Position numbers and translations under genes: made by a program. The notes under the pieces are model-generated. The model searched no databases, had not been told where the DNA came from, and saw nothing but the letters and a program-made list of their open reading frames with translations. DNA of 64,000 bases from Massospora cicadina (Eukaryota > Entomophthoromycota > Entomophthoromycetes > Entomophthorales > Entomophthoraceae): the NCBI GenBank assembly GCA_022478985.1, contig JAKSZP010014535.1, forward strand, positions 124,001 to 188,000. Reading direction: 5' to 3'. Each line of letters opens with the position of its first letter. The first letter of the stretch is position 1. Positions 1 to 64,000 of the stretch are shown here, piece by piece.

Positions 1-242
1 GGTCAAGCTAAAATTTGCATTCCACACTGTGTTGATTTTCATCGTGGGGCTGCTAGCTGCCAGTGGAGGTTAGTTCAAATACATTGTGGCGGCTATTGAC
101 CACCTTACAAAATGGTTAAAGCCAAAATAATCAGAGAATTGAGAAAGGTGATGACTGTTAAATATGTTTTATAAAATTTACATTTAGAGCATGTATTGCC
201 CCAAATCCTAATGACATATAACGGCACTAATATTACTTCTCA
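1..242 (+). pseudogene. Integrase core, first piece (Gypsy element X)
   Basis: This is the amino half of a Ty3/Gypsy integrase core on the plus strand. Readable landmarks are a VDF segment (expected site of the first catalytic Asp), AAIDHLTKW around 95-120, and MTYNGTNITSQ near 208-243, where family members normally read TDNGTN; the second catalytic Asp is therefore Tyr here. Stops and frame changes break the reading frame. The piece ends at the 12-bp duplication flanking LINE-1 and resumes at 18,947, so it belongs to the element that hosts the whole left nest. The family assignment rests on motif order; the exact clade is unknown. Confidence 0.75.
231..242. repeat. Target-site duplication of LINE-1, left copy
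   Basis: TATTACTTCTCA here is repeated exactly at 18,935-18,946, flanking LINE-1. A 12-bp duplication is the size expected for target-primed reverse transcription. Confidence 0.88.
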
Positions 243-274
243 GAGAAAACTTTTCTTTATCATTGCAATCACTA

Positions 275-1428
275 TGTCAGGCAGACAGCGAGTTAGAATT
301 AGTTCGGCTTGCCAGCATAGGTGCTGGAGCACCCAAACAGCAAACCAGAATGCCAAGGGCACTGCTGCTGGTATGAAGGATATGAGACTAAAAAGGAGTT
401 TCACCAGTAAATATGGTGAGCTAGAATCTCGTACAGGCACTTAATAAAATACCAGATGAATATGGCCATTAACCCCAAAGGCGAGTGAGTGCTGGCAGGA
501 AGGGCGGTTTATTTTCCAACATAAAAAACGAAATCTAAGGGAAGGTTTTTTAATGGAATATAAAAGAAAAATTGACCACCAATTTTCTCAGTGCAATGCA
601 ACTGATTAAATAGTGATCAATTGATGAGGAAACAAGCCAGGATCTGGTCCCTCAAGTTTGACCTAACCGGCAAATATTTGGGAATGGGAGCAGATAAGCC
701 CACTGGGAACTGATATCAAAGGAATTGGTGGTAGGCCGAATTGCTGTCAGTTTGACCCCAAACACCTGAACCAAGGCTTGACTGCATTTCCAGCAGTTGG
801 CGCGATGGCATCTGGCCTGACGAGCAATGGGAATCCCCCAAGGCTATTCCATGTAGGGGCGGTCCCAATTGGTTGAGAACAGGTTTGGGATGCCCAACCC
901 ACCCATGCCAGGTCACTGGGCTGTTTGTTTGGTCAAAAGCGTTGCATCAGCTGCAACGCCTGATTTTCTGGAAGGGGGCATTAAACTATTGTCGATGGTA
1001 TCCAGTGCTACTACCTGCACATCAGGGATCATCCCTGACAATTTTGGGAGGGGGTTAATTTTGACTATCATGGTGTTGGCCAAATCAAAACTGTTAGCAA
1101 TTCCGGTTAATGAACCAATCTTCATTCCTTTTTGACTATATGGATTCTGATCATTGAGCTCATCTCCATTCGTTTTTTTGGGCTGAGCAACTTCATTTCA
1201 GCAATTTTGGTGCAAATTTCCCTGATCAGGTGTATAATATCAGGAGAAGTGAATGTGGTCACTGGAGGAGGGATCTGAAGAGGGTAGGCTGTTACCCAGT
1301 GCTCATCTACCACGTGGGCAAGGTCACCCTGGGTGATGGGGGGTATAGCCACCCTCTTTGGAGCCTTTTTACTTAGAAATGGGAAGAGGGCCTGATTGAC
1401 ACACAGGGGACATTCTCCTGGACTTACA
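275..1428 (-). repeat. 3' LTR of Gypsy A
   Basis: A 1,154-bp LTR, paired with 12,573-13,725. It is preceded on the minus strand by a polypurine tract at 1,446-1,432 and followed by the duplication CACTA. ATTAAATA (TATTTAAT on the sense strand) lies at 605-612. The predicted transcript start is at 580, 32 nt downstream. Confidence 0.88.
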
Positions 1429-1526
1429 TTACCCTTCCCTTTTTCCAAAGAAAGGGAACCACTGCCGGTGAACTGCACAAGGGCCACATTTTTCTGCGCC
1501 TTAGGTAGTTTTATCGCCATTACCAT
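1122..1526 (-). pseudogene. C-terminal tail of Gypsy A polyprotein, running into the 3' LTR
   Basis: A 134-codon open stretch beginning after the chromodomain and crossing the polypurine tract into U3. The tract itself encodes LEKGKGN. The stretch continues with PFLSKKAPKR, ITQGDLAHVVDEHW and LQIPPP, also found at the same place in Gypsy B (4,153-4,695) and Gypsy C (57,811-58,156). Conservation of amino-acid wording across copies that differ in DNA suggests real coding sequence. I know no function for this tail. Confidence 0.65.
1432..1446 (-). other. Polypurine tract of Gypsy A
   Basis: On the minus strand this reads as an A/G-rich run ending in GGG, followed by TAA and the LTR start TGTAAG. 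It is the expected plus-strand primer site. Confidence 0.8.
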
Positions 1527-1579
1527 TGTGACTTTTTGGGGGGACAGGGGGCATTGGGGTGGTATTCATGAAATGCTTT

Positions 1580-1915
1580 GACCAGTTCCATGCAGTTAGT
1601 GCAATCGCGAGCCTTTAACCAACTTTTTTTGTAAGCCAGATACCCTTTCCAGGCCACGAGATACTAAACCAAATGCCAGGATTTGCGGGATGCTAAGATG
1701 TTTTCCACCTCAGCTTCTTCCGCATCCTCTATCACAATTGGTTCAGGTTTGGCAGGAACGGTCCCCTTGAATGGGGACAACAGAGACATGTGGAAGATGG
1801 AATGCTGTTTCCAATGAGCTGGCAATTTCAACTGAAAAGCACCATTGCTCAAGTCTTCCTCCACCAGGTGGGGACCCAAACGTTTGCTTGCAAACTTCCA
1901 GGAAGGTACCAGCAT
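1580..1915 (-). pseudogene. Integrase C-terminus and chromodomain of Gypsy A
   Basis: The frame opens with FASKRLGPHLVEE (the GPY/F-type module that ends Gypsy integrases), continues through LKLPAHWKQHSIFHMSLLSPFKG, then an acidic EEAEVENILASRK stretch that begins a chromodomain. The chromodomain WKGY part follows in another frame near 1,650. Chromodomains of this class direct integration toward particular chromatin. The reading frame is interrupted. Confidence 0.75.
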
Positions 1916-1929
1916 TTATAGATGGCGAG

Positions 1930-3076
1930 TGTCCAACATAACGTGAGAGCCCACCATGATATTGTGACCAGGAAGCCATTTGTGATCTGTAAACCATTTG
2001 TAATCATCAATAGCCTTTGTGAGGTGCTCCCATACTAAGGACTAAGTAGTCTGGATATTCTCAACATGATCTGCGGCTGCAGGTACCTCTGGGCATATAC
2101 AGGGACCAGCCAAAAAAGAGGAATTTATAACCTAACGTTGCTCATAGGGAGAAAACCCCGTTGAGGCGTGAGTACCATTGTTATAGGCAAATTGGGCGAG
2201 AGGGAGGTCATTGGCCCAAGTATCCTGGGCGGCCAAAGCGTAACAATGCAAATACTGTTTCAATATTTGGTTAACCAACTCAGTTTGTCCATTGGACTGG
2301 GGGTGGTAAGCAGTAGAACGACAGGGGTGATTTTTAGGATGGATAAAATCTCATTCCAAAATCATGCTGTAAATTGGGGTCTACAGTCGCTAATGATCTC
2401 CTGTGAGAGACCAAACATTGAGAACACATGGCGTACAAAGAGCTGAGCAGTCTCTTTGGACATGATCACAGAAGTACAGGGAATAAATAGGGAACATTTG
2501 GTGAAGTGATTGACCACCACCATCACTGCCATAAACCCATAAGAACGGGGAGTTTAAAAATAAAGTCCATGGACACCAATGTCCATGGACCCTCCACCTG
2601 TTGTAATGGGTATAGGAGACCCTTCCTTCCTGAGCGGTCCAACTTTGCCCGAGCACAGGTAATGCAGTCTGTAATCCAAGCTAGAACTTCCTTAGTTAAG
2701 TGCCCAGTTATAGGTTTGCTTTATCATTTTTGATGCATTTTTTGCTGCCCAGATGGCCAATTGTGGGAGGGTCGTGATGCGCACAAAATACCTCAGCTCA
2801 GAAGAGAGGGGGAACCCAATTTCGTGACCTAAAATAAATGAGTCCCTCCACAAAGGAGCACAGAGAGTGTTTATATTTTTAGAGGGCGAATTGTTCAAAT
2901 ACCTCCACCCCTTCTGGGCAGGTCATTAGGCCAGCTAAGACCTGAGCAACAAGTGGGGCGTCAGGGGCAAGGGCGACGGAAGAGATGATGGGGGGAACAA
3001 TTGGCAAAATTTTGGCAGTGGGAATCATGGTAATAAGATCTACTTCCTCCAAATCTGGGGACAGTGGGTGGGATTG
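1930..3076 (-). pseudogene. RNase H-integrase linker and integrase core of Gypsy A
   Basis: This is the part of Gypsy A that resumes after the nested Gypsy B. It starts at the GATTG duplication with the linker (SPDLEEVDLITMIP, then APDAPLVAQVLA) also present at 62,370-62,500 in Gypsy C. The integrase core follows in several frames, with HVQRDCSALCTPCVLNVWSLTGDH near 2,400-2,480. Frameshifts and stops make it non-functional. Confidence 0.72.
3072..3076. repeat. Target-site duplication of Gypsy B, left copy
   Basis: GATTG here is repeated at 10,396-10,400. The Gypsy A linker is continuous across the two copies, which confirms the insertion. Confidence 0.9.
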
Positions 3077-4498
3077 TGTCATGGAAATGGCAGAAGAAGT
3101 TTAGACTGGCCTGCCAATAGGGATGTGTAAGCACCCAAAAAGCAAGCCAGAATGCCAAAGGCATTGCTGACTGAACGACTTGATATGGAGCCGTGCATTG
3201 GGAAACAACAAATTGTTGGTGCAGCACAATGGTAAATATGATCCTGACGACAAACCACAATGAACCCACTCCCAACCTAGGAGGTCTTGCTGCAGGGGGT
3301 GGGATAACTGAGATAGTCTCAATGAGGTCCTCGGCATATGGGGCCATTTCAACTGGGGCAGCAAGGAGATGGATTCTCTCTTGTAATTGGTGGACATACA
3401 GCCATTAGATCCCCATGTATTGCTGCTGGAAGTTAGTGGTAATGGGGTTGTAGAGCCAAAAATATTGGACTCGCTGAACCCAATTGATGACGGAGGGGAT
3501 CATAGTGATCAAGAGTACTGGTATAGCCCATCCAGTATATGGACTGATGGGCCACCAGGGAAACGCCATCAGGGATGCAGTCAGAAGAGATAATAAAAAT
3601 TGCTCGGTTTTTTATCAAAATTTTATTTAAAGGAAAAGTAAGAAAATCGACCAACAATTTTCTCAGTGCAATGCAACTGATTAAATAGTAATCAATTGTG
3701 GTAGTGACAAGCTGGGTTTGGGTCCCACAATTCCAACCTGACTGGCAAATTGTTTGGGAATGGGCGGGTTTGTTCCTTGAGAACCGACATCACAAAATTT
3801 GGCAGTGGGCTGAGTCACTGTCAGTTCATACTTGAACGTCCAAACCGAGGCTTAGTTACATTTCTGACAGTTGGCATGAATGCGTTTGTCCCAACAAGTG
3901 ATGGAAATCCCACAAGGCCACCCCACATAGGGGCGGGTTCATTTGGTTGGGAACAGGTTTGGGACGCCCACCCCACCCACGCTCAGTCGCTGGGCCATTC
4001 ATTTGGTCAGTGGCATCACATCAGCTGAAACGCCCAAATTACAAGTGAGGACTTTGAACCCTCTTCAGTGGCACCCGATGCTATAGCCTGATCATCAAGG
4101 ATGATCCTTGACAACTTTGGTAGAAGGGTGCTTTGTATGATCAGCATATTGGTCAAATTGGAACCGTTGGCATTCTGGCTGATACCTCAGTCTTCATGCC
4201 TTCCCAGCCATTTGAGATTTGGGCTTCGGCCAGATTGCTACTCAAATTAGATCTGGCCAATTTCAATTTGGCAATTTTGGCGCAGATTTCACTAATTCCC
4301 TGTAACAGTTCTGCTGAGGTGAGTGTGGGTACTGGGGGTGGGATCTGAAGCGGAAGAGCTTTTACCCATTGCTCATCTACTATGTGAGTGAGATTGCCCT
4401 GAGTAATGAGAGGTACCACCATCCTCTTTGGTGTCTTTTTACTTGGAAATGGGAAGATGGCCCGATCAACAGCCAGGGGACGTTCCCTGGGAATTACA
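3077..4498 (-). repeat. 3' LTR of Gypsy B
   Basis: A 1,422-bp LTR running on the plus strand from TGTCATGG to TTACA. ATTAAATA at 3,680-3,687 and the predicted transcript start at 3,655 keep the 32-nt spacing. The U5 part holds an uninterrupted gag-N frame (3,077-3,347) that in the 5' copy and in Gypsy C is split by a small frame shift. Confidence 0.9.
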
Positions 4499-4695
4499 TT
4501 ACCCTTTCCTTTTTCCAAAGGAAGTGCATCCCCACCAGGAAACTGTATCAGAGCCAAATTCTTGTGTGCATTGAGTAACTTGATTGCTATAATTGTACTG
4601 ACTTTTTGGGGGGGGGTGAGGAGCCTTGGGGTGGGATATATGGAATGCCTCAACCAAGTCCATGCAATTTTGCACAATTGTGCACCTTGACCCAA
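4153..4695 (-). pseudogene. C-terminal tail of Gypsy B polyprotein crossing into U3
   Basis: A 180-codon open stretch. It starts in the chromodomain C-terminus (CMDLVEAFHISHP lies just upstream in another frame) and reads ALIQFPGG, LPLEKGKGN over the polypurine tract, then PSKKTPKRM, LITQGNLTHIVDEQW and IPPPVPTLTSAELL inside the LTR. About 345 bp of U3 is open in this frame. The same wording occurs in Gypsy A, Gypsy C and faintly in the LTR at 30.8-31.9 kb. No known domain is recognised. Confidence 0.7.
4502..4516 (-). other. Polypurine tract of Gypsy B
   Basis: The minus strand reads GGAAAAAGGAAAGGG, then TAA, then the LTR start TGTAA. It is identical to the tract of Gypsy C at 63,979-63,993. 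Confidence 0.88.
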
Positions 4696-5744
4696 CTATT
4701 TTGTAGGCTTGATACCCTTTCCAGGCCACTAGATATTGGACAGAACGTTGCGACTTCTGGGATGCCAGGATAGCCTCTACCTCATCTTCTTCCTCATTAT
4801 TGATGATGATCAGTTACAGTTCCATGGGAATTGCACCCTTGAAGGGCGACAGCTGAGAAACATGGAAAACAGGGTGCTGCTTCCAATGCACAGGAAGCTT
4901 CATTCAGAATGCCCTATTACCCAATACCTCCTCCACTAAATGGGGACCTGATTATTTACTGGCGAATTTATGGGATGGGTTTGAATTCTCAAATGGTTGG
5001 TATTGAGCATAATGTAGGAACCCACTACAAAATCATGACCCGGAAGACACTTACTATCTGTGAACTGCTTGTAGTCATCGATGGCTTTGGTAAGGTGTTC
5101 CTGCACTAGAGCTTGAGTTGATCTGATGTGGGCAGCATGGTCCGCGGCAGCTTGAACCTCGGGCTGCAAGCATGGCCTGACCAAAAACAAAGGATTATAA
5201 CCCAACATTGCTTCATACGGGGGAAAACCCCATGGATGTGTGGGTCCCATTATTGTAAGAAAATTGAGCGAGGGGCAAGTCACCAGCCCAAGTATCCTGT
5301 GCTGCTGCAGCATAGCAACGCAGGTACTGTTCAAGGACTTGATTGACTTTCTTGGTCTAACCGTTAAACTGAGGGTGATATGCCATGGATCAACAGGGGG
5401 ATAATTTTGGGATTGATAGTAGTTCACTCCAAAACTGCGTGGTAAATTGTGAACCCCTGTCACTGATGATCTCCTGGGGAAGACTGAACATCAAAAATAC
5501 ATAGCATTTGAAAAGATGGGCAGTTTCTTCTGATGTAATTGTGGAAATACAAGGTATAAAAATGGAAAATTTTTGTAAAATGATCCACCACTACCATAAC
5601 CACTGTGAACCCATTAGAACAGGGGTGTTCAACAGTAAAAGTCCACGGACACAGAGGTCCATGGGCCCTCCGCCTGCTGTAAGGAGTGCAGGAGGCCATT
5701 TTTTCTGGAGCAATCTGACTTGGCCCTAGCACAAGTAACACCAT
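4590..5744 (-). pseudogene. Integrase and chromodomain of Gypsy B
   Basis: Two overlapping open stretches (5,460-5,744 and 4,936-5,463) cover the integrase. They include FTVEHPCSNGFTVVMVVVDHFTKIF with the DHFTK core motif, a damaged third catalytic region, and the conserved YEAMLGYNPLFL and HIRSTQALVQEHLTKAIDDY segments. The GPY/F module and chromodomain (EVEAILASQK, then WKGYQAYK around 4,700-4,720) follow in other frames. The enzyme would join the DNA copy to the target; here it is a pseudogene. Confidence 0.8.
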
Positions 5745-6229
5745 TGGCGATCCAAGCCAGGACCTCTTTTGTCAGACCTGCCCAATTAAAGGTTCACTTG
5801 ATCAAATTGATGCATTTCTTGTTACTAGGATGTCCAACCATGAAGGTATCATGATGTTCACGAAATACCTCTGATTGGAAGGAGGGGGAACCCAAATGTG
5901 AGAACAAAAGTAAATGAGACCCTCTTCTAAGGAGTATAGTGATCGTTTGTGACTTGATTGAACCAACTGCTCAACTAACTATACGCCCTCAAAGAAAGCC
6001 AATTGACCGGCTAAAACCTGAGTCACTAGCGGGGTGTTGGGAGCCAAAGTGACAGAGGAAACAACGGGGGGGAACTATTGAAAGGATTTGAGTGGTAGGA
6101 ATCATGGTAATGAGATCCACTTCCTCTGGTTCCGATGGGACAGTGGGTGGGACTGCGGCTTAGGAAATTGGGAAGTACATTGAGCGCACCTTTAAAAAAT
6201 TAGTGTTTAAAGTTAAAACTGCACAGGTC

Positions 6230-6739
6230 CCAATAGGTATGGGCCTGTCAAAGCGCCAATTTTTGGGGTTTGCGAAAATACAAAAGGGCCTGGTGATCCA
6301 TGCGGACTGTTAATTTATGGCGAGCACCCTGCAACAGATACCACCAATGAGTTAATGCCCATGCAACAGCTGCCAATTCCTTGTTGTAAATGGCTCAAGG
6401 CTGCTCCATGGCTGTGAACTTCCGGGAAAAGTAAGCGACCAGATGTTCAAGATCATTGTGCTCCTGAAGTAACACCGCTCCCACTGCTACTGATGAGGCA
6501 TTGCATGCAACAATATACAGTTTGTTAGGATTGCATGTTTTAGAATAGGCAGAGACATGAACACCTCCTTGATTGATTTGAACGCCTGCTGGCATTTGGG
6601 CGTCCAAAAAAATGGTACATTTTTCCCAGTAAGGGGATGGAGTGGTGCGGCCAACTGGGAAAGTGCTGGGGAAAATTTTAGGAAAATTATGGTTCCCAAG
6701 AAACTCTGAAGTTGTTTCTGCATGGTTGGAGTTGGCCAT
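6230..6739 (-). pseudogene. RNase H region of Gypsy B
   Basis: The open frame 6,395-6,739 and its continuation hold the connection domain (FFWTPKCQQAFKSIKEVF in the neighbouring frame), VACNASSVAVGAVLLQEH, where the first catalytic Asp appears as Asn, and the tether FSRKFTAMEQP. The DKELAAVAW and RTDHQALL motifs lie downstream near 6,390-6,290. At least one frame change separates them. Confidence 0.72.
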
Positions 6740-7652
6740 TCTCAGATCGCATCTAACTTGTTGAGAGGGATTGCATAGCCATATTTGAGAACCAGGTTCC
6801 CAAGGAAAGTAACCTCCTCCTTATAAAACTCACACTTGGAAGGTTTGAGAAACAAACCTGCCTTATGCAAGGCGACCACCACCACTTCCAAGTTCATAGC
6901 GTGTTATTCAGGAGTTGAAGAGTGAACTAGGATATCATCAATGTATGCAATTGCACAGGAAAACTTGAGATCACCCAGTACATTGTCAATCATCCATTGA
7001 AATGTAGCGGGAGCATTCTTCAGCCTGAAGGGCATTACACGAAATTAAAAAATGCCTCACTTTGTCCAGATTATGGTTAATTATTCCTGCCCTTCCATTA
7101 CCCAAATTTGTTTGAAGGCGTTCGGCAGATCCAGCTTAGAGAACACACAGGATTTGGAGATTGCCTGGCTGATTGTCTGCTTCAGAGGCAAGGGGTAGGG
7201 ATCAGAAACTGTTATTTAATTCAAATGACTGTAATTTACACAGGGACGGAGAGAACCGTCCACTTTTCTGGCTAAGATGATGGGGGAGGCGACGGGTGAG
7301 GTCTCTGAACAACCAACCTTTTTTCAACATATTGTCCAACCAGGTATTGAGTGCAACTTCTTCATCCGCTGTATGGCGATACAACGGATTGTTGATGTTC
7401 ACAACTCCACAGTTTTTGAAACCCACAATCATACCTAGTGTGCTTAGGCAGACAATCCACCTTTTCCATGTTAAAGATTCTCCAATATTGCATTAAGCTT
7501 TTGGGGAAATCAGCTGGAACGCCTGCAGAAGTGACCAGGGTAGTGATAGAGCTGGTTCCTTGTATCTTAATGAGGGTGTCAATCAGAGGGAATTCTCTCT
7601 CTGAATGATCATTAATAAATGACAATGTATTAGACTCTAAATAAATCTTCAC
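6740..7652 (-). pseudogene. Reverse transcriptase of Gypsy B
   Basis: The N-terminal part (SITTLVTSAGVPADFPKSL, then TPADEEVALNTWLDNMLKKGW-type sequence) lies at 7,652-7,200. The catalytic AIAYIDDILV is intact near 6,930-6,960, followed by KCEFYKEEV and YAIPLNKLDA toward 6,750. Several frameshifts and stops interrupt the protein. The domain order and the YIDD box identify a Ty3/Gypsy RT. Confidence 0.8.
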
Positions 7653-7739
7653 ATTTTGTCAGCGCCACCATCCCACACCTAAGATCACCGGAAACACCAA
7701 GTTCAGCATAGCTGAGAAATGATCACAGAAGCTGAACTG

Positions 7740-7936
7740 GTGGATTAAAAAAGGGTCCCGGTTGGCGAACTATGTATGAGGACTGATAAGCAGATGAGGC
7801 CACCATTACTGAGGAGCCCACATCCATTTCCAGTTTTAATTGTTGCACCTACTCAACACTCATGAAGTTACCTGCAGCTCCGGTATCTACCAGAGCTTCA
7901 AAGGAGATATGATGCAAGCTGACAATGATCTTCATA
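7740..7936 (-). pseudogene. Aspartic protease of Gypsy B
   Basis: Begins MKIIVSLHHISFEALVDTGAAGNF; the DTG active-site triplet is intact. The frame continues into QLKLEMDVGS and SAYQSSYIVRQPG with stops. It aligns with the open protease of Gypsy A at 11,936-12,247. It would cleave the Gag-Pol polyprotein. Confidence 0.72.
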
Positions 7937-8216
7937 GGCACAAGGAAATAAGCGAAGTTTTGTTTATTGGAAGATTAGACCAACTCATTTGCAACTGAAG
8001 AAATAACGGGCATATCAGGGGTAAGGTAGGGGTCCTTTGCCGGAGCAAAAATTGGAAATATGAGGGTGGTGGAAACACTTCCTCCATCTGGGCTTGAACA
8101 GAATCATTAATAGTTAACTCTGTACCCGCCAACTTGGACTCAGGGGTTACGGCAAGATTGGTGCTCAAGTCTACCGCTAATTTGGAGGTAGGCGCGTCAT
8201 TTGCATCTACTTTGTG

Positions 8217-9167
8217 TTATTCAATCAAGAAATTCGCCTTCTGATAACGGGTAACATGATGGGGTAAGGCGTTGATGGTGGTTGTGGAGACACATATCTG
8301 ATCTACTGATCCTTGGATGGTAGACCAGACCTCGTGATGAGTGGAACCCAAATCCAAGCCTGATCTAAAGACTGCCTGAATCATATTAATAGATAGTCCC
8401 GACGCAGAGGCCAGTTCATGAAAGGTAGAAAATAAAGAAACCAAGCTAGAGGCTTCAGCCGTGGCATAGATCAGTCTGAATAAGTGGTCTGATTGGGACA
8501 CAGGGGGTTTCAGGGCAGCTGACACAACAGCCATCAGTGGGGTGGAGTCTCCTGCTTTTGAGGAAGAGCGCAAAATATCTCTCACCCAATGGTGGGCATC
8601 CCCATCCACAGCGTCTAACAACACGAGTCTTTGTTGGGCATGAGTTAACGCAGAAGCACTGTTAAGTGCAAATGCATACAGGAATTGCACTTCGGTGAGC
8701 GCGTTGAGAACTTGATTGGCGATCTCCTGAGAGGGGACACTTGATCTTCCCTCCGGGCTAAAGGAAGGAGGAGGAGACACAATCTGCGCTGCTTGGGTGG
8801 CTTGAAGAAGATTTCCCAAGGTAGAGCAGATACTTCTCCCAAAGTTGGAAAGTGACCAAACAAACAACAAACAGCAAACTACTGCTTGCACATTTATTTG
8901 GTAAAGAGTAACCACTGCGGCGCCCAGTTTGAAGAACAAGGCGGAAGTGGCTGGAAATAATGGTTGGTCAACTATGTCATGGAAACGGCAGAAGAAGTTT
9001 AGACTGGCCTGCCAATTGGGATGTGTAAGCACCCAAAAAGCAAGCCAGAATGCCAGAGGCATTGCTGACTGAACGACTTGATATGGAGTTGGGCATTGGG
9101 AAACAACGAATTGTTGGTGCAGCACAATGGTAAATATGATCCTGACGACGAACCACACTGAACCCAC
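8217..9167 (-). CDS. Gag of Gypsy B, open frame starting inside the 5' LTR
   Basis: A 316-codon open frame, the longest in the nest. It opens within U5 of the LTR and reads through the LTR end and primer site, which encode FHDIVDQPLFP. Residues about 1-100 contain three strongly hydrophobic stretches (LWFVVRIIFTIVLHQQFVV, AMPLAFWLAFWVLTH and AVVCCLLFVW). Then comes a Pro/Ser-rich spacer (SPPPSFSPEGRSS) and a helical capsid-like region with LLDAVDGDAHHWVRDIL, ALKPPVSQSDHL and FRSGLDLGSTHHEVW. Gypsy C carries the same protein at 59,044-59,975, split by a frameshift. The true start is probably farther upstream in U5 (MTPYAEDLIET near 9,245), now out of frame. No zinc knuckle is visible. Confidence 0.75.
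   Translation of the reverse strand: MGSVWFVVRIIFTIVLHQQFVVSQCPTPYQVVQSAMPLAFWLAFWVLTHPNWQASLNFFCRFHDIVDQPLFPATSALFFKLGAAVVTLYQINVQAVVCCLLFVWSLSNFGRSICSTLGNLLQATQAAQIVSPPPSFSPEGRSSVPSQEIANQVLNALTEVQFLYAFALNSASALTHAQQRLVLLDAVDGDAHHWVRDILRSSSKAGDSTPLMAVVSAALKPPVSQSDHLFRLIYATAEASSLVSLFSTFHELASASGLSINMIQAVFRSGLDLGSTHHEVWSTIQGSVDQICVSTTTINALPHHVTRYQKANFLIE
8963..8973 (-). other. Primer-binding site of Gypsy B (self-priming type)
   Basis: Sense strand AGTTGACCAAC, one base inside the 5' LTR. It does not begin with the TGG expected for a tRNA primer. It is complementary to the first seven bases of the predicted transcript (GTTGGTC at 9,553) and partly beyond. Confidence 0.7.
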
Positions 9168-10395
9168 TCCTGACCCAGGGGCCTTGCTGCAGGGGGTGGG
9201 ATAACTGATATAGTCTCGATGAGGTCCTCAGCATATGGGGTCATTTCAACTGGGGTGGCAAGGAGATGGATTCTCTCTTGCAATTGGTGGACATACGGTC
9301 ATAAGATCCCTGTGTATTGCTGCTGGAAGTTAGTGATAATGGGGTCGTAAAGCCAAAAATATCAGACTCGCTGAACCCAATCTATGATGGAGGGGTCCAT
9401 AGTGATCAAAAGTACTGGTATAGCCCATCCTGGTATATGGACTGATAGGCCACCAGGGAAACGCCATCAGGGATGTGGTCAGAAGAGATAATAAAAATTG
9501 CTTAGTTTTTTGGCAAAATTTTATTTGAAGGAAAAGTAAGAAAATCGACCAACAATGTTCTCAGTGCTATGCAACTGATTAAATAGTGGTCAATTGGGGT
9601 AGTGACAAGCTGGTTTGGGTCCCACAATTTCAACCTGACTGGCAAATTGTTTGGGAATAAGCATGGGTTTGTTCCTTGAGAACCAACATCACAAAATTTG
9701 GCGGTGGGCTGAGTTGCTGTTGGTTTGACCTCAAACATCTGAACTGAGGCTCAGTTACGTTTCCATCAGTTGGCGTGACAGCGTTTAGCCCAATGAGCAA
9801 CAGGAATCCCCCAAGGCCACCCCACATAGGGGCGGGTCCATTTGGTTGGGAATGGGTTTGGGACGCCCACCCACCCGCGCTTGGTCACTGGGCCATTTGT
9901 TCAGTCAGTGGCATCACATTGGCCGCAATGCCCAAATTACCAACTGGGGACTTCAAACCCTCATTGGTGGTACCTAATGCTATAGCCTGATTGTCAAGGA
10001 TGATCCTCAACAACTTTGGTAGAAGGGTGCTTTGTTTGATCAGCATATTGGTTGAATTGAACCATCGGCGTTCCAGCTAATACCTCAGTCTTCATGCCTT
10101 CCTGACAATTTGAGATTCAGGCCTCAGCCAGATTGCCACTCAAATTAGATCCAGCCAATTTCAATTTGACAATTTTGGTGCAGATTTTGCTAATTCCCCA
10201 TAACAGTTCTGCTGAGGTGTGTGTGGGTACTGGGGGTGGGATCCAAAGCGGAAGAGCTGTTACCCATTGCTTGTCTACTACGTGAGCAAGATTGCCTGAG
10301 TAATGAGAGGTACCACCATCCTCTTTGGTGTCTTTTTACTCAGGAATGGGAAGATGGCCCGATCAACAGCCAGGGGACATTCCCTGGGACTTACA
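8975..10395 (-). repeat. 5' LTR of Gypsy B
   Basis: A 1,421-bp LTR, nearly the same length as its partner at 3,077-4,498. U3 is 10,395-9,554 and R-U5 is 9,553-8,975. It is followed at its outer end by the GATTG duplication and then the RNase H linker of Gypsy A. Confidence 0.9.
9543..9585 (-). promoter_or_regulatory. TATA-like box and predicted start site, Gypsy B 5' LTR
   Basis: TATTTAAT on the sense strand begins at 9,585, 32 nt upstream of the GTTGGTCGATT that I place at +1 (9,553). The same spacing occurs in five LTRs of this window. Confidence 0.68.
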
Positions 10396-10400
10396 GATTG
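10396..10400. repeat. Target-site duplication of Gypsy B, right copy
   Basis: GATTG, matching 3,072-3,076. Confidence 0.9.
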
Positions 10401-10437
10401 TGGCTGAGAAAATTTAGAAGTACGTTAAGTGCACATT

Positions 10438-10977
10438 TTACAAATCTGTATATGAAATTGAAGCTTCACAAGTCCTGATAAGTACAATCTTGCCAATGCC
10501 CAATTTCTGAGGTTTACAGAAATATAAGAGGGCTTGGTGATCTGTGCGAACAGTCAACTCATGCTGAGCACCCTGTAACAGGTATTGTGAATGAGTCAAT
10601 GCCCATGACACAGCTGCCAACTCCTTGTCATAGATGGCCCAATATTGCTCTTTAGAGGTAAATTTTTGAGAAAAATAAGTGCCCGAATGTTCCAAGCCAT
10701 TGTGCTCTTGGAGCAACACTGCCCCTACTGCCACTGAGGAGTCATCACATGCAATAATATATGGCTTGGTGGGATCCGCGTGTTTCAAGACAGGAGGGGA
10801 GAAAAACACCTTCTTGATTGATTTGAACGCCTGCTGGCATTTGGGCATCCAGAAAAATGGTACGTTCTTGCCTGTGAGGGGGTGTAGTGGGGCAGCTAGC
10901 TGGGAAAGAGTCAGGGAAAAACTTTTTAAGAAAATAATGGCTCCCAAGAAACTCTGAAGTTGTTTCTGGGTTGTCAA
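10438..10977 (-). pseudogene. RNase H of Gypsy A
   Basis: A 179-codon open frame, longer than in the sister copies. It covers the RT-RNase H connection (QLQSFLGAIIFLKSF, FFWMPKCQQAFKSIKKVF), then the RNase H core: the IIACDDSSVAVGAVLLQEH strand with the first acidic residue, AIYDKELAAVSWAL with the second, and LTVRTDHQALLYF with the third. All three acidic positions are readable. A stop separates it from RT. Its C-terminal linker is cut by Gypsy B. Confidence 0.82.
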
Positions 10978-10989
10978 AGTTGGCCATTC

Positions 10990-11748
10990 TCAGATAGCAT
11001 ACAACTTATTGGGAGGAATCGCGTAGCCATCTTTAAGTACAAGATTCCTAAGAAAGGTATCTTCCTCCTTATAGAACTCACATTTGGAAGGCTTAACAAA
11101 CAAGCCTGCCTTATGAAAAGCAGCCACGACCGCTTCCAAGTCAATAGCATGTTGTTTGGGAGTTGGGGAGTGAACCAGAATGTCATCAATATATGCAACC
11201 GTGCAAGTAAACTGGAGGTCACCCAGTACACTGTTAATCATTCGTTGAAATGCAGAGGGGGCATTCTTGAACCCAAAGGGCATTACACGGAATTGGAAAA
11301 TGCCTCGCTTCATCCAGATCGCTGTTAACCATTCTTGCCCTTTCATTACCCAAATCTGGTTAAAGGTGTTGATGAGATCCATCTTGGAGAACACATGAGA
11401 TTTGGCGATTGCTTGGCTTATTGTCTGCTCCAAAGGCAGGGGATAGGGATCATGAACCGTAACTTTGTTTAAATGTCCATAATCCATGCAGGGACGGAGG
11501 GAGCCATCAGCTTTTTTGGTGAAGATGATGGGAGACGCGACTGGTAATGTCTCCTTAAACAACCATCCTTTTTTAAGCATATCATCCAACCAAGTGTTGA
11601 GCACAACCTCCTCCTCCGCTGTATGGGGGTACAGCAGACAGTTGATATTCACCAACTGCACTAGCATATGAAGTCCCAGGTCAAATTTAGTATGAGGAGG
11701 CAGACGATCTGCCTTTTTGGAATTGAAGATACTTTGATAGAGCATCAA
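10990..11748 (-). CDS. Reverse transcriptase of Gypsy A, largely intact
   Basis: A 252-codon uninterrupted RT segment. Motifs in order: LNTWLDDMLKKGWLF, SPIIFTKKADGSLRPCMDYG (fingers), YPLPLEQTISQAIAKSHVFSK, MDLINTFNQI (first Asp), FRVMPFGFKNAPSAFQRM, then VAYIDDILVHS with the catalytic YIDD intact, and KCEFYKEEDTF in the thumb. It copies element RNA into DNA. The frame ends near the thumb-connection border and the RNase H frame follows almost directly, so the break is probably a single recent frame change. This is the best-preserved RT in the window. Confidence 0.88.
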   Translation of the reverse strand: MMLYQSIFNSKKADRLPPHTKFDLGLHMLVQLVNINCLLYPHTAEEEVVLNTWLDDMLKKGWLFKETLPVASPIIFTKKADGSLRPCMDYGHLNKVTVHDPYPLPLEQTISQAIAKSHVFSKMDLINTFNQIWVMKGQEWLTAIWMKRGIFQFRVMPFGFKNAPSAFQRMINSVLGDLQFTCTVAYIDDILVHSPTPKQHAIDLEAVVAAFHKAGLFVKPSKCEFYKEEDTFLRNLVLKDGYAIPPNKLYAI

Positions 11749-11935
11749 ACTTTCAGGAAAATTGGATGGAAGCCTGCAGGAGAGATGAGTGAATTAATAG
11801 AACTACGACCTTGAGTTTTTCTTAAGAGTGCTAACTAAAGGAAATTCACCCTCCAGTTGATCACTAATGAACAAAAACATATTAGACTTCAGGTGAATCT
11901 TGACATGTTGTTGGCGCCACCATCCCACCCCTAGA

Positions 11936-12247
11936 TCACCGGAAACACCAGGTTTGGCATAGCAGAAAATTGATTGCAGAATCTAAACTGGTGTACCAAG
12001 AAGGTACTGGCTGACGGACAACATATGATGTCTGGGAGGCTGAAGAAGCCGCCATCACCAATGGACCTGCGTCCATGTTCTGTTCTAATTGTTGGGCCAA
12101 CTCAACGCTCATGAAATTACCTGCAGGTCCAGTATCCACCAGGGCCCCAAAGGAAACATGGTGAGATCCAATACTAATCTTCATGGGTAATAAGAAGTAA
12201 GTGAAGTTCTCTTTATTGGTAGTTGTAGATGAATACCGTGACACCAA
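11936..12247 (-). CDS. Aspartic protease of Gypsy A
   Basis: A 103-codon open frame with MKISIGSHHVSFGALVDTG: the DTG triplet is followed by PAGNFMSVELAQQLEQ, a typical retropepsin flap-side region. The segment ASSASQTSYVVRQP is shared with Gypsy B. It precedes RT on the same strand as expected for gag-PR-RT order. Upstream, gag is mostly deleted and replaced by short-repeat DNA. Confidence 0.75.
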   Translation of the reverse strand: MVSRYSSTTTNKENFTYFLLPMKISIGSHHVSFGALVDTGPAGNFMSVELAQQLEQNMDAGPLVMAASSASQTSYVVRQPVPSWYTSLDSAINFLLCQTWCFR

Positions 12248-12267
12248 AGAGATGGCAGTGGAGTCAC

Positions 12268-12332
12268 TTGCCTGCCTGCCTGCCTGCCTGCCGCCGCCTG
12301 CCTGCCTGCGCGCGCGCGCGCGCGCGCGCGGG
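12268..12332. repeat. Compound microsatellite (CCTG)n-(CG)n
   Basis: About seven CCTG units run into an alternating CG tract of roughly 24 bases (12,307-12,330). It lies where gag of Gypsy A should be. The CG run is striking in a region otherwise poor in CpG. Confidence 0.9.
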
Positions 12333-12560
12333 AAACCGCTAGGTTCAGGGGGAAGTAAGCTCGTTGCAAGTTGGATTTTCAGGTCCTACTGACATAGGCA
12401 CTATAGCCGCGGCAACTTATGGGGTGTGGATTTGACATTTTGAGTAAACTGGGCTATTATGGACAGGGAAAATCTTCTTCACAACCTTTTTCAGTTGAAA
12501 AGGAGGGACCATTGCTACTCTAATATCTATGAGAAAGGTGAAAATGGTTAGGAATAATGG

Positions 12561-12571
12561 TTGGTCAATTA
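12561..12571 (-). other. Primer-binding site of Gypsy A (self-priming type)
   Basis: Sense strand AATTGACCAAC, one base after the 5' LTR end. It is an exact 11-nt complement of GTTGGTCAATT at 12,880-12,870, the predicted 5' end of the element's own RNA. Confidence 0.78.
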
Positions 12572-12572
12572 T

Positions 12573-13725
12573 GTCAGGCAGACAGCAAGTTATAATTAGA
12601 CTGCCTGCAAGCTTAGGTGCTGGAGCACCCAAACGGCAAGCCAGAATGCCAAGGGCACTGTTGCTGGTACGACGGATATGAAACTAGAAAGGTGTTTCAC
12701 CAGTAGCTGCTAGTGAGCCAGAATCTTGTACAGGCACATAAAAAATACCAGATGAATATGGCTGTTAACCCCAAGGGGTGAGTGAGTGCCAGCAGGAAGG
12801 GCGGTTTATTTTCCAACATAAAAAAATAAATTTAGGGAAGGTTTTTTTAATGGAAAATAAAGGAAGGAAAATTGACCAACAATTTTCTCAGTGCAATGCA
12901 ACTGATTAAATAGTGGTTAATTTATGAGGAAACAAGCCAGGATCAGGTCCCTCAAGTTTAACCTAACTGGCGAATATTTGGGAATGGGGGCAGATAAGCT
13001 CACTGGGAACTGACATCAAAGGAATTGTTGGTAGGCCGAATTTCTGTCAGTTTGACCTCAAACACCTGAACCAAGTCTTGACTGTGTTTCTGGTGGTTGG
13101 CACGACAGCATCTGGCCCAATAAGCAATGGGAATCCCCCAAGGCCACCCCATGTAGGGGCGGTCCCAATTGGTTGAGAATGGGTTCAGGATGCCTAACCC
13201 ACCCGTGCCCGGTCACTGGGCCATTCATTTGGTCAAAAGCGTTGCATCAGCCACAATGCCCGATTTGCCAGAAGGGGGCATTGAACTATCATCGATGGTG
13301 TCAGATGCTGCTACCTGCATGTCATGGATCATCCCTGACAATTTTGGGAGGGGGTTAATTTTGACAATTGTGGTGTTGGCTGAATCAAAACTTTTGGCGA
13401 TTCCAGCCAATGAATCAATATTCATTCCTTTTTGACTATATAGATTCCAATCATCAGATCATTTTCACTCATTTTTGGGCTGATCAACTTCATTTTGGCG
13501 AATTAGGCGCAAATTTCCCTGATAAGCCATACAAGTTTAAGTGAGGTAAATGTGGACACTATGGGAGGGTTCTTAAGAGGGAGGGCTGTTACCCAGCGCT
13601 TGTCTACCACATGGGCGAGGTCGCCCTGGGTGACGAGGGGTATAGCCACCCTCTTTGGAGCCTTTTTACTCAGAAATGGGAAAAGGGCCCAATTGACATA
13701 CAGGGGACGTTCCCCTGGACTTACA
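12573..13725 (-). repeat. 5' LTR of Gypsy A
   Basis: A 1,153-bp LTR. U3 is 13,725-12,881 and R-U5 is 12,880-12,573. The outer edge abuts the CACTA duplication at 13,726-13,730. It resembles the Gypsy B LTR in U3 and around R but differs in U5. Confidence 0.9.
12870..12912 (-). promoter_or_regulatory. TATA-like box and predicted start site, Gypsy A 5' LTR
   Basis: TATTTAAT on the sense strand starts at 12,912. The proposed +1 is G at 12,880, opening GTTGGTCAATT, 32 nt downstream, and matches the primer site 11/11. Confidence 0.72.
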
Positions 13726-13730
13726 CACTA
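13726..13730. repeat. Target-site duplication of Gypsy A, right copy
   Basis: CACTA, matching 270-274. The sequence beyond it continues the LINE-1 5' UTR. Confidence 0.9.
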
Positions 13731-13798
13731 ATTACAACTGATTTAATTCGATACTAGGTGAGTTTGATAATATCTTTGAGGAAATAGTGTGCACACAA

Positions 13799-14960
13799 TG
13801 TCAGGTAGCAGTTGGGCTAGCAAAGTAAATAGCACAGGATCAGTCTTTGCAATGTCCAAAATTTGTAAATGCCCTGGCAACATCTATGGCCTAGATAAAA
13901 ATAAATAACCAGTGTTTAGTTTTTCCCCAGAGATTTTAGCCTGGCAAGCAAATTGCAACCAGTTCATCAAAACTCCGCATTCCCAGCCCCAGTTGTCAGT
14001 GAATCTCAGTGTTTGATTTTTACTGGATATTAACTTAACGGCACTTTGGGAAAAGTTCTGTGGAGATGTGCACAAACACTTCCCAGCAGCAGTGATTTTT
14101 TCACCACACTCTATTGCCTGCAGTTGGTTGAATCTTGGGTTTGAGACTAAGAAAGCAGCGGATGAAACTGCACAGGTGAGTTTGGTGGTAGTCCTCCAGG
14201 ATGGTCAATGGGTGGTTGAAACAAAGCACACACAATTGACCAAATCTAACCAAATTTTTGTTACATTATGCTTTCTCCCCACAACAATAAAATGCACAGT
14301 GCTGGAGCACCACCTCATGGTTGGGCTTAAAAGCTATGGTGAACTTCAATTCCTCAAAATGCAACGCTTCACACTTATGCTAGACCTGTGCATGGGCAAA
14401 GCGATTACAATGATTACCTCAACAGTGATCATCATGGAAGACTTTACCCAAATCCATACACTGCAGTTGTGAACTTGATGGGCAGGAATACTGCCTGTTC
14501 CGCATCATGGTGGATAGCGCGCCCCCTATCTGCACCTTTTGTTGCGCTTTTGGCCACAAGGCTCACACATGCCCTTCCAAAAAGGCCATCAGACAGAATT
14601 AAGTCCTCCCCAATGCAATGGGCAGCGCAGACTCCCATTATGAACCTTCCATTGACATCAATGCCGCCTTCCCGTGGGGTGTTCAGGGGTGTTACATTCA
14701 GGTAAAACCTGTGTCCCCACAAGAGCGCAAGAGGGCTAAACAGGCCCATAGAGCAGCGACCAAGGCTGAGGCTAAGGCTGCGTCCATGATCCCGCCTGCC
14801 AGACCCAGGATGACATCAAGTCATTTGCAACTGAAGCAGCTTGAGAACCCGCTCACCAATCAAATTTGGCCCACCAACCTGTGGACCATATGGTTGAGTC
14901 AGATTTACCTGAGAAAATTTACCAAGCACTGATTGAAATCAATTCTACCAACCAATTTTC
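13799..14960 (+). pseudogene. LINE-1 ORF1 (Gag-like, CCHC knuckle)
   Basis: Starts MSGSSWASKV, the same opening as LINE-2 ORF1. Readable blocks: ALWEKFCGDVHKHFPAAVIF, LVVVLQDGQWVVETKHTQL and MLDLCMGKAITM, then a canonical zinc knuckle at 14,531-14,572 (CTFCCAFGHKAHTC, spacing CX2CX4HX4C), then FPWGVQGCYIQVKPVSPQE and a basic Ala/Lys-rich tail (AKQAHRAATKAEAKAAS). An RNA-binding chaperone role is expected for LINE ORF1. Stops and a frameshift at about 14,400 disable it. Confidence 0.78.
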
Positions 14961-15189
14961 CACCGAGCTTTCATTGACATCCAATGGTGCACCGCAGGAG
15001 CATACTGTTCAAAAAGCTCAAAATAAACCATAAAAAAAACACCAAAACTGATACTACATCTAAAACAAAGGAATCTCTTAAGACCTCTTACTCAATAGCA
15101 CAGTCCACACATGGTTCCTTGGAGAAGCATGCTGCAAAAGAGGTGGCTGAAGGGCAAGAGGGTCCTTCCCATTGCACTTAGGTGCATTG

Positions 15190-15850
15190 GGGTGAGCCCT
15201 CACAATAGGGACGTTGAACATCGCTAAACTCAAGGCCTCGCCATCCCAGGCTTGGAAACTGAGCTTTTTTAAAATTAATTTACCTGTGGACATCCTGGCC
15301 ATTCAGGAAACCCACTGTCCACACAGTGCCGAGAAATCATGGACAACCATACCCCTCCCCTCCATTTCCTTTAGGTTACCACTCTGTGGGGTGCTTATAT
15401 GCGTGACCCAAAGTTTTCAAATTAATTTTTAGAAAATTTGTACCTCGATGGGCGTGTGCTTGTAGTGTCCCTTTAATGGGATGATGAAGTGCACACTATC
15501 ATTAATGTTTATGCCCCATCCTGTACGTGGGCTCTTGGAGAATTCCTCTCTGACAGTACTTCACTCCCACTTCCTCCTGATCTGTTTGTTGTGGGCGACC
15601 TGTTCTGCTGGGCCAACTTGGCCACTGACTGCTGGCCTTCAACGCCAACCCCCTGAAGGGGCACATTAAACTACGCATTCTAAAAGCCATCTTGGGGATT
15701 TTTAATACCCTCCCCAAACACACACCACTGCTCCCCACATGTCTCGCCCCCATGTGCACAACGGTCAGCTGAGGTCTATGTCCCTTATTGATCTCATTCT
15801 CGCCCTGTTGAACTTTCACCCCCAGATTGCGCACTTCACAATAACAAAAA
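15190..15850 (+). pseudogene. LINE-1 ORF2 endonuclease (APE type)
   Basis: Landmarks are the DILAIQETHCP box near 15,290-15,325 (metal-binding Glu), an INVYAPS-type strand near 15,500, LFVVGDLFCW near 15,585-15,615 (normally GDFN) and MSLIDLILALLNFHP near 15,780. The order matches AP-type endonucleases of LINEs, which nick the target DNA. Several frame changes and stops are present. Confidence 0.68.
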
Positions 15851-16419
15851 ATTGATTATTCAACCACAGGCTGGTTTTGTTTCCTTCACTTTATCAAGCC
15901 CAGCGGCACAGGCGCCAAAGTGGTGCAAACTTTGCCCAGCTGATATCACATCACCCAGGTTTTACTCTCAGTTAGACACTAAAACTTTGGCATCAGAATT
16001 CAACACACCACTTTGTGCTGATCCCCTTGCTACCTGATCAACCTTCAAAGCAAACACCATCCTTCAGACATGCCACCTCTCAATGCATCGCTTTTGGTCT
16101 GCCTTGGCGGTCATTAACTGCACGCTAGTTGAAGTGGACCACCTGGAGTCAAATGTCCCTGCTGCATGGTACAGCCCAGCTTGGTTTCATAAGTGGGTAG
16201 AAGTGTCTGCTCGTCTTAGCACACTAGTAAGACAACACAAACATCACGTTTGTGTGCAGTATAAGGCAAAAAATATAATGGCAGGTGACGCATGTTCTAC
16301 CTACTTTTTCTGTAAATTCCTTGCACAATTACAGAGCTTGGCCTGCACACAGGTAAGGCAGCTGGACAATTCTGTCACAGATCTCCAGCCGCCATGGCTG
16401 TCAAATTTTGAAAATATTA

Positions 16420-17400
16420 TACTGAGTTGTTTAAGTCTGAACCAGCCAAACATGATGATATTAACGAGTATCTCAATGATTCACATATCTGCACCATTTT
16501 CCAATGCCCAGAGCTGATGAATTTAATTACTCAGGACAAACTCTGGTATGCCATTTGCGGTGCACCAAACAGGAAGTGCCCAGGCCCAGATGGGATTCCA
16601 TATGAGTTCTACAAAAAATTTTAACTATTGCTCCTCTCTGATGCTTTCCTCAATGAACATATGTCTTCTAGAAACGCGCCTCCTTCCTGAGGGCCATAAG
16701 GCATACATGATAACGCTGTTTAAGAAAGAGGATAAGCTGAACTTGTGTAACTGGCGCCCCCATATCATGTACTAATAAAGATACTAAGTTATTTACTAAA
16801 ATCATGGCCAGCCGCCTTGTGGGTAGTTGCTTTTAAAGTAATCTCCTCTGAGAAATTTGGTTTCATCCCCAAGCGGTCAATATGGGACAACATTTGCACC
16901 GTAGCCAATGTCTGCCAATCTACGGCTACTGGGTCGCTTATGTTCTTATTTCAGCAAAAAGCCTATGATAGGGTCAGCTGGGATTACCTCAAAGCCTGCC
17001 TCCACAAGTTCCACCTCCCTTACCAGTTCGTTATTTGGGTGATGCATCTCATGGAGTCTGCCACAATAGCTGCCTGTGGCCCTGGCTTCCTCACTGATGT
17101 GTTCCACCCTCTAAGGGGTCTCCGCCGAGGGGACCCTTTAAGCCCACTCTTATAAAACTTCAGCCTTGGCCCAGAACTACGCAATGTGAATGCACGCCTT
17201 GATGGTGTCCATGTGCAAGGCCAAGCACAATTTAAGATGCTAGCATTCGCTGACAATTGTGTAGATTGTGTGTCCAACAACCAAGATGCATGCGCGCTGG
17301 AGGCTACTATTTAGGATTACTCCAGGGTCAGTAACGCTGCACTTGACGCCTCCAAAACTGAAATCATTCTCTTTGGCTGGTACCAGGCCTGCTGGTCACC
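16420..17400 (+). pseudogene. LINE-1 ORF2 reverse transcriptase
   Basis: Readable motifs: NRKCPGPDGIPYEFYKKF near 16,565-16,620, LPEGHKAYMITLFKKEDKL, FGFIPKRSIWDN near 16,855-16,890, QQKAYDRVSWDYL near 16,950-16,990, LRRGDPLSPLL near 17,120-17,150, and the catalytic box read as FADNC near 17,246, where the second Asp of FADD is Asn. It would prime reverse transcription at the nicked target. The Asp loss plus frameshifts make it inactive. Confidence 0.82.
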
Positions 17401-17439
17401 AGCAACCCATTACCTCCCACTTCAGAAGATAGCTCACAG

Positions 17440-18860
17440 GTTTTCTTGCCCCAGCCATCCCACACTGCCTGCTTGTGCTCCCTTTTGTGCCAAGACCCAC
17501 TGCTGGTCTGGTATGCCATTTGGGAGTGTGGCTTGATTCAGGTGGGTTGCCTCTTTGGTAATGGAGCACCACTCAACAATGTCACAAAGCGCATCGCCTC
17601 CCTCAGAGCCCACCAGACTACCCTCACAGCCTAGGTTTTGCTTGCCAACTCTATGCTCATGTCCAAAGTCTGGTTTGTGGCCCATTCCATCGCCTTTTCC
17701 CCCTCTTTCTTCAACTCTTTGTATTGTCTACTACAAAAATGGCTTTGGTTAGGCCGCCCTCCCCCTGTGCTCATGAAGGTCATGTTTGGCCCTCGCCATA
17801 GTGGTGGTATGGGCCTTCTCAACTTCGAGACCCATGCCATCAAGATTCTTGGCACCTGGGTCGCTATGGTCACTAACCCCACACTCCTGGCCCAACACTG
17901 GTCACGCATGGCCTGCTCCAACTTTTTCCACACCCTTGGCCTAAGCAATTCTACCCACCCCCATTCTCTGTTAAACTATCTTACCTCTCATCTCTCTGTT
18001 GTGGGTCTGAATGGGACGCAGGCCTACTTCAAATGCATTCTCCTCTCCATGCGGAGTGCTGAATAGAGAATTAGCATCAGTGGACACACCGCCCAGAGGG
18101 GTCGCCCTACTCTCCGTTTCAAACAAGAAGTCTGTGGGCAAGTCGTTTTAAACAGCATGGTACCCAAACGTCCCCACATCATAGCCCGTGTGGACTACCT
18201 TGACAAGCTTGACATCGCATACTCTTTGGAGACCCAGAAGGACAATTGGCGGTAAACACCATCCTCTTTTACAACCCCAAATTTGCGCCCTTGTGTGGAG
18301 ATGCCTGAGAAAGGTGTACTGAACGGCTAAGCGGTCCAATGCCTCTCAATCTTCATGCATTGTATGCAGTCAATATGGAACATTAGTCCATCACTTGGAA
18401 AATTTCCCACCCTCACAGTCAATTTGGCGGAATGTTATGCGCCTTTTTTTTTCAGGAGAGTGAACAGGCTTTCAGCCTTTCCAAAAACCTCTTCACCTTT
18501 TCCATGATCTCCCCTATCCACCTTCACTCCATGCCTTAATTGTTGCATTAGCTCTATGGACGATCCACACCATTGTTCTTTATGCACTGTCTGGCATTAC
18601 CCCAACCCTCCATGAAGCTGTTCGTCACTTCTATTCCCACCTCACGGATCACTATCAAGACTGGCTGTTTGGCCACATGCCATCTCACCAACGCTGGTTG
18701 GTGTCATCCTGGTTTCCCATCTGGTTCCTCTCGCTGACCCTTTCCTTCATTCATGTGCAGTTTTGGCCCAGGACTCCTATGTCACTCCCCCACTTCCTTC
18801 CACTGGCAGTCACGCTGGCAACAGGAGTAGCCTCGGCTTTAGAGTGGTGCCTCTCGTTTT
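17440..18860 (+). pseudogene. LINE-1 ORF2 C-terminal region
   Basis: Contains LRQKWLWLGRPPPVLMKVMFGP and GGMGLLNFETHAIKILGTW, a signature downstream of RT in LINEs carrying an RVT-type zinc-binding module. The CXXC...HXLXXC segment appears around 18,340-18,410 (CMHCMQSIWNISPSLGKF-like, degenerate). The open stretch 17,638-18,066 is the best preserved part. Confidence 0.68.
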
Positions 18861-18893
18861 TCTTGGTGTTTTGCAGTTGGAGTTTATTGAAAG

Positions 18894-18934
18894 TGTCCAT
18901 CCCATGGTTGGCCTTCCCTGAATAAATTTTAAGG
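18894..18934 (+). other. LINE-1 3' tail with AATAAA
   Basis: TGTCCATCCCATGGTTGGCC, then TTCCCTG and AATAAA at 18,921. The same tail ends LINE-2 (55,958-56,001). A close relative ends the gag-only retroposon (34,293-34,326). Confidence 0.85.
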
Positions 18935-18946
18935 TATTACTTCTCA
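18935..18946. repeat. Target-site duplication of LINE-1, right copy
   Basis: TATTACTTCTCA, identical to 231-242. Confidence 0.88.
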
Positions 18947-19190
18947 AACAATTGCAGGCTCAATGATTTGATGGGAGTATGCAGAGTCCTATCAATGCAC
19001 TACCACCCTGATCCAATGGTATAGTATAGCGGATCAATGGCACTTTAGTTGGAATTCTGAAAAAATTAGCGTTGAGAAACCCATCAAGTTGGAACCTCTT
19101 CTTGTCCTCCACATTCTTTGCATATAATATCGCATTCCGCTAATCCACAGGATGGTTCCCATTTTGACTCCCATACAGGCAACAACCACC
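18947..19190 (+). pseudogene. Integrase, second piece (Gypsy element X)
   Basis: Continues the integrase broken at 242. It carries the STHYHP-type segment (CTTTLI in the shifted frame), RINGTLVGILKKLALRNPSSW around 19,030-19,095 and the FAYNIAFR.STGW motif near 19,115-19,150. The Glu codon expected before RINGTL reads TAG, so the third catalytic residue is lost to a stop. The piece ends at CCACC, the target of F3. Confidence 0.75.
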
Positions 19191-19970
19191 TGTTGAAATT
19201 GGTGTTTAGGAGTTTTTTTAAGATGCGCAGGTAAATACACACAAACAAAAGAAACACTGCGGACAGTAATCTATATAAAAATTTAACCAAATGAACCTTG
19301 GCTATATAATTAGGGCCTTTTATAAATCAAAATAAGATAGTACACTATAGTATCTAATATTACCAGTGGCTCTGAGGCTTGCTGTACTAGACTTAACAGC
19401 TGACTAAAACTAGTTACTAAAGAAAATAGACCCCTTCAATATGCTAATATCACTCATTATGCTCTTAAAACCAGTTTGACATTAGTGCATTTCATGGTTA
19501 ATAAATAGCACTTAAAAGTGGTAAAAACTTTATTCTCAATTTAGGCCAGGTAAGCGAGTGAATAGGGCTTGAAGTATTTTAAAAATAAGATCAATACGCC
19601 AATTTTAATTGAAGCATGCCAGATGTAGTCAAATTACTGGCGGATGCCATAATTATAAATGACCCTATTACCTATGTTTCTACGCCAACTTTGGGCAAAA
19701 TAGCATATCAAGATAAACTAAAATAAGAAGTAATAAGGATATTGAGGCCACGGCATAGGTAGCTCTTTATTTGAGGGAACAAGAAATGCGCTGTTGGGGA
19801 TTAGGGATTTGATTGATAGTAAATTGATAATTGGCCAACTACATATAAATCATGGCCACAAGGCAAAATAATTGCTAGGAACTAATCAGGTCCTCTTTAA
19901 GTATTAATTAAAGTAGAAAATAAATATAAAAAATAACATATCCTAGATGGTTGGTCAATCCAATTATACA
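19191..19970 (-). repeat. 3' LTR of F3
   Basis: A 780-bp LTR, plus-strand edges TGTTGAAATTGG and AATTATACA. It aligns with the 5' LTR at 27,989-28,751 plus 29,377-29,417. Around 19,925 it keeps a single ATATAAAA, the empty-site version of the insertion seen in the 5' LTR. Confidence 0.82.
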
Positions 19971-19989
19971 CTTGCTCCAACTTGACCAA

Positions 19990-21050
19990 ACATTAGGTAT
20001 CAAGGTTGAGTGTGAGTCAGGTGAGCTATTGAGAGTTTGTGACCATAAGGCCAGAGTGCGGGTAGAACTTCTTAAGGAACTTAGCATTCACTCAACTGAT
20101 AAGGTAGCCCTTAGTAGGATTCTTTAGAATGTAGGCATCTATAGATGTCTTTTTTATAATCTCTAAGGGACCATTCCAATTATTCTCTAGCTTGCTAGTC
20201 TTTCCAAATCTGTAAGTATCATAATACTAGACCAATTTTCTACACCAAAAGTAGGTAAAGTCCAGCAGTCCTTCTTATCATATGCTATAACCTTTAATTT
20301 TCAAGCCAGTGCATTGTAGTAGGCAAATCTTTGTAGCTTAATTAAAGTTTATGTAAGCTTATTAAGGTATTGGCTATGACTCATGCTCTCTTCTTTGACA
20401 CAGGAGTGCAAAAGTGGGGCAGCGCGGTCTGCTTTCCATGAAGTAAGGCTAGTTGGATGTGCCCCATGACTGAGTGATATGCGATGTTGTATGAAATATG
20501 ATGTAAGGCAGGAAAATATTCCAACTGGTTGCTTTGCTTGTGACTAACTTATGTAAAATCACAACCAGAGTACCACTCACTCGTTCAACAGTGCCATTGG
20601 TCTTAATGTGATAGGGCATAAACAATGCACTTCTTATCCCCGTTTAATAATTAAGCATATGATCATTTGAGATGTAAAGTTAGTCCCATTATCTATTAAA
20701 ATAATCTGGTGGCAACCATGCTAATAGATTATATTCTTTAAAATAAACTTAGTGGTGGTCATCATGCTAAGGTCCTTAACTGCTTTGGCCTCCACAAACT
20801 TGGTGAGATGATCAATAGCTACAATGTATTATTTAAATTGAAAGGAAATATTGGCCAAGGGCTCCACAATGTCAATTGAGATGATGTGCCAGGGAAAATT
20901 GGTTTAACCATTTGATAAGAAGTGGCTTTCTGGTAGGGTGCTTCATCTTGACATTCATGGCAGCAGCTGAGAGTCTCACTAATATCAAATAACATGAATC
21001 AAAATATAGTGAGATCCTAATTGTTCAAAGAATCTTTTATAACTGCCATA
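19990..21050 (-). pseudogene. Integrase of F3
   Basis: The core reads AIDHLTKFVEAKAVKDLSMM near 20,760-20,820 and IDNGTNFTSQ near 20,670-20,695, holding a catalytic Asp. The polyprotein end carries NAKFLKKFYPHSGL near 20,050-20,090. Neighbouring text (SKATSWNIFLPYI-type) matches the Gypsy integrase order. Stops are frequent. It resembles element X more than the chromovirus-type Gypsy A/B/C, and no chromodomain is visible. Confidence 0.75.
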
Positions 21051-21359
21051 CACTGTTGCCTTGTGTGTAATAATAATCAAATCTGTCCACTTTTCGATCT
21101 TAGGGAACAAAACGGTTTGTTCAATAATGATCTTAAACATCTACCCGTTCTCTAAAAGTGTTTTTGCATCATTTTATCCAACGTATGTTGAAACTTTTCA
21201 GGTTCATTTCCACTCTTATGAGTCACCACCTTTAAAAACAATTCATTGGCGTGATCAGCCATTAAAGCTATGTTGGGAAGGTGGGAGAGTCCAATTGCAT
21301 TTTAACGCTTAATGCCAGGCCAGTGTTGAACTTCAAAGTCATATTCTTATAATATTCAA

Positions 21360-22025
21360 GGCCCAGTAAACAAAAGTCCTTCAGGTTTCTTACGATTCTG
21401 TAACCAGCACAAAGAGGTATGAATCATTACCATAATAAATGCACTCCATGGATATAAACGCAAAATTTTTTGCAAGCATAAATAACATCTAGAAGTTCAT
21501 TTTTAGTAAACGTATGATTCCGTTGGTGTATATCCATCACCCAGCTGCAGTAAACGACGTGGTGTTCTATGACTTCATCATCAAACTGGGATAACACCAC
21601 CCTTACAGCAGTGAGGGATGCATCCATATGATAAATGAACTTGTTATTTAATTTTTGGGTACATCAATATTGGCGCTTTGGTGAGGAAAATCCTTAGCTG
21701 ATCAAAGGCTAGCTGGCAGTCTCCAATCCATTTAAATGGTACCCCATTCTTGAGAAGGTGAAACAGCAGTTCACCTATTTTATTAAAGTTCTTCACAAAC
21801 CAGTAATAATAGCAACCATTCTTACAGTACCTTAATATCACGCTTGCTACTTGGCCATAACATTTTTATAGCCTCACCCTTAGCGGGATGGGGCCATAAG
21901 CCTTGTTTGTCAATGGCAAAATGCAGATATTCCAATTGTTCATTGAAGAAATTGCACTTACAAGGCTGTATCTTCAGATTTTGTAAAATCTTATGTTATT
22001 CACTCTCTTTTGCTTCAATAATTAA
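21360..22025 (-). pseudogene. RNase H and RT thumb of F3
   Basis: RNase H: MDASLTAVRVVLSQFDDEVI (first Asp) and FTKNELLDVIYACKKF (Glu) at 21,627-21,430. Upstream on the minus strand, 21,841-21,644 reads GVPFKWIGDCQLAFDQLRIFL, the connection domain, and 22,000-21,850 reads LKIQPCKCNFFNEQLEYL, the RT thumb. The gag-only retroposon separates the thumb from the palm. Confidence 0.78.
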
Positions 22026-23938
22026 ATCAAAGCCAAATTTGGATTTTTATAAAAAAAATACAAAAAATGACCGCTCAAATGAGCTAAAACTTACTGATGT
22101 CAGTGCAATCGTCACCTACTGCCCCATCTTGGGGTGGTGGTGCACTGCCATCTGGCGTCTTTCAGCTGCCACTGAAGCGGGATGGGCTGGCTCTGCTAGC
22201 CCTCCCAACGCTACTGGGCGTTATGTCCCCCCTGGTACTTGGACCACCATCTTGCAAGCTCCCAGATGGTGCTCCCACGAAGCAATTTGCAATTCAGCCT
22301 CCAGATCAATTATAGGAATCTTTTCCTATATGCAAATATGGCCATCATTGAGATGGCCACAGCAGTTTTCAAACCCACCGGTTTCATTGACTTCTGCCCC
22401 TTTAAGTGGTACTTCAATCTTGACTTCCATTCAGAAGATGATGATGCAGCAGCATCTCAGCTGCAAATTGTTTTTATAAAAAAATTCTTATTCCCACCAT
22501 CTGAATGTGGCTCCCAGATGAGGCCACTTTTATGGTCCAGTTCGCTGGGTTGCCCTCCATCTCTTTCCCAGAATGCCTCCGCCACAAGCTCACAGAGGGT
22601 TTGGCCATTTATGGCACAGACCCCATGTTGCAGTTTGTGGTTCCCAATGGGGCAGATCGGTTGGCAGGGCCTCACGCCTTTGCAATGATCCACCCATTTC
22701 ATTGTGATTTTCACCTTACGATTCCCTCTGCACTGTGATCACATCTGCCCCTGATCACCCATTCTGGTGCGCATCAAAATGGCCATGCCATTTGCCCCTT
22801 GTGCTTCAGGCTTGACCACTCAAAGTGCAAGTGCCCCAGTTTCCACATCATCCACTTCTGACATTCAGTCCTTGGGCGTTGGGCCTGCGGCCATTTCGCC
22901 TCAATTTTTTGAATGGGGCTTGATCCTCCCACCCCAACCTTGGGGCAATTTGGCACTGCTCCAAAAGCGGCAGCCAATCAAAAACAAAATTTTAAAAACT
23001 CTTGATACAAATTTGGCTGGATATTGGAATCCTGAGTCGATGGCTGAACAAGTTTCAGCTGAGCTGCCATGGTTGACAGTACATGGCCAAATAGCTCCGG
23101 CCACAGCCCCAATTCCTGTGGCTGGCCCAGTGCTGGCTGTTTCCAATCCATTTGAGGCACTCAAATAGAATGATGAGGATTAATGGCCGTACCATATGAA
23201 ATCAGATTTTGCTTTGGAGGAGTTTTTGTTGACCCTCTTGAATTGCGTTCCCACCATTTTCATCCAAAAAATGGTTTTCCAAATTCAAAAGTATCAACAA
23301 AATGGCGGTTGAGGCTTCAGCTGCCCCTGCCAACACCCTACTCTGCCAAAAACTCCATGGGGCAATGGAGCCCCTTGTTGAGGGTATTCCTAACCCAATT
23401 TTCCTCCTGATTTCGAGGAAGATGTGAAGTATGAAATCTAGGAGCTTGCTTTTGGTGTGAGCTGCACTTTCATTGACATGGCAAAAACTTCTCTTTTTAA
23501 CCCCAGTATCCCAAAACCTGCCAGCGCATCAAGTCGTTCACTTGTATGCCAGCTCTCATTACTTTCGCTAAGCATCAACTTGCTCAATATGTTGAGGCGA
23601 TTGACTCCGCTGGCCTCATTAATGAAGAAAATCCACAACTATACTTTCTTATGCCCCATGTCGCTGATGCTCCCACCCCAATGCTGTCTGCCATGGTCCA
23701 CCAGCTAAAGCAGGCGCCAGACAAAAGTTTCTCCAAAGCTTCCTCCCCTTCTGATATGGCTTCCTAAGCTGTTAGCTGAGGTGCCATATTAGGAAATTTT
23801 TATTTCTAATAATCCCTTTTTTTGGCACATTTGCAAGATAAAGATGCATGACGGCTCCCCTTTTTTTGGGTTGTGCACCACTAGTGCTAAAAAAGGGTTT
23901 ATTTTTGGAATGGCTTTGTCTAGCTAGTGGAAAAGTTA
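22026..23938 (+). mobile_element. Gag-only retroposon, copy 1 (inside F3 RT)
   Basis: Interrupts the F3 RT in antisense orientation; ends are approximate because I could not fix its target duplication. The product starts MSVQSSPTAPSWGGG at 22,097, passes a central region in two frames (MVQFAGLPSISFPECLR and MLQFVVPNGADRLAGP), then a CCHC knuckle at 22,793-22,834 (CPLCFRLDHSKCKC). It ends with LITFAKHQLAQYVEAIDSAG and MPHVADAPTPMLSAM, stopping at about 23,767. No endonuclease or RT is present. The 3' UTR (GGTGCCATATT) resembles copy 3 rather than copy 2. Confidence 0.72.
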
Positions 23939-23940
23939 CT

Positions 23941-24560
23941 CTAAATGCTGCAGACGTTCCAGTGAACGTTCTGGAAAAAGACAATTATGTCATGCAAATA
24001 CAATAACGCATAGGAGATTTTTAAATCTCCCAATATGCTATCCATAGCATGCAAGAATGTTGCTGGGGTGTTACATAGCCCCTGCGGCATTCTAGTAGGC
24101 TGGTATAAACCCTGAGCGGTAATCATAGCGCACTTCTGTTCCTCCTTTGGCAGCTCAATCTTCCAATATATATAGATTATATCCAAAGCGAAAAATACTG
24201 TGAGCCACCCAAGAAGTCTAATGAATCATTGATATGAGGTAAAGTGTAGGAATATTTTTGATAAATTTGTTGATCTTTTTGATATTCTATACCACTCAAT
24301 TTGTTCCATCCTTATTTTTGATAAACAACACCAAGGAAGCCCAAGGACCCTTGTAGGGCACTAAAAATCCCTGCTTTATGAGTTATTTAATTTTATAATT
24401 GATGACCTCATCTGCCACCTTAGTTCCCCTAATAAGATGGAGGCAAATTAGTAGGTGAAAACCAGGTTGTTTTGGTGTAGAACGTCATGTGCACACCCCA
24501 AACTATAATCAGCTTTAGTTAAAATAGTACTATAATTATCAAACAGGGCCAAAGCTTGGT
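23941..24560 (-). pseudogene. Reverse transcriptase palm of F3
   Basis: Contains CAMITAQGLYQPTRMPQGLCN and TPATFLHAMDSILGDLKISY, then LLYLHDIIVFFQNVH at about 23,985-24,030, where the catalytic YLDD has become YLHD. A fingers segment with a Tyr/Asp-rich palm entry lies upstream to about 24,400. Loss of the Asp makes it inactive. Confidence 0.8.
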
Positions 24561-25069
24561 TCCTTTCATTCTTCATCAACCCATAAAGATGTTCTCAAGG
24601 TACCAGAGAACATAATAATTGATTCTCGTTGCCTTTGAGACCATATTCTTCCAGATCTCTAATATCATTAATACCTGATACCTATTCAATGGGTAAAATA
24701 TGGACAAAAGTGACTATTAGATGTTGCTTATTTTTCACAGATAAGAATACAGGTTGGATAGAAAACCTGAAAATTTAATGTTTAGGGTGAATAAAGCCTG
24801 GGTGCTTACTGGATCTGAATTTATTTGCCAACAATGCTGACAATTTCTCCACATAATATTTGAGGAATCTTTAAGTTATTTTTGGTCCCCATTATGATTT
24901 GATGGCCTGCCAGAATGGTTAGGCTAGGATTAGCCCATAGAAGAAAACCTTTAGATCTCACTATCTGAGTAGGTAACTGATTTTTATGGCCACTCAGCCA
25001 CTGATAACCAATTGGCACTATACCGTCCTTAAACACAATATTAACAAATCCCTACTTTCTATGTATTGG

Positions 25070-25687
25070 TGTAACAAATCGTATTAAGCTGTTTGTTGCA
25101 TTTCAATTCTGGTTTGGCTTTTCCAAATCTGAATTGATTTGTATAAATAGATTTTTGGTGTTTGTCAGGTTTGGGAACTGGGTTGTGCCTCGCCTGAATT
25201 ATTGAGTAGGCTCTTGTGAGCCTAATCAATGGTTTGGGCGAGGCCCCAGAAGTGCGACCTTTAAGGTCAAGCCTGCACAATTCCAAACTTTGTTCAGAAT
25301 TCTCTCTTTCTCTCTGGTGGCCTCAGGGCTGCCCTTACCTTATCTTACCTGATGATCCGCGCACAACAAGTTTTTGTCATGTTAACAAAAACTTGGGTTT
25401 TTGGGGTTTGATCTCCCTCAAATATCCTGTCTTTTCCTTGGTGTGTTCATGGCATCAGATTATCAGGATCCTGTTTGTTGGCGATTTTTTATTCAATAAT
25501 AAATAGAATAGGGTTAATTCTGGGGTTTGAAACCTCGCTTACCTATTTCATCTTTTTCTCACTTCAAATTTCCCTAATTCTGAGGTTTACTACCTCAAGA
25601 GTCCAGCTCACTTTGGACGTTCAGCGTGAATTGTGTCAAACCTAAGGTATAATGCGATTGGAAACTGGGACGTTTCTGACTGTTACA
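25070..25687 (+). repeat. Solo LTR with ATTGG duplication
   Basis: A 618-bp LTR with perfect 7-bp inverted ends TGTAACA...TGTTACA, flanked by ATTGG at 25,065-25,069 and 25,688-25,692. TATAAATA at 25,142-25,149 supports plus orientation. Internal sequences were lost by LTR-LTR recombination. Its family is not otherwise represented in this window. Confidence 0.88.
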
Positions 25688-25972
25688 ATTGGGGCCTCAT
25701 CTTTATGAGTATAAAATAGTGGAAGAGTTTTTTAATTAAAACATATTATATTCAGTCAACTTTGACTCCATAGGTTCTCATAGTTGTGTACCAATAAGTA
25801 AATCATAATTTTTTGTTTGGAAAAACGATGTCTGGAATAGATATCACCAGGCGAGACAAACTTCAATGGTAATGCGCTGTACGCCCCTTCTGAGGTTGTG
25901 ATTTGAGGGCCAACATTTTCATGGATCTTCTGATAATCTAGGTCCGGTGCAATCCCCAGCTTCTATGCTAAT

Positions 25973-26158
25973 TCAGTGCACAATATTAACTGGTGCCCCA
26001 CTATCTACAAAAGCTCTTATCTTGAGCTTATTTACAAAAATATCAATATAGATACATTTTGACCATCTAGTACTAAAAAAATATAGATACATTTTGAGAA
26101 ATATGCATCTGCAGAATTGAGTGCATGGACATCCAAAATGTCCACATGATCTAAACAC
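25973..26158 (-). pseudogene. Protease of F3
   Basis: A short open frame ending KLKIRAFVDSGAPVNIVH; DSG is the retropepsin active site. A tandem-like repeat of a short segment (CIYIDIF and FFSTRW surroundings, 26,050-26,095) suggests a local duplication. Zinc-knuckle gag sequence lies upstream. Confidence 0.68.
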
Positions 26159-26169
26159 ATTTTAATGTT

Positions 26170-27965
26170 TTAACTAATTGTGGGCTTAAGGCCTTCAAAA
26201 TAGCGTTGGGTCTCACCGCTTGAACCCCTCTAATTTGGGGATATCACCAGAAAGAACTGGAAGCTCTTGTTGACCTAACTACTGAGCATAAGGCTTCACT
26301 ACAGCTTCCTGCGCCAACTTGGTGTCATATTCTTTCAGGGATCAATTAATAACATCTACCCTTTCATCCACTAAACTTGGTTAAACCAGAGGTGGGTCAA
26401 CCTTATCAGACACTGGATTATCAGAACGTAGCTTTGGGGATTGGTGCTTACCAGGGATTTTGGTGAGGCGGAAGAGGTATAAAATCCAAGTTTTACTCCA
26501 CTTTGACTTTTCCCAAGTCCCCCTCGTGCATGAGGATCACCAAATGAACCCTGGGTTTAGCACCAAGATTAGTACAGTAATTTGCATAGTACCCCAGACT
26601 TTTACATAGGTAACAGTCAACTTGACTAATATCAGGTCTTACAGAATGCGGGTCATAAGGGCAATTTTTTACTTCTTTTGATATATGTCCCTAGGTGGGG
26701 GTCACACGGCTCCCAATCACTTTTGTTAGGTGCCTTGAAAGTGGCGACACGTTGGTGGGGATAATTTACCATGTTTAACATTATTCTCCTCATTAAAAAC
26801 TGGTATCAAAACCTTGATACAATTCATTACAGGGCTCACAAATGGCAAAGAACAATCTTGGCATCAGATCCATTTATACTTTAGCCATAGATAATGTCTG
26901 CGCCTCTAAAAAAACTCTTTAAAAAACTTTTAAAATATTGTCTATGTTAAAAATATTGAAAAATTCCTTTGCTTGGTTACCATCCTTTCTAAACCACCAA
27001 ATTATTTATTAAAGAAGTTCCTTAGTGTATGGTAGGACACCGGCCTTCTTTAATTTTGGCATAGCCAGCTCCTGACTTTTATAGTTTAGTAAGTTCATCA
27101 CCACCGCCAACTTAGCAGTTTCAGATGCTCCGTCCATGATAGTCTCAAATATATCATGAAAATTGTGCACGTTCACATTCTTATCAAATTTTGGTATATT
27201 AACAGGGTTAATCTGAAACTAAGGTCCAAGGCTTAAGAGCCTAATGGCCTACGATGTTCCCCTGATTTACTGAGTTTGGAAGATGAGGAGGGGTAGTGAC
27301 ACAACTTTAAGCTTCCATAGTGTCAGGATGCATGGAAGATCCAACAGTCAAAATGGATAGTAAACAACAGGAAAGTTACACATAACCCATGCCACATTGC
27401 CTTCACTATCAGACTCCATCAAATGGGTTTACTGATCAACTTGACCCCGGCGTACTTGCATAGATCTTAATTAATCTCCAACTTAAATTGATTTATTATA
27501 AAGAAAGATGGCACCGTTCCGCCTTCAACTTGATTTCCATATTAAAAATCATTTGATTGACGGTGAGAAAGTCCACTTTAAAAGTGATGATTTCATTCAT
27601 TAGGGACCTGACTTTTAGTCCCTGAGTTTTAAGTTCCCTACATAAGTAACCAAGTTCTTGGCAGAACTAGTTAACAGAGGGCACATCTCCGGTCACACTC
27701 TCATCTAGGCCTTTGAGGCGACGTTGATATGTTTCCATAACTTTTACAAATTTTTACTTGACGCTCATGGTTATCATGATGTTATCCAGTAAACCAATGT
27801 GAGCATTCAAGTCCACTCATACTTGTTAATCATGGCAAGCTAATTTTATGAGACCTTATGGACAACTACTACTGCATAGGAGGGTTACAACACCTCCATT
27901 GTGAGATAATACTCACCTAAAGTATCAGAACTCATACTCAATAACTAAATGCTTGAGGAAACAAG
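26170..27965 (-). pseudogene. Gag region of F3
   Basis: Heavily decayed. The one firm landmark is CYLCKSLGYYANYC at about 26,575-26,620, a nucleocapsid knuckle with the zinc-binding His changed to Tyr. The remainder, to the primer site at 27,970, has no long open frame but lies where capsid should be. Confidence 0.55.
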
Positions 27966-27969
27966 GTGT

Positions 27970-27987
27970 CCCCTGTAGTAAGCACCA
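27970..27987 (-). other. Primer-binding site of F3 (tRNA type)
   Basis: The sense strand begins TGGTGCTTACTACAGGGG, one or two bases inside the 5' LTR. TGG complements the CCA end of a tRNA, so F3 is conventionally primed, unlike Gypsy A/B/C. Confidence 0.7.
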
Positions 27988-27988
27988 C

Positions 27989-29417
27989 TATTTAAATTGG
28001 CGCTTAGGCGTCATATGCAGATGCAAAGATCAATACACACAACCAAACCAGTTACTGTTTGAGGACAGAAACTCTGGGTAATAACATAACCCAAAAACCT
28101 TATTCTTGAAAATAGGGCTTTTTTTAATCAATATAAAAAAGCGTACACTGTAGTATCTAAATTTGCAGTGGCTATGAGGCTAGCTGCGCTTAACTTAACA
28201 GAAAACTAAAGATAGCTACTAATGAAAATAAATCCCTTTCTCTATGGTTTTCTCACTCAGAAAAGCTCTCTATACCAGAATTATCATTGGCGAATTTCAC
28301 TATTACTTAGAAGCCCTTAAGAATGGTTCTCTATTGGTTTAATATCATAGAACTAAGCAAGGAGAGTGAATGAATATGGATTGAAGAATTTTATCAAAAT
28401 AAGATCAATATGCTAGTTATAGTTGAATTATGCCGGATGTAGTCAAATGACTGGGTGATGGCCATAGAAATTATAAAGGGACCCTATCACTGCTGTTTTT
28501 ATGCCTACGTGGGGCAAAATAGCATATCAAGCTGAACTAAAATAGGAAGCAATTGGTCAATCGAGGCCATGTAGGTTGGTGGCCAATAATTTATGGTAAT
28601 GAGAAATGTGCCAGCGGGGATTAAGGATTTTATTGACAGTAAGTTAATAATTTGCCAAATACATATAAAACCATGGGCCGCAGGGTGAAATGATTACTTA
28701 AAACCAATCAAATCTCTAAGTATTAGTCAAAGTAAACGTAGATATATAAAAGAAGCTCTGGAAGGATTTTTACCACCCAATACTTTCTGTGAAAGTGTCT
28801 AATACCATATGGAGGACATTCCATGGTTCATAGAAGACAAGGGATCAAACTGGCCCTACCTTTCAACACCGCAGCTGCCCTTGTTATTTGAAGACTATTA
28901 ACTCACATCTCCACTTCTTTTTCATATGCCCAAGGGTCACCGCATTCTGTCCCAAAATCTGCGCGCTCCTCCATGCCCTCCCATGGACTGGCAACCCTGT
29001 TCAAGATCTGTTCTTTGAGAAGACCCTACCTAGATGCCACCAACCACTCTGAGACCTTGCCTATGCCACAACACTATGGACAATCCACAATTCCTTCCTT
29101 TAGGCAGCTTTTGACTTGACAGTATGGACCCTACAGCACATGAATGCCCACTTCCAGGTGCAGTATAAGATGGCCCTGAAAGTCTCAACTATGTCGCCAA
29201 CCCTCCTCTGGTAAGTCTCAACTGCAGCAAGGCTCTGGCGCTCCAACCTCCCTCCCTTTCTCAACATCTCCTCTCTCCCTTTCCCTTGCCTATGGCTCTC
29301 AGGAGCCCAGGTTTAATTAAATGTACATTGATGAATACCCCCATCAGGTTAGGACCATCTAGTAGTGAAAAAATGAATATAAAAATAATATCCCATATGG
29401 TTGGTCAACCAATTACA
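27989..29417 (-). repeat. 5' LTR of F3, interrupted
   Basis: LTR halves 27,989-28,751 and 29,377-29,417 align with 19,191-19,970. The first dinucleotide is TA instead of TG on the plus strand, a terminal mutation. Confidence 0.78.
28752..29376 (+). mobile_element. LINE-like 5'-truncated fragment in the F3 LTR
   Basis: A 625-bp insert flanked by ATATAAAA (28,744-28,751 and 29,377-29,384); the other F3 LTR keeps one copy. Part of it (CTATGGACAATCCACAATTCC near 29,080) resembles the C-terminal ORF2 region of LINE-1 (CTATGGACGATCCACACCATT near 18,555). It is probably the 3' end of a third LINE family, but the tail differs from LINE-1 and LINE-2. Confidence 0.6.
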
Positions 29418-30300
29418 CCATCGCCCTTCCTATGATTTTATAATCCTTCATCCAAAGAGAGGGAATGACCCCTAGATAGTATTAGACAACCTTGTCCATT
29501 CGTTTATCAATCTTCAAACTGAGGCCTACTCCAACGCGCTGGATCAGAAAATGAAATGTAGAGAACGCATGCCAACTATAATTGCCATCCCCTACTCTGC
29601 ATTGGCGTAGGGGAGTGAGTGCTATACTATGACAACAATAGGTTTGAAAGGATGAACAAGCTCAAACATACCTGAAAGGGACCATTCAAGAACATACCAA
29701 AGACCTCAACCAATACTTACACGCTCAAGGACCTCATTCAAGGGCATATCATCAATAGAGTGCATGCTAGATTCCTGAAGCAATTCTATAAGGGCGTCAA
29801 AAATCCAGCCCTTAACCCCAATGATTATACCAAGTTACCAGTAATTCATGATCCCCTATGTTTAGTCGAGTGGAGGGAAATGTTGAGATTTGGGTTTTCC
29901 CAAACATATGAAATAAACCATCATAGCAATAAACTTAAGTACACCATAGACCTTGTCACTATCCTTGATCCATTTCATTTATATCTTGGCAGATTAATAA
30001 AGATTGATCTGTCATCAGATTTTACCAGCATTTTAAAACCTACTTTAAGCTTTTGTAAATTCATTTGACATACAATTCTGACCTTAACCAGATTAGTCAA
30101 AGTTAATCCATTATCTAACACTAAAACCAGTTCTGTTCCATTAACTGTAAATTGTCCGCCAAATTGATGAGAACTTTGTCGCCAAATATTATAAAGATGC
30201 CCTTGACATTGAAATAATAACCATCAACCCCCCAAGCTATGCTGATGGCCCATTAGCAGATCCAAATGTAAAATCTTGGATGATTTGGAGGCTGTGGAGA
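29418..30300 (+). pseudogene. Integrase C-terminus and pol tail (Gypsy element X)
   Basis: Continues X after F3. Near 29,625-29,800 the frame reads YYDNNRFERMNKLKHT, KGPFKNIPKTSTNTYTLKDL, then RVHARFLKQFYKGV, the GPY/F module that ends Gypsy integrases. Beyond 29,820 the frame is open to 30,068 and a second stretch (DENFVAKYYKDALDIEIITI) lies near 30,165-30,225. No LTR of X could be recognised. Confidence 0.68.
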
Positions 30301-30812
30301 AACGATACTTGGACTGCAACATATATATATTGGAAAGGGCCCTGTATGGGATGGACAGAAGTGGCAACGCTCAAATCAGTATTGACTTTCCTACTGACTT
30401 TGGTTTATACTAAGAGTGACAGATCTCCATGCTGGAAGTACCTAAAAAGACTTCAGCATAATTGAAGAATTTACGTTTATATAAGGGTTATTATTATATC
30501 AAGTTCAACATTTATTATGAGGTATGATGTCCTCATACAGTGTTACCTAATTACGTTTGAACCCACTTGTGACAATATCGCCTAATTGTAATTAAATTGC
30601 AACAATAACTGAAATAGAAGCCAGGTCTTTCATTGGCATGTGGGGTGTCTGAAAATACTTAGTTGAACTCATGTTTTCTTTATGGACTCAATAATATAGG
30701 ATATGTGGGAGTGCAGAGGCTATTATATATTAATTTTAATGGTGATAACCCCCATTGCTGAATAAAAATAATATAATATCTGAAAACAGTGGAGGGTAAA
30801 ATGATTCCAACT
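30300..30812. other. AT-rich stretch with no recognisable gene
   Basis: Only short open frames occur and none resembles a known protein. It may include the degraded end of element X. Confidence 0.5.
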
Positions 30813-31883
30813 TGTAACGCACAGGTTCTCTCCAGTGTGCCATAAAGCATTAGGCAACACCAATTACATAAGAGATCATACAATTGATAGACATAAGTCT
30901 TTGGGAGAAACCCTTGCTGCTTAATTATAAATAATACCCGTTTTGAACCATGAAGGTGGTTAAGCATGCAGCTGTCCATCTTGTCACAAGGCAATTTAGC
31001 TCAAGTGGCAGATGAGAGATGGAAGATGGCATATCTTTTGAAATTGCGCCTCTTCCTCCTCTGCTCGCCACCCAAGAGTTGATGCATAAAATTTTGGAGG
31101 TGTGTCAGGAGGTGGCGGTGGTTAGAAGCCATTTCCAGAAGAGGGTTTGTAATGATTTCCCCAACAATAGGTTCCATTCACCAGTTTAAGTTCTGCTAAC
31201 CAAGGTAAATCAGTACCCAGGGGAAATATCAATCAAATCACTCTTGGGCTTGGAATTTTTTGTCCGCCGTTCCCCTCCATTGCTGGTAAAGGTGAGCCCA
31301 TCCCTGACAGGAATGGGCGTAATAACTTCTTTTGATATGCTTTAGGACTGCCCATACTTGGACTGGCTGTGGGCAAAACCTGCTGTCCACCAGAAGAGTA
31401 GTCATCATTGGGCCAAATGCAATTGCAGTGGAATAAAAATTTTAGCCAAGAAATTCAATACTAATCTGGCTGGGAAGGTTGGAGCTAAGTTGGTATTGGT
31501 AACATTTAGGGTGTCAATCCGCTGTGACCAAATCACAAAGATATTCATAGCAGTATTGCACCTAGTTCCAGGTTTCTAATAAGTGAGCTTATAAGGCATC
31601 TGTCTAACAGGTTCCACTGTCACTACATTTATTTCTCTCCATTCCTTAGTCTTAATATTGTTTAAAAAGCCAAATCTATTTTTTGAATTTAAAAAGTCTG
31701 TCAGGAAATTAGTGGCTATGATTTCCGACTTTAGGCTTTTCTGGATAGCTCTCACTTTTGCTTTATTCTCTCTCTATCCTACAATATGGATGGCTGTACC
31801 AGAGATGTTCTGTCTATTGCTTTGGGTGGTAACTCATCCTAAGTGCCAGAAAAGCCTTATTATTATCAGCATGCTCCATGACA
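30813..31883 (+). repeat. Degenerate chromovirus-type LTR (solo or truncated)
   Basis: The start TGTAACGCACAGG resembles the Gypsy A/B LTR start. A U3-encoded tail is readable (LSQGNLAQVADERW near 30,985-31,030, compare LITQGNLTHIVDEQW in Gypsy B), and a U5-encoded Gag-N segment (MAVPEMFCLLLWVVTHPKCQ near 31,790-31,845) precedes CCATGACA at 31,876-31,883. No matching 5-bp duplication is found, so the boundaries are uncertain. Confidence 0.5.
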
Positions 31884-32145
31884 ACATTTCAGTTAATACC
31901 ATTCTCTTAGTATGTGCGCCATGTCTGTAATTCATGATATAATACCTGCCACTGTCCCTAAGGTGCTCATAAACAGCAAAAGATTTCTTTTCACCAGGAC
32001 AGCACTAAGAGTGAGGCCAATGCTTGGCCAAACTTGCTATTGGAGCTAATGATCTAGAAAGTAATAAATATTTTTTCAAAATAAAAATAAAAAATCCTAA
32101 ATTCTATATGAATATTATATTTACAAGCAACTTTACTTTAGAATC
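31884..32145. other. AT-rich flank of the gag-only retroposon
   Basis: No gene or motif recognised. It continues at 34,343 after removal of the insert. Confidence 0.5.
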
Positions 32146-32161
32146 AAGAAGATGAAATTAG
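32146..32161. repeat. 16-bp target-site duplication, left copy
   Basis: AAGAAGATGAAATTAG, repeated exactly at 34,327-34,342. Confidence 0.92.
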
Positions 32162-34326
32162 CCACTTTTGTTCTTTCCACTCGGCATAACTTTCCAAGCA
32201 AAATCACATTAATTTATAAAAAAAATGAATTTGCCCATAGTAGTTTTGCTCCGATGTCCTCAGATTCTCCACCAGCTGCTCCAGCGTGGGGCAGCGGCAA
32301 AACTCCCCATGCCATTTTCTATCTGGCAGGAAAACGTGCTAGGACTGGTTCACCCAGTCATTCCAAACTTATGGGACGATTCATTCTGCCCAAGGACCTA
32401 GATGCCCATCTTGCTCATACCCAAGTGGTACCTTGCTGCCCCCTAGTGCTCCCCTGGAGCAACATGCGCTATGCCTAAGGGTCAAATATGGGAAAATATT
32501 CCCATACCATGACCACCCATTATCAAAATGGCACAGGCGGTGATGACACCCATCAATTTTATTGTTTTCCACCCCTACAAGGGGTATTTCAACCTTGGCT
32601 TCACCTGAAAATTTGATGCTGCCATTGCAGCAACTGTGCCCCTGGTATTCCAGGGCACCCCTCTCCCCACAACTTGGACTCTGCTCCCAGAGGACACCAC
32701 TTTGGTGGTTCAGTTTGCTAGCTTGCCCACCCACCCCCCCCTGAAGTGCTTCACCAGGATCTGATGGATGGTTTGGCAGCCTATGGCTCCAACCCCATCT
32801 TACACTTTGTGGTCCCTAAGGGGCCACATGACTTGCTGGGCCTCAGGCATATTCCACAATCAGCCCTAATTTAATAAAATTACAGAGTCAATTCGGCCAT
32901 GCACCGTTATTCCCTCAGCACCTGACCATCCATTTTGAGCCCGCGTTAATGTTGGGAGGATGATCTGTCCATCATATTTTGAGTTAGACCACTCAAAACG
33001 CAAGTGCCCCTCCTCAACCACTTTTGGCGGATTGGATGACTCATCCACCGACCTCCAATCTGCTGCCCACCCTGTACAATTTCTGGTATGGGGCATAATC
33101 CTACCTCCCCCACCCCCAAAGCCTATTGCTGCAGCTGCACCTGCAGCCACCAAACATCCTCCTCCTCACCCCAATGCCATAAATAATTCATCCAATCAAG
33201 CATTGGATTGGATCCCAGTTCGATCCCTTGCTTCCATAAATGAATTGACCAAACCTCAACCGTATGCTGATTCCCCAATCAAATTCAATCAAAACTCATG
33301 GGAATTATTGGCTGAAATTGATGAATCAGGTAAGTTCATTGAAGAACCATCTTTGCAAATTGAGCAGTTCGTTAATGCAGAATGGGATGCCAGATAACCC
33401 CCTCAACTTATATACCCCACAGCCAGATGCCAAATCATTTTGCAGTGACCGCCAGCTTGCAGTTAAAGCAGCTGCAACACCAGATAGTTGTCCCCTGTGT
33501 AAATCTGTCGCTAAACCAGTAGTGATGCTCACAGGAGGAATTCCACATCCTGTTATTCCCACAACCTTAACTCCAAAAAGTAAAATCATGGTGGAATATT
33601 TTTATATTTTATTCAAGGTGGGCCAACCTGGGGACGATACTACACCAATTAAGGGAAATTGAATGAATGAGAAAGGAGGATTGGATCTGGAAAACCTCCA
33701 TACATGGCGTATGATAGGCCAGGAGCTCCATGGACCGCCTTTGCTATTTGCTATCTCAGTTTGGGGCATTGGTGCGCAAAGCCAACAGTCATAATTGTCC
33801 CCTACCCAAAGTTCAAGTACCAGAATTGAACTCGGGGAGGCAGCAAAAATCATGGTGGACTAGCTATACAAAAACGCAAACAATGCTATCCAGAACATGG
33901 CAACTATAGCACGGAATCCAAAAGCAAAAATAACCCAAACCAACATTGCCACATTCATCAAAGCTGAAAAAGCTTTAACCAAATATCTCAGTGCCATTTA
34001 TCTAGCTGGCAATTTCCATGAAAATCCAATTATCAGTGATATCAAACCACATACTGCAGATGCCCCAACGCCATTACTGACAGCCGTGACATGCACTTCA
34101 ATATGGGAGAAAGAAGCTGCTGCTGAAGCTGTGCCCCACAATACCCACTCCCCTTCCACCATTGAGGGATAAGCGGTTTCTGCTGCCCACCTGGTTGGTT
34201 GTTTTTTTATTCATTCATTCAATCCGCTCATTAGGGCGTTTTGTTTGAACCAAGTAGTTATTTTAGTTTTTAGTTAGTTTTAGTTTTTGTAATGTCCATC
34301 CCCTGGTCAGCTTGCCTCAAATAAAT
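32162..34326 (+). mobile_element. Gag-only retroposon, copy 2 (complete)
   Basis: A 2,165-bp plus-strand insert with an exact 16-bp duplication and no LTRs or terminal inverted repeats. The product starts MSSDSPPAAPAWGSG near 32,254, then reads MGRFILPKDLDAHL. A middle region of stops and frame changes leads to a knuckle at 32,966-33,007 (CPSYFELDHSKRKC, second Cys now Tyr), an open stretch 32,960-33,397 with Pro-rich LPPPPPKPIAAAAPAATK, and a C-terminal segment (FIKAEKALTKYLSAIYLAG, IKPHTADAPTPLLTAV) ending at 34,172. The tail TGTCCATCCCCTGGTCAGC... AATAAA resembles the LINE tail. No RT or endonuclease is encoded. Confidence 0.85.
34293..34326 (+). other. LINE-like 3' tail of the gag-only retroposon
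   Basis: TGTCCATCCCCTGGTCAGC, then TTGCCTC and AATAAAT, against TGTCCATCCCATGGTTGGCC, TTCCCTG and AATAAAT in LINE-1. The match is confined to the terminal ~34 nt. Confidence 0.75.
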
Positions 34327-34599
34327 AAGAAGATGAAATTAGATATTTGAGGCCCTAATTCTCTTTTAATATATCAATTACTATAAAGAGTTACTTAGGC
34401 TTATAATAATATAGGCTTACAAAAAACACCCAAGTTACTGCATTATGTGACCATTCACCCAAACCCCACAATAATTTAAAAAAAACACAAAAAATTACCA
34501 CAGGATTTGATCTAGTTATGCAGTTCCAAGTTTCCTCAAACTTGCTTGACTGCGCCTTGATCTGTTTCCAAGTGGGTACATATAAACTCTCACCAGGTC

Positions 34600-35160
34600 T
34601 GTATTCACAGATGAACTATTCTCCATCTTAACCTCTGAGCCATATTCCTTGCTATGAGTCATAACATTTTTTAATCAGGTCAATGTGATGATCAGGATGC
34701 GCATGAACTGCTAAACAACTGGCCAGTTTGCCCATGGTTAGCTTCTGAAATATACCAACAGAAGTATCATTACCTGCTCCATCATGCCATTGGTTTTCAG
34801 GGCAATATGGACTGGACAATACCCTCAAATACCCATCAAGTTTTTAAGCTTTGGTACTACATGAGAAGTATAATTGGTCTCATGATTCAATAATATGAAT
34901 TGCGGACATCCACGCTAATAAATAATAATCTCCAAAATAGAACTAGCCGTTGTCATGACGCTTAAGTCCATAATTGCTTTGGCCTCCTCTTACTTGGTGA
35001 GGTGACAATGGCCTCTATTATATACCTGAATTGCCATATCTATTGGGCAGTGGGCCTACAATGTTGATAGTGACAGTGTGCCAAGAAAATGGGTTTGATC
35101 AATTGATAGGAGGTGGCCTGACAATTTAGGGGCTTTGGCTTGGCATCCTTTAAAACAGAT
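34600..35160 (-). pseudogene. Integrase relic of the F3-like element
   Basis: The sequence parallels the F3 integrase, including the region encoding the TKF/EAKA segment near 34,960-35,010 and the segment describing the second catalytic Asp near 34,880-34,920. Frames are destroyed by stops. Confidence 0.6.
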
Positions 35161-35479
35161 GAGGGTTTCATGGATATTAAAAGGCATTGATTCCTGATAA
35201 ATATGCTTTTCAACTGCTCAGCATCTTCTTTAATTGCTTCTGCTTTATTGCCTTGTAGTTTTCAATAAGAATATCTATTTGCTCTATTGGCTGTTGTATA
35301 CAATATTCTGTACATCAAAAACCTTATAAGGCTTCCCATTTTGATAAAGTACTTTTCTTGGTTTATCTTAAGTTCATTGAACCTCCTCTGGTTCATTTTC
35401 ATATTGTTGGGTTGTTATCTTATCAGATAAATCATTGGACAATCAGCTTCTAAGGTCACAGTTGCAGGTAAGATAAACA

Positions 35480-36760
35480 TTCATCAATTTGGTGTTTCAC
35501 TCTTGGGAGGTGATGGTTTCAATATTATAGCTTATAATTTCAAAGACAATTAGCAGCAGCCCTTCTGTTTCCTTTAGACTGTGTTACCATTGAAGTGAGG
35601 CATGATTAGTTACTATTGTGAAGTGCACTTTGTGAAAGTATAGCCAATTTTGTTTAAATTCATAGACTACCGCCAAACACTCCTTCTTAGATACCATGTA
35701 ATTCTTTTTGTGAACTTTTATAGTCCATCTACTATAAAGCCATTGATGCTAAATTCTCATATCATCATGTGATACCACCACCCCTATGATGGTGAGGATG
35801 CATACAAGTATATATTAATGCCTTATAAAAACTCAGGTACATTACTATTGGCACGTTGGTGAGGAAAATACTCCTTTTGTCAAAGGCCAACTGACAGTTT
35901 GCTGTTCACTTGAATTGTATGCCGTTCTTTGACAAATGAATCAAAGGCTCACTGAGTTTACTGAAATGATTGATGATCAGCGGTAGCAGCCTTTTATTTA
36001 AAATAATACATGAATGTCTCACTTGCTACTCAGCTGAATCATCTTTTTAATATCTTAAATCTTCACCAGCTGTGGTCATAAGCCTTGCTTGTCAATAACA
36101 ACCCCAGATATATTAACATATGTGGGATTTGCACTTTTGCTTGATTTTAAGATCAGCCTATAAGAGGTAGAGGAAGACTACTCCAAGTGTTGCAGGTGCA
36201 TTTTGAACATTTGGTAAAAACTCCTATATTGTCCAGATATACTAAGGCACATAAAATCTTTCATTTCTAGTATGCTATCCATGAATTTTCAAAAAAATTA
36301 TTGAGGACTTTGCACAACCCTTGCAGAATCTAGATGGATTGGTAAAAGCCCTAGGCAGCAATCATTGCGCATTTACCTTGTTTTATTTTTTAGCTTGATC
36401 TGCCAAAATCAAAAATTGAAAAACATGGTTGAAAAGGATTACATGCCACCTAGGAGGTTTATTTCATCATCACTTTGTGGTAACGGGTAATAAATCCTTT
36501 TTGATAACCTTGTTTAGCTTCCTATAGTCCATAATCACGCAATTGGATCCATCTTTGTTTTTTTGTAATCAACACTGGGGAGGCCCAAGGATTCTTGAAG
36601 GGCATTAGCATCCCCAGATGTTCAAATTGGTTGATTTTCTTGTTGACCACATAGTCAGCCGCCTTCAAAAGTCTTATTTAATATAGGTAAATGGGAGGGA
36701 TTTTAGGTACCAATATAGTGTAGAAGTCATGTGCAAACACCTAAGTCAGAATCTTTCTTA
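35480..36760 (-). pseudogene. RNase H and RT relic of the F3-like element
   Basis: It parallels F3 at 21,430-22,020 and 23,940-24,500: the RNase H Asp region near 35,770-35,800, the connection domain near 35,860-35,930 and the RT thumb and palm toward 36,550. All frames are broken. Confidence 0.58.
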
Positions 36761-37599
36761 GCAAAGATTACTTTTTACTTCTTACATAGGGCCAAGGCTT
36801 GTTCATTTTTGTTCTTGGTTAAACCTGAGAGGCTTTTATAAGGTTTCAGCAAACAAACAGTTCCACACTCCTCATCTTCAAGCCAAATTGATCCAGTTTA
36901 CTGAAATAGTGGATACTTTGCACTTCCTCATCTAGTAATTTTGAAATAAAGCAACAATTTGCTTTCACTTAAATCAAATAGGATAGGCATATAATTTATC
37001 TAAAAGTACTCTGATTTTTCATGTTCTGGAAGGATAAACCCAGGTACAGCGACAGGTCTCAAGTTTGATTAGCATAATGGTACAAATATAACACCATATA
37101 TACCTTAAAGATTTTTTATATTGATTTTATTCCCCCACTATAATGTAATGTCCACCGGTATAGATATACTACAATTTAGCCTTCAGAGAATTTTCCTTTA
37201 ATTTCTAAATCAATCTTTGTAAGTTCTTAGTGTATATTGAAACCTTTTCTGATAACCAATTAGCACTATACCATCTCTAGATGTGAGGTTAACAACCTCC
37301 TGGTTCTAAGATCATGATCACCATTATTCTAGTTGCAATATAGTGGAAAGTTATGTCCTATTATCTCTAATTTGTTTTCTTTAAACAGCCATGATCCCAT
37401 TAGCCCTCATAAAAGAGGTTACAATAAGACAATTAATATTTTGCCTAGGTAAAATTATAGCAGGAGTCATTACTACCTGTAAGTCAAAATCCAGAAGCAG
37501 CGCATTATATGCTTTTAGAGAAGTAGTAAAATTGGGCCTGGTTATGCCATATTATATATGATGGTCATTATCTGGCGCAGGCCCAAGATCCTTTGATAG

Positions 37600-37680
37600 C
37601 TTAATGGACACAGTACTGACTGGGGACCCCACTATCTATGATGGCTCTTACTTTGAGCTTATTTACAGTAACATCTATGT
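37600..37680 (-). pseudogene. Protease relic of the F3-like element
   Basis: The minus strand encodes KLKVRAIIDSGVPSQY; the retropepsin DSG site is intact. It corresponds to AFVDSGAPVNIV in F3. Confidence 0.6.
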
Positions 37681-37999
37681 AAGTGCGCTTAGAATAATTA
37701 GCAGCAGAAAAGGACTAAGATTACATCTAAATTGTCAGCTTGACTCATATGAGTTGAAGTCTTCATATAATCAAGGAGTTTGATTTCTTCAATGCCCTAA
37801 TTGCTGTAACCTTGTAGACCCCATCCAACTTTAGAATATTACCAGAGATAAATAGGAAACTACTATTACAATGCTGAATTTAAGGCTTTGATACTTTCTA
37901 TACCAAATGGCCTTGCATTCCTTCTGTGAGTGGTCACAGCTACCAAATCATTGTCCATTTCTTGATATAATGCTGGCAGCATGGCGTCATGGTCATTGT

Positions 38000-40286
38000 T
38001 TGACATTTCTTTAGCATTGTAGCTCCTTGGTTTTTTCTTTTACTGTGATTTTTTGAGGGGTGGCGGAAGCAGAATATATCTGTTTTTCTCCTCCCTATAT
38101 TTTCCTAAGTTATATTCAGTCAATTAGTTCACAACATGAACTTCTGATCTAAAATTAATGTATGGCCACAATTTGTATAGTGTCCTAGAATTTTTGCATA
38201 TTTGACAAGTGTTTTACTAACATCTGGACTATCATTGTGAAGGCCATAGGGTCTGGTCAATTTTTTCAGGAGGTGATTTTAGTGAATAATTCACAGGGCT
38301 CACGGCAACTTTTGCTAGATGCCTCAAAAGTGGCATTGGATCAGTGGAGATAAGTTAATATCTAAGAAATGGTATGTTCATCATTTAAGACCATTAACAA
38401 AAACTTATAGAACCTTGTAAGACTCACAGGTATGGAAAAGGGCAATCTGGGCGGCAAAGTTATTAAAAACCTTAGCCTCATATAGCACTCGAGCTTTATG
38501 GTAAAAACAATTAGCAAAGATTGATACTGGTTCATCCTTTTTATGGAGGGGTTGAGGAAAATCATTATTGAGTGCACATCCTTTCTGCTATGCTAAACTA
38601 TTTAAGAATGGAATTCTTGTTGCTTAGGCAAAACATGCTGACTTTGCTTATTTTGACATTACTATTTCCTGTTTATGAAGTCCAATAAGTCATTATAGTT
38701 TCCAGCATAGTGGTCTTATGGGAACCGCCCATACTAATATCATCCTGGCCAATAAATTGTACACGTTATTATTTTTTTCAAACGTAATTAATTTATTAGA
38801 TTGAAATGAAATTGGCTTTCAAAGCTTCTGGGCCAGAGCGCACACCTCTGATCATATTTAACTTTTCAATTTAAATGGATGAGTAATGGGAGTGAAACAG
38901 TTATTAACCTCCATAGTGGCCTGAGAAGAAAGTGTAGAGGTGGTACAAGATGAGATGAAAGAAGTATTGTAATTTGGTGTTGTGGGAGTCTCTACTTTGA
39001 AGGCGTCAAATGATCATGAGTAGTGGTTGCCAGGTTATTGGGGTGGTCAGATGCTCTTAAAATAGAAGAGTAAAACTTATAAGGGTAGGCAGTTTTCATG
39101 CAAGTGGTGCCTCATCACTTTCAGTGTCAAATCACCCAAGAGGATTTCCCAAGCATCAATAAATATATCTGGGGGTCATTCACTTTACTGACCATGATAA
39201 ACTTACAAAGGTTGTTTTGCATCATATTTCTGAACTAGGCATCATGCTTTAAATACATCAGCGTTCCTAATTACTAAGGCTTTAAACAGGATCAAGTTTT
39301 AGGGTTAAACGTCAGGAGCTCAGATTTTAAGTAACAGTTCTCACTAAACAATTTCACTTTCTGTTCCTGAATTTGTACTTTAAGATTCACAAGATTGATT
39401 TCCCTTCATTAATCATTATCAGAGCAAATGACTTTGTTCAATTATTCATTGAGACCATTGAGGAAGCGTTAATTATACTTTGTATCTTATACTAATTCTT
39501 TTACTAGGTGATTGTTCCCTAACTGAGTGCTCAAGAGTTAGCCAACGTGAAAGTCTAATTTATCAGCTAACTGACTGATAGAGTTAGTATCAATTTTCTG
39601 GGCCTCATGGTTGGACACTTTAGATCCTTTGTCACGCTACTCAAACCCATAGATAGTTATCCACTTGGGAACAGTGGTGGGTATTGCCCATGGCCCATTG
39701 AGGAAGGGTTATCCCTCAGTTATTCATAATGTCACTAATATAATAATGGTTTGTAATTTTGCTGAACAGCCAGCCCTTACAACTCCTAGTAAGTTCATAA
39801 GTCTGTTTCTGATTTTACTGAATGATGGCGTTTAGATCACAAAAAGCGTCATCTAGCTGTTTGCTAAAAAGATAGTCATCCCCTTTTTGGCCTCCATTAA
39901 TTTAGCCAGTCTGCCAATGCCAATATTCTGCCAGGATATGATGCGCTGAACTTAGAAAATGGAATGTAAATGTATTATATAATAACTTCTCCAGAAGATC
40001 ATGTGTTGGGATCTTCTTAAGCATATTAATGATGGTTATGTAATGGAAAAATGGTAATTTTGTAAAAAAAGATACTAAAATTGTACTTGCAAAACATGCC
40101 AATTGGGATTTATTCTCATTGGCAGTGGTAAGGTAGCAACAATGAAGTAACCGCTATGATACCTTCTTAAGCTGGGAGGTCTCTTTCACTTGATCACACA
40201 ATTTTATGATTTTGAATTTGTAAGTAAAGTAAATGTAACAACTATTGCCATCCACTAACTCATATTTTAAGTGTCATTGAATGACG
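38000..40286 (-). pseudogene. Gag relic of the F3-like element
   Basis: Placed by position between the protease and the 5' end. A degenerate nucleocapsid knuckle lies near 38,160-38,190. Nothing else is firmly recognisable, and open frames are short (66-71 codons). Confidence 0.4.
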
Positions 40287-40291
40287 CCTGC

Positions 40292-41186
40292 TGTCAAGAG
40301 AGTGTCTGTAACTCTCTCGTTCCCAGCAAGGTGATGTGGGATTCAAACCCACATTGCTAGGGAACTAGCCATTAGGAGAATGGGAAGGAAGGCACCTTGA
40401 ATGGTGCCTGTGCAAAAGGTACCCCAGGCAAGGGTGTAGAGAGCGACATATAAGACCAGGTAAGTAAGGAACATCACAACTTGAGTGGACCCCAGAGGGG
40501 AGTCCATAATCAATTGTAACTTGGCGTCAGGGGCCTTGGGTGCCTCGATCTGGAGGGGACCTGGGTGGCCCAAGGAAGCACCTGGGATTTTGGTATATTG
40601 CAATAAAAGGTAGTGGCCCACATGGTTGTAGACCTCCCTGAAGAGGTCCATTAACAAGTTTGCCCAAGGAACCGTTGGTAAAAAAACGTAAAATAACGGG
40701 TTTTTATTTAAGAAAAGTTGACCAACAAGGAATGTTGGTCGCAAAAACATATTTTAAGTGGGCCGGGGAAATTCAGGTTCTTCAGAAGTGCTCCCAAGCC
40801 TTGACGCTCCAATAAACAGATGCTTTTGTCCGTTTTAGTAAATTACACCAAAAGTGCCTTCACTCAAGTAATTGATTGAAGCTGTATTTTACCTGAGCTT
40901 AAAATTTCATAACTTGAGCGGGACTCAAACCCTTGCTCTCCAATCAACTGAATCAAACCATCTTTGTTTATAACGTAAATCGTTCTTTTTAGTGCCTGGG
41001 CTGAGATAAGAGGCTGAGCGTTTTGCACCCCATTATTATCAACCTGGGCATGCTTGGCTTGCACCCAGCGTTGATCTAAGGTGTGTTTCAGGTCAGGAAG
41101 AGCCTGAAGTTTCACCTTCTGAGCCTCCTGTCGCCCAGCCTTGTCTTTAGCATCAGTTCCCACTATAAAGTCATCCAACCATGACA
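40292..41186 (-). repeat. Solo LTR of Gypsy family F2
   Basis: An 895-bp LTR flanked by CCTGC at 40,287-40,291 and 41,187-41,191, with minus-strand ends TGTCATGG and CTTGACA. It aligns over its length with the LTR at 56,226-57,118. Two open frames fill it: a 108-codon pol tail in U3 (40,864-41,187, DKAGRQEAQKVKLQALPDLK) and a Gag-N frame in U5 (40,343-40,750, MDLFREVYNHVGHYLLLQYT followed by hydrophobic VVMFLTYLVLYVALYTLAW). Coding through LTRs is thus shared with Gypsy A/B/C. Confidence 0.88.
40716..40758 (-). promoter_or_regulatory. TATA-like box and predicted start site in the F2 LTR
   Basis: The sense strand TTAAAATA begins at 40,757, 31 nt upstream of GTTGGTCAACT (+1 at 40,726). The start heptamer GTTGGTC is the same as in Gypsy A/B/C although the surrounding LTR is unrelated in sequence. 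Confidence 0.65.
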
Positions 41187-41191
41187 CCTGC

Positions 41192-42870
41192 TACCCTAAG
41201 TGGGGTAATGATTCACTACCTCCTAGAACTTTATCATCCGCTTCCAAAGCGCATCTGGGATGGTTTCACTAGCCCATATTCCCACCAGTTTCTTTGCCCC
41301 TTTGGACCTAGCTCAAGCTCTTGAATTTTCCCAGGTAGTGCTTAGAAGCCCCCTGTTGCTCCCCAGAGCAACCTGCGCTTTGGCCTTTGGATCAAGTATG
41401 AAACCTCATCCCTTAAGCAAGTTCTGCCATCATCAAGATGGCCTATGCAGTTTTAAAGCTCTCCAGTTTTATAGACTTTTGCTCCTTTAATGAATATTTT
41501 TATCTGGATCACTAGAGAAGTCCATATTATAACTATGGTGACAATGCTTTCAATTTATAAAAACACCCCATCCCAAATACCCACACTCTGGTAGTTTAAT
41601 TCTCCAGGTTGCTTACCCATCTTTCTCCCAACCAGCTCTTCCTATAACTCCTGGAGTAATTGCCATCATATGGATCTGATCCTGTTCTATAGTTTGTGGT
41701 TTTTAATGGGTCCAGCCTCCTTGCAGGGCCTCACGCCTTTTTAACTAACTGTTTCCACTGGGATACCCACCTTACAGTTATACTCAAAAAATGATCCTCT
41801 CTTACCATGACCACCCATTCTGGGCCTGCATTGAGAACAGCTGCACCTTTTGCACCTTGTGCTTCAGGTTAGACCACTCAAAATTCAAGTGCTCACCATC
41901 ACTGCTGGAGCAGCTTGTGCCACTCCTCCTTCCAGCGTTGGCCCCACAGCCAAATTGCCTGAACTTTCAAAAGGGTCTCAATCGTCCCTCCCCTTCTTCA
42001 ACCACTGCATTTATAGCTTCTGTTACAACCGCCAGTAAACACCAATATTTTCAACAGTTTTAGGCAATATTGCTGTTTAATCCCCCTGTTTACTTGCCTT
42101 AGTTGACAGTTCATGAGCCAACAATTTTTGCATAGACCAATCAGTTCCAATAGCTGGGATGTGTTTACCCTTCTTGGACCATTTGAATCTTAAATGGTTA
42201 CTCAATGATAATCAGCCATTAAGTAAAGCTAGATTTTAATTGGCAAAATTTTTCAGCCCTCAAATTCAACTTTCAGCAATGCTTCTGCCCTTGCAAGGGC
42301 TATCTAGTTTACTGTGACAATCTTCAGTTTGTCTTAAAATTGTACCATGCCCTTCCAACATTCCCCTTTTCTAAGCCCTCTACGCGGTCAAAGGGCCACA
42401 TGTCAACAGAATTATCTGTTCAAATTTTCTTGGCTGACTTTTATGAGAAAGCATGGAACAACAATTGAGGAGCTTGCATTTGCTGTGGGCCGTGCATGTG
42501 CCAATGCACCAAACTCACTTTGTTTAGCACAGACTACCCCAAATGCATTAAAAGCTTAAGAGCTTTTCAGGTGCACTGAAACTTATAAATTTTATTCTGA
42601 ATCCATATTGCTCAGTATTTTGAGGCAATGCATAATTCATGCCTTCTTGACAATAATAATAAGACCTTTGCCTACCTTCTTCCCCATGCCACTGATGTAC
42701 CCACACTCATTCTATATGTTCTCTTATATGCTTTCCAATCCATGTTAGATGGAGAACCACTGATCCCCTTCCTTGTTTTATATGGCTGCCTTGGCTAACT
42801 GATAAGGTGCCATATTGGGAGTTTTTATATTGATTTATATGGCACCAATGCAACTAAAAATGTGTGGAAG
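41192..42870 (+). mobile_element. Gag-only retroposon, copy 3
   Basis: A decayed copy; the ends are approximate. It carries a clean CCHC knuckle at 41,851-41,892 (CTLCFRLDHSKFKC), a downstream open stretch with EKAWNNN-type sequence and YLLPHATDVPTLILYVL near 42,670-42,725, and the tail GGTGCCATATTGGGAG near 42,810, as in copy 1. No LINE-like 3' tail is visible, so copies 1 and 3 belong to a different subfamily from copy 2. Confidence 0.65.
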
Positions 42871-43148
42871 CCTCCTATCATGTTGTTCCCCGCTATTACT
42901 AAAATATAAATCCTTAAGCTGGACTGGGGAGACATTGGACGCCTGGTTACATCTTATGGTTCTAATAGGCTGTATGGGTAAAACTTAAAATAGGGTCATC
43001 CACCTACTTGTCAAAACTATACCTTAAAAGTAATCTATGGTTGAGTTTATTCATTGATAGGCTCATGAAAATGTCTTAAACTAAGGCTAATGGCAGGGCA
43101 TGTTAAGTTAAGATATACACTAGTAGTATAGGTGCACAGGGTTGCAGA

Positions 43149-43172
43149 CTGTGCCCCCAGTAGTGAGCACCA
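43149..43172 (-). other. tRNA-type primer-binding site of the F3-like element
   Basis: The sense strand begins TGGTGCTCACTACTGGGGGC; compare TGGTGCTTACTACAGGGG in F3. The same tRNA primer is likely. Confidence 0.65.
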
Positions 43173-43175
43173 TCA

Positions 43176-44314
43176 TAATGAAATTGAAACAGTGACATTA
43201 GATTTTAAGTGCACAGGTCAGTTTGCATACTAATAACAAGGTATTTATATAAAGACAGTGACCTTAGTAAACACAAAAAAACTAATTAGTTTTAAACAGG
43301 ATTTTATTAAACTAAAGTAAACCACATCATAGTATATAGTACTAAAGGTGGCTTAGGGGCTTGCAGGTTGGTAGTCTTAGTTGTGAGTAGGCTTCAGCAG
43401 CTACTTTTAGAACAATATCCTCTTTTTAATTTTGTTCCCTGCATTATATGATTCTTTAGATCTTTTGGCTCTCATTAGATCAAACAATTAGTAGCTAGTT
43501 AGCACTTAAGGTTTTTAGGTCAGTTGCATGATATTTAGATAGTCAGGGGCTTGATGCCTAGGCCTTAGAGCATTTACATCTTATGGTAATTAGTAAATTC
43601 AATTGAGACAGTAGCAATTAGCTGAGGATATAAAACTAGTAACAATATATTTTTGGCAGCACTGAGGCAAGGAAGTTATTCTTTTTATGAGTAATTCAAC
43701 TGTTAATGGTTGCAGGGGTGAGGTAAATCATTAAATATATTAGTGAATTGGGTTTTTTGTTGATGGGGTGGTGAAGGATTAACCATCACTTTGATAATAT
43801 TATTATATGGTGATATAGATCAACAGATCTTTAGTAATTTGATACTACAAGATGACATGGCAATGAGGGCATGGATTGATTATAGCAATAGTAAATTATC
43901 AGGATGGCAGACCAATATAATACTCAGTAAATTAATTCTTTATATTAATGCTGGCATGGGGGTAAAGTATTTTGTCAAAATGCCTCAATTTACTATTTAG
44001 TTTATTTGAAAAGCCAACCAGATGACAGACAATAAAATAGTTTTAGAGAGAAAACTTGATAAGAATAAAATTGAACTGAAATGATTACAACAAAGAAACA
44101 AAAAAAATGATAAAAACAGAAACAACAAAAACATAAAATAACATAACATAACATAACATAAAAAGAACATACTATAAAAATAAGATAAAATAATAAGATA
44201 CTAAAATAAAATAAAAAAAAGAAAAGAAAACAAAGAGATACACACTAACTGGATAGTTAGCAAAAAACCACTATGCCAGCATGGTGGATGGGGCAGGGGA
44301 TCAGAGGCACTACA
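43176..44314 (-). repeat. LTR between a primer site and a polypurine tract
   Basis: About 1.14 kb. Its left edge meets the tRNA primer site, so it is the 5' LTR of the element to the left. Its right edge GGCACTACA is followed by sequence matching the F3 3'-internal end (GCTCCAACCTTGACCAAGTATTAG, compare 19,974-19,998), which on the minus strand gives a purine-rich GGTTGGAGCAGAGGA. It therefore looks like an LTR shared by two tandem elements. The right edge is less certain than the left. Confidence 0.58.
44136..44162. repeat. (ACATA)n microsatellite
   Basis: Five short AT-rich units of ACATA/ACATAA within the LTR, followed by an A-rich tract. Confidence 0.8.
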
Positions 44315-45250
44315 TCCTCTGCTCCAACCTTGACCAAGTATTAGAAATGACCAAGAGTAAAGATTGGGGGCATACATGTGGTAGACTATGTGGGGTGCAA
44401 GGAAAGTAACGTGGCGAGTTGGCCCATCATAACATTTTGTATCAATCTGTAATATCATGTTTAGCTTAGATGCGGAAATCTGGGAGTTAGGATTAGGCAT
44501 CAATATTGTTTTGCTAATTTAGTGCATGGGCTAAATTTAGCCATCATTTTTATGCAGGGCTAAACTTATGGGAGGTCTAGTGCATGGCAGAAATTTCATG
44601 CTTGACAGTAAAAAAGAATCTTGAAAGGTATTCAGGGGGAGGCAATCAATCCGCTAGCACTGAAACTGACTTAGTGACAGCTTTATGGAGGGTCAATATT
44701 CAGGACAGGCAAATGCCTCCTCTGCAAGTTGATATCCACTATAGAAAGGTTAAGCATTAGTTTTAGATGCCAATGGTGATGGGGAAACTTGAGCTTCATA
44801 TTCAGAGTTGAGGATTTATTAAAAATGGGGTGAGGCAGAAGAGAGAGCATCAGGTTCATCTAATTCAGTTACTTTATCCTATAAGTATCAAGTATTTGAT
44901 TTATTTGTATTGGGAGTCAGCATAGTTGTATGAGGGGGACAGGAAGTTTAATAGGCATAAACATATGCTCAGGCCCTTAGTCTAATAATTAGTGGAATAT
45001 ATAAATCAAGTAAACTAGTTTGTTCTAATAGTTGATTGGACCAAATCTCAACAGCTTGTTGCCTCAGAAGATATCAGTTAGCTGGTCATAAGGATTTATA
45101 TGTTCAGAATTTTTTGTTAGAGTCTTTATCATTGCATCTTTTCGGGAGACATAAAGAAGAGCCAACTAGTTGATCGGGCAGAGTTTCTTGGTACATTTTT
45201 GGTTAAAGTAAAGTAAGACAACAAAAAGTGATAATAATAAGGCAGGTAAG
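44315..45250 (-). pseudogene. Possible internal fragment of a second F3-like element
   Basis: It begins with the F3 polypurine-side match. Farther right, the minus strand encodes an acidic Ser-rich stretch (DKVTELDEPDALSSASPHF near 44,820-44,880) and EQTSLLDLYIPL near 44,990-45,030, which I cannot assign to a domain. No right-hand LTR was found. Confidence 0.35.
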
Positions 45251-46778
45251 ATAAAGATCTAAAAACACAAATAAAAAAGAAATTTATCCTCTTTATATAG
45301 TACAATAGTTTATTAAGGAAGTTATATAGGATCTTAAAACTGTAAAGTAAAATTATGAGATGTAACTTTATAAAAAAGCATAAACTTAGGGAAGTTCTTA
45401 TTAACTACTAGTCAGTCTAAAAATATCTAAGCCAAAAATGGCAAGCTAAAGGTTAGGGCCAAGCTTTAAGGTACTATCTAGCCCTAATCTAATTAAATGT
45501 TACTAATTGAAGCAAAGTTGGTTAATATGAGATGGGTAGGAGGCTTTTTGGAAAATAGTTTAGTATTGGATGGTATTTAACTTCTAAGAGAAGGTATATT
45601 TAAATCTATCTTAATCTATTGAAACAAATTGTATAATATTAGTTCCTTGATTCATTACATTATAATTCTTATAATAAAATGATCTAAAATATAACAACTC
45701 ATAAATTTTGACTTATTAATAATTTATAAAAATTTAAGGAGATACTCGAATTTATTATAAATATAATATATTAGGCCTATTTCTTACTTAATACTAGATA
45801 GTTATATTTTTTCTGCAGCATGATATTAAAATAATTTATTAAGTTAACTACTTTATTTGCTAAACGCATAAGGATACTTTTTGCCCTCATCTAAACCTAA
45901 ACAATATGTGCTATAAACTTGTATATTAACATTTAACATCATATTAGAAAATAGCCTTACAGTTGGAAAAAGCCTAAAATAAACAAGGTTACTATTGGTA
46001 AGTTTAAAGCTATTATATTATAAAGCCTTTATTTGCATTTTTACATCATGATTCAAGAAAACTTTAAAATTGAGTATAATTAGGATATCAATATTGTCCA
46101 TCAGTAAACAATCTTTACTTCTTTGGTACGTCATATCAGAGAATATTTCTAGTCAACTTGAAATGCTGTGCCTATAAAATAGGCTCATCTCTACCCCATG
46201 ATACTGTTATTTGCAGTTAGAATTTATATAAAACTTACGTTGCCTTCAGAAACTTGCTATAAAGCTTTGTCAGGCAAAAAATCTTATAAAATATTAGCAG
46301 ACTGAATAATTCTCAGCAAACGATTTTTTGAGTTTAAAGATCTAAAAACCCCCGCATTGGTAATCGTTGATCTTTACCGTGAACATCATACAACAAATTA
46401 CCAAAAAACTCCTTAGCAGGCAAACTTTTGACTAATAACTACCAAAAATTCCATAAATATTTTTCATGTTTATATTATGAGAAATTACAAAGCATTTTAT
46501 AATAATATATGGTTAGAAACAAATCAAATTTTATTTCTAAGCAAGGATTTTGCAAGGACATTTTCTAACATGTCCAAATGATATTTATGGTAAAAAATAA
46601 AGCTGGAACGATATGGCATTGACAATGGCTGACTAGTTGAATCAGTTGCTGTTAAGTGTCAATATTTTGCTTAAGCGCGAATAACTTAAAACAAATTAAG
46701 TGTGGTTTGAATGCTACGAGGACTTTAAATCAATACGGCTTTCAAAAATAGGGATTCTAAACAATAAGCTTCTCAAAC
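45250..46778. other. AT-rich intergenic DNA
   Basis: No open frame of note and no recognisable repeat family. It lies downstream of eIF4E and probably includes its 3' UTR and terminator. Confidence 0.5.
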
Positions 46779-47615
46779 TTATCCGAAAAATTTGTGGCTT
46801 TCATTATGGGGTTGAAATTCTAACTGTTCCTTGCTTGTTAATTCAATGGCTTCACGAAATTGAGACCTTTACAAAGTTAGAAATCCAAACTAAAAATAAT
46901 AAATCTTACCCAATATTTTTTAACAGAACTTCATCGCTTGAAGAACGAGTCCAAAGAGATACGCGAAAAAATGCTTTTCGAGCGGAAACAACTATACCGC
47001 AAATCTCTTCAGCATCAGAAGCCATCTCTCCAATGCAATATAAAATCTAAAATTCTTAGATGTTTTCTCGAGAGTAGTAAGTAGAAAAACTTACTGAATA
47101 TAACCATAGATCATCAATATAGGATAAAGCGGACTGTCTATTAAGCTGACACACCCAACGGCCGCCATTTTCATTTGCTGGATCTTCCCAAGCGGGGAGG
47201 ATGCCTTCCTTAAAAAGATGGAAGTTTGAACCAACAACAAGTTCTGATATTTTAGATATGTTGTTGAACACACTATAAAAATAAATATAATGAGTAAAAT
47301 AATAATTTTTTACAAAAAAGTTAGTGAAAATGTGAATTACCACAAAAAATCCTCAACTGTCGAGAAAGTTATAAGAGCTTTCATATTTTGCGCCCAATCC
47401 TTTGCACTGGATTTTTTGGCGGCGTTATCATACCAAAGAGTCCAGCCGCTTTGAAGAGGATGCTTGATATTAAAGTTGACAGGGTCGTGAAAAATGGTGA
47501 TATAATCCTTTTTCTCAAAAGACTTTGGTAATACACTCTTCTCTAGATTTGCAAATCCTTTAAACTGATCAAGAGGATTAAATGATGACCTATCCTTGAG
47601 GCTGCTTGAAATCAT
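46779..47615 (-). CDS. eIF4E: Translation initiation factor eIF4E, four exons
   Basis: mRNA cap-binding subunit of the eIF4F complex. Exons on the minus strand: 47,615-47,341, 47,272-47,095, 47,046-46,910 and 46,866-46,779, joined in frame to 225 codons plus TAA. Introns are 68, 48 and 43 nt, all GT-AG; the last has a CTAAC branch-like box. Landmarks: HPLQSGWTLWYDN (first cap-stacking Trp), GSNFHLFKEGILPAWEDPAN (second cap Trp and adjacent Glu), NGGRWVCQLN, EEICGIVVSARKAFFRVSLWT with basic and Trp residues of the cap pocket, and a FREAIEL tail. Length matches the family (about 215-230). One departure: TVEDFLCVFNN has Leu where most eIF4E proteins carry the Trp that docks eIF4G and 4E-BPs. It is the only intact host gene found. 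Confidence 0.92.
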
Positions 47616-47963
47616 TCAAGTGGAGAATTAAAAAGTTTAAATAAATGCTCAATATATACGTTCTTTTTTTAATAAGATATACGTTTACTTGATGTATAAC
47701 TTTGTGTGCGTCACTTGATACTAATATTACAAGGATGTCCGTCACCTATTCAGTATTTAGAATGCACATTAGATCAATTGAAATTCGGTTAGGGAGTGGC
47801 GCATTAGTGAATGATAGGTCCTATGGTGGTTAATCCAATCACTTAAAGCCTATCAAGGTTTGTAAGCTTAAATTAGTGGATATATCATCAGAGACCGACC
47901 TATCATATTATTAGATGGTTTTGCATTAGGTAAATATTACATTTCTCATTGTCGGAATATCTA
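47616..47963. promoter_or_regulatory. Upstream region of eIF4E
   Basis: About 350 bp between the eIF4E start codon and the foldback repeat. It is AT-rich. TTAAATAAATG and similar A/T motifs lie within 40 nt upstream of the ATG, but no definite TATA box or factor site can be called. Confidence 0.4.
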
Positions 47964-48181
47964 CTTTAAAAAAAATTTTGGGAAAAAAGAACCTCCTTTA
48001 AAAAAGGCAATAAAAAGTATGAAATAATCAAGAAATTATGCCTCCTCAATAAATCCCATTTTGAAGTTGGCGCCATCTTCCAACCTGGCTTAGAGAATTT
48101 TGCTCACAAATACAAATTATATCTTATGTCTGAATTGGGTCAAAGTGTAAACTATAAGCAATTTAGAATATACAGTGCTGA

Positions 48182-48214
<33 letters not shown>

Positions 48215-48350
48215 TACTTATTATAAGTCAGTTAAAATATGACATTAACTTCAAAAAGGGTTTATTGAGGAGGCATAATGTCTTGATTATTTCATACTTT
48301 TTATTGCCTTTTTTAAAGGAGGTTCTTTTTTCCCAAAATTTTTTTTGAAG
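47964..48350. repeat. Foldback (long inverted repeat) element
   Basis: Arms of about 105 bp at 47,964-48,069 and 48,247-48,350 are near-perfect reverse complements. Examples are AGAACCTCCTTTAAAAAAGG / CCTTTTTTAAAGGAGGTTCT and ATGCCTCCTCAATAAA / TTTATTGAGGAGGCAT. The 177-bp loop contains (TA)15. No coding capacity. It is probably a miniature or foldback transposon; transcription through it would give a hairpin RNA. Confidence 0.82.
48183..48212. repeat. (TA)n microsatellite
   Basis: Fifteen TA units in the loop of the foldback element. Confidence 0.92.
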
Positions 48351-48556
48351 AAGGTTCTTTTTTCCAAAAAAATACCCCAGTTCTTTTTCCCAAAAATAGT
48401 GCATTTTTAAAAGTAGATCTTTTTTCCACTTTTATTAAAAAATCCCTATATTATATATCCTTTTTGGACCCTCATTATTTCTCTATAAAAATAAATCATT
48501 GTATATATATTATATATAGTATCTCATAGATAAATATACTAATAATACATTTTATT

Positions 48557-48800
48557 AAATTTAGTTGATATTATTACTCAATCTATGGTAAATTTACTGA
48601 TTGCCATCTATAATACTTAATTTTATCAAATTTGGTTGGTTCTATTGGTCAATCCATGCTAAATTTACTCATCACTATCTACGTAATTCATTTTATGAAA
48701 TTTAGTTGATTTTATTGCTTAATCTATGCTTAATTCATTGTTTGCCATCTAAAATGATGCAGTTTGTCAATTTAGTTGATTTTATTGGGGCAAATTATGC
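48557..48800. repeat. 71-bp tandem repeat, about 3.4 copies
   Basis: Successive units begin AAATTTAGTTGAT (48,557), AAATTTGGTTGGT (about 48,628) and AAATTTAGTTGAT (about 48,698), followed by a partial unit from about 48,769. Each has TTATTG.TCAATC and a TGCCATCTA-like block. Units have drifted, so this is an old minisatellite. Confidence 0.72.
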
Positions 48801-49906
48801 AAAACAATAGCCAGTTATAATGATTTAAGCTTATCTCGCTATGATCTCATATTTGCCTGGATTTTGAACATACCCCTCAGCCATAGGACATGCCAAAAGT
48901 TGCTTCAAAGCTATCACTTCGATGCTGGAATAAAGTCTATCTGGCGATATACATATCCACAATAGAAATCCATCGCTTCCGAGTCCATTTTAATATACTT
49001 ACTAAATTAATGGTCAGATACTGGACCAATACTTACAAAAGTAAAATGGGACCTAAGTTGGAACATCCTCTTTTTTGAGAAATTTAAGTATCCAAAGTGG
49101 TCCTGTAGTTTCAGTTATGCTCGAACAAACAGAAAAAAATAAAAAATATACAGGTCAAATTGAGAACACTTCTTTTTCAAAGTTGGTTAAAACACATTCA
49201 CTGACGTAATGACTGATTGACATCTAAACTATCGAGTTTGATAAGTTCAATCTATTTTGACGAGTGGGTGAGAATTGGCGAATATATCGAATAATTCACC
49301 AAATTGCTCACCCGAAACTAAATAAAATCAGTAATGGAGTTTTAAATAGATTATTATAGATTATTAAGTAGATTGAGGATAACCAGCTCACCAGCCACGA
49401 GGGCAACAGTGGAAGCTTAGTCCGAGTGGCTCAAGTGTAGTGCTGGCACAGTCTTTAGGCTGTCAGTGCAAGCTCAAAAATAAACCCGAGCAATATCGGG
49501 TAACTCCGCTTTAAATAGATAAATATTGTTTATTCGAGGTAAGCTGATAAGTAGATAAAAATGTATAACATGATAAGTATACACCTTGCCATGAGAGTTC
49601 CAAAATTTTAACTGCTTTTCTTTAACTTAGTATGGGGAAATGTTCAAATCTTGCGATTAATTTTTAACTACCTTCTAGACTAGATAGATAATTTTAAATT
49701 TGGCACATTCATGTATTTCCAATGCCAATACAATAATCCATCGAAAAAGTTTAATTTTCATGTTCAAAATAAAAAGTTTTATATGCATTAACTGAAAATC
49801 TTATATATTTTCGATGGTAGTCAGTATATAGTTATGGCTAAGTTTGATATTCGGTTGATTCGATAGTTTCAAAGGTTTTGCCAAGCGGTTGGTGGGTTTA
49901 GGTTGA
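48801..49906. other. Intergenic DNA without a recognised gene
   Basis: AT-rich. A 62-codon open frame at 48,890-49,078 has no recognisable homology. A class II tRNA-like D-arm (GTCCGAGTGGCTCAAG) occurs near 49,419 without a matching cloverleaf. Confidence 0.5.
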
Positions 49907-49910
49907 TTAA

Positions 49911-50356
49911 CACGTTGAACGCCACGTCAGTCACCGGTGATTGACACTGAACTTTCCGTTTAGGCCGCGTCAACCACCGGTGACTGACAGTGTAAAGTAT
50001 GATATAACTAAAAAATTTACATTGTTTTAAGTAATTACTGAAAATTTATTTAAAAGGAGCCCTGGCCGCAAGCAGACCTCGATGAAATCTTATCTAGCGG
50101 ACCGAACGATAAACAAGACAAAACTGACTTGGCACATAACGTGTTGAATGAATGTCTATAAACATTTCATTCTAAATGTAAATCTCTACTACTACGATAA
50201 GAAACAATAGCCCTAATATATTTACACAGCTGTATCGAGTAAATTTCAATCTGTTAGTAGTGCGCTTCGCATTGCTATACCACAATACTAGCGCTTCTAA
50301 GCAGCGCGCGTGGCCTGAAGGGGATTTCCTTAAGAATTCGCGTGGCGCTCAACGTG
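49911..50356. mobile_element. Miniature piggyBac-type transposon (MITE)
   Basis: 446 bp flanked by TTAA at 49,907-49,910 and 50,357-50,360. Terminal inverted repeats are CACGTTGAACGCCACG (left) and CACGTTGAGCGCCACG (right, read inward), 15/16 matching. Subterminal copies of CACCGGTGA with CTGAC occur at 49,928-49,990. TTAA target choice is the hallmark of piggyBac transposases. There is no transposase, so it must have been moved in trans. GC content is visibly higher than the surroundings. Confidence 0.8.
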
Positions 50357-50379
50357 TTAATAAAGCTTGATAGTTTTAG

Positions 50380-50696
50380 TAAGTATTTTAGTGATTAGTT
50401 GATTCAATAAGTTAATTGGTTTTGGTAAGTTGTTGGTGGTTTTTGGTTGGTTAATTTAAAAGTTCAAAAACGTTTTTCCCAAGCTTTGCTCAGGTTTATC
50501 TTGTTAGCTTTTATAATGGTGGCCACCCCTAAGTTTAAGAAGTAATTAAATTTATCAAAGCAATCCTAAATTGAAAAAAATAAACTTATCAAATTAAATA
50601 ATATACCACCAAATAACCAGCTGACCCAAATGAGTTTATTGAATCAACCAAAAACACCACCCAATTAGCCAAAATCAACTTAATTTGTCAACAACT
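50380..50696. repeat. Degenerate inverted repeat in AT-rich flank
   Basis: TTGATTCAATAAGTTAATTGGTTTTGG near 50,400 recurs in reverse-complement form near 50,630-50,690 (TTTATTGAATCAACC, CCAATTAGCCAAAATCAAC). A related direct copy lies at 49,855-49,906, left of the MITE. It is probably an older foldback element that the MITE entered. Confidence 0.5.
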
Positions 50697-50708
50697 AAAA
50701 CCTAAAAA
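50697..50708. repeat. Target-site duplication of LINE-2, left copy
   Basis: AAAACCTAAAAA, repeated at 56,002-56,013. A-rich, so the exact edge is uncertain. Confidence 0.7.
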
Positions 50709-50812
50709 AATTAAAAACTTTTCTTTCTCATTGCAATCACTTTTGCAACCTATTCAATTCAAGTCTGAATCTAGTTTGATAATCTCACAGAGGAGATTAG
50801 TCTGTGCCCATG

Positions 50813-51991
50813 TCAGGGAGCAGTTGGGCAAGTAAGGTAAGAGGAGCAGGTGGAAGGCCTGCAGCCTCCAATATTCAAAAACACCCCAGAAAAACTAGCA
50901 GAATAGACAAAAATTTAAAAAACTGGTGGTCACTATTTCCCCAGAAATACTCGCATGGCAAGCACGATGCAACCAGTATATCAATATGCTGCACTCCCAG
51001 CCACTTTCATTGGTGGAATACAGAGTCTGCGTGTTTCTGGATATCCAACAAATGGCTTTATAGGAAAAATTTTATGAAGATGTGCACACCTTTTTCCTGA
51101 CCGCGGTGTATATTGCACCTCACTCCATATCATATGGTTGGCTGGACCTAGGTTTCAAAAACAAAGAGGCAGCAGATGAGGCTACTGTAGTAGATGTAGT
51201 GGTCAACCTCCCTGAAGGGCAATAGGTTATTGAAACCAAATGCACCAGATAGATAGAATCAAACCAAATTTTCCTCACATTTGACTTTTTGCCTGCTATG
51301 GTAAAACATGATATTTTGGAATAATACCTGAAAGATGGTCTTGCTATATATGCAAAATATAATCTTTCAAAATACAACACTTCATGCTGATACCACACCT
51401 GTGCACCGGCAAAGCCATCACAGTTCTGACCCCAACTGAGGAGATCGCAAAGGACCTAACCCAGATCCCATACTCCACTTTTATTAATATTGAAGGGTAT
51501 ACCACCCACCTATTCCGGGTGACTGTGGACAGCGTGCCCCCCATTTGCACCCACTGTGACATATTTAGCTATAAGGTGCATATATGCCCCACCAAGGAGG
51601 GCATCATATTCAAAGAGCACCCCTCAGCAGCTATGGCCAGTGGAGAGGTGCACTATGAACCAACCATAAGCACCAAAGAGGCTTTCCCATGGGGAGCACA
51701 AGGCTGCTACCTACTGGTAAAGTCCATCTCCCCACAAGAGTGGAAGAAGCCAAAGCAGGCCTGCAGGGCCGCAGCCAAGGAAGCAGCCAAAGCTACCACT
51801 GCTATCCCATACTCACAATGCCAGGAGGATATCAAAACCTTTGTGGTGGAAGCAAATCAGGAATCTATCAACCAATCAGATGGGGAAGCCCATGCCAATT
51901 GGGCCACCCAATCTGAGAATCTGATGGGGGACTCAATCTCACCCAATCATCACAACCAAGCTCCAGTCAAAATTGACCTGGGGCAAATCTG
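50813..51991 (+). pseudogene. LINE-2 ORF1 (Gag-like, knuckle with His-to-Tyr change)
   Basis: Starts MSGSSWASKVRGAG. The open stretch 51,384-51,992 (202 codons) holds CTGKAITVLTPTEEIAKDL, FINIEGYTTHLFRVTVDS, the knuckle at 51,546-51,587 (CTHCDIFSYKVHIC) whose metal-binding His is Tyr (TAT), EAFPWGAQGCYLLVKSISPQ and the basic AKEAAKATTA tail. The same positions in LINE-1 keep the His. An RNA-binding role is inferred from LINE ORF1 proteins in general. Confidence 0.8.
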
Positions 51992-52254
51992 ACCAGAAAA
52001 ATTTATTCTTTGACTAGAATGTTGATGCACCACAATCACCCACATCTGCACCACAAAAAATTTGTCCAATGTCAGGGAAACAAAAAGCAAAGGCAAAAGC
52101 CAATGAAAACCTCTCTGCTAAAATTAACAAAAATCCTGATAGCATTGCTGCTAACACCCGTGCTGCCATGAAGGCCTGTGGGGATCTAGAGGAGGCTAGT
52201 GGGCCCGGGTGCCCACCCCCTCAGTACCTAAGGTCCAATGGAGGAAACCTTCAC

Positions 52255-52975
52255 TTTAGGGATGTTGAATATTGCCTGACTCAAGGCCTCACTGTCCCAG
52301 GCTAGGATACTGAGTTTTTTACAAAAAAATTTACCCATGGATATCCTGGCCATCCAGGAGTCCCACTGTCCATGAGGTTCCGAGGAGGCTTAGAAATCCA
52401 TGCTCCTACCATCCCTATCCTTTTGGTCAGAGCACTGTAGGGTGCTAGTTCAGAGAAACAATCTCTTCAAATTTGTATCATCAGAAATATTCCTGAATAG
52501 CTGAGTTCTCATTGTAACTTTCTTGTGGGCTGACATAGCACACGCAATCATCAATATCTATGCCCCAAATGGTGCATGCGAGCGTCAGGAATTTTTCTCA
52601 TCAGTCAAATCCCTCCCGCTACCCCCAAACCCATTCATAGTTGGCAACATGAACTGTTGGCTAAACACACCAATAGACCAGTGGCCTTCCTCACCCCACA
52701 CCCCCCAGGGTCACGTAGAACTGCAAATTCTAAAGGCCACCTTCAGGATAATGGATGCACTGCTGCAACATGCCCTGCTGCTCAAAAACATGATGTGCCC
52801 CCACATCCACAATGGCCAATTGAGGTCCATGACCCGCATCAACCTTATCCTAATGCTGGCGAAATTCCAACCCCACATCTCCCACTTCAAAACAACAAAA
52901 ATGGAATTCTCTGACCACCGACTGGTCTCAATAACCTACCACCTACCCACCACAGTGGCCAGGGCCCCACATTAG
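52255..52975 (+). pseudogene. LINE-2 ORF2 endonuclease (APE type)
   Basis: Blocks in order: MDILAIQESHCP near 52,340-52,375 (Glu of the active site), AIINIYAPNGACERQEFF near 52,545-52,600, FIVGNMNCWLNTP near 52,635-52,670 (family GDFN altered to GNMN), NLILMLAKFQPHISHF, and SDHRLVSITYH near 52,910-52,945 with the terminal catalytic SDH intact. The frame is open from 52,523 to 52,975. Confidence 0.8.
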
Positions 52976-53548
52976 TGCAAGCTCCACCCCCCAAACTTGC
53001 GGCGCCAGGATTTTCCACTTGGGTGGAAGAAGCAACTTTGACAAAAGAGTTTGTAACACCATTCTGCGTGGACCCCATCTCCACATGGGCAACCTTCAAA
53101 GAGGATACCATCTGCCATGCTTGCCACCTCTCCTCCTGATGCTCACGAGCCACATCAGCGATCATTTAGCACGCTTGAGCAGAATTGGCACACCTGGAGT
53201 CCAATATCCCTGCTACAGGATACAGCCCTGCATGGGGCCAGAAATGGGCAGAAGCAGCTGCCCACCTCAACGCGCTCAAGAGACAACACAAACATCAGGT
53301 TTGTGTTCAATACAAGGCCAAACGCATCACAAAGGGTGACAAGTGCACCGCATACTTCTTTAAAAGATTTTTTGCACCATGCCAGAGCGTGGTCTGCACA
53401 CAGGTGCAAAGATTGGATGATTCTACCGCGGATATGCCAGCTGAAGTGGCAATCAAGAACACAAAAGTATTACTCCAAGTTATACCAATCTGATCCAATT
53501 CAGCCAGCCAAAGTGGCAGAAACTCTCGATTGAGCCCACATCCACACC

Positions 53549-54450
53549 ATGTCTCTATACCTGGAAATAATGAATTTAATTATTCCAAATGAATTATGGA
53601 CAGCCATCTGCAGTGAACCTAACTGGAAATGCCCAGGCCCAGATGGCATCCTATATGAATTCTACAAAAAATACTTTAAATATATATCCCCACTACTTCT
53701 TGCTTCACTTAACCAGAGCCTTTTGAAAACGCGCCTCCTACCAGGAGGACATGAGGCCTTTACTGTCACACTTTTCAAGAAAGGGGATAAGCTAGACTTA
53801 GCTAACTGGCGCCCCATTTCTTTAACAACACGGACACAAAAATTTTAACAAAAATCATGGCTAACCAATTAGGAATTATAGCATCTGCCACCATCTCCCC
53901 AGAGCAATTCGGCTTCATACCCAGAAGGTTGATTTGGGATAACGTGCACTCTGTGGCTAATGCATGTCAGTCCACAGCCTCTGGGGCACTTGTTTTCTTG
54001 GACCAACAAAAGGCCTATAATATAGTAAACTGAGAATACCTCAGGGCCTGCCTCCATCAATGTCGCTTACCACTTTGCTTCATCAACTGGGTGATGCTGC
54101 TCACAGAATCTGCAACAATGGCAGTACATGGCCCTGGCTTCATAATGGAAGTAGTCCGCCCTCAAAGGGGCTTATGACAAGGGGACCCCCTCAGCCCACT
54201 CTTATACAACTTCAGCCTTGACCCACTACTGTGAAATGTGAATGCCCAACTCACTGGGGTCCGCGTGCCAGGCCAAGCCCCAGTCAAGATGATGGCATTT
54301 GAAGATGATTGTGTGGTTGGGGTATCTAATAATCAAGATGCACGCGCACTTGAAGCTCTCATCTTGGAGTATTCCCGGGTAAGTAACGCGGCACTGAATG
54401 CTTCCAAAACTGAAATCATCCTCCTTGGTTGGTCTCAGAACTGCTGGGCC
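53549..54450 (+). pseudogene. LINE-2 ORF2 reverse transcriptase
   Basis: NWKCPGPDGILYEFYKKYF, LLPGGHEAFTVTLFKKGDKL, LANWRPISL, then after a frameshift at 53,840 EQFGFIPRRLIWDN, DQQKAYNIVN, QGDPLSPLLYNFSLDPLL and the catalytic box MAFEDDC near 54,292-54,312, where the Ala of FADD is Glu but both Asp remain. QTSK-like NASKTEIILLGW follows. Stops at two Trp/Arg codons interrupt the protein. Confidence 0.86.
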
Positions 54451-54699
54451 CCAGCAATTAGTTCTCAACCTGGCCCATCTGCTCACCCACGTCCTCGCCC
54501 TACCAGCTCAACACACACCACCCCACTAGTGCTTCCCTTCATGCCACGCCCTACCATAGGACCAGTACGCCATCTGGGCGTGTGGATGGAGGCAGGCGGA
54601 TACGCGTCAGCAGTAATGGAGAGCCGTATTCTGGACAACGTGATGAAGTGAATCGCCTCTCTCAGAGCCCACCCTACTTCCCTTACTGGCAGGGTTGTT

Positions 54700-55864
54700 T
54701 TAGCTAACTATATGCTCCTCTCCAAAGTCTGGTTTGGAGCCCACGCCATCTCCTTCTCCCCAAGCTTCTTCAAATCCTTGTATGCCCTTCTGCAAGGATG
54801 GCTTTGGTCAGGCCGCCCTCCACCAGTATGGCTAGAGATCATGTTTGGCCCTCACCATCAAGGTGGCATGGGTCTGCTCTACTTCAGAGCCCATGCTGCC
54901 AAGATCTTGGGTACCTGGATAGCGGCCACCACCGCCCCTATGCTCCCCTCCCAACACTGGTCCCGTGCAGCCCACTCCATCTTCTCCCGAGCCTTGGGCC
55001 TCAACAACCCATTGAACCCACACTCCCTGATGAAATACCTCGCTTCACACCCATCGGCCACAGGCCCTCACAGGACCAAAACCCACTACAAACGAATCCT
55101 CCTCTCCATGCAGAGCGCTGAGTGGAGAATTTGTATTAGCGGACACACAGCCCAGAGAGGCCGCCCCTCTCCTCAGTTCACACAAGAGGTACAGGGGCTA
55201 CCCATCCATGATGGCGTGATCCCCACACGGCCCCATGTCCTATCCAGGGTGGAATACCTGGACATGATGGACATCCCTTACTCCATTGAAACCCAAAAAA
55301 CTATCTGGAAATACGCACACCATCCTCTGTTGCGGCCTCAAGTCTGCTCCCATGTGTGGAGCTGCCTGAGGCGGGTGTATCCTACAGCTGAGCGCTCTAA
55401 CGCTTTACACTCATCCTGTGATGTGTGGCCAGTATGGAACGCTGTTCCACCGCCTGGAGAAGTGCCCTACCTCTAAAGTGATATGGCGCAAAGTTCAACA
55501 TCTGCTGGGCCAGGATCAAACGCATCCCTTCAGTCTATCAAGAGATATGTTTGCTCTATCAATGGCCTCCTCCCTTCCACCCTCCCTCCATGCTTTGGTG
55601 GTTGCAATCGCCATGTGGACCATCCACACGATTGTCTTAAATGCCATCGCAGGCTCCACTCCCACCCTCCCAGAAGCTGTCCACAGATTCCGGTCTCATT
55701 TGGTGGACCACTTTCAAGCGTGGATATTTGGATACCTCCCACCGCGTTGTCAACAGCTGGTCTCCTCCTGGTTCCCAGTCTGGTTCATCAAATCAGACCC
55801 CTTCCTCCACACATGTTCAATTGTGGCTACAGCCTCATCACACGTTCCCTCCCCCTCCCCATAA
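54700..55864 (+). pseudogene. LINE-2 ORF2 C-terminal region with RVT-type zinc module
   Basis: The open stretch 54,712-55,476 (254 codons) reads WLWSGRPPPVWLEIMFGP and GGMGLLYFRAHAAKILGTW, then WRICISGHTAQRGRPSPQF. A frameshift leads into 55,418-55,864, with MMCGQYGTLFHRLEKCP, a CXXC...HRLXXC metal-binding motif (first Cys in the other frame). Such modules follow RT in L1-like LINEs and help bind template RNA. One indel near 55,420-55,470 separates the halves. Confidence 0.76.
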
Positions 55865-56013
55865 GTGACATTCCCGCTGGCAACAAGAGATAGCATCGCG
55901 TCTCTGGGGTGCCTTTACTGGTACTAAGTTTTGTATCTTCTGAATCATATTTGGAAGTGTCCATCCCATGGTCGGCCTTCCCTGCAATAAATTAAAAATT
56001 AAAAACCTAAAAA

Positions 56014-56225
56014 CATTGTATGTAAGCAACAAAAAAGTTGTTATTTACAATTGTTTTAATCAAAAAATTCACTATCTGGTTACTCTGTACAGTATGATTT
56101 TAAATAAAAATTTGTTTAATATTTTATAAACATATGAGAAATTTCAATATATAATGGTATCTTTGAAATTCCAAATTAACCTACTAATTTAACTTATGCA
56201 ATGTATAATAATTTGATTAAAGTAT
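56014..56225. other. Short AT-rich spacer
   Basis: No gene or repeat recognised between LINE-2 and the F2 LTR. Confidence 0.5.
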
Positions 56226-57118
56226 TGTATAGGAGAGTGTCTATAACTCTCCCATTCCCAGAGGTGTGGTGCAAGGAGCACAGTCACACCGCCAGGGAAC
56301 TAGTCATTAGTAAGAAGGTGAACAGGGCGCTGTGAGGATGCCAGAGAAACAGGGGCCCATGGCAAGGGTGTACAGTGTGGAATATAGTAAAAGATAGAAT
56401 ACTTAACTAAACTTGATTGGACCACAACTGGGAGTCCACAACCAAGTGAAGATTGGTGCAGGAGTGCTTGGTTGCTCTGGTCTGGAGGGGACCAGGGTAG
56501 CTCAGTGGTGCAGCAGATTTGGGAAATAATTTAGAAAAAATGTTATGACCAACACTGTTAGAGACCTCCTTGTAGAGGTCCATACACAGATTTACCTAAG
56601 GAACCTAATTAAAAATATAAACAAATGGGGGATTTATTAATAGTAAGTTGCCCAATGAGGAAGGTTGGACTTAAGGAAACATATTTAAACAATTGGGTAG
56701 AGGAATTATCAATTGAAGGAAGGGGTGCTAAGCCCAGGTGCACCAATAGGCATACACATCCATTAGCCAGGGTACTATATATTGTGATTGACCAAATTTG
56801 AGCTATTGCTTGTAGACACAGCTGACCTGATTTAGAATTTCAAAAGTCAAATGGGTTTTAAACCCCATTCATCAAGAAAATGCAATGAGCCATCTTCATT
56901 AGTAACAAAACTGGTACATTTTAATGCCCTTGTCATAACATAGAGCTGAGCATCTTGCACATCCTCAGGATCAACTTGGGCATATCTGGCCTGAACTAAG
57001 CGCTGGTCCAAGGTATGCTTAAGGTCAGAAAGGCCTGCTAACTTGACCTTTTAGGCCCCCTGACGTCCAGCCTTGTACTTACAGTATATTCCTTCAATTA
57101 TGTTATATAACCATAATA
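56226..57118 (-). repeat. 3' LTR of Gypsy F2
   Basis: 893 bp, aligning end to end with 40,292-41,186 (895 bp). Its first bases read TATTATGG where the solo LTR reads TGTCATGG, so the terminal dinucleotide is mutated. Confidence 0.82.
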
Positions 57119-57120
57119 TT

Positions 57121-57138
57121 ACCCTCTCATTCTTTTGG
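57121..57138 (-). other. Polypurine tract of Gypsy F2
   Basis: The minus strand CCAAAAGAATGAGAGGGT, next to the LTR start. It parallels the GGGTAA ending of the Gypsy A/B/C tracts. Confidence 0.65.
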
Positions 57139-57139
57139 G

Positions 57140-57810
57140 GTCCACCCCACACTAGGGGCTTTTGCCAAGGAAAAGTTCTTGTGGTTTGGGGCCAATTCAT
57201 AGTGGCGATGGTTTTCTGAGACTTGGGTCCTGCAGCCTCAAGGCACTGCTCATGGAAAACTTTGATCAGATCCCAGGCATAGGTGCAGTCGTGCACTGGT
57301 AGACAACTGTTTTCCACTGTGTCAAATCCCTTCCAGGATACTAGGTCCTCAAGCCTTCTTTTGACTCTGCAGGAGGCTACAATCTCCTCCACTTCCCACT
57401 CCAGATCCCCATCCACGAGATAAGCCTCTGGAGTCTCTGGTGGGGGCCCTCAAATAATATAAGCTTACTTTAATGGAAGACCAAAAAGATCTGGAATGAT
57501 GGGGAGGAGATCCAACTGGCATGAGGCGTGGCCCACCTTTCTGACAATGCAGTATGACCCAATCCTCTTTGGTCCCAGTTTTATGCATGGCTGCTTGAAA
57601 TGGATGTTTCTAGCATCCAGCATCACAAGATCCCTTCCTTGTATGCAGGACCTACCTGTATATTCCCATCCACGTCCCCCTTATAAGCTTGCATATCTGC
57701 ATCCAAATTAATGCTCACTCCCTGGTGTACTCTCATAATCATTTTTGCAAAGTTCACCACCACTTCCACCATGGATCCACAACTGGGCTCCATGCTGAAG
57801 GCAAGGATAA
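57140..57810 (-). pseudogene. Integrase C-terminus and chromodomain of Gypsy F2
   Basis: From the Gypsy C junction the frame reads MVEVVVNFAKMIMRVHQGV, LDADMQAYKGDVDGN, then after a stop NIHFKQPCIKLGPKRIGSY (GPY/F module) and an acidic DGDLEWEVEEIVASCRVKR leading into the chromodomain DLVSWKGFDTVENSCLP and AWDLIKVFHEQC (57,416-57,230). The open frame 57,051-57,416 continues into the LTR. The chromodomain aromatic and WKG core residues are readable. Confidence 0.8.
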
Positions 57811-59236
57811 TGTAAGTCTCAGAGAATGTCCCCTGGCTGTTGATTGGGCGACTTTACCATTCCTGAGCAAGAAGGCACCAAAGAGGATGGCGGTACCCCT
57901 CATTACTCAGGGCGATTCTGCTTATATAGTAGATGAGCGCTGGGTAGCAGCTCTTCCGCTTCAGATTCCACCCCCAGTACCTGTACTCACCTCAGCAGAA
58001 CTGCTACAGGGAATCAGCAAAATCTGCACCAAGATTGTCAAATTGAAATCAATTGGATTTAATTTGAGTGGCAATCTGGCCAATGTTTGGATTTCAAATG
58101 GCTGGAAAGGCAAGAAGACTGAGTTATCAGTTAGAACGCCTGACGGTTTCAATTAGATCAATATGCCAATTGAACAAATCACCTCCCTACCAAAGTCGTC
58201 AGGGATCATCCTTGATGGGCAAGCTATAGCATCAGATGTCATCAATGTGGGTTCAAAGTCTCCCGTGGACAATTCAGAAGTTGCAGCCAATGCAATGCCA
58301 CTGACTGATTGAACAGCCCACTGACCAAGCGTGGGCAGGTTGGGCGTCCCAAACCTGTTCCCAACCAAATGGACCTGCCCATTTGGGGTGGCCTTGGGGG
58401 ATTCCCATCGCTCATCGGGCCAAACGCTGTCACACCAAACATTGGAAACGCAGCTGAGCCTCAGTTTGGTCATTCGAGGTCAAACTGACAGCAACTCAGC
58501 CCGCTGCCAGGTTTTTGATGTCAGTTCCTAGGGAATAAACCCGCCCATTCCTGAATAATTTGCCGGTTAGGTCAAAATTGAGGGTCTAATCCTGGCTTGT
58601 CACTACCCCAATTGACCACTATTTATTCAGTTGCATTGCACTGAGAAGATTGTTGGTCTATTTTCTTCCCTTTCCTTCAATAAAATTTTGCCAAAAAACA
58701 AAGCAATTTTTTATTGTAATACTCCTTCTGACCGCATCCCTGATGGCATTTCCCTGGTGGCCTGTCGGTCCATATATACCAGATGGGCTCTACCAGTACT
58801 TATGGTCACTATGGCCTCCTCCGTCATCAATTGGATTCAGCGAGTCCAATATTTTTTGCTCTACAAACCCATTATCATGAACTTCCGGCAACAGTACATG
58901 GGAATCTTGTGGCCTTATGTCCACCAATTGCAAGAGAGAATCCGCCTCCTTGCCTCCCCAGTTGAAATGACCCCATATGCTGATGAACTTATTGAAACTA
59001 TCTCTGTGATCCCACCCCCTGCAGCAAGGCCCCTGGGTCAGGAGTGGGCTCATTGTGGTTTGTCATCAGGATCATACTCACTGTTGTGTTACACCAACAA
59101 TTTGTTGTTTCCCAATGCCTGGCTCCATATCAAGTCGTTCATTCAGCAATGCCTCTGGCATTCTGGCTTGATTTTTGGGTGCTTACACATCCCAACTGGC
59201 AGGCCAATCTAAACTTCTTCTGTCATTTCCATGACA
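57811..59236 (+). repeat. 5' LTR of Gypsy C
   Basis: 1,426 bp, TGTAAGTC to CATGACA. U3 57,811-58,651; R-U5 58,652-59,236. AATAAA at 58,679-58,684 in R could serve 3'-end formation in the 3' copy. The start of U3 is open in the pol-tail frame to 58,156 (PFLSKKAPKRM, LITQGDSAYIVDERW). Confidence 0.88.
58620..58662 (+). promoter_or_regulatory. TATA-like box and predicted start site, Gypsy C
   Basis: TATTTATT at 58,620-58,627; proposed +1 at 58,652 opening GTTGGTCTATT, again 32 nt downstream. Confidence 0.68.
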
Positions 59237-59975
59237 TAATTGATCAACCATTATTTCCAGCCACTTCCGCCTTGTTCTTCAAACTAGGTGCTGCAGTAAT
59301 TACCCTTTACCAAATGAATGTGCAATTAGTAGTTTGCTGTTTGTTGTTTTTTGGTCACTTTCCAACTTTGGGAGAAGTATCCGCACTACCTTGGAAAATC
59401 TTCTTCAATCCACCCAAGCTGCGCGGATTGCGCCTCCTCCTCCTTCCACTAGCGCGGAGGAAAGTTTGAGTGTCCCCTCCCAGGAGATCGCCAATCAAGT
59501 TCTCGACGCGCTCACTGAGGTGCAAATGCATACAGCAATTGCGCTTAATAACACTTCCGCATTATCCCATGCCCAACAAGGGCTCGCGTTGTTAGACGCT
59601 GTGGATGGGGATGCCCGTCATTGGGTGAGAGGTCTTTTGCGCTCTTCCTTGCAAGCAGGAGACTCCACCCCACTGATGGCTGTTGTGTCAGCTGCCCTGA
59701 AACCCCCTGTGTCACAATTGGACCACCTAAACAGACTGATCTATGCCATGGCCAAAGCCCCCAGTCTGGTTTCTTTGATTTCTACCTTTTGTGAACTGGC
59801 CCCCGCATTGAGTCTCTCTATCAATATGCTTCATGCAGTCTTTAGATCAGGCTTAGATTTGGGTTCCACTCATCATGAGGTCTGGTCCACTGTCCAGGGA
59901 TCAGTAGATCAAATATATGCCACCGCAACCACTATCAAAGCCTTGCCTTGTCATGTTACCCATTATCAGAAGTGA
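58802..59975 (+). pseudogene. Gag of Gypsy C, beginning in the LTR
   Basis: The frame 58,631-59,212 carries MVTMASSVINWIQRVQYFLL, MNFRQQYMGILWPYVHQL and MTPYADELIETISVIPPPAA, all inside U5. A frame change near 59,040 leads to the hydrophobic segments (LWFVIRIILTVVLHQQFVV, MPLAFWLDFWVLTHPNWQ), then FHDIIDQPLFP across the LTR end and primer site. A second shift near 59,350 leads to the capsid-like part 59,334-59,975 (LLDAVDGDARHWVRGLL, FRSGLDLGSTHHEVW). Its U5 frame is longer than in Gypsy B and suggests the true Gag start near 58,802. Confidence 0.76.
59238..59248 (+). other. Primer-binding site of Gypsy C (self-priming type)
   Basis: AATTGATCAAC, one base inside the LTR. It differs by one base from AATTGACCAAC in Gypsy A and lacks a tRNA-type TGG. 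Confidence 0.68.
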
Positions 59976-60275
59976 ATTTCTTGATTGGGTCACCCAAAGT
60001 AGATGCAGATGACGCGCCTATCTCTGAACTAGCAGTAGATCTGGGTACCGATCTTGCTGAAACCCCATGTCCAAGTTGGAGGATACAGATTTACCTATTA
60101 ATGAATCTGTTTAAGCCCAGGTGGAGGAAGTTGTTTCCCCCGCCCTCATACTCCCAATTTTTCGCTCTGGAAAAAGACCCTGACCTTACCCCCAATATGC
60201 CAGTTATTTCTTCAGTCATAAAGGATTCAGTTGAATCTTCCAATAAAAAAACTTCGCTTATTTACTTGTGCCTAT

Positions 60276-60420
60276 GAAGATCAGTGTCAGCTTGCATCAT
60301 GTCTCCTTTGAATCCCTGGTGGATACTTGAACTGCAAGGAACTTCATGAGTTTCAAGTTGATGCAATAATTAGAACTGGATTTGGATGTGGGTCCCTTAG
60401 TGATGGTGGCCTCATCTGCT
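60276..60420 (+). pseudogene. Protease of Gypsy C
   Basis: MKISVSLHHVSFESLVDT followed by a TGA where Gypsy A has the Gly of DTG. The active site is lost. ARNFMSFKL follows in frame. Confidence 0.7.
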
Positions 60421-60567
60421 TCCCAGACCTCATATGTAGTTCGCTGACTGGTACCTTTTTCAATCCACCAGTTCAGCTTCTGCAATCGTTTTTTGGCCAT
60501 GCCAAACCTGGTGTTTTCAGTGATCTTAGGTGTGGGGTAGTGGCACCGACAACATGTTAAGATTCAC

Positions 60568-61559
60568 TTGGGGTCTAATACATTGTCATTTACCAATGAT
60601 CGTCTGGAGGGAGAATTCCCTTTGATCGACACCCTCAAGAAGACACAAGGAACCAATTCTATCACTACCCTAGTCACCTCTGCGGGCATCCTGGCCAATT
60701 TTCCCAAGAGCTTAATATGCTATCAAAGAATCTTTGACTTTAAAATATGAATCGCCTGCCTAAGCACACATTAGGTTTAATTGTGGGTTTCAAACAACCG
60801 TGGAGTTGGTGAACATCAACTGTCCATTGTATCGCCATACAGCGGAGGAAGAAGTTGCACTCAATATCTGGTTGGATGATATGCTGAAAAAAGGTTGGTT
60901 ATTCAAGGAGACCTCATCCATCACCTCCCCCATCATCTTCGCCAAAAAAGTGGATGGTTCTCTCTGGCCCTGCATATATATGGTTACTTTTATAAAAGGA
61001 CGGTTTCTGATCCCTACTCCTTGCCTCTGGAGCAGAAAATCAGCCAAGCAATCGCCAAATCCCGTGTGTTCTCTAAGGTGGATCTGGTGAATGCCTTCAA
61101 CCAAATTCAGGTAATGGAAGGGCAGAAATGTTTACAGCAATCTGGATGAAGCGTGGCATCTTCCAATTCCTTTTTTTAGTACTAGATGGTCGTGGCATCT
61201 TCCAATTCCATGTAAAGCCCTTTGGGTTAAAGAATGCTCCCGCTATGTTTCACATATGATTGACAATGTACTGGGTGACCTCCGGTTTACCTGTGCAGTT
61301 GCATACATTAATGATATCCTGGTTCACTCCCTGACTCCCAAACAACATGCTACTGTCTGGAAGCAGTGGTTGCCTTGCATAAGGCAGGTGTGTTCCTCAA
61401 ACCTACAAGTGTGAGTTTTATAAGGAGGAGGTTACTTTACTTGGGAACCTGGTTCTCAAAGATGGCTATGAAATCCCTCCCAACAAGTTAGATGCGATCC
61501 AAGAATGGCCAACCCCAACTACACAGAAACAACTTTGAAAGTTTCTTGGGAACTATCAT

Positions 61560-61560
<1 letters not shown>
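60568..61560 (+). pseudogene. Reverse transcriptase of Gypsy C
   Basis: Segments: FPLIDTLKKTQGTNSITTL, NIWLDDMLKKGWLFKETS, SPIIFAKKVDGSLW, YSLPLEQKISQAIAKSRVFS and KVDLVNAFNQIQVMEG. Then a short duplication of CGTGGCATCTTCCAATTCC (61,152 and 61,191), then PFGLKNAPA, and the catalytic box AYINDILVHS near 61,300 with the first Asp of YIDD changed to Asn. FYKEEVTLLGNLVLKDGY ends the thumb. Multiple frames are needed. Confidence 0.82.
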
Positions 61561-62320
<760 letters not shown>

Positions 62321-62339
62321 GCACTCAATGTACTTCCTA

Positions 62340-63420
62340 GTTTCCTAAGCCGCAGCCCCGCCCACTGTCCCTCAGAACCAGAAGAGGTGGACCTTGTTAT
62401 CATGATTCCTGCCACTCAAATCCTGTCAATTTTTCCCTCATCATTTCTTTCATCACTTTGGCTCCTGACGCCCCGCTAGTGGCTCAAGTCTTAGCCAGTC
62501 AAATGGCCTGCCCTGAGGGCATAGAGTTGGTTGAGCAGTTGGCTCACCCGGGTCACAAACACTCCCTATACTCCTTAAATGAGGGACTCATTTACTTTCA
62601 GTCTTGCATCTAGGTTCCCCCTCATTCCAATCGGAGGTATTCCATGCACATCATGATCCCCCCATAGTTGGGCATCCTTGTAACAAAAATGCATCGACTT
62701 GATCAAGTGAACCTTTAATTGGGCAGGTCTGACAAAAGAGGTTTCAGCTTGGATCGCCATTGTGTTACTTGCGTTAGGGCTAAGTTGGATCACTCCGGCA
62801 AAAATGGCCTCCTGCACCCCTTACAGCAGGCGGAGGGCCCATGGACCTCGGTGTCCATGGACTTTATCATTAAACTCCCTGTTCTAACAGGTTCACAGCA
62901 TTGATGGTAGTGGTGAATCATTTCACAAAATTTTCTCCTTTTATACCTTGTACTTCCACAATTATGTCAGAAGAAACTTCCCGCCTTTTCATACGCCATG
63001 TGTTTTCAATGTTTGGTCTCCCCCAGGAGATCGTCAGTGACCGGGCTCACAGTTCATTGCGCAGTTTTGGAGTAAACTTCTATTGATCCTTAAAATATCC
63101 TCCTGTCGCTCAATGGCGTATCATCCTCAGTCTGATGGACAGACTGAGCAGGTCAATCAAGTCCTCAAACAGTACCTGCGTTGCTATGCTGCAGCTGCAC
63201 AGGATACTTGGGCTGATAACCTTCCTCTCACTCAATTTGCTTACAATAATGGGACCCACGCGTTTATGGGGTTTTCCCCTTATGAAGCAACGTTGGGTTA
63301 CAATCCTTCATTTTTGGTTGGGCCATGCTTGCGGCCTGAGGTTCAAGCTGCCGCGGATCACACTGCCCATATCAGATTGACTCAAGCCCTAGTGCAGGAA
63401 CACCTCACCTAAGCCATTAA
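62340..63420 (+). pseudogene. Linker and integrase core of Gypsy C
   Basis: Linker: EPEEVDLVIMIPATQILSIF-like text near 62,380-62,430 and APDAPLVAQVLASQM near 62,465-62,505. The zinc-binding HHCC end appears as RHCVTCVRAKLDHSGKNGLL near 62,755-62,810. Core: SVSMDFIIKLPVLTGS (first Asp), MVVVNHFTKFSPFIP, GLPQEIVSDRAHSS (second Asp) and AYHPQSDGQTEQVNQVLKQY (Glu) near 63,115-63,175, then THAFMGFSPYEATLGYNPSF. All three catalytic residues are present, but frames change at 62,900 and 63,085. Confidence 0.85.
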
Positions 63421-63472
63421 CGACTACAAACAGTTCGCGAATTGTAAGCATCTATCAGGTCATGATTTCACA

Positions 63473-63900
63473 GTGGGCTCCTATGTCATGCTTGATACCC
63501 GTCACTTAAGAAATCAGGTCCCTTCCCATAGATTCGCCAGCAAACGCTTGGGTCCCCACTTGGTGGAGGAGGTATTGGGTAACAGATTACTCTGTCTGAA
63601 GCTTCCTGCGCATTGGAAGCAGCATCCTGTTTTCCACATTTCCCAGCTGTCATCCTTCAAGGGTGCAATTCCCACGGAACTGGAACTGATCATTGTCAAT
63701 AATGGGGAAGAGGATGAGGTAGAGGCTATTCTGGCATCCCAAAAATTGCGACGTTCCATCTAATATCTCATGGACTGGAAAGGGTATCCAGCCTACAAAA
63801 ACGGTTGGGCCAAGGCGCGCAATTGCACGAATTGTATGGACCTGGTTGAAGTGTTCCATGTATCCCACCCCAAGGCTCTCTGCCCCCCAAAAGTTGCGAT
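63473..63900 (+). pseudogene. Integrase C-terminus and chromodomain of Gypsy C
   Basis: The open frame 63,473-63,763 reads MGSYVMLDTRHLRNQ, FASKRLGPHLVEEVLGNRLL, LPAHWKQHPVFHISQLSSFK and EEDEVEAILASQKLRRSI (chromodomain start). After one stop, YLMDWKGYPAYKNG and CMDLVEVFHVSHPKA complete the chromodomain. The tail KVAMIMAIKLPKAHKNMALV runs to the polypurine tract. Confidence 0.82.
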
Positions 63901-63978
63901 GATTATGGCAATCAAGTTACCCAAGGCGCACAAAAATATGGCTCTGGTGCAGTTCCCTGGTGGTGGGGTCCTTCCTTT

Positions 63979-63993
63979 GGAAAAAGGAAAGGG
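63979..63993 (+). other. Polypurine tract of Gypsy C
   Basis: GGAAAAAGGAAAGGG, then TAA, then TGTA (63,997), the first bases of the 3' LTR. It codes for EKGKG in the pol-tail frame. Confidence 0.88.
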
Positions 63994-64000
63994 TAATGTA

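Follow-up and report, generated by a model that had tools for sequence, protein, structure and literature searches.

Two types of non-autonomous LINEs come closest to the element described here. HAL1, known from mammals, is described as having ORF1 only and no ORF2; its coding capacity was long kept in the guinea pig, and its mobilization is thought to need ORF1p in cis and ORF2p in trans (PMC3627910, PMC4859970). TRE5-A.2 of Dictyostelium is reported to be a direct derivative of TRE5-A.1 that lacks any ORF2, targets tRNA genes and is mobilized in trans by TRE5-A.1, as measured in assays (PMC5391098). Among LINEs in general, mammalian L1 is classed as the relaxed, poly(A) type, whereas in the stringent type the partner RT recognises a 3' tail shared by a LINE/SINE pair (PMC5135761).

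The element considered here resembles HAL1 in being ORF1-only and TRE5-A.2 in lacking ORF2, and it resembles the stringent pairs in its shared 3' tail. It differs from HAL1 in the fungal host, the specific tail instead of poly(A), the divergent ORF1, an additional terminal block and the presence of two tail types, and from TRE5-A.2 in that its ORF1 has diverged; trans-mobilization, measured in the case of TRE5-A.2, is postulated here. Assignment to the HAL1 family proper was rejected, as this needs an origin from mammalian L1 and the host is a fungus, the likeness being one of working mode. Drosophila HeT-A encodes a Gag-like protein without RT and extends chromosome ends in telomeric arrays, without target duplication, and SINEs carry no ORF. 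Both identities were rejected: the copies carry target duplications on both sides, and their ORF bears traces of selection (pN < pS; third-position excess of shared variants). HAL1 and TRE5-A.2 replace HeT-A, the nearest concept in the original prediction, which had also proposed an undescribed kind of system; ORF1-only half-LINEs as such have already been described in mammals and Dictyostelium. What appears to be new is the fungal host, an ORF1 far from those of the resident LINEs, the added terminal block, and two families with the tails of two LINE clades. By title, none of the publications listed on non-autonomous LINEs of the ORF1-only or gag-like type was recognised as dealing with a fungal half-LINE.

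The insert and its relatives in the genome

We analysed a 64,000-nt stretch of a contig of Massospora cicadina, a cicada-killing fungus of the Entomophthorales (hereafter, the window). Its ends (1-13725 and 57798-64000) are occupied by nested LTR elements, classified by eye as Gypsy-like on the basis of their ORFs and repeats. The retroposon at 32162-34326 is flanked by an exact 16-nt target duplication; terminal repeats were looked for within these boundaries and none were found, so that it has no LTR, and it has no RT, all as originally proposed. Its ORF, whose start codon (32254) was read from the sequence, is interrupted by stops, frameshifts and a nested insertion. The proposed CCHC knuckle is recognisable as a region in this copy and complete only in its sisters, and the conserved C-terminal H-x-ADAPTP block is indeed present (Table 1).

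Table 1. Positions of the half-LINE copies, their parts and the resident LINEs in the window
Feature	Position	Strand	Basis or remark
Target-site duplication, left copy	32146..32161	.	exact match to 34327-34342
Target-site duplication, right copy	34327..34342	.	exact match to 32146-32161
Putative half-LINE, family A copy	32162..34326	+	1.92 kb element plus nested insertion
ORF1 gene remnant, ATG to TAA	32254..34172	+	sister copies match LINE ORF1
CCHC zinc-knuckle region	32954..33013	+	Tyr replaces the second Cys here
H-x-ADAPTP-x-L block, C-terminus	34050..34076	+	read in this copy
3' tail common to LINE3, LINE1 and LINE2	34290..34326	+	tail comparisons
Nested SINE-like insertion, ~250 nt	33596..33845	-	own 14-nt duplication, LINE-like 3' tail
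14-nt duplication of nested insertion	33582-33595 / 33846-33859		flanks 33596-33845
Putative half-LINE, family B copy, LINE4-type tail	22003..23894	+	5' end from start of sister copies
Third putative half-LINE copy, C, strongly decayed	41200..42890	+	ends approximate, tail not classifiable
LINE1, full-length (ORF1 + ORF2)	50720..55993	+	5' end read by eye
LINE2, same tail type as LINE1	13761..18928	+	5' end is start of alignment to LINE1

The 1.47-Gb M. cicadina assembly (16,968 contigs) yielded 17,642 first-look candidates for relatives of the insert (family A), of which the best 40, including the query, were scored. Both halves of the element were covered in all 39 scored relatives, and none of them contains the nested piece. 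Thus, the element proper is 1.92 kb long, and the 2.2 kb of the original prediction includes the insertion. The latter looks like the SINE of a stringent pair; an Rfam search of 32100-34400, which covers it, gave 0 matches and hence no sign of a tRNA origin. This repeat of ~250 nt is common, with further copies in L011, L013, L024, L031 and L053.

The 39 copies, which as the best-scoring of 17,642 candidates are biased towards long and similar ones, range from 1.70 to 1.98 kb, most full copies being near 1.92 kb, and any two of them diverge by 12% on average. In 32 of them a perfect target duplication, 10 nt or longer, lies near the ends, compared to 1 of 367 random positions; hence the expectation of 10-20 bp duplications in full copies holds for most, and the remaining seven lack an exact 10-nt duplication. 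When one mismatch was allowed, a looser test applied without the random-position control, duplications of 11 nt or more were found in 39/39 copies. In two copies (L009, L044) the exact duplication is displaced outwards from the aligned start by 40-45 nt, and one 5'-truncated copy (L047) has retained its duplication. Target duplication, a fixed 3' end and occasional 5' truncation, the TPRT hallmarks of a half-LINE, are therefore all observed. No intact ORF was found among the A copies read, and open stretches reach at most 352 aa in the 39; all of these copies are broken, and none of them can be a present-day source.

Probing with the ORF2 of LINE3 and LINE4, which strongly match LINE1-3, revealed no ORF2 similarity in any of the 40 element bodies. 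Further, we considered 52 matches to the terminal block in 304 kb of sequence, much of which had been retrieved for copies of this kind. The tail downstream is of the A type in 43 cases and of the B type in seven, and in two it is unclassifiable. ORF2 similarity occurs near two of the 52 matches, in one case beyond the tail (L019) and in the other on the opposite strand (L030). Thus, the copies lack RT, as had been proposed, and longer copies with an ORF2, which would make these copies deletion products, are absent from the material examined.

Family B, represented in the window by a copy for which no target duplication was found (~22003-23894), yielded 13,671 first-look candidates, of which 40 were scored; two of the six copies read have clear duplications, one of 13 nt and one of 16 nt. 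Probable further half-LINE subfamilies are present in the flanks of the fetched copies: L046 near 2966-2999 and L025 3072-3704, both ending in LINE3-type tails, L022 3218-3919, and L033 near 950-977, the last seen by eye and giving no match in the protein comparison. Two annotated M. cicadina proteins, L0F63_007425 and L0F63_005119, include half-LINE sequence; in the latter, a PF03665 protein, it is the last ~28 residues that match the half-LINE ORF.

The ORF1 protein, its terminal block and selection

Natural ORF pieces of family A matched the ORF1 of all four LINEs compared. The identity is 28% over 145 aa for LINE4, up to the knuckle end (E 3e-10), 28% over 159 aa for LINE3, in an alignment that extends across the knuckle (E 7e-9), and 34% over 89 aa for the LINE2 ORF1 region (E 1e-5); the match to that of LINE1 is weaker (E 0.002). 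The protein that had been described as Gag-like is, judging by these alignments, a homologue of LINE ORF1; hence the element is a half-LINE. Its RRM-like region was named by position, on the assumption that it follows the layout of LINE ORF1 proteins generally. Pfam gave no family above the cut-off for the half-LINE protein, nor for the LINE1, LINE3 and LINE4 ORF1 pieces and two LINE1 ORF2 pieces, and the PDB sequence search returned two meaningless matches (E 0.92 and 0.93). Protein database searches detected no relatives in other species: 2 and 6 matches were obtained, the latter from the 8000 best candidates scored, and all belong to M. cicadina.

The part of the half-LINE protein that follows the knuckle is a C-terminal region of its own, with the H-x-ADAPTP block at the end. 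The profile of this terminal block matches family B (E 4e-8, 3e-4 and 7e-4) and does not match LINE1-4; an initial LINE3 match (0.006) came from tail read-through and vanished after trimming. The value for the decayed copy C (0.42) is not significant. In the middle of the C-terminal region the best A-B profile match is 0.15, with a single-sequence match of 39 aa at E 0.002; given this weak similarity, we restrict the claim to the terminal block.

The synonymous bias suggested as a check in the original prediction was observed in all 28 between-family rows (A-B, n = 24; A-C, n = 4), where pN < pS. The corresponding dN/dS values of 0.18-0.46 are rough in size, as overlapping alignments were summed in some rows and dS is near saturation. 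This shows purifying selection on the ORF between the families. Within family A, changes seen in a single copy are distributed fairly evenly over the codon positions (192/213/169), whereas variants shared by at least four copies favour the third position (70/56/92). Most shared transitions are CpG-like; those outside CpG-like sites are distributed as 8/6/20. Such a pattern is expected if inactive copies descend from a source under constraint. Taken together, the A-B selection and the third-position excess indicate that the source copies kept a working ORF.

Tails and resident LINEs

According to a published survey, L1 LINEs make up 6.3% in M. cicadina, unlike its relatives (PMC11105155). Outside the window we found two further LINEs. 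The 3' ends of LINE3, with a tail close to that of family A, were found in the flanks of L021 and L049; longer stretches of it (L054, L055) are 91% identical and carry ORF1 and RT (PF00078, E 1e-26 and 4e-29). LINE4 is a complete LINE with RT (PF00078, E 9e-34) and EN, whose three copies (L096, L097, L098) are 95-99% identical and nearly intact, making it the youngest LINE seen here. The RT of LINE1 was located solely by similarity to LINE3 and LINE4. An old fragment at 28757-29373 of the window has a LINE4-like tail; it was identified by this tail and by eye, and no protein match to LINE1-3 was found at 1e-4.

The proposed LINE-like nature of the insert's 3' end holds for the window LINEs, as its tail is 81% identical to that of LINE1 over 43 nt (E 0.003), and the A tail as in L011 aligned to the LINE1 tail with score 24, not reached in any of 100,000 shuffles (best 11). 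The best match, however, is not a window LINE: LINE3, at two other loci, agrees with the A tail at 37 of 43 positions (score 31; 0/20,000 shuffles). Vice versa, the B tail matches that of LINE4 (score 27; 0/20,000 shuffles). Both cross-comparisons, A with LINE4 and B with LINE3, scored -3.5, which was reached by 2,642 and 1,042 of 20,000 shuffles, respectively, that is, at chance level; the tail probes in these comparisons were partly hand composites. Thus, neither family has a tail foreign to the LINEs of the genome, which would have spoken against the original prediction: the A tail is of the LINE3 type and the B tail of the LINE4 type. No stable hairpin was found, the folds of the tails being weak (-2.3 to -2.9 kcal/mol), so that the sharing of the tail is seen at the level of sequence only. 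Tail types are common to half-LINEs, LINEs and the SINE-like element, as would be expected of a stringent, tail-recognising RT.

The 23-nt end of the LINE4 tail has 15,396 exact occurrences in the genome (7,623 + 7,773), compared to none for the control. Forty of the 41 sites at the head of the listing were inspected (L056-L095). In thirty of these, an insertion of 20-55 nt is flanked by a duplication of 9-18 nt, and the insertion lengths form two groups (20-35 nt, n = 14; 44-55 nt, n = 16), the shorter of which is cut off from below, since inserts well below 20 nt would escape the 23-nt search pattern. In the longer group a CATCGATG-like string lies 0-8 nt downstream of the insertion start. 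At three sites the duplication appears only with an insert of 515-591 nt, and the remaining seven, without duplication, are by eye longer LINE4 copies. No half-LINE was recognised in reading the 40 sites. The tiny insertions are possibly LINE4 insertions aborted at preferred points, by abortive reverse transcription or with an RNA fragment as the template. In the window they occur at 26061-26081 (+) and 61171-61191 (-), and elsewhere, among others, at L028 881-908, L027 1225-1252 and L020 3499-3522.

Origin of the families and the proposed cycle

With a probability of about 0.87, we consider the insert to be a half-LINE copy that would have kept a LINE-type ORF1, has no ORF2 and would rely in trans on ORF2 protein from a resident LINE. 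Its sequence basis comprises a mobile family with duplications, a fixed 3' end, the absence of ORF2, ORF1 homology, tail identity and selection between the families. From these we infer transcription, translation, action of ORF1 in cis and supply of ORF2 in trans, which would form the following cycle. The half-LINE RNA would be transcribed from the 5' end and then translated, and the ORF1 protein would act in cis by coating the RNA from which it was made. The resident LINE would then supply ORF2 protein, which would bind the shared 3' tail, and the RNA would be copied into the nicked target site (TPRT), generating a duplication of about 10-17 nt. As regards a possible origin of the half-LINEs from a LINE of the same genome, the tails match LINE3 or LINE4, and the ORF1 is only about 28% identical.

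As to the origin of the two families, four comparatively well-preserved A copies share 32-58% of their ORF1 residues with B copies and 26-31% with LINE2-4, the B copies being 10-27% identical to the latter, and the split between half-LINEs and LINEs has ultrafast bootstrap values of 99 and 100 in two trees. The first tree contained 17 rows, after LINE1, L023y, L044x and L025x (no match) and LINE3a (36 residues) had been dropped, and its alignment was anchored on an A copy; the second contained 13 of these rows, winA, winC, L049 and L053 being left out. There is an even chance, in our estimate, that A and B belong to a single ORF1-only lineage, older than the present families, that has been a long-term LINE parasite: its ORF1 would have been under selection, the block would have been gained, and a tail of ~45 nt would have been exchanged between two LINE clades. 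Alternatively, though this is a rather unlikely course of events, A and B could be separate deletion products of a LINE3-like and a LINE4-like parent, their tails being inherited and not swapped. Such origins would agree with the pairing of each tail with one LINE clade and with the constrained tree, which places A beside LINE2/3 and B beside LINE4 and is not rejected (AU p 0.13). They agree less well with the bootstrap values of the split, with the ORF1 of A and B being closer to each other than to those of the LINEs compared, and with the terminal block, present in B and not found in LINE1-4. As the separate-origins tree is not rejected, the copies are broken and the alignment is A-anchored, the single lineage is favoured, not claimed.

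It is still less probable that the copies are SINE-like passengers, which would depend on their tail alone and carry a defunct ORF whose protein never served its own RNA. Every A copy read is broken, and the nested SINE-like element has a similar tail and no known ORF, as such passengers would; the A-B selection and the third-position excess of shared variants speak against this explanation, and so does the length of most full copies, which stays near 1.92 kb. Since LTR elements make target duplications of 4-6 nt, an LTR-retrotransposon remnant (LARD/TRIM-like) with a Gag gene, brought to mind by the CCHC protein and the Gypsy-like neighbours named by eye, may be dismissed almost entirely in view of the longer duplications (10-17 nt), the lack of terminal repeats, the LINE tail and the ORF1 homology to LINEs.

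Returning to the half-LINE reading, if the first-look counts (A, n = 17,642; B, n = 13,671) are near the truth, half-LINEs would form a sizeable share of the 1.47-Gb genome. HAL1 had raised the question why a non-autonomous LINE keeps its ORF1 if the RT comes from elsewhere. Here, one genome contains two half-LINE families whose related ORF1s are combined with tails from different LINE clades, along with complete LINEs and a SINE-like element that has a similar tail. Hence two determinants, the action of ORF1 in cis and the recognition of the tail by ORF2 protein, would be separable, and both may become testable by tail swapping.
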